The position numbers were made by a program, and so were the translations under genes. A DNA stretch of 34,917 nt from a virus, in IMG/VR virus record IMGVR_UViG_3300021962_009940, positions 1 to 34,917 of that record; one strand, written 5' to 3'. This document shows, piece after piece, positions 1 to 34,917 of the stretch. Under the pieces are notes generated by a model. It was not told where the DNA came from. It did no database searches and worked only from the letters and a program-made list of their open reading frames with translations. How positions within the stretch are numbered: the first letter of the stretch is position 1; each line of letters starts with the position of its first letter.

Positions 1-44
1 GGCTAGGGTCTGCTGCAGGTAGGTCTTTTTCTATTGACATGGAT

Positions 45-88
45 TAAAAAGATAAAGGCAATACTGTTATTATACAGTACTGCCTTTA
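45..88 (-). terminator. Rho-independent terminator of the phasin-like gene
   Basis: A 14-bp inverted repeat (arms 53-66 and 75-88, 8-nt loop) lies just past the stop of the gene ending at 113. Read on the minus strand the single imperfect position becomes a G-U pair, and the stem is followed by a T-rich run (complement of 45-51). On the plus strand the same position is an A-C mismatch with no T run, so it works better for minus-strand transcription. Positions 1-44 show no supportable gene. Confidence 0.75.
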
Positions 89-112
89 CTTATGTCTAAT
101 AATATGAATATA

Positions 113-340
113 TTATTTTGAACTAACTGCCTTGGTCCAATCAAATGCTGCTGCTTCTTTTGCAGTTTTGGTCATGTGTTCACCGGCTGTTTCCATTTGC
201 TTGGCAAAGCCTTTTGAAAATTCAACTTGCTTGTCTGTCAAGTCCAGCAAGGCTGTTTTAACTGCATCAGGCTGTACATAAGAGATTGCTGTTTTGGCGT
301 TTTTTGCGTAGGTGTCTACTAGTGTTTCGAATGTGAACAT
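113..340 (-). CDS. Phasin-like small protein
   Basis: About 75 residues beginning MFTFETLVDTYAKN. I chose the ATG at 338-340 because AGGAG sits 7 nt upstream; the longer frame from 370 has no such site. The protein is amphipathic and helical, with the F-x-K-x-F-A-K-Q-type heptads and A/K/T-rich tail seen in phasins, proteins that coat polyhydroxyalkanoate granules. It is shorter than usual bacterial phasins (about 110-190 residues). A TATAAATA-like element lies about 20 nt upstream and a strong terminator follows, so it appears to be a single-gene late unit. A generic helical phage protein is the main alternative; the family call is tentative. Confidence 0.4.
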   Translation of the reverse strand: MFTFETLVDTYAKNAKTAISYVQPDAVKTALLDLTDKQVEFSKGFAKQMETAGEHMTKTAKEAAAFDWTKAVSSK

Positions 341-360
341 GGTGTTCTCCTTAATGTGTT

Positions 361-368
361 TATTTATC
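361..368 (-). promoter_or_regulatory. T4-late-like promoter element (GATAAATA)
   Basis: GATAAATA on the minus strand, one base from the T4 late consensus TATAAATA and identical to the elements before the PAAR and Bug genes. It lies 20 nt upstream of the phasin-like start. The divergent gap (341-471) also holds two plus-strand CTAAATA strings near 421-440 ahead of the next gene; those are weaker matches. Confidence 0.45.
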
Positions 369-471
369 AATTATATTGCATTGCAGCAATTTTCGCAAGT
401 TTTTTGGATAAATTTGTTTATCTAAATAACCCAACTAAATATTTGTACAAAACATTACCAAGGAGACACGG

Positions 472-717
472 ATGTTTAAAGCAATTAAAGAATTTTTCAT
501 GGGCAAGCCTGCACCGGCACCAGTGGCAACACCAAGAGCAGAAGAAGCACCTTACAAGATTGAAGCACCTGTTGTGGCTGAAGCAGCACCTGCTGTTAAA
601 AAATCTACACCACCACGTGCTAAAAAACCTGCGGCAGCAAAGAAGCCAGCTGTGGCCAAACCTGCGGCAGCAAAGAAGCCAGCAGCACCACGCAAGCCCA
701 AGACTCCAGCAGCCTAA
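472..717 (+). CDS. Lys/Ala/Pro-rich basic-tail protein
   Basis: 81 residues. The first ten (MFKAIKEFFM) form a short amphipathic helix; residues 12-45 are Pro/Ala/Glu-rich; residues 43-81 are a highly basic tail of KKPAAAKKPA-type repeats resembling histone-H1-like and AlgP-like C-terminal tails, which bind nucleic acid non-specifically. AAGGAG precedes the ATG with good spacing. The DNA carries a perfect 26-bp direct repeat, so the tail grew by internal duplication. Possible roles are DNA condensation or membrane and virion tethering; I cannot choose between them. It is divergent from the phasin-like gene and followed by the homing endonuclease. Confidence 0.7.
   Translation: MFKAIKEFFMGKPAPAPVATPRAEEAPYKIEAPVVAEAAPAVKKSTPPRAKKPAAAKKPAVAKPAAAKKPAAPRKPKTPAA
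625..683 (+). repeat. 26-bp direct repeat, period 33, in the basic-tail gene
   Basis: Positions 625-650 and 658-683 are identical (start aaacctgcggcag, end gaagccagc). The repeat is in frame and encodes the KPAAAKKPA unit twice. Confidence 0.9.
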
Positions 718-741
718 ACAAACGTCTTTAACTAAATAAGG

Positions 742-773
742 GTGTAGTTCGCGGGCGGGAACCCCAACTACAC
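742..773 (+). other. Stem-loop between basic-tail gene and homing endonuclease
   Basis: Arms gtgtagtt (742-749) and aactacac (766-773) are perfectly complementary, and inner ggg (753-755) can pair with ccc (762-764). No T run follows, so this is not a classic terminator. It lies about 24 nt ahead of the homing-endonuclease start and just before its AAGGAG site, so an RNA processing or translational control role is possible. Confidence 0.5.
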
Positions 774-797
774 TAACGCTTTCAAGGAGCATCAGCA

Positions 798-1385
798 ATG
801 ACTATTTATTTGTATGTTAAGACCCATCGTAAAACAGGCTTAAAATACTTAGGCAAAACTACATCAACTAATCCGCATACCTATCACGGGTCTGGCGGCA
901 TCTGGAAACAACATTTAAAAGAACACGGTATTGATTATGATACCAAAATTATTCGAGAATGTCAAACCAATCAAGAACTATCTCAGTGGGGACGATATTA
1001 TAGCGAGCTTTGGAATGTAGTTGAAAGTTCGGACTGGGCTAATCAAATTCCCGAGACCGGTGGCGGTGGTAATCATACAGAAGAAAGAAAAGAACTATTT
1101 AGGCAACAGCAACTTGGTAAAATGAAAGGAACAAGATCCGAGGAACACAAGAAAAATTTATCTGCTGCCACAAAAGGAATACCTAAGCCAAGATCAAAAG
1201 AACATCAACTTGCCTGGAACGAGTCGTCAAAAAGAAACTGGGATAAAAATCCAGAAAGAAAAAAACAACAAAGCGAACGTATATCAAAGCTCAACAAAGA
1301 AAGAACAATTACAGAAAAAACACGAGAAAAAAGAAGACAGTCTATGTTAAAATATTGGGAAACTAAAAAGTCCCAGTCGGTCTGA
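798..1385 (+). CDS. GIY-YIG-family homing endonuclease with NUMOD3-like repeats
   Basis: 195 residues. The N-terminus reads IYLYVK-(8 residues)-KYLGKT followed by YHGSGG, a divergent GIY-YIG nuclease core like the free-standing Seg endonucleases of T4-like phages. From residue 112 two copies of a basic helix motif occur (RSEEHKKNLSAATKG and RSKEHQLAWNESS), the NUMOD3-type DNA-binding repeat, followed by a highly charged Lys/Arg/Glu tail. AAGGAG lies 11 nt before the ATG. It is plus-strand in a mostly minus-strand genome, convergent with uvdE and overlapping its 3' end by 23 bp, consistent with a mobile gene. The family is fairly clear; the cleavage site is unknown. Confidence 0.8.
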   Translation: MTIYLYVKTHRKTGLKYLGKTTSTNPHTYHGSGGIWKQHLKEHGIDYDTKIIRECQTNQELSQWGRYYSELWNVVESSDWANQIPETGGGGNHTEERKELFRQQQLGKMKGTRSEEHKKNLSAATKGIPKPRSKEHQLAWNESSKRNWDKNPERKKQQSERISKLNKERTITEKTREKRRQSMLKYWETKKSQSV

Positions 1386-2388
1386 TATATTCTGCAAATT
1401 GATCTCGCCCTAAGTTCTTAGATTTGCTTTCACATTGAATATCAAAGTTGGGACTGAAGCTCGCGGCCCACGCATTTACAGCACGATTCCAGTAGAAGTC
1501 GGAATGTGCTCGCAATTTTTGTTTCTTGAATCCCTGTGCCAACAGTTGAGTCATATCCGGTAGGACATCTGGGTCATGTCCTACCAGTACATCTTCGCGA
1601 CTAACACTGTAATGCATAGCAGGACGTACACCACGCCAGCTATCCAGTACACGCTTAACGCGATCCGAATTCGGGTCCAAATACTCGCCTTCTCTGATCC
1701 AGTTATGATGAATATCCAGAACAATGGGAACAACATCACCAAGGCTGAGACAATCATCTAGACCCCATGAATTTTCTTCGTTTTCGATTGTAATAGTATT
1801 CCTAGCTTCCGGGGAGAGGCGACCCAGGACTTTCCTGATACCATCAGGACCTTGACGCCCGCTGATGTGTACGTTGATCTTAAAATCTTGGAAACTTTTA
1901 CCATATCCCATCCATCTTGCCATGTCTGCATGATACTCAAACTCCTCTATAGATCGTTCAACAATGTTTTCGTTCACACTGGCTAGGACACAAAACTGGC
2001 CAGGGTGAAAGCTGAGTCTCACTCCCAACTGTCTTGCTCGCTCACCAATGGGTGCAAATATTTGTTCCAAGTGTCTTTGTATGTCTGCTTGCTGCCACCA
2101 TGTAATCCAGTCAGGTTCGGTGTAGCCTTGTAGCATTTCACTGCCCAGACGAACCATACGCAAGTGATGAGGTAAACTGCCCACCCGTTCCACCATGCGT
2201 AGTGCAGCGGCTGCGTTGTGGTTCATGATATCCCACTGACGCTGTTCTGCTTCGTTTTTATGTTCGCGTAGCCAGCGCATGGTGGTGCTGCGTCCGTTTA
2301 GGTCGCGGCTTTCGCTAGTGGGTTTACGGCCAGCACATTCCGCCGGGTGATCGATCCATTTACAACAGAAACCAACTCGCGGTGTCAT
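1363..2388 (-). CDS. uvsE: UV damage endonuclease UvdE
   Basis: 341 residues, close to the usual bacterial UvdE length. This TIM-barrel metal-dependent enzyme nicks DNA 5' of UV photoproducts and other distortions, starting repair independently of UvrABC. Recognisable signatures: VGFCCKW at residues 5-11, SFHPGQF near 126-132 (metal-ligand histidine), NVHISGRQG near 172, TIENEE near 200, LDIHHNW near 224 and RAHSDFYW near 293. It is the last gene of a long overlapping minus-strand operon (4-bp ATGA overlap with the gene upstream) and converges on the homing endonuclease. In a phage it would restore UV-damaged genomes, as expected for surface-water viruses. Confidence 0.92.
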   Translation of the reverse strand: MTPRVGFCCKWIDHPAECAGRKPTSESRDLNGRSTTMRWLREHKNEAEQRQWDIMNHNAAAALRMVERVGSLPHHLRMVRLGSEMLQGYTEPDWITWWQQADIQRHLEQIFAPIGERARQLGVRLSFHPGQFCVLASVNENIVERSIEEFEYHADMARWMGYGKSFQDFKINVHISGRQGPDGIRKVLGRLSPEARNTITIENEENSWGLDDCLSLGDVVPIVLDIHHNWIREGEYLDPNSDRVKRVLDSWRGVRPAMHYSVSREDVLVGHDPDVLPDMTQLLAQGFKKQKLRAHSDFYWNRAVNAWAASFSPNFDIQCESKSKNLGRDQFAEYIRPTGTF

Positions 2389-2600
2389 CCAGTTCTTACC
2401 TTTATTTGATCGCCATACTTTAACATGAGAAATGATAGGTAGGCGCAGTTATCGGGAGAGTTGACATGTATTTCTAAACTATTACGATTAGTACAAAAAG
2501 ACCATTCACTACCAATAGGTCCAAACTCAGATCGAAAGTTCTTAATCAGCTGAACACGATCATCATAGGAAATACCAGGAATAGTATAGATATTAGTCAT
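2385..2600 (-). CDS. Hypothetical protein, 71 aa
   Basis: Not recognised. 71 residues with a mixed alpha/beta pattern: a D-R-V-Q-L-I-K helix near residue 14 and a W-S-F-C-T-N-R-N strand/turn near 33-40. There is no membrane segment or signal peptide. It overlaps the upstream gene by 4 bp and uvdE downstream by 4 bp, so it is translationally coupled to both. The tight overlaps and clean frame support it being real; its function is unknown. Confidence 0.65.
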   Translation of the reverse strand: MTNIYTIPGISYDDRVQLIKNFRSEFGPIGSEWSFCTNRNSLEIHVNSPDNCAYLSFLMLKYGDQIKVRTG

Positions 2601-3154
2601 TGTGCTAGTAATTGTAGCACATTCTCCAAGGTATCACAAGTGAGATTGGGGAGATCTTGGTAGGTCTTTTCAAGTTGTGGTGGGTGGTCGATTAGGACAA
2701 ACTGTTGGTCGGGATTGTTTGCAATCAAACTGCGTATCAGACCATACCAATTTCGAAGTTTATGTAATTCGAAACGGTCTGATATTTCGCCAATGGGCAG
2801 AAATACAAAACCCATCATCAGCACTATTTCGCTGGTGGCAGCGGCCAAGTGTAAGCTGACAATGTCTTCGATATGGTCAACTTCTTGATCAAAGTTTCCG
2901 CCATAGTATTTGACACCAGTTGGTCTGCCCAGGTCCTGATGGTGTTGTTCGGGCAGGTAAAAATTGCAGTTTTTTTGAAAGTCTCTTTGCAGTAGTTCTC
3001 GGGCCTTGCTGAGATTATGACATACCACATTGTCAGTGGCACACGATCGCCAAGTGGTCCAAGAACCCCAAACAGGACCTACATTTTTCATTGTATCAAT
3101 GTCTACAGCAGGATCGATATGATGACCAGCAGCAACTACCCAGGTTATATTCAT
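2597..3154 (-). CDS. Conserved-looking phage hypothetical protein, 185 aa
   Basis: Not recognised with certainty. I start at the ATG at 3152-3154, which forms an ATGA overlap with the fibre-like gene, rather than an upstream frame extension. The product begins MNITWVVAAGHHIDP and has Trp-rich (VWGSWTTWRSC) and His-rich (EQHHQD) stretches, a hydrophobic SEIVLMMGFVFLP segment in the middle and a C-terminal QFVLIDHPPQ strand. The centre might be one membrane or core helix. Its position directly after the fibre-like gene suggests a linked role such as fibre assembly or attachment, but only by context. Confidence 0.6.
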   Translation of the reverse strand: MNITWVVAAGHHIDPAVDIDTMKNVGPVWGSWTTWRSCATDNVVCHNLSKARELLQRDFQKNCNFYLPEQHHQDLGRPTGVKYYGGNFDQEVDHIEDIVSLHLAAATSEIVLMMGFVFLPIGEISDRFELHKLRNWYGLIRSLIANNPDQQFVLIDHPPQLEKTYQDLPNLTCDTLENVLQLLAQ

Positions 3155-4428
3155 CGTGCGCTGTGTAGTGACTGCCACTGGAATGCACCCAGGCACACCC
3201 AGGCAAATGGTGTCCCTGGCTTGGGATCCGAGTTTAACACCAGGTCTCCTCTGGTGCCACTATAGCCAGGCACAGTGCCAGAATGACTGATTCGATGTCG
3301 TCCCACACGCAGTTGTTTTATTGTGGTCAAGCCATCTGTATCTATTTCGATCTGCGGCACACGATTGACACCGATTGCTAAATTTTGCAAACGAGCAGTG
3401 CCCACAAAAGCCTGTTGTTTGCTGAGTTTGCCGGCAATTACACTGACTTCTTCGTCCCATACAGACAAAGCCATTTCAGGTTCTTGTGTGTTGATACCCA
3501 CTCTGCGACCCGACACATGCATGGTTTGTCCAAATTGAGCTGAGCCTGCTACTTTGAGAGACTTTAATGTGCCAGTTGATTGCAAGTGACTGTCTACTAC
3601 CACAGCACTCAGCGTATTGTTTTCGATTAAGCGTTGATTGTCGATCAGCACAGATTCGAAATTTATGCCTTCTAATTTGGCACGTTCTAACACCTGTTGA
3701 ACAAGATCTTGATGCCATTGTTCAGTTGTGGCTGTTAGCACTTGTTGCGAAACAAGATCTTTAAGTTCTCTCCAGGAACAATTGTCAGTGTTGATGGTGC
3801 CACTTACAATCAAGTTCTTGATTGAAAGATCTTGCGTGACTTGAACATTCTTTGCCACAAAGTCTCTCTCAACAACAACTACTCCATCCATCACTGTTAG
3901 TTCTGTATCTTGTGCTTGGTCAACAATACCGTTGGTACGAAAATCTTTTTTAAGTCGATCTTGCCAACGGTTAATGCCTTGATCTATATGAGTTACTAAT
4001 AGAGAATTAATATCAATTGACTTTAGCAGTTTCGACAGTCTGTCAGACATAGTCTGATTGACTTGATTTTCAATTTTTTCAATCCATTCTTGATCAACTA
4101 CCAAAGCGTTAATTGAAGAAGCTACTAATTCTTCTACTCCGCGATCAACTGCCTGTGTAATAAGATCTTGGTTGATATAGTTTTTTAAGTCAGGCACTGA
4201 TCCTTGTTCAAATAATGTAGACACAGTGGATTTCACTGTGTCTACCAAGTCCGGAACTGTAGAAATATTAGAAAACTTTGCAATGATTCTAGTTTTTATA
4301 GATTCAATAATTGTTTGTTCAATTTGATTAATCCAATCTTCGTTGGCCATCAAGACTTGAATTTGTTGGTCAACTGACGATTTTATTTGTTGCTGTACTA
4401 ATTCAGTTGCTGGCAAGATATCAATCAT
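3151..4428 (-). CDS. Tail-fibre or baseplate-associated structural protein
   Basis: 425 residues. The ATG at 4426-4428 is preceded by GGAGA and overlaps the amidinotransferase 3' end by 8 bp. Residues 1-170 are heptad-rich and helical with repeated D-Q-x-W-I-x-x-I-E elements, suggesting a coiled-coil trimer stalk. The middle has short beta repeats (VVVERDFVAKNVQVTQDLSIKN). The tail (VGINTQEPEMALSVWD, then GDLVLNSDP, GTPFAWVCLG) matches the style of phage fibre and appendage C-termini, where a V-G-I-x-T-x-x-P motif often precedes an intertwined tip. No enzyme motif is seen. A minor capsid appendage is an alternative. It lies between enzymes that may modify surface structures. Confidence 0.6.
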   Translation of the reverse strand: MIDILPATELVQQQIKSSVDQQIQVLMANEDWINQIEQTIIESIKTRIIAKFSNISTVPDLVDTVKSTVSTLFEQGSVPDLKNYINQDLITQAVDRGVEELVASSINALVVDQEWIEKIENQVNQTMSDRLSKLLKSIDINSLLVTHIDQGINRWQDRLKKDFRTNGIVDQAQDTELTVMDGVVVVERDFVAKNVQVTQDLSIKNLIVSGTINTDNCSWRELKDLVSQQVLTATTEQWHQDLVQQVLERAKLEGINFESVLIDNQRLIENNTLSAVVVDSHLQSTGTLKSLKVAGSAQFGQTMHVSGRRVGINTQEPEMALSVWDEEVSVIAGKLSKQQAFVGTARLQNLAIGVNRVPQIEIDTDGLTTIKQLRVGRHRISHSGTVPGYSGTRGDLVLNSDPKPGTPFAWVCLGAFQWQSLHSAR

Positions 4429-5338
4429 TATTTCTCCATGTATCAAGAGTGACGCAATGAAAACCGCCACCCAGTGTACGACTATGTCTTAATTCGTGAG
4501 GTATAACAGTAAAACTCCATTGTTCCAGTTTCCGAATCAACGCAGTTTGATGTCGATCAACAATTACAGTGTGAGGATCTACAACCAACATGTTCATGGC
4601 AATCCATTTGCTGGCATATGGGTATTGATAAAAATCTTGAGCAACAACTTCATCGACATAAATTTTGTCCCAAGATTTAAACACATTCGGGCAGTTTTGT
4701 TCATTTACTCTGGCAGCGTTTAACAGGACCAGACCTTCTCGTAACGGCACCACAGTAGAATCAATATGCACACCAGCGTAGAAATTGCAGGTTTCTATTT
4801 TCCAATCTGGTAAGTTTGCTGCCAGCCATACGGCTGCTGCTCGATTACCGCTGGCACTTTCCAAGTACAACAAGGTATCGTTGAGTCTGCAGACATTGGC
4901 AGCGTCCAACACAAACTCAGATTCTCTGGGCATTTTCAATACTCGATTACCGTACAAGACTGCCTGCAATGATTCAGTTTCCATGTTGCGACAAGAATAG
5001 TGCATGTTGGTGTCAACAATGGTATCGCCTGCAACCAGTAAACGATCACGAGGACAATAGTTATACATACCATCTAGCGCAACAAAATCCAAGTCTGTGG
5101 GACGATGTACTATTACTCCTGCTTGGCGCAGTAGGTCACATAGTCCTTCGAGGTCATGGTTGGCTTCGTCGATAATCCATTTAGGAACAGGTCCGCTGGG
5201 CAAAGGCGAATCCTTCCACAATGTAGTTTCTGCTTCGGCTCTAAATACAGGATCATTCACCGGCCAATTGGCATTGGTAGCTGTGCCAACCACTATTTCA
5301 CGCAGTGTATCCCACTCATTGTACGAAGATATTTTCAT
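4421..5338 (-). CDS. Glycine amidinotransferase-like enzyme
   Basis: 305 residues from the ATG at 5336-5338 (AGGTG upstream). It belongs to the guanidino-group-modifying superfamily and looks most like L-arginine:glycine amidinotransferase, which moves an amidino group from arginine to an acceptor amine. All family landmarks are present: CPRDRLLV (residues 95-102), VLDAANV with the catalytic Asp near 145, AGVHIDSTVVP with the catalytic His at 191, and GGGFHCVTLD with the nucleophilic Cys at 295. It is shorter than eukaryotic AGAT (about 420) and has no signal peptide. It overlaps the 2OG oxygenase upstream and fibre gene downstream, so it is a genuine part of the phage operon. The acceptor is unknown; a deiminase activity cannot be excluded. 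Confidence 0.85.
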   Translation of the reverse strand: MKISSYNEWDTLREIVVGTATNANWPVNDPVFRAEAETTLWKDSPLPSGPVPKWIIDEANHDLEGLCDLLRQAGVIVHRPTDLDFVALDGMYNYCPRDRLLVAGDTIVDTNMHYSCRNMETESLQAVLYGNRVLKMPRESEFVLDAANVCRLNDTLLYLESASGNRAAAVWLAANLPDWKIETCNFYAGVHIDSTVVPLREGLVLLNAARVNEQNCPNVFKSWDKIYVDEVVAQDFYQYPYASKWIAMNMLVVDPHTVIVDRHQTALIRKLEQWSFTVIPHELRHSRTLGGGFHCVTLDTWRNND

Positions 5339-5837
5339 CGGGTACACCTGTAATTTGTAATGTATAGCGGTCTGTCATGCCCATGTTGGCAGCCAAGTGT
5401 CTGCGATCGTTTCGCCAAATCACTGTTTCTCCCGCTGTCCACCCTACAACAGGATCTTCATTGATTTCAAAATAATGACCCGACTGCCAATTCTCTAAGA
5501 ATACTATTGCTCTAAAAATTGTGTCGGGATCTTGGATTCCGTAGATCTCGCGGAACCTAGCGTAGGTATCTGTATGGTTAGGTAGCGTAGTTCCTGGGCC
5601 CATACGATACACTGACCAACTAAAATGCTGCCACGGAAATAACTTGCGAAACGGTTCAATCCATGCAGGCTCTGGGTTACGCATATCATACATGTCACCA
5701 GTGAACCGAGTTTGTGTATAGCCAAGGCTTTGCCATCGAGCTAAACTTTCAGGATCATTAAACGGTTCGTTGCTGTAGGAGAGATTTCTGTGTTCTAATC
5801 CCCACCAAGGATAATCAATGCGATAATGTTGACGCAT
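5316..5837 (-). CDS. 2OG-Fe(II) oxygenase-like protein
   Basis: 173 residues on a double-stranded beta-helix pattern. The iron triad is visible as H88-x-D90 (LPNHTDTYARF) and H147 (DRRHLAANMG), and R157 (DRYTLQITG) is in the right place to bind 2-oxoglutarate. Such enzymes hydroxylate proteins, nucleobases or small molecules using O2 and 2-oxoglutarate. T4-like aquatic phages often carry relatives of unknown substrate. It starts one base after the dehydrogenase stop and overlaps the amidinotransferase by 23 bp, implying linked expression. A second, different member is encoded at 21229-21876. Substrate not predictable. Confidence 0.75.
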   Translation of the reverse strand: MRQHYRIDYPWWGLEHRNLSYSNEPFNDPESLARWQSLGYTQTRFTGDMYDMRNPEPAWIEPFRKLFPWQHFSWSVYRMGPGTTLPNHTDTYARFREIYGIQDPDTIFRAIVFLENWQSGHYFEINEDPVVGWTAGETVIWRNDRRHLAANMGMTDRYTLQITGVPDENIFVQ

Positions 5838-5838
5838 A

Positions 5839-7074
5839 CTAAACTATTCGCGTGTTGCCATAGTGTATGACCTCACATCCGGCTACTTTGGTAATGGCAC
5901 GCCACGGATCAACAACGACTGATCCTGGTTTAATATCAAAATAGAAGGCATCTGCTTTTTCTTCACCGGTATATCCGTATGTGATTGATCTATTGTGTGC
6001 CATTAGCACCACAGCTGGTACATCAACATTTTCAGTTACACTGGTAGTGTCGTCAGCTAGGGGATCAACATAGTGAACAGATACATTGTGTTCTTTGATG
6101 TAATGTCCTATTAGTGTTGAATAACTTCCAATACAATAAGGCACGTCTGGCTTGTAGGCTTTGCCATGAATGATGATGGGCAGTTTACGTCCTACAGCAA
6201 TTTTGACCAAGAAGTCAGCCATGTTTTTGGCTTGCACTTCTCGGGCATGCATGATTGTGTCAAACAGGTCATATCCAATGTCGTACTCTTTGGCCAACCA
6301 ACGCAGAGCAATGTTGTCGCGCGGATGACAAGCACCTGCATCACCCATACCTGCTGTCATATACTTAGGTCCCATGATACGCATGGTACTCTTTGCTAGT
6401 GCACCTGTTACTATGTCAACATTGATGTTGCCAATCTTGATGGCAAAGTCTTGGATCATGTTGGCAAGGCCGATCTTGGCTGAAATAAAGGTGTTATAGA
6501 ATATCTTGATAGCTTCGCACTCGTCCCAAGTACCAATTTCGTAGCGTGGATCGTTTTGCATGATGCCTTTGTAGATGTCCACTAGCTCATGAGCCAGACC
6601 GTTCCAGTTGCCGTCTTCGGTACCAATCATGATCATCTCTGGATTGACCATGTCCCATTTAACTGATCCCATGGCAATCAAGTAGGGATTGTACAAGAAT
6701 TGATGTTGCTGATCCAACAAGGGATAAAAGTGTCTGCGTGTGGTGCCAGGCAGCACAGTAGAAATTAGTACAACTTTTTTGGGGCTGGTAGCATGCTCGT
6801 TGACTTTGTTAATAGCATCAATTACAGCATCGTGTCCAAAGTCTCGGGGAGTCATATGACTGCTGGGCACCGATCCGTCATAACCAGCGGCATGTGGTGT
6901 GGGTACCGCTATAAAGATCCAGTCGCTTTCATTCACAGTTTCTTCAATTGAACAAACTTTAACACGGTCACTCTCGCGTGGGTAAATATCGTATCCGCGT
7001 ACAGTGTATTTCTCCGCAAAAACTTCTGCGCAATCAAGTCCTAGCTTGCCTAAACCAATAAATCCAATATTCAT
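5839..7074 (-). CDS. UDP-glucose/GDP-mannose-family nucleotide-sugar dehydrogenase
   Basis: 411 residues from ATG 7072-7074, chosen because GAGGA precedes it and the Rossmann motif GFIGLGKLG (residues 4-12) then sits at the N-terminus. The family oxidises UDP- or GDP-sugars to uronic acids with two NAD+. Conserved features: IFIAVPTP (53-60), STVLPGTT (105-112), ECEAIKIFYNTF with K190/N194, the catalytic-Cys motif GACHPRDN with C249, and a C-terminal HGKAYKPD domain. The usual GGxCxPKD is altered to AGACHPRD but keeps the cysteine. First gene of the operon leading to the 2OG oxygenase and amidinotransferase; probably provides an acidic sugar nucleotide. Substrate (UDP-Glc, UDP-ManNAc or other) is not decided. 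Confidence 0.85.
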   Translation of the reverse strand: MNIGFIGLGKLGLDCAEVFAEKYTVRGYDIYPRESDRVKVCSIEETVNESDWIFIAVPTPHAAGYDGSVPSSHMTPRDFGHDAVIDAINKVNEHATSPKKVVLISTVLPGTTRRHFYPLLDQQHQFLYNPYLIAMGSVKWDMVNPEMIMIGTEDGNWNGLAHELVDIYKGIMQNDPRYEIGTWDECEAIKIFYNTFISAKIGLANMIQDFAIKIGNINVDIVTGALAKSTMRIMGPKYMTAGMGDAGACHPRDNIALRWLAKEYDIGYDLFDTIMHAREVQAKNMADFLVKIAVGRKLPIIIHGKAYKPDVPYCIGSYSTLIGHYIKEHNVSVHYVDPLADDTTSVTENVDVPAVVLMAHNRSITYGYTGEEKADAFYFDIKPGSVVVDPWRAITKVAGCEVIHYGNTRIV

Positions 7075-7087
7075 AGAGTCCTCAAAA

Positions 7088-8350
7088 ATGTCAGTTCCTA
7101 CACATAATTTATACGATTTCATACACCGGGCAACAAAAAAACAGTTCTTGTTGCGATATTTTTATCCTTATGGTAGCCGCTATCTCAAAGATTGCATCAC
7201 TATAATATGCACTAACTGGACACAAGGACCAAATAGTATTGATATCAAAAATCGTTTTGATCGGGTGTTTGAAGACAAATCTGGCATAACAGATTCGTCG
7301 CTTGTAACCTTACAACCAGTTTTATTTTGTCACGACCAAGAACCTTTGTTTTTTGACTACTACACCGACGATGTGCCGCACATGCAAGAATTTTGCGAAT
7401 ATGTTAGGGAAAATCAATTTCTCAGCAAAGAACTAAAAAATCTCAATCTTCGATGGGTACATCCAATATCGGTACAAAAAACTTGGATTCTGTTACACTC
7501 GGAGTTAAACTCCCACGAGCTGAACAAATATGAATCCACCGGCTCTTTTATAGGAGCATATTGGTGGAGCCATGCTATGCTGTCACTCGACTGGTATAGA
7601 TTTGCCCAACATGATCCTGCATTAGATACTACCGACGAATACAAAAAGTTATTTTTAATTTACTGCCGAGATACCACTGGATCTCGAACATACCGTAAAA
7701 CTTTCATATCTAGCATTGAAAAAAATAACGTGATTAACGATTGTCAAATTGGGTCTTTTCTTGAATACGAAATAACATCAGAATCAAGTGCTGTGTACGA
7801 TGCTGTAGACTATAATCGGACTGCTATTAGTGTGGTATTAGAAACTGTTTTTGATGCTCGCATCCATCTGACAGAAAAAACTCTAAGACCTTTAGCATGC
7901 GGCCATCCATTTATATTGGCAGCTGGGCCTGGCAGTTTGGCACTATTAAGAAAATACGGTTTTCAAACGTTTTCTCCCTACATCGACGAAACATACGATA
8001 CAGTGCAAGACAATGATCTAAGGCTACAACTTATTGTCGAAGAAATGCAAAGGATACAACTGTTATCCGAATCTCAGCGTACTGAGCTAGTTAAACAGTG
8101 CAATCAAATTGCAGAAATCAACAAGGCACATTTCTTTTCAAAAGATTTTTTTAATCAGATCGTAAACGAGTTACAACACAATGTTACTGCTGCTTTTGAT
8201 CAGCATCAAGGTCAGTTAGACTTGTCACTCTGGTGGGAAGAACGTAAAAAACGCAAGAAGAATCCGTTGATTCCTAATACTAAGAAAACTAAACTGCTAT
8301 CTTACTTGCTAACATTGTTTCGGAACACTCGACAAGCCAAATCTACTTAA
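7088..8350 (+). CDS. Glycosyltransferase-like phage protein
   Basis: 420 residues from ATG 7088. No strong ribosome site is visible, and upstream in-frame codons lie inside the divergent dehydrogenase gene, so the start is uncertain. The C-terminal half holds ETVFDARIHLTEKTLRPLACGHPFI (about 252-276, quoted in part by family: F-x-T/L-E-K-x-x-x-P-L-x-x-G-x-P-F-I), then a G-x-x-x-L-L-R-K-Y-G-F-x-T-F-S element, the pattern of fucosyltransferase-like nucleotide-binding domains and of many aquatic-phage glycosyltransferase-like proteins. The tail is basic. It is divergent from the sugar-nucleotide dehydrogenase with only a 13-bp gap, which fits a shared sugar pathway. Catalysis is unproven. Confidence 0.5.
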   Translation: MSVPTHNLYDFIHRATKKQFLLRYFYPYGSRYLKDCITIICTNWTQGPNSIDIKNRFDRVFEDKSGITDSSLVTLQPVLFCHDQEPLFFDYYTDDVPHMQEFCEYVRENQFLSKELKNLNLRWVHPISVQKTWILLHSELNSHELNKYESTGSFIGAYWWSHAMLSLDWYRFAQHDPALDTTDEYKKLFLIYCRDTTGSRTYRKTFISSIEKNNVINDCQIGSFLEYEITSESSAVYDAVDYNRTAISVVLETVFDARIHLTEKTLRPLACGHPFILAAGPGSLALLRKYGFQTFSPYIDETYDTVQDNDLRLQLIVEEMQRIQLLSESQRTELVKQCNQIAEINKAHFFSKDFFNQIVNELQHNVTAAFDQHQGQLDLSLWWEERKKRKKNPLIPNTKKTKLLSYLLTLFRNTRQAKST

Positions 8351-8702
8351 CAACAGGTAGCACCCCAGTCCAGTCTGGTCCAGGGTCTTGTTCTTTGTAG
8401 TTTTTTACTCGTGCGTCCATTTCGGTGTAGAACGAATCAAGTTCGCCATTCCAACGACCCAATAGCTGTTCTACAGCCTGTTCGCAATAGTTCCAGTTGC
8501 GTAGGTAATAGTTCTTGATGAGATTTTGGTGTAGATCCAAGTATTGATCTACACTAAACATTTCCTGTATAGGTGTGTTTTCGATCAGACAATAAGCAGT
8601 GCTTTTTTTGTCTGCGTCAGCAAAATAAAAAGTGTCTAAGGGCAACAACATGTATTTTGACTTGACATCGTCGGTGATTGAATCTTCAAACATTATATTC
8701 AT
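8343..8702 (-). CDS. Hypothetical protein, 119 aa
   Basis: Not recognised. 119 residues, acidic, with aromatic-rich helices (YLDLHQNLIKNYYLRNWNY around 53-71) and a C-terminal proline-rich end. No signal or membrane segment. The start overlaps the clpS stop by 4 bp (ATGA), so it is coupled to ClpS. An alternative ATG three codons in is possible. The end overlaps convergently with the plus-strand glycosyltransferase-like gene by 8 bp. Coupling to clpS could hint at a linked role, but nothing in the sequence shows it. Confidence 0.65.
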   Translation of the reverse strand: MNIMFEDSITDDVKSKYMLLPLDTFYFADADKKSTAYCLIENTPIQEMFSVDQYLDLHQNLIKNYYLRNWNYCEQAVEQLLGRWNGELDSFYTEMDARVKNYKEQDPGPDWTGVLPVVK

Positions 8703-9001
8703 GCTGTATCGGGTTCCAGTTTAATTTGCAATGGGTAGCCTTCTGATCTTGCGTTTACAGTGATTTCGATGCCTTTCTGTTCGGCCACTTCGTACGGCAA
8801 TACTGCAACCACAGCTGAACCCGATTCGTGGATGTCCATGGTGATTGTTTGAGCAGTATCTGGTGTGTATTCAAAATGTTCAATTAAGCTGTCAACAACA
8901 AACTCGACCGCGGTGCGATCATCATTTAAGTATATGACCTTGAACAGAGGCGGTTCTTTAAGAGAGACATTAGTTCTTGTTTTTGATTCGACATTGGCCA
9001 T
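8699..9001 (-). CDS. clpS: ClpS, N-degron adaptor for Clp protease
   Basis: 100 residues, standard ClpS size. ClpS binds proteins with destabilising N-terminal residues and delivers them to ClpAP. The core begins PPLFKVIYLNDDRTAVEFV; N26, D27 and D28 and H58 (MDIHESGSA) align with the residues that hold the substrate alpha-amino group in bacterial ClpS, so the pocket appears intact. The flexible N-terminal extension (about 17 residues) needed for ClpA handling is present. AAGGAT precedes the ATG. Located downstream of Hsp20 and the ClpX-bS21 block, and coupled to an unknown gene. No clpA is in the window, so it presumably acts with host ClpA. Confidence 0.92.
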   Translation of the reverse strand: MANVESKTRTNVSLKEPPLFKVIYLNDDRTAVEFVVDSLIEHFEYTPDTAQTITMDIHESGSAVVAVLPYEVAEQKGIEITVNARSEGYPLQIKLEPDTA

Positions 9002-9019
9002 TGTGTGATCCTTGAAAGT

Positions 9020-9044
9020 GGCCCGAGTTGCCCCGGGCCTTTTT
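9020..9044 (+). terminator. Plus-strand rho-independent terminator between hsp20 and clpS
   Basis: GGCCCG (9020-9025) and CGGGCC (9034-9039) form a GC-only stem followed by TTTTT (9040-9044). Oriented for plus-strand transcription although both flanking genes are minus-strand. It could stop antisense readthrough from the plus-strand gene ending at 8350. On the minus strand the hairpin lies between hsp20 and clpS without a T run and could act as an RNA-stability or processing element. Confidence 0.7.
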
Positions 9045-9046
9045 AT

Positions 9047-9502
9047 TTAAGCTGAGAGAGCGGGAACATAGTTGACAGCAATCTTCTTGGGCCGTTGCGA
9101 TTCAGGAATGTTTCGCTCCAGCTTGACAGTTAAGATGCCATCTTTTAGTTCGGCGTCGCGCACTTCAACATATTCTGCCACCGAGAAGGTGCGAACAAAG
9201 CTGCGGCCGCTGATGCCATGATGCAGATACTCTACCTCTAGTTGAGGGGTAGCTTCTGCTGTTTTCTCGCCCTTAACAATGAGTGTACCATTGTTGAATT
9301 CAACATCAATATCCGCTTGTGCAAAGCCAGCTACTGCCACACGAATCTCGTAAGTTTCGTCGCCAGTGCGAACAATGTCGTAAGGTGGATAGTTTGTTGA
9401 AGCTGCCGAATCAATTTGGCTTACGATACGATCGAACAATCGATCGATTCCAATTGAATTGCGGTAGAAGGGGGTGAGGTCTAGAGTTGTGAGTTTAGTC
9501 AT
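9047..9502 (-). CDS. Small heat-shock protein (Hsp20/IbpA family)
   Basis: 151 residues. ATP-independent chaperone that holds unfolding proteins. The N-terminal arm (1-38) resembles IbpA (TPFYRNSIGIDRLFD). The alpha-crystallin domain spans about 40-135, with DIVRTGDETYEIRVAVAGF, NNGTLIVKGEK and the hallmark LKDGILTVKLER; an I-x-V motif (KIAVNY) follows in the C-terminal tail. AGGAG precedes the ATG. A perfect TATAAATA lies about 60 nt upstream, pointing to late expression, when virion assembly stresses folding. It is followed by a hairpin and clpS. Such proteins are known in T4-like aquatic phages. Confidence 0.92.
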   Translation of the reverse strand: MTKLTTLDLTPFYRNSIGIDRLFDRIVSQIDSAASTNYPPYDIVRTGDETYEIRVAVAGFAQADIDVEFNNGTLIVKGEKTAEATPQLEVEYLHHGISGRSFVRTFSVAEYVEVRDAELKDGILTVKLERNIPESQRPKKIAVNYVPALSA

Positions 9503-9563
9503 TTTGATCTCCTATTAAGCAAGTTTGACTATATGTTGCAGCCCGACATCGGCACTGCAAGTA

Positions 9564-9571
9564 TATTTATA
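9564..9571 (-). promoter_or_regulatory. Perfect T4-type late promoter TATAAATA
   Basis: Exact T4 late consensus on the minus strand, about 60 nt upstream of hsp20, the best match in the window. T4 late promoters need only this -10-like octamer and are read by phage sigma gp55; no gp55 gene is in this window, so use by the same mechanism is inferred. Confidence 0.6.
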
Positions 9572-9577
9572 ACATAG

Positions 9578-9616
9578 AACAATCATTAACACAATAGATA
9601 ATGGTTAACGATTGTT
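9578..9616 (-). other. Long inverted repeat at the 3' end of the clpX-bS21 unit
   Basis: Arms 9578-9590 and 9604-9616 (13 bp) pair fully on the minus-strand RNA if one G-U is allowed, with a 13-nt loop. The first arm in the RNA includes the stop codon of the 82-aa gene. There is no clear T run, so this is a weak terminator or stabilising 3' hairpin immediately before the hsp20 late promoter. Confidence 0.5.
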
Positions 9617-9853
9617 AAGGTCTCGTACGATTCGGTAACGTTGCCAAGCAGTTTCTGGCCAAGTCAACTGAAAATAGGTATAGACTGCATCATCTTCAAA
9701 GCACACTCGGTACTTGAACTTGATGGTCTTGGTTGTGTATTTGATATTGTTGTGTTGTTCGGCCCATTCAACCAGCTCTCGGGTAATAAGTTGATGAATA
9801 TATCCAGTTCCCGCAAAAGATGATCCTTGCGGCAGGTCGAACTCGATATACAT
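9605..9853 (-). CDS. Hypothetical protein, 82 aa
   Basis: Not recognised. 82 residues with alternating strands ([37 protein letters not shown]) suggesting a small beta-rich fold and a basic C-terminus (RYRIVRDLNNR). Its ATG overlaps the bS21 stop by one base (TGATG), so it is coupled to the ribosomal protein gene. Its own stop is inside a strong inverted repeat. The link to bS21 and ClpX suggests a host-takeover or translation role, by position only. Confidence 0.6.
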   Translation of the reverse strand: MYIEFDLPQGSSFAGTGYIHQLITRELVEWAEQHNNIKYTTKTIKFKYRVCFEDDAVYTYFQLTWPETAWQRYRIVRDLNNR

Positions 9854-10080
9854 CAGTACATTTTTTTAGGAAGCTGTTGACTACGCAAGTACTTTTTCCA
9901 ACGTGATTTGGCCTGGGCAGCTTTGACCTTGCGACGTGTGGTGGGTTTGATGTAGGTTTCGCGTTCGCGCAATTCTATCAGCAATCCAGACTCAGCAATT
10001 TTCTTCTTGAACTTTCTGAGTGCTTGTTCAACTTTGTCATCCTGTACGTATACAGTTCTTCCGTTTAATTTCAATCTCAA
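9853..10080 (-). CDS. rpsU: Ribosomal protein bS21
   Basis: 75 residues, versus 71 in E. coli. bS21 sits by the 16S rRNA 3' end on the 30S platform, near the anti-Shine-Dalgarno, and is needed for initiation. Recognisable: [25 protein letters not shown]-type core (quoted in part), Y-x-K-P-T-T-R-R-K motif near 46-53, and a basic tail ending in KKMY like the RLY end of cellular proteins. It overlaps clpX by 4 bp (ATGA). Large aquatic phages often encode bS21, and it is thought to exchange into host ribosomes to bias translation. An extra N-terminal strand ([15 protein letters not shown]) replaces the usual MPVIKVRENE. Confidence 0.92.
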
Positions 10081-11282
10081 TTCCTTGTTAATGTTGCAGG
10101 ATTATTTACCTGTTTCTCATCAATATCTACGCATTTAACGGCTGTAGCTTGATATTGCTTGAGATCAAACATGTGCGGCAACAACACACGTTCTAGTTCG
10201 CTTTGCAGGGCTCTAGCACCTGTTCCGGATGCAATAGCACGTTCTACAATGGCCAAGATAGCATGGTCGTCAAAGGCTAGATCCACACCGTCTTGCTGAA
10301 ACAGCCAACGATATTGATCAATCAAGTTGTTTTTTGTTTCGATTAAGATACGCACAAGATCTGCTTTTTCCAACTGCTGTAGTGCAACTACCACGGGGAA
10401 ACGTCCAACAAATTCTGGAATCAGACCAAACTTGACTAGATCATCTGGGGTCACAGTACCTAGATCTATGGATACATTTTTTGACTGCACTTCTTTGCCA
10501 AATCCTATGCCGCCGCCCACAGTGCGTGATTTGATGATCTTGTCCAAGCCCACAAATGCGCCGCCGGCAATGAACAGAATATTGGTAGTATCAATTTCGA
10601 TCATTTCGCCCGACGGATGTTTACGTCCACCCGACACTGGTACACGACAAGTGGTGCCTTCTACCATTTTTAACAAGGCCTGTTGAACACCTTCGCCTGA
10701 CACATCTCTGGTGATGCTGGCACTTTCGCTCTTGCGTGATATCTTGTCAATCTCGTCAACATACACAATACCACGTTGTGTTTTTTCCAAGTTGTTGCCG
10801 GAGTTGGTATACAGTCTGGCAATAAGTGTTTCCACATCATCGCCCACATATCCAGCTTCGGTAATACTGGTAGCATCAGCAATGGCAAACGGCACGTCCA
10901 GGTACTTGGCAATGGTCTTGGCCAGCATGGTCTTGCCGCAGCCGGAAGGCCCAACCATGAGAATATTGGCCTTGTTGATTTCAATGTCTTTGTCTTGGTT
11001 TGATATGCGTTTGTAGTGATTCACAATGGCTACTGCCAGAGTCATTTTGGCCTGTAGTTGCCCTACTACATATTGATCCAAGTACTCTTTTAGCTTCTTG
11101 GGATCTTGTCCATCGATTAACTGCTGTTTTACAGCATCCGCGGCATCGTCGTTTTTCAACAAGTCTTGACACAAGTCAACGCACTCGTTGCAGATTGCCA
11201 CACTATCACTGACTATTAACTTTTTGACTTCTTCTTTTTTCTTACCACAAAAACTACAGACATTCTTCAGTGCATCTGACAT
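10077..11282 (-). CDS. clpX: ClpX, AAA+ unfoldase of ClpXP
   Basis: 401 residues (E. coli 424). ATP-driven hexameric unfoldase. All parts are present: zinc-binding domain C9xxC12...C31xxC34; Walker A GPSGCGKT (111-118); pore-1 loop GYVG (144-147); Walker B VYVDEID (173-179); RKH loop (220-222); ClpP-docking tripeptide IGF (259-261); arginine finger GRF (293-295); sensor-2 GAR (355-357). It therefore looks active and able to dock host ClpP, and no clpP is in the window. It starts immediately after the coiled-coil membrane gene (no gap) and overlaps bS21 by 4 bp. The C-terminus after residue 385 is shorter than in host ClpX. Confidence 0.95.
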
Positions 11283-13040
11283 CTATTGACCTTTTGGTGT
11301 TAGTTTTGTTTCAATTTGTTGTTGTTCAGCTGGGCTGAGTAATTCGGGGTCGTATTGGCCTGATACTAACTTGTCCATAAGATATTCTATATAGGCACTA
11401 TTATAAGCATAACTGTCTGAAAGACTTTTGTCAACTTCTATCCACTTGATTCCGTTGTATTTGAACAATTTGCTAGGTATATATCCTGTGTGTAGGAACT
11501 GATAACCTTTTACAGGATTGTCAGGCAGTATCTGACCAAACGGTACTGATTCAGTTTCGGGTAGATAGTTTTCCCAAGGCAAATGATCTATTTGTCCTTG
11601 TGCCAACAGTTGTCGTTGTTCTTTTAGAGTTTTGTCAGGATTGTCGGCTTTCCATTTACGTTTGGCTTCTTTGACCGCAGCAGTTTCTTCAGGGTACTCT
11701 CCTACTTCTTCTTCCGGAACTGTCTCAGTTTTTTTTTGATTCAAATTATCGAGTGCTTCAAGTCGAGCTTGTCTTCTACGTCGCACACGGTTTCTCGGTC
11801 GCTTGGGCACAGGCTCATAACGAGCACGGGGCAGATCTTGTGGTGTGGGCAGTACGGGTGGGGGCAGTACGGGTGGGGGCGGCATAACACCGCGTATCCA
11901 AGAACGGCTTTCGGTAGCAGCCAACAACATCATTACTGCCAACGGGTCAAATACGGCAACAATAAGGATAATGACCCAGCGCACAGCTTTTTCCAATATG
12001 GTTTGATCTGTAGTGTCGTATATGAGTTCAGCAATGTACTTGATAGGGCCTACTTCAACTTCTAGCTTGCGAAACTCTGCCTGTAACTCATACTTGGTTC
12101 GGGTAAGTTTTTCAATTTCTAAGTTGGCTACGTTGATACGTTGTTGTTGTTCGTTAACCAGTGTTTCAACTGATGCAGTATCACCTTTGCCCAACTGGTT
12201 GCGTAAGCGATCAATCAGACGATTCGATTCGGCCACTTGCGTTTCTACAGTGCGACGCACACGAGCAATTTCTTCTCTAGCAGCTCGTATAGTGGGATTG
12301 TTATTGGCTTGTTCTAGTTTCTCCACAGCCGCTGCACGTTCGCGAGCTCTGACAGCTTGCCAGTTTCTTACAGCAGCCGCAGTGCCAGGACCCCAGTTGC
12401 CATCCACTGCTGTGCCTACCAAGGCCTGTGCTTTGTCGATTTCTTTAGCATCAATAAAAGTCTGTAGCTGTGCTGACTGTTGATCTATCTTGGCAATCTG
12501 ATCTTGATAAATCTTTGTCTGTGCATCAATGATCTTGTTCTGTTCATCAATGGCCGGCTGTACACGAGCCAGAGCAGCATCAATACGGTCTTGTTCTGTA
12601 CGGATTTGACTATTGACGTTGGCATCAGCACCAGTACCAGTTGTTTCTAGTGTCTTGGCGCGAGCTTCGGCTTTTTCAACTATATCTGTTTGGCGTTTGA
12701 GTTCTACTTCGATGCGTTGTAGCTGTGCGGCATTTTCTTGTCCTTGACCCACTTGTTCGATATGGGCCTTGCTGAGGAATCCAAAGATTCCCATGGAGGT
12801 AATAAACATCAGAATAGCTACACTAGGCACCAAGTATAATCGCATGGCCCATTTGACACGACTCCAATATTCGTGTAGCCATACCGTGATCACCAACTTG
12901 GCCACTTCCAGGATTGATCCCATGATCACAACAGGAATCACACTTGCGGCAAAAATCGCTGTCAATCCAACGATGGAATAAAAGGCAGCCACTGCACTGA
13001 GACAAAGGGCTACCGCAAGCATGAGATAAGTTAAGAGCAT
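11283..13040 (-). CDS. Membrane-anchored coiled-coil protein with PG-binding-like motif
   Basis: 585 residues, no recognised family. Three or so hydrophobic helices occupy residues 1-90, a long Glu/Gln/Arg-rich coiled coil covers about 95-345, and one more membrane helix lies at about 354-376. Inside the coiled coil, AVDGNWGPGTAAAVRNWQ (211-228) matches the D-G-x-x-G-x-x-T-x-x-A-V-x-x-x-Q signature of peptidoglycan-binding domain 1. A Pro-rich linker (PPPPVLPPPVLPTP) with tandem DNA repeats and an Arg-rich patch (RNRVRRRRQAR) follow, then a soluble C-terminal domain. Envelope or host-membrane remodelling is likely. The stop abuts the clpX start with no gap. No clear ribosome site precedes the start. 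Confidence 0.65.
   Translation of the reverse strand: MLLTYLMLAVALCLSAVAAFYSIVGLTAIFAASVIPVVIMGSILEVAKLVITVWLHEYWSRVKWAMRLYLVPSVAILMFITSMGIFGFLSKAHIEQVGQGQENAAQLQRIEVELKRQTDIVEKAEARAKTLETTGTGADANVNSQIRTEQDRIDAALARVQPAIDEQNKIIDAQTKIYQDQIAKIDQQSAQLQTFIDAKEIDKAQALVGTAVDGNWGPGTAAAVRNWQAVRARERAAAVEKLEQANNNPTIRAAREEIARVRRTVETQVAESNRLIDRLRNQLGKGDTASVETLVNEQQQRINVANLEIEKLTRTKYELQAEFRKLEVEVGPIKYIAELIYDTTDQTILEKAVRWVIILIVAVFDPLAVMMLLAATESRSWIRGVMPPPPVLPPPVLPTPQDLPRARYEPVPKRPRNRVRRRRQARLEALDNLNQKKTETVPEEEVGEYPEETAAVKEAKRKWKADNPDKTLKEQRQLLAQGQIDHLPWENYLPETESVPFGQILPDNPVKGYQFLHTGYIPSKLFKYNGIKWIEVDKSLSDSYAYNSAYIEYLMDKLVSGQYDPELLSPAEQQQIETKLTPKGQ
11847..11876 (-). repeat. Two 15-bp tandem repeats coding for PPVLP units
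   Basis: gggcagtacgggtgg occurs twice in tandem (11847-11861, 11862-11876), with partial homology to a third unit after it. In frame it extends the proline-rich hinge of the membrane protein, so linker length may vary between related phages. Confidence 0.8.
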
Positions 13041-13050
13041 AGTTGATTAT

Positions 13051-13386
13051 TTACCGACGGGAGTGCTTGAGATCACTGGACACTTCAATGCTGTACTTGA
13101 CAGAAATCCAAGTGGCAAAGGAGGGATCCGGCACTTCAAACCAAATTTTATGCGGCATGTGTTGATGTATCCATTGTTGGATCGTTCGGTTAAAATTTTG
13201 TGTTTTTTTAAATCGTTTCAGTATATTACGCTGTGTGCGCCAACTGGTTCCGTACAACTTTCTGCATTCGTTTACTATTGAATACCATTGTTCTCGTGTA
13301 TGAATCCGGAACCAAAAACGGTGTAGTGACTGGGACGTTACTTTAAGTGGTTCCATTGACATCGACATATAATAAGAGGTCTCCAT
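13051..13386 (-). CDS. Hypothetical basic protein, 111 aa
   Basis: Not recognised. 111 residues, rich in Trp, His, Arg and Lys (HRFWFRIHTREQW near 22-34; NILKRFKKTQNFNRTIQQWIHQHMPHKIWFEVP near 55-87, quoted as a region). The composition suggests nucleic-acid binding. No clear ribosome site precedes the first ATG; later Met codons at residues 7, 9 and 11 are alternatives. It ends 10 bp before the coiled-coil membrane gene and is preceded by a 235-nt possibly structured leader with its own promoter. Confidence 0.55.
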   Translation of the reverse strand: METSYYMSMSMEPLKVTSQSLHRFWFRIHTREQWYSIVNECRKLYGTSWRTQRNILKRFKKTQNFNRTIQQWIHQHMPHKIWFEVPDPSFATWISVKYSIEVSSDLKHSRR

Positions 13387-13622
13387 TTAGACGCAAAGCT
13401 TCTTGCTTTAACTGTGACTGTTCCAATTTGGCCTACACTTATTTGGAGAGGCTGAATCAACCGCATCTCGTAAGTTTTGTCTGGATCCCAAGCAGTCGGA
13501 TTCCAAACTGGCCAGTTCCACACCTAGCAAACTCGCACCCGTACAGCCACGGCTAATTCCGGATTCGCCTGTACGTGAATTTACTATGATTGCGCCCTGT
13601 CACTACTCTTGTAGTATAACAC
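13387..13622 (-). ncRNA. Structured 5' leader or small RNA candidate
   Basis: 236 bases without a convincing gene. On the minus strand a 7-bp perfect stem (13569-13575 with 13540-13546) encloses a second imperfect hairpin, and flanking CAC/GTG and GCGCA/TGCG pairs extend it. A perfect 12-bp palindrome aactggccagtt lies at 13506-13517. A frame (GTG at 13521-13523, ending 13338 inside the next gene) encodes about 61 plausible residues, and another short frame is open, so coding cannot be excluded. I see no tRNA or tmRNA signature. Confidence 0.35.
13613..13621 (-). promoter_or_regulatory. Extended -10 promoter (TGTTATACT)
   Basis: TGn-TATACT on the minus strand directly after the terminator stem; no -35 match (the position falls inside the terminator). 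A small inverted repeat ACTAC-tctt-GTAGT (13603-13616) overlaps it and could be an operator. It would start the leader running to the gene at 13386. Confidence 0.45.
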
Positions 13623-13648
13623 AAAAAAGCCACCTTGCGGTGGCTTTT
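13623..13648 (-). terminator. Rho-independent terminator of the ligase/micro-ORF operon
   Basis: GCCACC (13629-13634) and GGTGGC (13639-13644) with a 4-nt loop, followed by six T on the minus strand and four T on the plus strand. Strong for the minus operon that ends at 13651, possibly bidirectional. Confidence 0.85.
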
Positions 13649-13650
13649 GG

Positions 13651-13863
13651 TTAAGTTGTTTTCTTTTTAGGCTTGGCTATTTTTTTAGCTGGTGCTTTCT
13701 TTGCTACTTTCTTCACTTCTTTCTTTTTCTTTAACCTAATATAATCAAATATTACCCAAAAAACTATTTGTGGAACATACCAAATCATCTCAAGAATACT
13801 TTTGGTTGCACCCCAGAAAGTTCGTTTAGTATGTTCCATAGTTGGATATCTGCCATCGTTCAT
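13651..13863 (-). CDS. Small single-pass membrane protein with Lys/Ala/Pro tail
   Basis: 70 residues. One hydrophobic helix (MIWYVPQIVFWVIFDYI, about 26-42) followed by a strongly basic tail (KKKKEVKKVAKKAPAKKIAKPKKK). By the positive-inside rule the tail would be cytoplasmic. The tail resembles that of the gene at 472-717. Last ORF of the ligase operon, overlapping the preceding ORF by 4 bp and followed directly by a terminator. Function unknown. Confidence 0.65.
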   Translation of the reverse strand: MNDGRYPTMEHTKRTFWGATKSILEMIWYVPQIVFWVIFDYIRLKKKKEVKKVAKKAPAKKIAKPKKKTT

Positions 13864-14048
13864 CCTTCAACTCCGAAATGTCGTTTAATATATCTAGCCT
13901 TATAATCATTTTTCAGCATGCCGAAAGTTTTTCCATTATCTGTACTAACCATTATAGTATCAGTACCGTGTAACATATATTTTTTAAGTGGAAGTTTAAT
14001 TCCATTTTTATAACAGTACGCTACCATCCAATGATTAATTTGCGTCAT
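13860..14048 (-). CDS. Hypothetical protein, 62 aa
   Basis: Not recognised. 62 residues, mixed strand pattern (MVAYCYKNGIKLPLKKYMLHGTDTIMV, described as region 8-34) and a basic end ARYIKRHFGVEG. It overlaps both neighbours by ATGA. Its last codons (TTCGGAGTTGAAGGATGA) double as the ribosome site of the next ORF; two further ORFs in this operon end in the same FG(V/L)E peptide. Confidence 0.6.
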   Translation of the reverse strand: MTQINHWMVAYCYKNGIKLPLKKYMLHGTDTIMVSTDNGKTFGMLKNDYKARYIKRHFGVEG

Positions 14049-14164
14049 TCTTCAACTCCAAAATATTTTAATATTAAATAGTATATGCCACAAACAAATA
14101 ATGCACTACCGACACCAGTAACAATAGCGATAAAAAGATATAACAACAAATTTTCTATACTCAT
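14045..14164 (-). CDS. Micro-membrane protein, 39 aa
   Basis: Short ORF beginning MSIENLLLYLFIAIVTG and ending KYFGVEE. One membrane helix spans roughly residues 5-32. It sits exactly between two ORFs with ATGA overlaps on both sides and carries the shared C-terminal FGVEE, so it is very likely translated despite its size. Function unknown; phage micro-membrane proteins may act on host membranes or exclusion. Confidence 0.6.
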   Translation of the reverse strand: MSIENLLLYLFIAIVTGVGSALFVCGIYYLILKYFGVEE

Positions 14165-14394
14165 TCTTCAAGTCCAAAATGTCTATTTAATAAATTATCA
14201 ACATCAACTGCCATATCTCCCGACCCGTCATTGAAGATCCATCGCAATTCGGCGTCCCAGTCTCGTGTGCGGTCGTTGATATAATTGGCACATTCCCGCA
14301 CAATCGACTGGGCGAATTTTTCCAAATCAATCGTGTGCAGTGCATAAGGATGTTCTTCGGTTTCTTCTGCAAGTCGTTTAATTCGTTCGTTCAT
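14161..14394 (-). CDS. MNERIK-type small phage protein, 77 aa
   Basis: 77 residues starting MNERIKRLAEE and containing IDLEKFAQSIVRECANYIND (described as residues 22-41), a pattern seen in small conserved proteins of many T4-like aquatic phages whose role is unknown. It is acidic and helical and ends NRHFGLEE. It begins 3 nt after the stop of the preceding ORF with GGAG at suitable spacing, and overlaps the following micro-ORF by 4 bp. Confidence 0.65.
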   Translation of the reverse strand: MNERIKRLAEETEEHPYALHTIDLEKFAQSIVRECANYINDRTRDWDAELRWIFNDGSGDMAVDVDNLLNRHFGLEE

Positions 14395-14397
14395 TCT

Positions 14398-14556
14398 TTA
14401 TACTCCGCATCCGCATTGACCGTCTGACATACCTTTATCGTATCCTTGTTCGTATGCTTCTTTCCAAATTAACTCGGCGAGTCTTTCTATCCATTCCGGT
14501 GGGTCGCACAAATTGCCGAAGGTTTCGTTCATTAGTTCTTTCAGTTCTGCGTTCAT
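14398..14556 (-). CDS. Small Cys-ended protein, 52 aa
   Basis: 52 residues, MNAELKELMNETFG...; acidic helix with WIERLAELIWKEAYEQGYDKG and a glycine/cysteine end GQCGCGV. The ATG overlaps the preceding stop (ATGA). The repeated E/K heptads and MNxE start relate it loosely to the neighbouring MNER/MNEQ ORFs, suggesting duplication. The Q-C-G-C-G end could bind metal, but two cysteines alone are weak evidence. Confidence 0.55.
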   Translation of the reverse strand: MNAELKELMNETFGNLCDPPEWIERLAELIWKEAYEQGYDKGMSDGQCGCGV

Positions 14557-14723
14557 TTGCGGGACTCTATAATAATAGTCTGTATACGCTTGACAATGGA
14601 TCCCTGAAGTGTGCCATCATCAGGAGCATAACTCTTATCCAAATGCGCCAGAGCGTATTGAAGGATATAGCGAATCTCTCGATCGCTAAAATTCTCTAAC
14701 ATCTTTTCGGTTCGTTTGTTCAT
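14553..14723 (-). CDS. Hypothetical protein, 56 aa
   Basis: 56 residues, MNKRTEKMLENFSDREIRYILQ...; fully helical by pattern, ending in TIIIESRK. It overlaps both neighbours by 4 bp (ATGA). No family recognised. The region contains a hydrophilic loop (SYAPDDGTLQG) like a helix-turn-helix linker, though no DNA-binding motif can be claimed. Confidence 0.55.
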   Translation of the reverse strand: MNKRTEKMLENFSDREIRYILQYALAHLDKSYAPDDGTLQGSIVKRIQTIIIESRK

Positions 14724-14923
14724 TCCGAAACACCGTATTCACGTTTAAGATCATCTAGTGCAGTGCGCACACGTTCAGCCATGGGACGATACTTAACAGG
14801 ATGGATAGGATTATAATGCCAGTCCATACCAGCCCAGATTCTATCACCAGTTAGCAGCCGATCCATATCCGCAAGCAGTTGGAATCTAGGATCGGCCCAC
14901 ATACGTTCAACTTGTTCGTTCAT
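14720..14923 (-). CDS. Hypothetical protein, 67 aa
   Basis: 67 residues beginning MNEQVERMWADPRFQ, with a Trp/His/Pro centre (WAGMDWHYNPIHPVKYRP) and a helical end TALDDLKREYGVSE. It overlaps the ligase stop by 4 bp and the next ORF by 4 bp, so it is the first micro-ORF after the ligase. Not recognised. Confidence 0.6.
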   Translation of the reverse strand: MNEQVERMWADPRFQLLADMDRLLTGDRIWAGMDWHYNPIHPVKYRPMAERVRTALDDLKREYGVSE

Positions 14924-16311
14924 TCTTTCTCTCCTGTGAGAGCGTCACGGAAGCGTTCAAAGCGTGGGAACCGTAAGCTATACGTTCCATCTTGGTTTTG
15001 CGTTACCGCATCAGCTTTGACTTCAACCACTCGACCAAGTAACTGATCACGATTTGCCCAGAAACTATCGCGGTCACTATCAGTGAGCCCACTGCCAACA
15101 TTAACAGTAATATGTCTATCATTGTCTACTCCTTCACAAACGATTGCACCCAAACGGCCTTTATTCTTACCAGTTCCTGCTTCGAATCCCACAATGTTTA
15201 GATCCACTGTGATCACTGGCTTCCATTTCATCCACGAACTATTGCGTCTGCACTCGTAAGGTGCATCCATAGACTTGATCATGATGCCTTCAAACCCATC
15301 AGCCACAGCATCTTCTGCATAGCGACGCATGACGTCATGTCCCTCGGCAGTATCTAAATCAACTTCAATACCGGGAGTGATCTGTACGTCTGGTGCTTGA
15401 GTTGAATCATCAACTCGATTAAACATCCGGTGCAGAGTTTCAATGCGTCTATATTGTTGTGCATTATGATGCCCTTCAAAAAATGCAGCCTTGGGCATGA
15501 CATCAAATACAAAGTACTTGCTGTCGCTAGCATTGACATTGGTTTTGCGTTGTGCCTGCTTCATCAAGGCTTGAAAGCTTTCACCTATGATCTCGCCATC
15601 CAACACAAAGTCCATATACTGTCCAAATGCCGCAATACTGAGTTCACGTGCAATAGAGCCCAACTGTTCTTCAATGTGCGGAAAGTTGGCAAACGGCTTG
15701 CCATTGCGGCTGAACAAGTTAACGCCGCCTTCTTTGTAACAAATGGCAATCACACGCACACCATCCAGCTTGACTTCCAAGCGTTTAGTGCCTTTCAGCT
15801 TGGCCGGATGATCATTGCTGTCTTGTGCCAGCTGGCAAGTAAAAGTAGGGATCACCCAGTCTGTGTTTTTCAACACCTTGTTGAGTGTCTTGTCTGAAAT
15901 ACCACAGCGTAGGTCTTTGATCAAGACTCTGCGGCACAGGTTGTTCCACTCTAGTGAATCAAACTGTAGGCTGAGGTCTGCTATGGCGTCTCTAGCACGA
16001 TGTCCTGTGATGCTACGAGTACGCAAGGCCTCTAGTAGGGCCCAAAACTGCACCCACGGGTTGGGCTGATTCTCAAGACCGTGGGTCTCAGGAACCTGCC
16101 GTACGTTATAAACAAAAAAGGGATTGTAAGCCAGGTAGCAGTTGTAAAGGAAACATTGTGCATTGGCACTGCCTAACCGAGCTGCCACCAATGCCTTTTC
16201 AATCACCGATTCCTTGTGTAAACGGCTATCGCTTGACTCTAAATCTCGGATCCAATCAGCTGCCAATCGTAGTCCATTAAATTTTTCATCGTCTGTAAGG
16301 ATGTTTGACAT
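14920..16311 (-). CDS. ATP-dependent DNA ligase (T4 gp30-like)
   Basis: 463 residues from ATG 16309-16311; T4 ligase is 487. Seals nicks in lagging-strand and repair DNA. Nucleotidyltransferase motifs: I = EVKLDGVR with adenylated K181; III/IIIa = FVLDGEIIG (236-243) and KYFVFDVMP (265-273); IV = DGFEGIMIKS (338-347); V = SWMKWKP (359-365); an OB domain follows (NIVGFEAGTGKNKGR...). The N-terminal helical DNA-binding domain (1-160) is as in T4-type ligases. The upstream frame extension (to 16371) is rejected because the sigma70 promoter lies in it. It heads an operon of seven coupled small ORFs. Confidence 0.92.
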   Translation of the reverse strand: MSNILTDDEKFNGLRLAADWIRDLESSDSRLHKESVIEKALVAARLGSANAQCFLYNCYLAYNPFFVYNVRQVPETHGLENQPNPWVQFWALLEALRTRSITGHRARDAIADLSLQFDSLEWNNLCRRVLIKDLRCGISDKTLNKVLKNTDWVIPTFTCQLAQDSNDHPAKLKGTKRLEVKLDGVRVIAICYKEGGVNLFSRNGKPFANFPHIEEQLGSIARELSIAAFGQYMDFVLDGEIIGESFQALMKQAQRKTNVNASDSKYFVFDVMPKAAFFEGHHNAQQYRRIETLHRMFNRVDDSTQAPDVQITPGIEVDLDTAEGHDVMRRYAEDAVADGFEGIMIKSMDAPYECRRNSSWMKWKPVITVDLNIVGFEAGTGKNKGRLGAIVCEGVDNDRHITVNVGSGLTDSDRDSFWANRDQLLGRVVEVKADAVTQNQDGTYSLRFPRFERFRDALTGEKE

Positions 16312-16342
16312 GTTATTTAAGTCCAAATGTTTAATATAATGT

Positions 16343-16371
16343 ATTATACACAAGACCGTGTTTTTGGTCAA
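16343..16371 (-). promoter_or_regulatory. Sigma70-type promoter for DNA ligase operon
   Basis: TTGACC (-35, complement of 16366-16371), exactly 17 nt, then TATAAT (-10, complement of 16343-16348). Expected start near 16336, giving a short leader before the ligase ATG at 16311. Same -35 and spacing as the three small-gene promoters at 17935-18995. Confidence 0.8.
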
Positions 16372-16377
16372 TAAATA
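16370..16377 (+). promoter_or_regulatory. Late-promoter-like AATAAATA before the plus-strand gene
   Basis: One base from TATAAATA, ending 4 nt before the ATG at 16382. If used as in T4 the transcript would begin at or next to the start codon. It overlaps the ligase -35 on the other strand. Confidence 0.35.
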
Positions 16378-16381
16378 CTGT

Positions 16382-17335
16382 ATGACTCATTATTCTTACG
16401 CAGATTACACACCTGTATCAGACACCTTTTTTGCTGGAGCCAGTGCCAGTTATGCTCCACATGCCATCGATACTGCTGGAATGGGCACAAACGATCGTCG
16501 CCAAACTTGGGCAATGACCTTTCGGGTTGGTTCAGATTGGGTCACAGAACCCACACGCATGTATCAAGGTTGTTTTCGCATGTACCAGGCTTTTGATCAA
16601 TCAGGCGCATTGGTTTATTTAAACCAAGGTGCTTGGCAACACATGGGTAAAATAAACTTTGGATATACATCAGATTACTTCTTGGGTATACAGTTTACGC
16701 CTGAAGAGTTTGCGCCCTATCGCAATCGCTGGCTGGGCTTGGTATCTGCCACCAGCGACAACCGAGCTGACTTTGAGCAATGGTATTCTGGGGACAGAAT
16801 TAAAAATAACTACTTTGTGCGTAATGTCTTGGTGGATTTAGAAACAAAACAAATTATAAAAAAATCTGATCGCAGTGCTCATGCTGTAAAAGATTCTATT
16901 GATTTTACCCGACCTTGGCAAGTGGCCAACAACACACAAACGGCTGGCGCAGGTGAATACTACAATTCTAACTTTTTACTGCTGGGTGCAAGAAATCGCA
17001 ATGAAGAGATCGACAACATAAAATTCACTGCTGGCCAAAATCAATATCAGTGTTTAAGTACTTGGTGTGCCATGGGTTCCGCATTGGATCCCTTGCACCA
17101 CTGGTCATCTTTGACTGGAACTGATCTAGCACACACTGTTGAATCAGTCCGAGCGTGGCAGATACATCAATTTCCTGATACTGGACGTTGGGTAGATGAC
17201 ACTTACTTTGGTAGTACCAGATATGTTCCGCTTTTGAAAGAATCATCCACTACTAGATGGCCCTCTGATTTGGGATGGACCATTTTTAGTAGGAAAAGAT
17301 CAGATCTAGCCCGGAACGTTTATCAAACTTACTAA
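16382..17335 (+). CDS. Protein of unknown function, possibly virion-associated
   Basis: 317 residues from ATG 16382 (an upstream GTG at 16358 is possible; neither has a clear ribosome site). Aromatic and Asn/Thr/Ser-rich with beta-strand character: WAMTFRVGSDW, RMYQGCFRMYQAFDQ, NYFVRNVLVDLETKQIIKKS, YYNSNFLLLGARNRNEEI (described as successive regions). The pattern of a wrapped beta-sandwich with a NEEIDNIKFT strand recalls lectin-like or virion surface proteins, but no family is assigned. A plus-strand island between the ligase operon and the small early genes; converges on a 36-aa membrane ORF with 4-bp overlap. Confidence 0.55.
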   Translation: MTHYSYADYTPVSDTFFAGASASYAPHAIDTAGMGTNDRRQTWAMTFRVGSDWVTEPTRMYQGCFRMYQAFDQSGALVYLNQGAWQHMGKINFGYTSDYFLGIQFTPEEFAPYRNRWLGLVSATSDNRADFEQWYSGDRIKNNYFVRNVLVDLETKQIIKKSDRSAHAVKDSIDFTRPWQVANNTQTAGAGEYYNSNFLLLGARNRNEEIDNIKFTAGQNQYQCLSTWCAMGSALDPLHHWSSLTGTDLAHTVESVRAWQIHQFPDTGRWVDDTYFGSTRYVPLLKESSTTRWPSDLGWTIFSRKRSDLARNVYQTY

Positions 17336-17442
17336 AACAATTCAATCAAGGACATGGTGGCTACAAATGCCATCAAGCCTAGGAATGTGCCGATGGTAGC
17401 TGCCACCACTACTCCTACAAATTTCCTAATAGAAGTTTTCAT
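17332..17442 (-). CDS. Micro-membrane protein, 36 aa
   Basis: 36 residues, MKTSIRKFVGVVVAAT...; a basic N-terminus then one continuous hydrophobic helix (about 8-35), so a type II single-pass membrane peptide. Its ATG overlaps the stop of the zinc-ribbon gene (TAATG). Translational coupling supports reality. Function unknown. Confidence 0.5.
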   Translation of the reverse strand: MKTSIRKFVGVVVAATIGTFLGLMAFVATMSLIELF

Positions 17443-17621
17443 TATTGAGTCTCCATGACTTTTTCATAGTGTGGATCAAGTGATCCAGAATAGCTGCCGG
17501 ACATTTTGACGGACTTGGGTATTTTCTTGCACTGGCAAAACCAACCTGAGAACGAATCGTAGTAGCCTTCGAAACGAAACGGCTTCAGTTCGGTCTTGCA
17601 GTGCGGGCATACTGGCTTCAT
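17442..17621 (-). CDS. Small zinc-ribbon-like protein, 59 aa
   Basis: 59 residues from ATG 17619-17621 with GGAG upstream; a longer frame from 17666 is rejected as it has no ribosome site and overlaps the preceding gene. It begins MKPVCPHCKTELKPF and has a second Cys pair, FCQCKK, near residue 28: C-x2-C ... C-x-C, likely a zinc ribbon. A Gly/Ser-rich C-terminus follows. Coupled to a micro-membrane ORF downstream. Confidence 0.6.
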   Translation of the reverse strand: MKPVCPHCKTELKPFRFEGYYDSFSGWFCQCKKIPKSVKMSGSYSGSLDPHYEKVMETQ

Positions 17622-17622
17622 T

Positions 17623-17904
17623 TTATCTCCGATTGGGCAAGTATTCAAACAGGACAAACTTGGCACGATTCAACAACTGACGCTGATCTTCCAAAAGGTT
17701 AGCCAGTGTATCGCCATCATACGGGCCATAGCTGACCATTTCTTGTGCGTCACTCAACATACTGGCCGCAACCATTGCTGGCCCTGAGAACTTGAAAGTT
17801 GAGCTGGACTCTACTGCTTCACGCATGCCTGCTTCAGTCACGCCAAACATACGAACTTCGCGTTTTTCTTGTTCTGTTAATGCTGAGTAAGTTGCTGTAG
17901 TCAT
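17623..17904 (-). CDS. Hypothetical early protein, 93 aa
   Basis: 93 residues from ATG 17902-17904 with AGGAG upstream. Helical: YSALTEQEKREVRMFGVTEAGMREAV (N-terminal region), a hydrophobic centre (GPAMVAASMLSDAQEMVSYG) and LEDQRQLLNRAKFVLFEYL at the end. No family recognised. Expressed from one of three near-identical promoter/leader modules (17935-17963), so likely early. Confidence 0.65.
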   Translation of the reverse strand: MTTATYSALTEQEKREVRMFGVTEAGMREAVESSSTFKFSGPAMVAASMLSDAQEMVSYGPYDGDTLANLLEDQRQLLNRAKFVLFEYLPNRR

Positions 17905-17934
17905 TTTCTGCTCCTGTTTGTTTACTGTACATAC

Positions 17935-17963
17935 ATTATAGCAAATGGTAGATTTCTGGTCTA
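17935..17963 (-). promoter_or_regulatory. Promoter module copy 1 (TAGACC-17-TATAAT)
   Basis: -35 TAGACC and -10 TATAAT, 17-nt spacer beginning AGAAAT, followed by a shared leader GTAAACAAACAGGAG carrying the ribosome site of the gene at 17904. The -35 has one change from the TTGACC of copies 2 and 3. Confidence 0.75.
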
Positions 17964-17994
17964 CCGTTTTTTGGTTGTTGCCAAAATACAACAG

Positions 17995-18216
17995 TTAAAT
18001 CGGGTGGCGATGTAACAGGCCTACAACATAAATCAACAGCAATCCTGCATTGATCACTATCAGGCTGGCTTCTCGAATACGGACGGCCCATGTCAGGTAC
18101 AAGACGGACCCCACATTTAAAAGATAGATGTTGATGGGATCCATCTGCAGGCTGGTAGTTAGTGCACCGCCCAGGGTGACAAGGCAGGCAGTCCATTTTA
18201 GAATGGTGTTGAGCAT
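17995..18216 (-). CDS. Small multi-pass membrane protein, 73 aa
   Basis: 73 residues from ATG 18214-18216 (AGGA upstream); a longer frame from 18243 is less likely. Two or three hydrophobic helices: ILKWTACLVTLGGALTTSL, NIYLLNVGSVLYLTWAV and SLIVINAGLLLIYVVGLL, with a HRHPI end. The size and helix spacing loosely recall SemiSWEET-like or small phage membrane proteins; I would not assign transport. It follows the 83-aa early gene by 7 nt and is probably co-transcribed. Confidence 0.6.
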   Translation of the reverse strand: MLNTILKWTACLVTLGGALTTSLQMDPINIYLLNVGSVLYLTWAVRIREASLIVINAGLLLIYVVGLLHRHPI

Positions 18217-18223
18217 CTGTGTC

Positions 18224-18475
18224 CTAACTGTTGCAGGTTGCAAAAGGACTGAGGTTTTCTTCGGGGAAAATCCAGCCTTGCTCGATTAGTGCTTCGCGTT
18301 GAGCAGGATCAGCCCGCATTTGGGCCACAGTGGCGTCCAGCTGTTCTAGCTCACGAGCCAGTGTGCAACGACCCTCGCCATACATACGAGTACGGAAGCC
18401 AAATACTGACTTGCTGTAATCGCTGAGGATTTCTGCTAAGTCGCTGTCGCTGTAGTTGCTGTTGAACCAATCCAT
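18224..18475 (-). CDS. Conserved small phage protein with YGFR-like motif, 83 aa
   Basis: 83 residues. The N-terminus MDWFNSNYSDSDLAEIL leads to LSDYSKSVFGFRTRMYG, a motif (D-x-Y-K-x-V-Y-G-F-R-P-R type) common in small proteins of T4-like phages of unknown role. A Leu/Glu heptad helix (LARELEQLDATVAQM) follows. AGGAG precedes the ATG. Driven by promoter module copy 2. Likely early. Confidence 0.65.
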   Translation of the reverse strand: MDWFNSNYSDSDLAEILSDYSKSVFGFRTRMYGEGRCTLARELEQLDATVAQMRADPAQREALIEQGWIFPEENLSPFATCNS

Positions 18476-18505
18476 TTATTACTCCTGTTTGTTTACTGTA
18501 AAAAC

Positions 18506-18534
18506 AGTATAGCATTTTGGGTATTTCTGGTCAA
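18506..18534 (-). promoter_or_regulatory. Promoter module copy 2 (TTGACC-17-TATACT)
   Basis: -35 TTGACC, 17-nt spacer starting AGAAATAC, -10 TATACT, then the shared GTAAACAAACAGGAG leader ahead of the 83-aa gene. Confidence 0.8.
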
Positions 18535-18550
18535 CCAAAATAGTGTTGCG

Positions 18551-18934
18551 TTAAAACAACATCCAATATAAAGCCAGCGGTATTGCCAGGGCCATAGAGA
18601 TTATCAGTTTAAAAACAGTCCAAAGAAAGCTGACAAAAGTCACTATTCCCCAGTGCGGGAAGAATAAAAATCCTATTAGGATCCATAAAAATATGGCAGA
18701 AAACACTATGTAAAGTGCATATGGCGGAGGAGCAGTATCGCTGTAACCGCCTCCAAACCCACCGCCTCCGACGGAGTAGCCGCCTGAAGATTGTTGTGAT
18801 AGAATACGGTTTTGTTCTTCGAGTTTTTCGTTGGTTATGCAAGCCGGGCAAGTCAGTGACCAGCCTTGGATCATAACAGTACCACAACGGTTACAATTCC
18901 GTTTGTGATCCACGTAGTTGTCACCTGATGCCAC
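18551..18934 (-). CDS. Zinc-ribbon, Gly-rich membrane protein, 127 aa
   Basis: 127 residues from GTG 18932-18934 (AGGAG 8 nt upstream). C-x2-C ... C-x2-C (CNRCGTVM at 14-21, CPACIT near 29) forms a probable zinc ribbon; a glycine-rich stretch (SSGGYSVGGGGFGGGYSD) is a flexible linker; then two membrane helices near 73-92 and 95-127. Soluble zinc domain tethered to the inner membrane. Driven by promoter module copy 3. Role unknown; could bind nucleic acid or a host factor at the membrane. Confidence 0.65.
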   Translation of the reverse strand: MASGDNYVDHKRNCNRCGTVMIQGWSLTCPACITNEKLEEQNRILSQQSSGGYSVGGGGFGGGYSDTAPPPYALYIVFSAIFLWILIGFLFFPHWGIVTFVSFLWTVFKLIISMALAIPLALYWMLF

Positions 18935-18966
18935 AGTTGCTACTCCTATTTGTTTAGCGTAAAAAT

Positions 18967-18995
18967 ATTATACTAAATGGTGTATTTCTGGTCAA
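18967..18995 (-). promoter_or_regulatory. Promoter module copy 3 (TTGACC-17-TATAAT)
   Basis: TTGACC, 17-nt spacer beginning AGAAATAC, TATAAT, then GCTAAACAAATAGGAGTA. It lies in the gap just after the 629-aa structural gene stop. Near consensus. Confidence 0.85.
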
Positions 18996-18996
18996 C

Positions 18997-20886
18997 CTAT
19001 ACTGCGGTTGCAGGTATTTGAGTATCAGATCCAATGCCAGCGTTGTCAAAAACTTTGATATTTCTGCCTTCTCTAAAGCTGGCAATGATGGCTTGACCGT
19101 ATTGATTACTGGTATCAGCAATGGCGGTGAAGAAATCATTTTGACCTTTGGGTGCTACATCTGTTCCGATATCGTGCAAACTGCTACTCAGGCTCATGAC
19201 GCTGCTTCTGGAATTGGCAGCTAGGTCACTGAAGGTCACCTGTGCCAGGACCAAGTTGTTTGTTTCTGCACTCAGTTGCTGTGCCATTGTGGTAAAGCTG
19301 GTGTTTAGGGAACTGACATTGCTGACGTTATTGGCGGCCACGTTGGCAATGAGATTGGCAGCAGCCGGTATTAGACCAGTACTGAAAGCAGCATCCAAGT
19401 TGCCATATGTACCTTCTCCCGGCAAGCCGGAAGGAATAGTGATGGTGATTTCAATAGGGCTGGGACTGATTACAGTGGTGTAATCACCGTCTAATGTGTC
19501 CTGCATTACAGTATAAACACCGTAGGTAGAATCGGTTAGGGTGTACAGAGCATTAGCCGATTGCATGGAGTTTATGGTACTGGTGACCGAAGTAAATTCA
19601 GCTGTGTAGGGTACGCCAGCAGTGGCACCCATGAAATCAAACAAGGTTAATGTACCGTTGGGTCCAGTGCCTGTGGCCAGAGTGCTGTTGATGTTTGAAG
19701 CAACGCCAGGAGGAACAGGTTTTGTTAACGCAGTAATATCTCCCAGGCCTGAGTTGGTTTCGGTTGCTGTCACTGTTCTGGCCAAAACCGGCAAGGTCAG
19801 TTGAAAAATGTTTTTGACCTGTTGCAAACTGTTGGCAATGGCCTGCGCAGCTAGAGCCTGGTCTGATGGAATAATTTTAGACAAACCAACATAGGCTGGA
19901 CTGGTACCATACACTGACAATAGATTACTGTTGATAGTGTTGGCAGAAACATATACATTGCTCAACACTGTAGCAGTGGGAGTAACATCAGTGCCAGTGG
20001 GTGTTAGATTGGTTAGACCTAAATAACTATTGGGCAAGCTTTTTACTGGATTCAACAGGTCGGCCATTGTAGACAAGTTTTCGGTGGTTACACTCAACAG
20101 CAGCTTGACCTGATCTAGTAGGTCGCCTGTAACTTGGGTCATGACTTGATAAATCAACAGGTCCACTGATCCAGCCACTTCTGTTCCGCGTTGTATGGAA
20201 CTAAGGTCATCTATGGTAACTCCAGTATTGATTAACTGTTGTGTCAACTCTGGCATGATACCGCCGGCCTGCGACATTTGATACAACAGCACCCAAGGAT
20301 ATCCAAACACTGGTAACTTGTTCAAAGCCCAAGCAGTTCCCAACTTGGTTAGATCAGCTCCGAACGCTGGCAGATTACGATTGATGTCGCTGATACCACC
20401 TGTGGTTATGCTGTTCATGCTGGTAAAGGTCGTATCCAGCACTGCGGAATTTTTTACACTGTTAATAATGGGATTGTTTTGCGCAATATAGCCTTGACAC
20501 TGGCCGTACACCTGAGCAAACTTTCCCAGGTCTCCGTTGCCCAAGATTAGATTTGCTTGTGTGCTCACCAGGCCTGAGAACCCTGCGGCACTGTTGCCAA
20601 TGGGCAAGGTGTTGGCATAAGCAGCAGGCACTGCATCAGTAATGGCAGGCAAAGTATTAGCAGCTAGGCTTTGTAACGAACTAAAAGTACTGGTAGTAAT
20701 TTGATCATTGCCTACGCCCACATTAGCAAATGCAGTAGACAGTATGCTGAGGTAGCTGCTGACCGCAGTGGTACTGGTATAAGCATTAATGGCCACTGTT
20801 AGATTGCCGCTGATTGCAAGACCTTGATTTTGTAGTAGGCCGTCAGTGGCAATTAACATTACTGAACTATAGGGACCTTGACTCAT
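18997..20886 (-). CDS. Large Ser/Thr/Ala-rich virion protein next to PAAR
   Basis: 629 residues, low in Lys/Arg/Cys and rich in Ser, Thr, Ala, Asn, Val and Leu. No signal peptide. Many helical stretches with T-N-T-L/A-N-x-L-P repeats; the middle (NKLPVFGYPWVLLYQMSQAGG, as a region) is hydrophobic. Composition fits a baseplate, tail-tip or ejected protein. It starts 3 bp after the PAAR stop in the same unit, so it may ride on or under the PAAR-tipped spike. I do not recognise the fold; a late element precedes the PAAR gene. Confidence 0.55.
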   Translation of the reverse strand: MSQGPYSSVMLIATDGLLQNQGLAISGNLTVAINAYTSTTAVSSYLSILSTAFANVGVGNDQITTSTFSSLQSLAANTLPAITDAVPAAYANTLPIGNSAAGFSGLVSTQANLILGNGDLGKFAQVYGQCQGYIAQNNPIINSVKNSAVLDTTFTSMNSITTGGISDINRNLPAFGADLTKLGTAWALNKLPVFGYPWVLLYQMSQAGGIMPELTQQLINTGVTIDDLSSIQRGTEVAGSVDLLIYQVMTQVTGDLLDQVKLLLSVTTENLSTMADLLNPVKSLPNSYLGLTNLTPTGTDVTPTATVLSNVYVSANTINSNLLSVYGTSPAYVGLSKIIPSDQALAAQAIANSLQQVKNIFQLTLPVLARTVTATETNSGLGDITALTKPVPPGVASNINSTLATGTGPNGTLTLFDFMGATAGVPYTAEFTSVTSTINSMQSANALYTLTDSTYGVYTVMQDTLDGDYTTVISPSPIEITITIPSGLPGEGTYGNLDAAFSTGLIPAAANLIANVAANNVSNVSSLNTSFTTMAQQLSAETNNLVLAQVTFSDLAANSRSSVMSLSSSLHDIGTDVAPKGQNDFFTAIADTSNQYGQAIIASFREGRNIKVFDNAGIGSDTQIPATAV

Positions 20887-20889
20887 TTA

Positions 20890-21180
20890 TTATCCAATAG
20901 AGACACTTTCGCTGCCTTGAATTATTTGTGTGCATTCGCTCATGCGATCGCCCACAGTGGCAATGGGCTTTCCATTTACAAAAACAGAACTGCTGCGAGC
21001 TATAATTTTACTCACATGCGGTACACACTTGTTGCCCTGTGGTTTTTGATGCACTGTGCTGGAATCACCGTCACGGGCTACAGGACGCCCGTCAACAAAA
21101 ACATCCGGGGATCCGGTAGAAATTGTGTATCCACTGCAATGTACAGCTCCGGCATCACCTTGTCTTGCTACTGCTGGCAT
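20890..21180 (-). CDS. PAAR-motif spike-tip protein
   Basis: 96 residues, typical for T4 gp5.4-like PAAR proteins. PAAR proteins cap the central tail spike as a sharp metal-stabilised cone. It begins MPAVARQGD (PAAR signature) and has the usual repeats: VHCSGYTISTGSPDVFVDGRPVARDGD (described as 13-39) and SSSVFVNGKPIATVGDRM (63-80). Histidines at 14, 44 and 55 and C84 could bind the metal. It indicates a contractile-tail phage. GAGAG precedes the ATG and a GATAAATA element lies 20 nt further up. Confidence 0.9.
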   Translation of the reverse strand: MPAVARQGDAGAVHCSGYTISTGSPDVFVDGRPVARDGDSSTVHQKPQGNKCVPHVSKIIARSSSVFVNGKPIATVGDRMSECTQIIQGSESVSIG

Positions 21181-21202
21181 AGTATTTCTCTCGTAAGTTG
21201 TA

Positions 21203-21210
21203 TATTTATC
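21203..21210 (-). promoter_or_regulatory. T4-late-like promoter element (GATAAATA)
   Basis: Minus strand, about 22 nt before the PAAR gene start; identical octamer to those before the phasin-like and Bug genes. Confidence 0.5.
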
Positions 21211-21228
21211 GAGAGAAATATAGGTGTA

Positions 21229-21876
21229 TTATGTATTGGCCAACTGTGCAAGATACTGTACAGTAGCAGGTGTTTGCACACCAGTTACTTGCAGTGTTAC
21301 TCTGGGATGGTGGCTGGCATTGGCTGTGGCATGTGGAAGATTTTGCCAATCAAATGTGGTCACTTCGCCAGCACGCCAACGGCTATGGCAGTAGTTGCCA
21401 TAACTCCAAAACTGTCCAGATTCCCAATCAGTCAGCTGTATTTGCACACGCAGCACACTGTTGGGATTGTCGGGATTCCACTTTTCCAACTTGTCTAGGT
21501 GCAAGTTCCAAACTTGACCAGGCATTTGCACGTGAATACGAGCCATGGAATCTTCTAAGGCAAAGCGGTCAGCAATCTCTTGCAACACAGGAGGAATTGC
21601 CCAGTTTAGATTGGTGATGACATAATCTGCTCCGTATCCTTCGCGTTCTAGGTCATAATCTTCTGCAGCCAGTTCTTCCTCGGGTCGTATTTTACCCGCA
21701 GCACCACGTGTGCGCCAGGTAGCAGATCTCGAGTTGGCCACAATGTCTGCCAACTCTGAATCCCAACATGGCTGGATAAATCCCAGACGCACAACACGAT
21801 CTTGATCAGGATCAAAACGACGATTATCAAAATGATATTGACTGCGTTTTTTAGTTTCGTCCCATGAGCTCATCAT
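21229..21876 (-). CDS. 2OG-Fe(II) oxygenase-like protein (second member)
   Basis: 215 residues. The iron facial triad appears as H126-x-D128 (WNLHLDKL) and H182 (NLPHATAN), with R192 (HPRVTLQVTG) for 2-oxoglutarate. The N-terminal part (WDETKKRSQYHFD) differs from the 173-aa enzyme at 5316-5837, so these are distinct genes, not recent copies. The stop is followed by the PAAR late element; the start overlaps the sulfotransferase-like gene by 4 bp. Substrate unknown; could act on protein, nucleotide or small molecule. Confidence 0.75.
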   Translation of the reverse strand: MMSSWDETKKRSQYHFDNRRFDPDQDRVVRLGFIQPCWDSELADIVANSRSATWRTRGAAGKIRPEEELAAEDYDLEREGYGADYVITNLNWAIPPVLQEIADRFALEDSMARIHVQMPGQVWNLHLDKLEKWNPDNPNSVLRVQIQLTDWESGQFWSYGNYCHSRWRAGEVTTFDWQNLPHATANASHHPRVTLQVTGVQTPATVQYLAQLANT

Positions 21877-22487
21877 ACCACAGTTACCTCAATGTCTGAT
21901 TTTTTGTAACTTTGATAATATTCCATAGGTGGTGGTTCAATGCCCAAGGTCCTTGCCAAAGTCAGGTTGTCTCCAATGTAATAACTGCCTTTCCACGCTG
22001 CCATAATATCTCTATTTTGATCTGCAATGATTCGAGCCATGTGTCGAAGATCCACATAGTACTGTTCATATTTAGGGTAAGTGATATTGAAATGACCGCA
22101 CTTGACCCACCAGCCCAGACAGGCATCGTCACAGCGATGTACCAGAATAACTGGTGAATCAGGCCAGTGTTTTTTTAGAAAATCAATGTGGTGTGCAAAA
22201 ACATGACTCTTGACAATACGCACACCTTCTCCCGAGAATGGACGATCAAATTCTGCTTCACATTCTTCTTTGCTGTAGTCAGATAATCTATCAAAAAATC
22301 CACCAAACTCCATACCAGGATCAAAGTATGCACCCAAGTGCATGAGTTGTGGTTCTCCCCATGCACTATGCCAATACTCACGTGCCGCACTAGCATCACT
22401 GCGGTCAATACTGGAACTGAAGTAAATGTTCTTTGCTACGCTGGACCATTTACTTCCTGGGGCACCTGCCATAAAGATATATTTCAT
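21873..22487 (-). CDS. Sulfotransferase-like P-loop protein
   Basis: 204 residues. The N-terminus KYIFMAGAPGSKWSSV fits the 5'-phosphosulfate-binding loop of sulfotransferases, and VRIVKSHVFAHH near 90-101 and VILVHRCDDACLGWWVKCGH near 117-136 fit the 3'-phosphate and core regions. Many aquatic T4-like phages have relatives starting this way. It would transfer a sulfuryl group from PAPS to a sugar or other acceptor. It overlaps the 2OG oxygenase (4 bp) and the Bug protein (4 bp), so these three are coupled. Classification is moderately secure; activity is not shown. Confidence 0.6.
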   Translation of the reverse strand: MKYIFMAGAPGSKWSSVAKNIYFSSSIDRSDASAAREYWHSAWGEPQLMHLGAYFDPGMEFGGFFDRLSDYSKEECEAEFDRPFSGEGVRIVKSHVFAHHIDFLKKHWPDSPVILVHRCDDACLGWWVKCGHFNITYPKYEQYYVDLRHMARIIADQNRDIMAAWKGSYYIGDNLTLARTLGIEPPPMEYYQSYKKSDIEVTVV

Positions 22488-23467
22488 TTTTTTCCTATTA
22501 GGTCAACTTGATCAGCCAGTGGCATCCAAATACTACGCAAGTGTTCAATATGCTGATCAAATCCAGCAGGTGTCATTTCTGCAGGTACAGCAATAATTAA
22601 ATTGTCTTCGTAGTATTTTTTCACTGCTGGAGTGTACATAGCAGCAGTGAATGCCCGGCGATACCATTCTACAATCTCTGCTGGTGCGTTTGGAGGCAGT
22701 ACCAGTGACCATGCTGCATAGATATCAATGTAACTTCCGCCTACTTTGATTGGTTCTGCTTCAGGTAATTTGGCTAATTTTTGATCGCCTGTGATACCAA
22801 TCACTTTGACTTTGCCGGCCTGCACCAAAGGTAGTGCAATGCTGATGGGCATGATTCCAAACTCTATACCGGCATCGCTAGCAGTGGCTGAAACTGCTTG
22901 TAATGGGCCTTGATATTGTACAAATTTAACAAGATCTTTGTTGCCTTGTGCTTTCCACATGAAATATTCAAATGTCATACGATGTGCACCTGATCCCACT
23001 GCAAAAGTAACTGGTTTGTTGGTATTTTTAACCAGCTCTGCTAGTTCAGCAGCCGTGTTGATTTTGCTCTTGGGGTTGGCCACAATAGTCAAAGGACTTT
23101 TGCCCATGCCCATTACACTGGAAAAACTGTTGTATTTGAATTTCTTGATATCTTTTTGCCAAATATCATTGGTGATGTAAGTGCCAACATAACTGGGAAC
23201 ACTAATAGTGTAACCATCAGGTTTGGCTTCATACAAATAATTACTGGCGATCACACTGTCAGCACCAGGTTTGAGTTCTATTAAAAAATTGGCATTGGGA
23301 TTGGCCTTGGTTACTTCGGCTGCTAACACTCTAAATCCTACTTCATTGCCAGATCCCGGCTGAAAACCAATAACAACACTAACAGGTTTAGTGGGTTCCC
23401 ATGCCGCAGATGTCAGAGGCATAACCGATATTGCTGCCAATAACAGGGCAGAGATAAAACGTTTCAT
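22484..23467 (-). CDS. Bug/TctC-family periplasmic solute-binding protein
   Basis: 327 residues with a clear signal peptide (KRFISALLLAAISVMPLTSA, cleavage near 21-22). The mature protein has the Bug fold hallmarks: W-x-P-x-K-P-V-x-V-V-I-G-F-x-P-G-S-G (about 23-40), PDGYTI near 83, a VGSGAHRM segment and a late WYRRAFTAAM...P helix. Such proteins bind carboxylates, amino acids or nicotinate-type ligands for tripartite tricarboxylate transporters and are vastly expanded in Betaproteobacteria. The stop overlaps the sulfotransferase-like start (ATGA), so it is embedded in the phage operon. A GATAAATA element lies 79 nt upstream. Confidence 0.9.
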   Translation of the reverse strand: MKRFISALLLAAISVMPLTSAAWEPTKPVSVVIGFQPGSGNEVGFRVLAAEVTKANPNANFLIELKPGADSVIASNYLYEAKPDGYTISVPSYVGTYITNDIWQKDIKKFKYNSFSSVMGMGKSPLTIVANPKSKINTAAELAELVKNTNKPVTFAVGSGAHRMTFEYFMWKAQGNKDLVKFVQYQGPLQAVSATASDAGIEFGIMPISIALPLVQAGKVKVIGITGDQKLAKLPEAEPIKVGGSYIDIYAAWSLVLPPNAPAEIVEWYRRAFTAAMYTPAVKKYYEDNLIIAVPAEMTPAGFDQHIEHLRSIWMPLADQVDLIGKK

Positions 23468-23545
23468 TTTTTGTTTCCTTGTGAAAAATATGATATATAA
23501 CTTGATAATAAAACAAGTGCATAAATTTTTATGCTTTTGTAATTT

Positions 23546-23553
23546 TATTTATC
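23546..23553 (-). promoter_or_regulatory. T4-late-like promoter element (GATAAATA)
   Basis: Minus strand, 79 nt upstream of the Bug start. Same octamer as at 361 and 21203. The divergent gap (23468-23571) also has a perfect 7-bp-arm palindrome (gcataaa-tt-tttatgc). Confidence 0.4.
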
Positions 23554-23571
23554 TTTTTAGAGAAAATTTTT

Positions 23572-24306
23572 ATGAATAGCAAAATTTTTAATCACATTTT
23601 AGAAAAAATGAAAGATACCTTTCATTTAGCCAAATATGACGAAATTCGTGTAGCGTTTAGTGGCAAGACAAAATTAGACGATTTGCCGTGGACTCCGGCA
23701 CGTAAATTGAAATTTCAACAAGATTTGGAATCTACGTTTGGTGTACCTGTTGAATTAGAAGGCACCCTAGCACAACTGGTAGAACGCACAGATGTTCGTT
23801 ACTTGATGTGGTTTTTTGGAGAAATTTGGAAACCCAGAACTGAAAGATATCATTGGACTGGATATCGTATTGCCGAAGAAATTTGTCGTGCAAATCCACG
23901 CAAAGTATTAGACATAGGTTGCGGATACAATCCATTCAAAGGGCGTATTCCAAATTTGATTGGTATTGATCCTTACAACAACTGTGCCGACTTCCAAGTT
24001 GACATCATGGACTATCATGTGGAACCAGCCAGCTTTGATCATGTGATTGCGTTGGGATCCATCAACTTCAACAGTCGAGAGGACATCGAAGAACGCTTTA
24101 GTGCCACTGTAAATCTGTTGGCACCGGGTGGTCATTTATGGATGCGTTGTAACCCTGGACATAGTCACAAAAATGGACCATGGGTTGATATATTTCCATG
24201 GTCCTTTGATGTTGCTTATGAGTTGGCTAAAAAATACAACCTAACTCTAGAAACGCTTAAACAGGATCAAGACAGATTGTTTTTCCTGTTTCGGCGCAAC
24301 GCTTAA
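23572..24306 (+). CDS. SAM-dependent methyltransferase
   Basis: 244 residues, ATG 23572 with AGAGA upstream. The class I methyltransferase core starts near 110: motif I VLDIGCGYN (112-120), NLIGIDPYNNCADFQVDI (128-145), HVIALGSINF for motif IV and LLAPGGHLWMRCN for motif V. Close in pattern to a methyltransferase widespread in aquatic T4-like phages. Residues about 30-75 (LDDLPWTPARKLKFQQDLESTFGVPV, described as region) resemble acyl-carrier helices but lack the D-S-L serine. Single plus-strand gene, divergent from the Bug gene; converges by 4 bp with the LSm-like gene. Target unknown. Confidence 0.8.
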   Translation: MNSKIFNHILEKMKDTFHLAKYDEIRVAFSGKTKLDDLPWTPARKLKFQQDLESTFGVPVELEGTLAQLVERTDVRYLMWFFGEIWKPRTERYHWTGYRIAEEICRANPRKVLDIGCGYNPFKGRIPNLIGIDPYNNCADFQVDIMDYHVEPASFDHVIALGSINFNSREDIEERFSATVNLLAPGGHLWMRCNPGHSHKNGPWVDIFPWSFDVAYELAKKYNLTLETLKQDQDRLFFLFRRNA

Positions 24307-24605
24307 CCTACCAAGATCTTCTTTTCCGGCGGTACTACTACGCCGGTTGTTACTTCAATATACTTGGTTTTGATATCATCCTTGGCGTCAGCAATCATGG
24401 AAACGGCTGCGCCATACAGCACAATTTCCTTGTCCAAGTTGCCACTGAACATGCTGGGCATCATTTGCAGGCCTTGTTGAGTTGGTGCCATGCTGACGGG
24501 TTGTTTCAAAATAAACATGCCATCGGTTACTTCTACAATCTTGGCAATCAGCTCTTCGCCACTGTTTAATTTAAAAACCAATATTTCGTCTTTTTCGATC
24601 TTCAT
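24303..24605 (-). CDS. Conserved phage LSm/Hfq-like protein, 100 aa
   Basis: 100 residues. The N-terminus DEILVFKLNSGEELIAKIVEVTDG has the strand pattern of Sm-fold proteins (G-x-E-x-x-x-x-V/I), followed by FILKQPVSM, GLQMMPSMFSG and a C-terminal KYIEVTTGVVVPP. I recall similar proteins in marine T4-like phages. An RNA-binding or scaffold role is possible. AGGAT precedes the ATG. Last gene in the NrdA-to-glutaredoxin operon, 2 nt after the glutaredoxin stop. Confidence 0.6.
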   Translation of the reverse strand: MKIEKDEILVFKLNSGEELIAKIVEVTDGMFILKQPVSMAPTQQGLQMMPSMFSGNLDKEIVLYGAAVSMIADAKDDIKTKYIEVTTGVVVPPEKKILVG

Positions 24606-24607
24606 CG

Positions 24608-24850
24608 TTATCCTTTAAGTTGTGTCCAAAAGTTCTCAGGTTGTGCTACTAAACCCTGATAGCCACCTTGCAATAGTGTGTCGCCGTTGAAAATTTGTGG
24701 CACGCTACGCAAACCTTGGTCTACTAAAAAGCCACGTGCATCCGGCTGTTCTTCAAGATTAATGGTTTGGTATGCTACGCCGCGGCTTTCCAACAGTGTT
24801 TTTGCACGATCGCAATAGGGGCAATTATTTTTTGTGTATACTGTTAACAT
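24608..24850 (-). CDS. Glutaredoxin
   Basis: 80 residues, standard size for bacterial/phage glutaredoxin. Dithiol active site C10-P-Y-C13, cis-Pro in SVPQIF (about 49-54), and GGYQGL for glutathione binding. It reduces disulfides, notably in class I ribonucleotide reductase. AGGAA precedes the ATG. It is in the same direction as NrdA and NrdB, two to three genes upstream, so the phage likely brings its own electron donor. Confidence 0.92.
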   Translation of the reverse strand: MLTVYTKNNCPYCDRAKTLLESRGVAYQTINLEEQPDARGFLVDQGLRSVPQIFNGDTLLQGGYQGLVAQPENFWTQLKG

Positions 24851-24864
24851 ATCAATTTCCTAGT

Positions 24865-26043
24865 TTAGATTATAGCAGTTTCAATCAGGTGTGTCAAGTG
24901 TTTTGCAGTTGCAGGACTAACTGTCCATCCCAAATGTCCATGCCCAGTATGATAGAACACCCGCGAGTCTGTTTGACTTTGGCGCACTATGGGCATCATG
25001 TTGGGAGTCATGGGACGTAGACAGGCCCAAGATTGATAATCATGTGTGTTGATTTGTGGTAAATTTTCATGCACCCAATTCAACAGGGGTTGGATCCTGT
25101 CCTTGCGTATGTCATAGTTTTCACCGGTGAGTTCAGCAGTGCCAGCCACACGCAGTCTGTTGCCCAAGGGAGAAGCTACTATTTTGGCTTGATCATCCAA
25201 CAAACTGGTCTTGGGTAACAGTCTAGGATCAACATTGTTGATGGTAATGCTGTAGCCTTTGACAGGATAGATAGGCAACGAATCGCTAATGCTACGAGCC
25301 AACTCAACTGACCCAACTCCGGCCGACACTACCACTGCGTCATACTGTATTGACAGAGATTCCAAGCTGTCTAGTCGGGAATCATAATGAAATTCAACCG
25401 CGTACTTATCTTTCAACACACGGCACAGTTCGTGACAGAATTTATGCATGTCGCCAACCCAATCACCGGCAGTCCAAGCACCGCCTAAGATACCGCTGGC
25501 TAAGAGACGTGGATCTGTGTCAGCAACAGTTTGAGCGTCCATGATACTCCATTCACACCCGTTTGATTCATACAATTCTCGTGCTTGTATGGCTGCGTCA
25601 AAGTATTTTTGATCTTTGTAAAAATGCAAAATACCGCACGTGACCTGATCAAAATTTTCAATACCTTCTTCGTTGATTAAGTCTTGATATAACTTGCGCG
25701 ATTCAAGCCCCAAGCGAATGGTTTCCGCTGTGTTCTTGGCATAGTCACCTCGTAGTGTATGGTAAAGGAACTCGGTCATCCATTTGATTTTGGCCCATTC
25801 AAATGTAGGGCGTATCAGTAAAGGTGCATCCTTGCGCAGCATCCATTTGATGCCTTTCTTTACATTGCTCCATGTATTCCAAACTTCGCTGTTTGACACA
25901 GACACTTGCGCACCGTTGGCATAACTGGTGCGCATGGCGGCATACCGTTCTTGATCTACAACTGTGACTTTATGGCCCGACTTGGCCAAATAGTAAGCAG
26001 CCATAACGCCGCTGATACCTGCTCCTACTACTGCAATTTTCAT
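24865..26043 (-). CDS. D-amino acid dehydrogenase-like FAD oxidoreductase
   Basis: 392 residues (host DadA about 430). N-terminal FAD Rossmann motif GAGISGVMAAYYLAKSGH (7-24) and VVDQERYAAMRTSYANGAQVS (28-48, as region), a DadA-type start. Later YPVKGYSITI, GTAELTGE and C-terminal CLRPMTPNMMPIVR with GHGHLGWTVSP, matching the DAO family. It deaminates D-amino acids (or related) to keto acids and ammonia, passing electrons to quinones. Clearly bacterial in type, yet inside the phage NrdAB operon, 14 nt before glutaredoxin. No strong ribosome site. Exact substrate unknown; a glycine/sarcosine oxidase role is an alternative. Confidence 0.85.
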   Translation of the reverse strand: MKIAVVGAGISGVMAAYYLAKSGHKVTVVDQERYAAMRTSYANGAQVSVSNSEVWNTWSNVKKGIKWMLRKDAPLLIRPTFEWAKIKWMTEFLYHTLRGDYAKNTAETIRLGLESRKLYQDLINEEGIENFDQVTCGILHFYKDQKYFDAAIQARELYESNGCEWSIMDAQTVADTDPRLLASGILGGAWTAGDWVGDMHKFCHELCRVLKDKYAVEFHYDSRLDSLESLSIQYDAVVVSAGVGSVELARSISDSLPIYPVKGYSITINNVDPRLLPKTSLLDDQAKIVASPLGNRLRVAGTAELTGENYDIRKDRIQPLLNWVHENLPQINTHDYQSWACLRPMTPNMMPIVRQSQTDSRVFYHTGHGHLGWTVSPATAKHLTHLIETAII

Positions 26044-26056
26044 TTAATAATTTTCC

Positions 26057-26071
26057 AATACTGAAAGTATT
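26057..26071 (-). other. Short hairpin between 109-aa ORF and dadA-like gene
   Basis: AATACT-gaa-AGTATT perfect 6-bp inverted repeat overlapping the stop of the upstream ORF by 2 bp. No T run follows. Possible RNA-processing or weak attenuation element. Confidence 0.3.
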
Positions 26072-26399
26072 ATAAAGATTTGTTTACTACTTCAAATATG
26101 ATACCATTTTCTGTTTGATATCGCATGAAAAATGCCAACCACTCAGAATCTGTTCCTTTTCCTTGCGCGGCTGTGACTTCGTCTTTCCAAACATACACTC
26201 TGTCATTGACAGTACCTGTGCCTTCGACTACTACAAGATCCCCGCGAGCAATGGCTCGATCTCTCAAATCAAACTGCCGTAATTCGGCAGCACGAAACTG
26301 AGCTTGTTCGACCATAGACAAAGTTTCTATCCATTTATGTAGTGGTATAGCTGGTTGGCCATCTTGAGTCTTGTAGACAAATTCTTGTGCAACTGGCAT
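26070..26399 (-). CDS. Hypothetical protein, 109 aa
   Basis: Not recognised. 109 residues, MPVAQEFVYKTQDGQPAIPLHKW..., acidic-basic balanced, with a helix near 27-50 (MVEQAQFRAAELRQFDLRDRAIARG, region) and strands DLVVVEGTGTVNDRVYVWKD. No signal or membrane segment. It starts 2 nt after the NrdB stop, no clear ribosome site. It could be a small phage protein tied to nucleotide metabolism, by position only. Confidence 0.55.
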   Translation of the reverse strand: MPVAQEFVYKTQDGQPAIPLHKWIETLSMVEQAQFRAAELRQFDLRDRAIARGDLVVVEGTGTVNDRVYVWKDEVTAAQGKGTDSEWLAFFMRYQTENGIIFEVVNKSL

Positions 26400-26401
26400 G
26401 A

Positions 26402-27502
26402 TTATAGATTTGGTAGTTGTTCGTAATCAAGCTCGTCGCTCATGACACCAATTACATAGTTTGTTGATTCAGTTTCCTGCAGAGCCGACTGCTTCTTGTG
26501 TATGTCAGTGTGCTTGTTGAACCACGGAATTGGCGTTGAGCGAGGTGCTGTACCTTGGTATTTGATACCTATCTGTTTGAGTGCATCCACTGCTGTGTAG
26601 TCTACAAAGTCCATTAAAATGTTGGCATTGAGTCCAATCACAGGACCTTTCTTAAACAGGTACACAGCCCAATCTTTTTCTTCACGGATAACATCTTTGT
26701 AGATCTCGTAAACTTCAGCTTCGCATTCAGCTTTGGCTTGTGCAAAGCGTGGATCTTCTTTGACCACTTGATTGATCAGGAAAGCTGTCCAACCTTTGTG
26801 TAACAGTTCGTCTTGTAGAATCAAACTGATGATGTTGCCGTTGCCAATGAAGATACGATTTTCGACCATGGCCAAACTTGTAGCAAAGCTGACCATAAAG
26901 CGGAATGCTTCTAAGGCATAGCTAGCATGTAGTGCTAGCCAAATGGCTTTGATATGACCATCTTCTTGTACATACAAGTCTGCTTCTTTACAGCAATTGA
27001 GCTTATGCAATGCATCGTAGTATTTGCCTACGCTACTGGCCATACCAACAATCTCTTCAGTATCGTGAATTGTGTTGAACACATCCTTAGGCACGTTGTA
27101 AATGTTGCGAATGATATGACTGTAGCTACGACTGTGAATATTGGTTTCAAAGAAGCTCCAGTTATACATTAGTGCTTCCAGTTCAGGCAAACTTACACAT
27201 GGTGTAAACACTTGCGCAGGACCTCGTCCTTGTAAACTATCTAGTGCTGTTTGTCGCAACAAATTACTGGTGAAGATATGCTTGACAGCATCACTGGCGT
27301 CCTTGAAGTCGCCGGCGTCCTTGGTAAGACTGATCTCTTCTGGTACCCAATAAAAACCACGTGCTGTAGTTTCAAAGTTGGCAACCTTGTTGTACTTGAC
27401 TTCTTCAAAGCGTTGGATAGTAACCGGGCCTGCTGGATCCAGAAACATCTTGCGATTTAAGTAATCTGTTTTTGTTTTCAAATTGTATTGTGCTTTGCTC
27501 AT
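26402..27502 (-). CDS. nrdB: Ribonucleotide reductase class I beta subunit (NrdB)
   Basis: 366 residues (E. coli 376). Holds the di-iron-tyrosyl radical for making deoxynucleotides. Metal ligands: D88 (TALDSLQGR), E119 and H123 (FFETNIHSRSY), E198 (YALEAFRF), E232 and H235 (QDELLHKG). Radical Tyr is Y127. E119 to H123 has four-residue spacing (ETNIH) where E. coli has three (ETIH), so one residue is inserted beside the metal site. The C-terminus SDELDYEQLPNL has the NrdA-binding tail. It overlaps a small ORF upstream by 4 bp. Pairs with the NrdA at 28375-30726. Confidence 0.92.
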   Translation of the reverse strand: MSKAQYNLKTKTDYLNRKMFLDPAGPVTIQRFEEVKYNKVANFETTARGFYWVPEEISLTKDAGDFKDASDAVKHIFTSNLLRQTALDSLQGRGPAQVFTPCVSLPELEALMYNWSFFETNIHSRSYSHIIRNIYNVPKDVFNTIHDTEEIVGMASSVGKYYDALHKLNCCKEADLYVQEDGHIKAIWLALHASYALEAFRFMVSFATSLAMVENRIFIGNGNIISLILQDELLHKGWTAFLINQVVKEDPRFAQAKAECEAEVYEIYKDVIREEKDWAVYLFKKGPVIGLNANILMDFVDYTAVDALKQIGIKYQGTAPRSTPIPWFNKHTDIHKKQSALQETESTNYVIGVMSDELDYEQLPNL

Positions 27503-27744
27503 ATTTTATCTTCTTTAATCAATTCGTGTTCGTTCCATACGTTTCTATTATGTACTGCACTTTCTTTTAACAATCTCCATGTTTTTTCTTTAGCTGTTTC
27601 AGTCCAAGTAAAGTATAAATTGTTTAAAGGAGGTCGTCCAGTGTGTTTATCGTACAGTGATTTATGCTGATGGTAGGTACATAACCATATTAGTTTGCCG
27701 CTGGTTACAGTAACAGGCCACCAGGCAAACTTTTTACTTTCCAT
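27499..27744 (-). CDS. Small Trp-rich protein, 81 aa
   Basis: 81 residues from ATG 27742-27744, overlapping the aldolase end by 11 bp and nrdB start by 4 bp. Rich in Trp, Lys, Tyr and His: FAWWPVTVTSGKLIWLCTYHQHKSLYDK (region 5-32), suggesting a compact beta fold. No known family. It lies between the aldolase and nrdB, so it is coupled to RNR expression. A frame extension to 27765 inside the aldolase is less likely. Confidence 0.55.
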   Translation of the reverse strand: MESKKFAWWPVTVTSGKLIWLCTYHQHKSLYDKHTGRPPLNNLYFTWTETAKEKTWRLLKESAVHNRNVWNEHELIKEDKI

Positions 27745-28375
27745 AATTGCCCGACGCCAGTACAATCTTGCAAATATGTTCTAGTCGTTCGATATGTTCG
27801 TATGCACGCCACGGACTGGTATCAATAGCAACTACTCCGTGTCCTTTGATTCCTATGATATCAAATGGTACATTTCCGTGTCGGTCTATCTGCAATTTTT
27901 CTAAAGTCTGATCAGCAAGCTCTTGACTGATAGGAGGCACGTCGCCCACATTGGGTGCAACTCTGGTATAACGATTCAGTTCTGGAAACGCATCGCTGAT
28001 TCTGCTAAGGTCAATCCCGGCATGCATAGCAGCAATACAGTAAGTGGGATGAACATGAACAACCACACGAACATCGTCTCGATGTTGCCCCATTTCTTTC
28101 TGTAGACCAAAGTGCAAGGGTATCTCTCCACTGGGTATGAGTTTCTCACTGATATCAGTATAAGGCAATACAACCCATCCAGTATCTTCGTCAGGGCGTC
28201 TTGTTATACCAATCTTCTTAAACTGATCGGGCTGTAAGGTTTGCTTACGCACACCCGACGGTGTAATATAAAAGTGATCACGGTCGTGATGACGAATACT
28301 TACATTGCCGTCACGACTAGTAATCCAATTACGCTTGTAAGCGTCTACCATTATGTCACAAATAGTTTCAAGCAT
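27734..28375 (-). CDS. Class II aldolase/epimerase family protein
   Basis: 213 residues, the usual size for FucA/AraD-type enzymes. Motifs: TSRDGNVSIR (19-28), YITPSGVRKQTL (36-47), IPSGEIPLHFGL with catalytic E84 (80-91), VVHVHPTYC with zinc H107/H109 and GIKGHGVVAID with zinc H179. The family cleaves or epimerises sugar phosphates (L-fuculose-1-P, L-ribulose-5-P, methylthioribulose-1-P). Inserted between nrdA (1-bp TAATG overlap) and the small ORF before nrdB. It could feed pentose-phosphate or salvage methylthio-sugars; substrate not decided. Confidence 0.88.
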   Translation of the reverse strand: MLETICDIMVDAYKRNWITSRDGNVSIRHHDRDHFYITPSGVRKQTLQPDQFKKIGITRRPDEDTGWVVLPYTDISEKLIPSGEIPLHFGLQKEMGQHRDDVRVVVHVHPTYCIAAMHAGIDLSRISDAFPELNRYTRVAPNVGDVPPISQELADQTLEKLQIDRHGNVPFDIIGIKGHGVVAIDTSPWRAYEHIERLEHICKIVLASGNYGK

Positions 28376-30726
28376 TATAGTTTACAGGCCTCGCAATCTT
28401 CTTCTTCATAATCTGGCATTACCGGCGACTTTAAATTAGTCCACATTTTTTGTTCGTCAGTCATTCTAGGAGCATCTTCTGCTGCCATCTTGCTACCTTG
28501 TTTGTTAATCAAACTATAATAGAATGTTTTCAATCCCCATGCATGTGCCTGCATCAAGTTGCGAGCAATCAAGGTAGTTGGTACTTTACGATCAGCCCAG
28601 TGTGCTGGATTATAGAATGTATTTGTTGAAATACTTTGATCAACATAGGCAGCTAGAACTGCTGCTGTCTTTAAGTAACCAACACAGTCAGTCTGTTCCC
28701 ACATCAATTGATATCGATTCTTTAGTTTCTGGTATTCAGGTACAACTTGTACCAGCGAGCCGGCTTTTGATTCCTTGACAGTGATCAAGCTCATGGGCAA
28801 CTCGATACCGTTGGTGCTGTTGATAACAACACTACTGGATTCAACAGGGGCAATGGCCATTTGAGTTGCATTGCGTACACCATGTTCTTTCATCTGTGCT
28901 CGTAGTGTTTCCCAGTCGAGTTCCGGGGCAAAGTCAGTTAATTCGTTAGCACCTTGTGCCCGTAATTCCCAAGGAAACTTACCTTGTCCGTAGCGTGTAC
29001 GATCGCTGTGCGCACATGCGCCACGTTCGCGAGCCAATTCAACTGTGGCTTCTGTTAGATAAAAGGCTTGATGTTCCATCCATGATTTGACATCTGCTAG
29101 GGCATCAGCATCGCCGTATTTGAGCCCACGCTTGGCATGCCAATAAGCCAAGTTAGTGATTCCAATACCCAAGGGACGGATCTCGTCATTACTGAGTTTA
29201 CTTTGGATCGACAAGAAGTCCTGATAGTCCAATATGTTATTAAGACTGCGATGTAAGATCCTACAAGCACGACGCATATCTTCGGGATTACGGAACGCAC
29301 CCCAGTTGATCGAACCCAATGTACATAACGCAATACGACCTTGGTCATCATCAAGACGTTGGAATGGTACGGTAGGCAATAAAATTTCACAGCACAGGTT
29401 GCTTTGATAGATTGTGTGATATTCAGGATCAAACGGACCTTGGTTCATCACGTTGTCAATAAACACAAGGTAAATGCGTCCTGTATCTGTGCGTTCTTTG
29501 AGCAGGCCTGACTTGAATACTTCTTCGGCACTCATTGTTTTCTTGCGTAGATCTTTGCGTTTTTCGTACCGTACATACAGATCTTCAAACTTAGCTGTAT
29601 CACTGTAGAACGCTTGATGTAGGTCGGGCACTTCATTGGGATCAAAGAAAGTTATGTTTTCTTTGTTTTTAAATCGTTTCCAGAAGAAAGCACTAAGCAC
29701 AACCCCATAATCCATATGACGGACTCGGGTTTCTTCTGTTCCTTGGTTGTTCTTAAGGACAATAAGATCATCAAACTGGTAATGCCAAATAGGATAAAAA
29801 ACTGTAGCACTTGCATTACGAATACCTCCTTGACTGCAACTACGTAGGTCACCAAACCATTTCTTCAAGAATGGAATCATGCCTGTGTGCTGAATCTCGC
29901 CGCCACGAATAGGTGCGCCAAGTGGACGTAGTCGTCCAATCTCAAGACCAATGCCGGCACGTTTGGCGGCATACTTGGCCATCATTTCTCCTGAAGCAAA
30001 GATGCTATCAAGATTGTCATCACTACGAATAAGAACACAACTACTGAACTGTTTAGTTGGAGTTCCCAACCCGGCCAGAACAGGAGTGGCAAGAGTAAAA
30101 AGACCGTCAGACGCCGCATTGTAATATTCCTTGATGTATTTCATACGAGCACTGTTTGGCTCTTCTTTGTGAAAGACTGTTGCTGCCGCAACCATATAAC
30201 GTACTTGTGGAGTTTCGTAAGTTTCTTTTGTAGTACGATTGCGTACCAGATACTTTTCGATCAGCTGTTCGATTGCAGCATATCCATACTGTTCATCTTT
30301 ATCATGATCGATTATATCGTCCATGCGATTCCAGTCATCCTCTGTGTACCAGGTTAGTAGTTCACTGGTATACACACCTGCTGCTACATTCTGGCATACG
30401 ATTTCGTACAGGCGAGGAGGCTCATAAGATCCATATACATCCTTGCGCAGCATCGATAAGCGTTGCTTACCTGCCACGTATTGATAGTTGGTTTGTCCTA
30501 CATCGGGATTGGATTCTACATCAATCAAATCCACAATAGCACGTAGAGTTATTTCATCGATCTCTTTTGTGGTAATACCATCGTAAAAATGCGGTTGGCT
30601 TTTGATTTCTATCATCGATTGGCTTACGTCTGCTATGCCACTGCAAACTTTGGTAATTTGCGCTTGCCATTTATCGATGTTTAAAGGCTCACGATTACCG
30701 TTTCTTTTTTGAACTTGAATTGTCAT
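28375..30726 (-). CDS. nrdA: Ribonucleotide reductase class I alpha subunit (NrdA)
   Basis: 783 residues, similar to E. coli NrdA (761). An N-terminal ATP-cone (about 1-95, IQVQKRNGNREPLN) gives allosteric activity control. Catalytic residues: C230 (FSSCVLI), N443, C445 and E447 (SNLCCEILLP), C468 (ALCTLGSIN) and tyrosines in LKTFYYSLIN near 741-750. A C-terminal CxxC (C778, C781, ending CEACKL) takes electrons from glutaredoxin or thioredoxin. First gene of an operon leading through aldolase, small ORF and NrdB to glutaredoxin. The complete set implies active dNTP synthesis for phage replication. Confidence 0.95.
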   Translation of the reverse strand: MTIQVQKRNGNREPLNIDKWQAQITKVCSGIADVSQSMIEIKSQPHFYDGITTKEIDEITLRAIVDLIDVESNPDVGQTNYQYVAGKQRLSMLRKDVYGSYEPPRLYEIVCQNVAAGVYTSELLTWYTEDDWNRMDDIIDHDKDEQYGYAAIEQLIEKYLVRNRTTKETYETPQVRYMVAAATVFHKEEPNSARMKYIKEYYNAASDGLFTLATPVLAGLGTPTKQFSSCVLIRSDDNLDSIFASGEMMAKYAAKRAGIGLEIGRLRPLGAPIRGGEIQHTGMIPFLKKWFGDLRSCSQGGIRNASATVFYPIWHYQFDDLIVLKNNQGTEETRVRHMDYGVVLSAFFWKRFKNKENITFFDPNEVPDLHQAFYSDTAKFEDLYVRYEKRKDLRKKTMSAEEVFKSGLLKERTDTGRIYLVFIDNVMNQGPFDPEYHTIYQSNLCCEILLPTVPFQRLDDDQGRIALCTLGSINWGAFRNPEDMRRACRILHRSLNNILDYQDFLSIQSKLSNDEIRPLGIGITNLAYWHAKRGLKYGDADALADVKSWMEHQAFYLTEATVELARERGACAHSDRTRYGQGKFPWELRAQGANELTDFAPELDWETLRAQMKEHGVRNATQMAIAPVESSSVVINSTNGIELPMSLITVKESKAGSLVQVVPEYQKLKNRYQLMWEQTDCVGYLKTAAVLAAYVDQSISTNTFYNPAHWADRKVPTTLIARNLMQAHAWGLKTFYYSLINKQGSKMAAEDAPRMTDEQKMWTNLKSPVMPDYEEEDCEACKL

Positions 30727-30733
30727 TTGTCGC

Positions 30734-31159
30734 TTATTGTAAAAAACTTGCTAAATCTTTACTGTCGATACGTCGGAGCACAGTGAGAGATGTTGAGTTG
30801 ATATTTAACACTTCACCAGGAGCCCAATTCAATATATATTTCCCAGAGTCGATCTGGACTAAATTGTCTTGGCCTGTCAAAATGATCTCAAGATCAGTAT
30901 ATAGCTGACGATCCAACAGTAGTAAAGTATACACTATACCTAGGGCTCTTGCAAGATCACAATAGCCGCTATTCACTAATAAATCCCATGGAGTTGGCCA
31001 TTCAGCAGGGTTGTCCCACGTTACTACTCGATTGACAATGGGTGCGCGAAACCACCAGGTGTTGATCAGTTGTAATTGTGCAGGGAGTTCTACCGCAGAG
31101 GCTGCTTGCCGAAGATGATACCAATCAGCAAGTCTTTCTTGATACAGGTGTTTCCACAT
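30734..31159 (-). CDS. Conserved phage hypothetical protein, 141 aa
   Basis: 141 residues, MWKHLYQERLADWYHLRQAAS..., with a WPTPWDLLVNSGYCDLARALGIVYTLLLLD core (residues 54-83, as region). Similar EWPTPW-D/E-L-I elements followed by a C-D/S-L-A-x-x-L-G-M-x-Y-T-L helix occur in conserved proteins near tail genes of aquatic T4-like phages. It overlaps the tail spike stop by one base (TAATG), suggesting a spike or baseplate partner. Its end is 7 bp before nrdA. Function unknown. Confidence 0.6.
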   Translation of the reverse strand: MWKHLYQERLADWYHLRQAASAVELPAQLQLINTWWFRAPIVNRVVTWDNPAEWPTPWDLLVNSGYCDLARALGIVYTLLLLDRQLYTDLEIILTGQDNLVQIDSGKYILNWAPGEVLNINSTSLTVLRRIDSKDLASFLQ

Positions 31160-32736
31160 TAAGCTAGTCGTGCTAAGGAATATGTTATGGTTCCGGATAA
31201 ACCTGTTGATGTACTTGAATAAAGTACGCTGACTACATCTCCCGATCTTGTTACACTTAGAGTAATACCCGAACTGGCATCTTCGGTGTATTCATCGGCG
31301 TAACTCACTGCCGGCGATACAGATCCTGCTGTGACTACTAGCGTTCCAAACCGCACCACAGTGTTTCTTGTGATGGTGTAGGTCATCTCGTAGGCTTTGA
31401 TAGTGGATGTGTCGGTTGTAAAAATAGGTTGATTGCTTTGATTGTCAGCTAGGGTAAAAATTCTACCATTCTCTCTGGCATAGTGACCCACTTGAATTTG
31501 TGTGCCAGTAGTGGTAGCGGAACCTGTAACTTCAACTCTGGGCTCAATCTGTGCATCAACATCGTCACGTTCAAACATGTCGCTGATCGATGCATTGTTG
31601 TCGTTGCCAAACAATATCACTGGTGTAACAGGGCTAGATGAATATTGATTACCCACATCGTAAAATACATTATAAGCTGACACATTGAGATCAACATTGT
31701 CATATATAATGCCTTCAGAATAAATTTCGTCAAACAAGTTTTGCACAGCACGGAAGCCTGTGGCGCCACCGTTGACAGGAGCACCTGTGCCTAGTGATAT
31801 GCCTTGGTACAGTGTGACAAATGCACCGTTGCTGACCGTGACAGAGTTGATTTCTTGATCTGTGTTGATACCGTATGTTAAGCCTTGGAAGCGGCACTTG
31901 TCAAATGTGATTTGATTACACACCAAACTGACTGTGCTGGCAAAACGCACGCCAGCAATGTTGTCAGCACTGGGAGTAGCAATGATATCAGCAGTGGTCA
32001 GCGGACCCACAAAGTTCACACTGTCAAAATAACACTGTGTGGCATCTTCGACTAAGAATACATCTGTGACTTCTACAGTTTCAAATGTCATTGACGAGAT
32101 TTCAATGTTGGTAGGAGCAGTGGCACCGTTGTTGCCAATGTTGACACCTGTTTGTTGCAGGCTATCACCGTAGCGAGCCACGTATGCGCTCAAGCTGGAA
32201 ATATCGCTGCTGGTATCTAAATAAATTGTAGTACAGTTTGCACCCTCGCCTACCAGTTTAGCATAGGCAGGAATAATGATAGTTTCTGTTATTTTGTAGG
32301 TTCCTGCTGGGAAATACAAAGTACGACGGATCTGTGTGTTGGCTTCCACACAGTATAATTGGAACAAGGCACGATTAATGGCTGCTGTGTCATCTGCGGC
32401 GCCATCACCAACAGCACCAAAATCTCTAACATCTGCAAAGTCGTCTAGTTTGGCTTGTACTGTGCGCACCACTGGATTGCTGGTTGTAGGCCCTGTTTGT
32501 GCTGCATAGCCAACTGCAATGTCTTTGTAGGTGTAGTTGCTGACTGCTGTAATGTCTGAAAATTCTGTCAGGATCTCAGTATTTCCAATTATTGGAGCAC
32601 CTTCTTGTAGTGTACCGTTACCAATAAACAATTGGCGTGTATCGACAGCCCAGCCCAATTCAGCGCCGGCCAGCTGCGGCAGGTTTTCTATTAACCCTTT
32701 ACGGTTGGTAATTCTAGAGATTTGTACAATGGCCAT
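31159..32736 (-). CDS. Tail spike with pectate-lyase-type beta-helix
   Basis: 525 residues. N-terminal virion-binding segment (GLIENLPQLAGAELGWAVDTRQLFIGNG, region 14-41) of a type common in phage fibres, then VRDFGAVGDGAADDTAAINRAL (103-124), the standard start of the pectate-lyase-3 right-handed beta-helix. Helix repeats follow, with Y-F-P-A-G-T-Y-K and many N-x-I/V-x-x-x-x-F turns. The C-terminal 110 residues (Ser/Thr/Val-rich) likely trimerise. It may bind or cleave host surface polysaccharide; no catalytic residues can be proven. A late element precedes it. Confidence 0.85.
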   Translation of the reverse strand: MAIVQISRITNRKGLIENLPQLAGAELGWAVDTRQLFIGNGTLQEGAPIIGNTEILTEFSDITAVSNYTYKDIAVGYAAQTGPTTSNPVVRTVQAKLDDFADVRDFGAVGDGAADDTAAINRALFQLYCVEANTQIRRTLYFPAGTYKITETIIIPAYAKLVGEGANCTTIYLDTSSDISSLSAYVARYGDSLQQTGVNIGNNGATAPTNIEISSMTFETVEVTDVFLVEDATQCYFDSVNFVGPLTTADIIATPSADNIAGVRFASTVSLVCNQITFDKCRFQGLTYGINTDQEINSVTVSNGAFVTLYQGISLGTGAPVNGGATGFRAVQNLFDEIYSEGIIYDNVDLNVSAYNVFYDVGNQYSSSPVTPVILFGNDNNASISDMFERDDVDAQIEPRVEVTGSATTTGTQIQVGHYARENGRIFTLADNQSNQPIFTTDTSTIKAYEMTYTITRNTVVRFGTLVVTAGSVSPAVSYADEYTEDASSGITLSVTRSGDVVSVLYSSTSTGLSGTITYSLARLA

Positions 32737-32759
32737 TTACGTATACCTATTTGATCAGG

Positions 32760-32767
32760 TATTTATG
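32760..32767 (-). promoter_or_regulatory. T4-late-like promoter element (CATAAATA)
   Basis: One mismatch to TATAAATA, about 23 nt before the tail spike start, overlapping the last codons of the exonuclease gene. Fits late expression of a virion protein. Confidence 0.45.
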
Positions 32768-33473
32768 CTGTTAGATAGTACAGCTCAACTCGTTTAGTCC
32801 ATTCATTGGTCCAGTAGTCAAATTCGTCACCTTCTATGACAAATTCCATATACTGGGGTTTGGAGTATGATTGGTCTTCCAACAGTTTGGGCTGCACAGC
32901 CATCAAAATAACACCGGTGTTGATGTCTGTTCCGTGCATTTCGTTATGAGCCTGTGCGTATGCTGCCAACTGTAAGAAGTAATCAGTGATGTATTCCCGC
33001 TTCTTGACCTTGTTGCTTTGCTTGAAATCCATGATGGCAGGTTTATCTTTCCATTTACCCACCAAGTCTGTGGTACCGGCATATAACCCACTATAATATA
33101 CAGGAACTTCTGTGCCCCAGAATTCTGTAGCGTGTTGTAATCCTTGCAGGATGATCTCAGCAGCCATGAACCAACTAGGGTGCGCAAATGGGTTGCCGGG
33201 CAAGGGTTTCATTTCGTCCATCATTACATAAGTTTCCAAGTAGGCATGCATGCGTGTGCCACGATTAGCTGCTTCTGTAGTGATTTGCTGCGCACGTTGT
33301 TCGCCTACATTCTTACGCCAGTTGGCAAGTGCGTCCCTGGCTTCCTGTGGCTTGGTACGATCCAGGATGGTTGTTACACTGGGTACTTTCTTGCCGTCGG
33401 GCAAACAGTAATGTCTTTTGCCATCAACAGTGGTTCTGCTGATGGGCGCATAATCATATCGTTGTGTTATCAT
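32763..33473 (-). CDS. PD-(D/E)XK nuclease, RecB/Cas4-like
   Basis: 236 residues. Nuclease core: RGTRMHAYLE (71-80) with the helical His, TTDLVGKW with D136, AIMDFKQSNK with D149-x-K151 and QLAAYAQAHNE with Q168, the order typical of RecB-family/Cas4-like exonucleases. There is no visible four-cysteine Fe-S cluster, unlike many Cas4. It may resect ends in phage recombination or degrade host DNA. N-terminal KVPSVTTILDRTKP is common to phage members. It starts directly after the IscA stop with no gap. Related to genes in T4-like phages of unknown in-vivo role. Confidence 0.8.
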   Translation of the reverse strand: MITQRYDYAPISRTTVDGKRHYCLPDGKKVPSVTTILDRTKPQEARDALANWRKNVGEQRAQQITTEAANRGTRMHAYLETYVMMDEMKPLPGNPFAHPSWFMAAEIILQGLQHATEFWGTEVPVYYSGLYAGTTDLVGKWKDKPAIMDFKQSNKVKKREYITDYFLQLAAYAQAHNEMHGTDINTGVILMAVQPKLLEDQSYSKPQYMEFVIEGDEFDYWTNEWTKRVELYYLTA

Positions 33474-33800
33474 TTAGATTGTAAAACTTTCACCGCAGCC
33501 GCAACGGGCTGCTTCCTTGGGGTTCTTAAAATCAAAGCCTTCGTTGAGACCTTGACGTGTGTAATCAATTTCCAAGCCGTCCATGTATACTAAATCTCGA
33601 CCTGTTACCCACACTACTGCACCATCCTGCTCATATCGGAACCAGTCACGAGTCACAGGTTCTTGATCCACATATTCCAACACATAGGCCAAGCCCGAGC
33701 ATCCTGTAGTTTTTACACCTACTTTAATGCCCACGCCTGCGCCACGCTTGGTAATGTTGCTGACAATCTTCTTTGCTGCTGTTTCAGTTATGGTTATCAT
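33474..33800 (-). CDS. iscA: A-type Fe-S carrier (IscA/SufA/ErpA family)
   Basis: 108 residues. Cluster-carrying cysteines: C34 (TTGCSGLAY) and C100-x-C102 (RCGCGESF), the exact A-type pattern. It carries or delivers Fe-S clusters from the scaffold to target proteins. It overlaps the IscU end by 17 bp and abuts the nuclease gene. The centre (VTRDWFRYEQDGAVVWVTGRD, region) differs from host IscA. No iscS, hscA or fdx is in this window. Confidence 0.92.
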   Translation of the reverse strand: MITITETAAKKIVSNITKRGAGVGIKVGVKTTGCSGLAYVLEYVDQEPVTRDWFRYEQDGAVVWVTGRDLVYMDGLEIDYTRQGLNEGFDFKNPKEAARCGCGESFTI

Positions 33801-34170
33801 GTCGAGTTCTGTAGTCTGCTATTGCGGCTTTGATAGCATCTTCTGCAAGGATGCTGCAATGTATTTTAACCGGCGGGAGCGCGAGTTCTTGAGCAATTTC
33901 AGTATTTCTAATTGTCGCTGCTTGGTCAAGAGTTTTCCCTTTGACCCATTCAGTAACCAATGAGCTACTGGCAATGGCCGAACCGCAGCCGTATGTTTTG
34001 AATTTTGCATCTGTAATAATGCCGTCTAGAACTTTGATCTGTAGTTTCATTACATCTCCGCAAGCTGGTGCTCCTACCATGCCTGTGGCAACATCTGGAT
34101 CGTTCTTGTCAAACGATCCCACGTTGCGGGGATTTTCATAATGATCTAAAACTTTGTTTGAATAAGCCAT
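33784..34170 (-). CDS. iscU: Fe-S cluster scaffold protein IscU
   Basis: 128 residues, same as E. coli IscU. Cluster ligands C37 (GAPACGDVM), C62 (YGCGSAIAS) and C105 (KIHCSILAED) plus D39, and the HscA-recognition motif LPPVK (98-102), are intact. It builds [2Fe-2S]/[4Fe-4S] clusters using sulfur from IscS. AGGAAG precedes the ATG. With IscA it makes a two-gene unit in a phage that lacks visible cysteine desulfurase here, so it would plug into host IscS and HscBA. Confidence 0.94.
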   Translation of the reverse strand: MAYSNKVLDHYENPRNVGSFDKNDPDVATGMVGAPACGDVMKLQIKVLDGIITDAKFKTYGCGSAIASSSLVTEWVKGKTLDQAATIRNTEIAQELALPPVKIHCSILAEDAIKAAIADYRTRHDNHN

Positions 34171-34179
34171 ATTGCTTCC

Positions 34180-34536
34180 TTATCTGTAACATTGACACAC
34201 GCTATCCCAGTACAAGACTGGTGCTGGATTAGGATCCACATAGGTGTTAGGGGGTGTGTAATATACCGTCGGGGGTGGTTCATAAACAGGTGGCGGAGGT
34301 GCATAGTATATTGGAGGTGGTGCGTAGTAAGGTCTTGCACCATATACCAGTGCACCGCCTATGATGGCACCACCTAATGCAGCAGCACCCCAATTCCAGT
34401 TATTATTCCAGCCACGGTTATAACCATTGTTGTAAACATTGTTATATCCGCGTCCGTATCCGCCAGCATAGGCTGAGCCAACCATTGCTGCAATTAGTAC
34501 CAATGTAGCAATAATTGTTATCAAAATCTTTTTCAT
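34180..34536 (-). CDS. Secreted Gly/Asn/Tyr- and Pro/Tyr-rich protein
   Basis: 118 residues from ATG 34534-34536 (AAAGAG upstream). Signal peptide KKILITIIATLVLIAAMVGSAYA (1-24, no lipobox), then a low-complexity GYGRGYNN and NGYNRGWNNNWNWG stretch, one small hydrophobic patch (AALGGAIIGGALVYG), then repeats of YYAPPP/VYEPPP/VYYTPP, ending in CQCYR. It looks like a bacterial envelope protein (YXWGXW-type or glycine-zipper type). Sigma70-like promoter upstream. Role unknown; could affect the host surface or be a cargo gene. Confidence 0.7.
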   Translation of the reverse strand: MKKILITIIATLVLIAAMVGSAYAGGYGRGYNNVYNNGYNRGWNNNWNWGAAALGGAIIGGALVYGARPYYAPPPIYYAPPPPVYEPPPTVYYTPPNTYVDPNPAPVLYWDSVCQCYR

Positions 34537-34558
34537 AATAATCTCTTTGAGTATACTG

Positions 34559-34917
34559 CTATTTAATATTATACACGAACTCTTTGATGATATCAACTGT
34601 TTTGGGACTCATTACCACTTCATAATGGTTGATATACAATTCTTCAAACTGCATTTCGGGTCGATGTCGCATGCTGTTGATGGTTACCACTCCGTCATTT
34701 GGCTGCATGATCCACGGACTATCGCCGCGGGTGGTCACAATGTTTAACCAAGGATGTTGTATGCGAATCTTGCTGGCTGATTTCATAGGCGCACTATTAG
34801 GACCAATATCACGTAACAGTCTGCTGAACGGTAAAAAATATTTGGCATAATCGGCATTCTCTGCACCGCCGTAAGGAGAACTCAATGTGACTGCACCCAA
34901 CACGTTTTTTGGAAAAG
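34559..34917 (-). CDS. Partial alpha/beta-hydrolase-like protein
   Basis: Open at the right window edge, so only the last 119 or so residues are visible; the true start is off-window. SSPYGGAENADYAKYF resembles the oxyanion/lid region after the nucleophile in lipases/PGAP1-like hydrolases; NDGVVTINSMRH could bring the catalytic Asp, and NHYEVVMSPKTV the catalytic His. The nucleophile Ser would lie upstream, outside the window. It is 22 bp from the secreted protein gene. Membrane lipid or ester hydrolysis is possible but unproven. Confidence 0.5.
   Translation of the reverse strand, partial: FPKNVLGAVTLSSPYGGAENADYAKYFLPFSRLLRDIGPNSAPMKSASKIRIQHPWLNIVTTRGDSPWIMQPNDGVVTINSMRHRPEMQFEELYINHYEVVMSPKTVDIIKEFVYNIK
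34568..34596 (-). promoter_or_regulatory. Sigma70-type promoter for the secreted protein gene
   Basis: TTGATA (complement of 34591-34596), 17-nt spacer, TATAAT (complement of 34568-34573). Expected start near 34561, leader of about 25 nt to the ATG at 34536. Lies inside the hydrolase 3' end. Confidence 0.65.

Follow-up and report, generated by a model that had tools for sequence, protein, structure and literature searches.

The genes clpX, rpsU (encoding bS21), hsp20 and clpS form a conserved cassette, and we consider it quite likely that T4-related huge phages own a protein quality-control system of which this cassette is the core, with hsp20 gated through its RNA leader as part of a regulon. 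The block is best read as a phage-borne proteostasis regulon, probably gated by temperature. Phage chaperones and Clp proteins have so far been treated as accessory genes with a scattered occurrence; in these phages they stand in a very stable gene order across a large phage group, together with a phage-owned protease and an RNA element common to the chaperone genes.

In the 34,917-nucleotide window (the whole stretch of viral DNA analysed) the block lies on the minus strand and consists of clpX (10077..11282, 401 aa), rpsU (9853..10080, 75 aa), orf82 (9605..9853, between rpsU and hsp20), hsp20 (9047..9502, an IbpA-like small heat-shock protein of 151 aa), clpS (8699..9001, the N-degron adaptor, 100 aa) and orf119 (8343..8702, overlapping the end of clpS by 4 bp), whilst orf585 (11283..13040, same strand), a predicted membrane/coiled-coil protein, abuts clpX. 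The four named genes, which the initial annotation had placed at 11282-8699(-), are all present with scores above the Pfam cut-offs, and the 4-bp overlap it described between clpX and rpsU is seen at 10077-10080, where the rpsU start codon TTG sits inside TTGA; in relatives, too, the two genes most often overlap by exactly 4 nt (31/103). That annotation did not contain orf82, orf119, orf585 or the structured leader of hsp20. The order orf585-clpX-bS21-orf82-hsp20-clpS-orf119 is invariant in 117 other contigs, with all genes on one strand and all four named genes (clpX, bS21, hsp20 and clpS) in 90 of them, so the synteny check that had been proposed for relatives returned no random scattering. 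Among contigs with clpX, orf585 holds the same position in 108/114, orf119 is present in 93/114 and orf82 in 59/114, its position conserved; the two small genes, orf82 and orf119, also belong to the block. Co-occurrence is far from chance: ClpX-seeded loci with room downstream also carry clpS and hsp20 in 41/46 cases, and ClpS-seeded loci carry clpX in 67/68 and hsp20 in 75/75. We tried to name orf82 and orf119 by predicted fold, and the AF2 models were confident (a small alpha/beta fold at pLDDT 88 and a compact fold at pLDDT 92, respectively), yet neither matched a PDB structure at E<=0.001.

The strongest clue to the control of the block is the structured leader upstream of hsp20 (9497..9561, minus strand, as are all leader positions below). 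It is a ROSE-like leader of two hairpins: hairpin I occupies 9560-9536, and downstream of it UUGCU (9522-9518) lies opposite the Shine-Dalgarno sequence AGGAG (9513-9509), with AGUCA (9530-9526) opposite UGACU (9501-9497), spanning the start codon. The ROSE architecture is present, with two hairpins, a UYGCU opposite the Shine-Dalgarno sequence and a small heat-shock gene downstream. Against the Rfam model ROSE_3 (RF02523) the window leader scores 34.5 bits (E 2.8e-5), under the gathering score of 43, and the best score in relatives, 41.7 bits, is also under it; because of this we call the leader ROSE-like and do not file it as an RF02523 member. For the same reason, six relatives' leaders searched at the Rfam gathering threshold gave no match. 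Against our own model, R1, the window leader scores 77.6 bits. Compensatory changes occur in 6/6 pairs of hairpin I (helix 1), with 66 double-changed cells compared to 20 in shuffles; since the Shine-Dalgarno helix is itself invariant, covariation supports hairpin I only. The closest known counterpart is the short ROSE element of Pseudomonas ibpA (PMC3669281; Rfam ROSE_3), which likewise has two hairpins, a U(U/C)GCU opposite the Shine-Dalgarno sequence and a position ahead of a small heat-shock gene; in both, one pair of hairpin I switches between G-C and C-G (GC 41, CG 24 in the phages). The two differ in that most relatives here have a phage-type TATAAATA box before the leader, that further copies stand on groES, dnaK and phasin-like genes, and that the scores fall under the Rfam cut-off. 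ROSE elements are bacterial RNA thermometers, which let translation start on warming, and by this likeness the leader presumably senses temperature. A search of the open literature (PMC) found no phage RNA thermometer of ROSE-like type.

Copies of the leader occur at a narrow set of genes. Model R1 matches 36/38 phage records, and its extra copies stand before groES-groEL (5 records), dnaK (3) and phasin-like genes. Rfam ROSE_3 at E<=0.01 matches 17/34 virus records and 0/14 control genomes, and all 21 matches lie at hsp20, groES, dnaK or a phasin-like gene. A gene-blind scan of IMG/VR for the motif core gave 82 places, of which BLAST assigned 67 to hsp20, 8 to dnaK and 2 to phasin-like genes, with two further places of these gene kinds recognised by eye. 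The window has its own phasin-like gene (113..340, minus strand, 75 aa), the product of which matches an HMM of relatives' proteins (E 1e-10); relatives' phasin-like genes often carry a ROSE-like leader, and the window's copy has none. It is this sharing of one leader between hsp20 and the groES-groEL, dnaK and phasin-like genes of relatives that suggests a regulon. Slightly favoured, in our judgement, is the wider proposition that huge phages possess a heat-shock regulon of their own, in which one type of RNA thermometer on hsp20-clpS, groES-groEL, dnaK and phasin-like genes gates the chaperone/Clp set by temperature; if true, it would amount to a heat-shock response that is viral and does not depend on host sigma-32.

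A T4-type late-promoter-like TATAAATA box lies upstream of the hsp20 leader (9564..9571, minus strand) as the sole exact copy in the window, and 63/110 relatives have the same box no further than 150 nt from hsp20, against a background of 0.9%; for NATAAATA the figures are 102/110 and 2.6%. The gp23 genes that were read have no TATAAATA within 120 nt, so the putative 'late' label comes from the motif itself and from its occurrence ahead of PAAR and tail genes. Between hsp20 and clpS, a TAAATA box (9049-9044) is followed immediately by a hairpin (9039-9020; together 9020..9049, minus strand), an arrangement found in 82/110 relatives against a background of 0.7%. As clpS thus has a different hairpin right after its own box, promoter-adjacent hairpins may be general, and the hsp20 leader could be a 5' stability hairpin joined to a strong ribosome site, its likeness to ROSE being descent from a host ibpA leader with the function lost. 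Folding with ViennaRNA fits such a reading in that the Shine-Dalgarno region is mostly occluded and hardly melts from 5 to 45 C, in a calculation whose standard energies make no provision for ROSE's non-canonical pairs. We nevertheless regard it as unlikely: UUGCU and AGGAG hardly vary in a leader that otherwise drifts, and it is precisely the other heat-shock genes to which the copies have spread.

In the temperature-gated regulon that we prefer, hsp20 would be transcribed from the late-type TATAAATA promoter and its mRNA leader would fold as two hairpins, of which the second would hide the Shine-Dalgarno sequence by means of UUGCU, like the short ROSE of Pseudomonas ibpA. The ribosome site would open on warming, or if the leader structure were lost, and the phage would thereby raise its own chaperone output as proteins begin to unfold. 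Hsp20 may then hold unfolding proteins for a phage-encoded unfoldase/protease set, in which ClpX, its IGF loop docking phage ClpP, would be joined in relatives by ClpA working with ClpS and ClpP, whilst bS21 would join host ribosomes at initiation. Should the element be a temperature sensor, the phages would have a heat-shock response of their own, and the outcome of infection would be tied to warming. The block might instead serve virion assembly, with ClpX, Hsp20, GroEL and ClpP folding and trimming the structural proteins of a very large virion and temperature being irrelevant. Assembly roles have been proposed for phage ClpX/ClpA by Iyer et al. (PMC7824862), relatives of ClpP are head-maturation proteases in other phages (a similarity below cut-off), and NATAAATA boxes precede the PAAR and tail genes in the window; such a role would leave unexplained why the ROSE-like leader is repeated on hsp20, groES, dnaK and phasin-like genes, and it has no obvious place for an N-degron adaptor, so we think it improbable.

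ClpX scores above the Pfam cut-offs (zf-C4_ClpX 55 bits, AAA_2 106 bits) and above the NCBIfam ClpX equivalog cut-off (509 vs 371 bits), and keeps the C4 zinc domain, Walker A/B, the GYVG pore loop, the RKH loop and the ClpP-docking IGF loop. bS21 passes the cut-offs of PF01165 (Ribosomal_S21, 49.1 bits) and TIGR00030 (S21p). Hsp20 exceeds that of the alpha-crystallin domain (PF00011, 60.6 bits) and matches phrog_432, with an NCBIfam IbpA score (120.7 bits) under the equivalog cut-off of 212. ClpS is above the PF02617 cut-off (78.8 bits) and its best score against the NCBIfam ClpS equivalogs is 70.7 bits, under the cut-off of 149; it appears divergent and is filed by its Pfam domain only. It keeps the N-degron pocket residues Asn34, Asp35, Thr38 and His66, whilst pocket residue Met62 is Thr in 89/90 phage sequences and gate residue 40, Val in the window, is Met in 64/90 relatives; of the residues that contact ClpA, Glu79 is kept in 90/90 phage sequences and Lys84 in 88/90. 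Positions are numbered on an E. coli reference, a numbering that agrees with PDB ClpS alignments. Every functional motif of bacterial ClpX, ClpS, ClpA and ClpP that was checked is kept in the phage proteins, the phage set differing in its separate, ~55% identical ClpX and in the Met62 change of ClpS. The intact motifs claimed initially are thus borne out and point to active ClpX and ClpS.

The first 13 codons of a clpP2 gene lie at the window edge (1..40, minus strand), cut by the window end, and a contig that overlaps the window at 99.5% identity over 6669 bp (L417) contains the complete gene (1538-2098(-), 186 aa, PF00574 E 2e-28), with Ser-His-Asp contexts kept when compared by eye with relatives' ClpP. 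Judged by sequence, this phage lineage encodes its own ClpP with an intact catalytic triad. Of 30 large relatives, 27 have a ClpP, frequently two intact paralogues that both keep Ser-His-Asp, and 16 a ClpA-like protein with the N-domain; no ClpA was seen in the window phage's own sequence, which is a fragment. The initial annotation had the block redirecting host ClpP, a claim now weakened and in need of revision, and its suggestion that ClpS works with the phage ClpX finds no support, the contacts to the ClpA N-domain being kept and ClpA-like proteins occurring in the same genomes. The kept IGF loop and ClpS contact residues mean that host partners could be bound, and phages with bS21 express it late (PMC9723584); phage ClpX and ClpS might on this basis take over host ClpP and ClpA, with bS21 likewise taking over the host ribosome, so that host proteins are degraded and phage mRNAs favoured. 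We hold this to be quite doubtful, because the lineage's own ClpP and the ClpA and ClpP of large relatives make host partners unnecessary, and Leu/Phe-tRNA transferase, the possible phage source of N-degrons, was found in 0/30 relatives, for which reason phage-made N-degrons by that route were discarded.

That unrelated host genes were captured side by side, or that the records are bacterial contamination, is refuted by the invariant order in 117 contigs, by a T4-type capsid gene (gp23) in 14/30 large records and by a phage ClpX clade apart from bacteria (support 98/97), and is a vanishingly small chance even though some records labelled as phage that contain ClpX/ClpS are clearly bacterial. 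One of these, Acinetobacter phage MD-2021a, was rejected as nearest named phage, its matches being surrounded by trigger factor, clpP, argC and clpA. The nearest bacterial ClpX found is ~55% identical to that of the phages and outside their clade, hence no host call was made from ClpX.

In the published bS21 phages surveyed by Chen et al. 2022, the ten-gene neighbourhood of bS21 includes Hsp20 (n = 127) and Clp proteases (n = 50 and 47); the parts consulted give no description of the gene order or regulation of a Clp/Hsp20 block, and in those authors' own Bacteroidetes phages bS21 adjoins terminase, capsid and prohead protease genes, unlike here (PMC9723584). The closest cultured phages are the jumbo phages Atu_ph07 (Agrobacterium), with seven Clp-family proteins (PMC6102473), and Phosso and AP-J-162 (Sinorhizobium). 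As in the window, clpX is followed by a translation-initiation gene, which in all three is IF-3 in place of bS21 (clpX adjoins IF-3 in AP-J-162; PMC11242549). In Atu_ph07 and Phosso, hsp20, thymidine kinase and clpS come next in the same order as in the window block, the thymidine kinase between hsp20 and clpS and the larger gaps being the differences. The published accounts found for these three phages make no mention of a leader, yet a ROSE_3-like leader also precedes hsp20 in Atu_ph07.

On the minus strand of the window, a 34.9-kb virus fragment in IMG/VR, the block runs in transcription order from orf585 (13040-11283) through clpX (11282-10077), the bS21 gene rpsU (10080-9853), orf82 (9853-9605), which sits between rpsU and hsp20, hsp20 itself (9502-9047) and clpS (9001-8699) to orf119 (8702-8343). 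Gene calls and Pfam searches, in which clpX, bS21, hsp20 and clpS all passed the cut-off, confirmed the initial annotation of these four genes together, including the 4-bp overlap of clpX and rpsU (bases TTGA); rpsU and orf82 overlap by 1 bp, clpS and orf119 by 4 bp. The product of orf585, directly 5' of clpX, combines hydrophobic N-terminal segments with a long coiled coil; its VDGNWGPGT stretch is similar to peptidoglycan-binding repeats, and a Pfam search with the protein returned no match.

A scan of 2.9 million viral contigs recovered 54 loci with ClpX and 80 with ClpS, giving a set of 117 contigs with same-contig loci merged and the near-identical copy of the window left out. The search for clpX-rpsU-hsp20-clpS synteny, set as a check in the initial annotation, came out in its favour: wherever block genes were present they lay on a single strand in the order orf585-clpX-rpsU-orf82-hsp20-clpS-orf119, with all four named genes in 90 of the 117 contigs, counts which are not independent events as the contigs share kinship. 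ClpS and hsp20 accompanied 41 of 46 ClpX-seeded loci with room for them, ClpX was found at 67 of 68 ClpS-seeded loci, orf585 held its position in 108 of 114 clpX contigs, and the block was still intact where ClpX identity fell to ~48% (contig L049). The variable position is the bS21 slot after clpX, where no bS21 was detectable in a sub-group (loci L011-L017 and others) that retains orf82; other relatives carry GroES-GroEL or DnaK genes inserted in the gap 5' of hsp20. A T4-type gp23 capsid gene is present in 14 of 30 large records, and in the tree the ClpX of the group forms a clade distinct from bacteria (support 98/97) and so was not a recent capture from a host. Two records labelled phage, CAKLQF02 and CAKLQH02 (Acinetobacter phage MD-2021a), were rejected as they resemble bacterial chromosome (tig-clpP-clpX, argC, clpS-clpA).

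A ROSE-like leader precedes hsp20 (9497-9561, minus strand): directly 3' of a TATAAATA box lies a hairpin, UGUAG.GCCGAUGGUCGGGC.CUACA, followed by ACUUGCUUAA..AAGGAG ahead of the start codon. The thermoregulator ROSE_3 was the sole Rfam match at E ≤ 10 in window positions 8950-9700 (E 2.8e-5), although its 34.5 bits fall under the Rfam cut-off of 43. Across 74 aligned leaders 95.8% of cells pair and 9 of 19 pairs exhibit compensatory change, with 66 double-changed cells vs. 20.3 ± 3.1 in shuffles and 2-14 in slid versions; helix 1 covaries at 6/6 pairs, whilst the UUGC/AGGAG helix is almost invariant and covariation is therefore uninformative for it. The short ROSE elements of Pseudomonas ibpA share this make-up of two hairpins with U(U/C)GCU facing the Shine-Dalgarno (SD) sequence, and one of their hairpin I pairs occurs as G-C or C-G (PMC3669281); likewise, at one such pair of the phage leaders 41 sequences have GC and 24 have CG.

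The box before hsp20 is the single exact TATAAATA in the window, and it occurs ≤150 nt 5' of hsp20 in 63 of 110 relatives (0.9% of random stretches), NATAAATA upstream of hsp20 in 102 of 110 (2.6%). Of the seven NATAAATA sites in the window, five are followed within 100 nt by a gene on the same strand, vs. 7-13% of random positions; these genes include one for a PAAR spike and one for a protein resembling tail spikes. Between hsp20 and clpS, a TAAATA box is immediately followed by a strong hairpin (9020-9049, minus strand), a layout found before clpS in 82 of 110 relatives (0.7% background) with varying hairpin sequence; clpS may therefore also be transcribed separately from hsp20.

The leader is not confined to hsp20. 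R1, a covariance model made from the hsp20 leaders, matched 36 of 38 phage records. Apart from those at hsp20, it picked up leaders at groES-groEL (five records), at dnaK (three) and, in eight records, at phasin-like genes that lie 2-4 kb upstream of clpP; the phasin-like assignment is tentative (Phasin_2 E 0.003, under cut-off). The independent Rfam ROSE_3 model gave 21 matches at E ≤ 0.01 in 17 of 34 records and zero in 14 control genomes, all 21 placed 5' of hsp20, groES, dnaK or a phasin-like gene. One of them precedes hsp20 in Atu_ph07, a cultured Agrobacterium phage in which the gene order clpX-IF3-...-hsp20-tk-clpS, spanning the start of the circular record, parallels that of the window. 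Scanning IMG/VR with the bare core CTTGCTTAA(0-6)AAGGAGAA, a query without any coding sequence, hit at least 82 places; among the matches listed, BLAST assigned 67 to hsp20, eight to dnaK and two to phasin-like genes, and of five left over, one Hsp20 and one phasin-like protein were recognised by eye. A weak leader match (locus L215, G014:143712-143810, E 0.006) precedes a 300-aa gene of no assigned family, in a relative without hsp20 and clpS beside clpX.

The initial annotation had assumed host ClpP, yet the relatives and the window's own lineage carry phage ClpP genes: 27 of 30 large relatives and 19 of 39 shorter ones encode ClpP, mostly as two paralogues, both keeping the Ser-His-Asp contexts by comparison with E. 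coli ClpP. In G033, the nearest long relative, the clpP genes follow a phasin-like gene and are ~8-11 kb away from clpX on its downstream side; the counterpart of this phasin-like gene occupies window positions 113-340. The last 40 bases of the window (1-40, minus strand) start an ORF, MSIEKDLPAADPS, which is completed in L417, an 8.7 kb contig that overlaps window positions 1-6668 at 99.5% and whose metagenome also yielded a near-identical copy of the window; this clpP2 encodes 186 aa (PF00574, E 2e-28) with catalytic residues kept. A terminator-like hairpin (aaaggcagtactgt...acagtattgccttt, then a T-run; 41-112, minus strand) separates the phasin-like gene from clpP2, and a homing-endonuclease-like gene (phrog_314; 798-1385, plus strand), also in L417, lies on the opposite strand. 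The window ClpX has the IGF loop, and 16 of 30 large relatives encode a ClpA-like protein that bears a Clp_N domain. In 90 distinct ClpS sequences Asn34, Asp35, Thr38, Val43, His66 and Leu99 are invariant, the ClpA-contact residues Glu79 and Lys84 are kept in 90 and 88, and Met62 is replaced by Thr in 89. Most simply, we read these proteins as a Clp set encoded by the phage itself, in which, we infer, ClpS would serve ClpA and ClpX would dock the phage ClpP.

Clp proteins, Hsp20 and bS21 of jumbo phages are already known individually (PMC7824862, PMC6102473, PMC11242549); among open-access papers we found none on the fixed gene order of this block, on phage ClpP near it or on a ROSE-type leader in phages. 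We consider the block part of a phage proteostasis regulon, in which hsp20 transcription would start from a late-type box and the ROSE-like hairpin would hold back translation until its opening, most simply through warming, frees it. Hsp20 would act as holdase, GroEL and DnaK as foldases in some relatives, ClpX, ClpA, ClpS and ClpP as unfoldase/protease, and bS21 at initiation. The temperature response of the leader is the weak link of this mechanism: according to ViennaRNA, most of the leaders tried have a largely paired SD region, yet this pairing hardly depends on temperature, and ROSE's non-canonical pairs are beyond what the program can score. Elsewhere in the window (26402-30726, minus strand), the genes for the small and the large subunit of ribonucleotide reductase are separated by two small ORFs.
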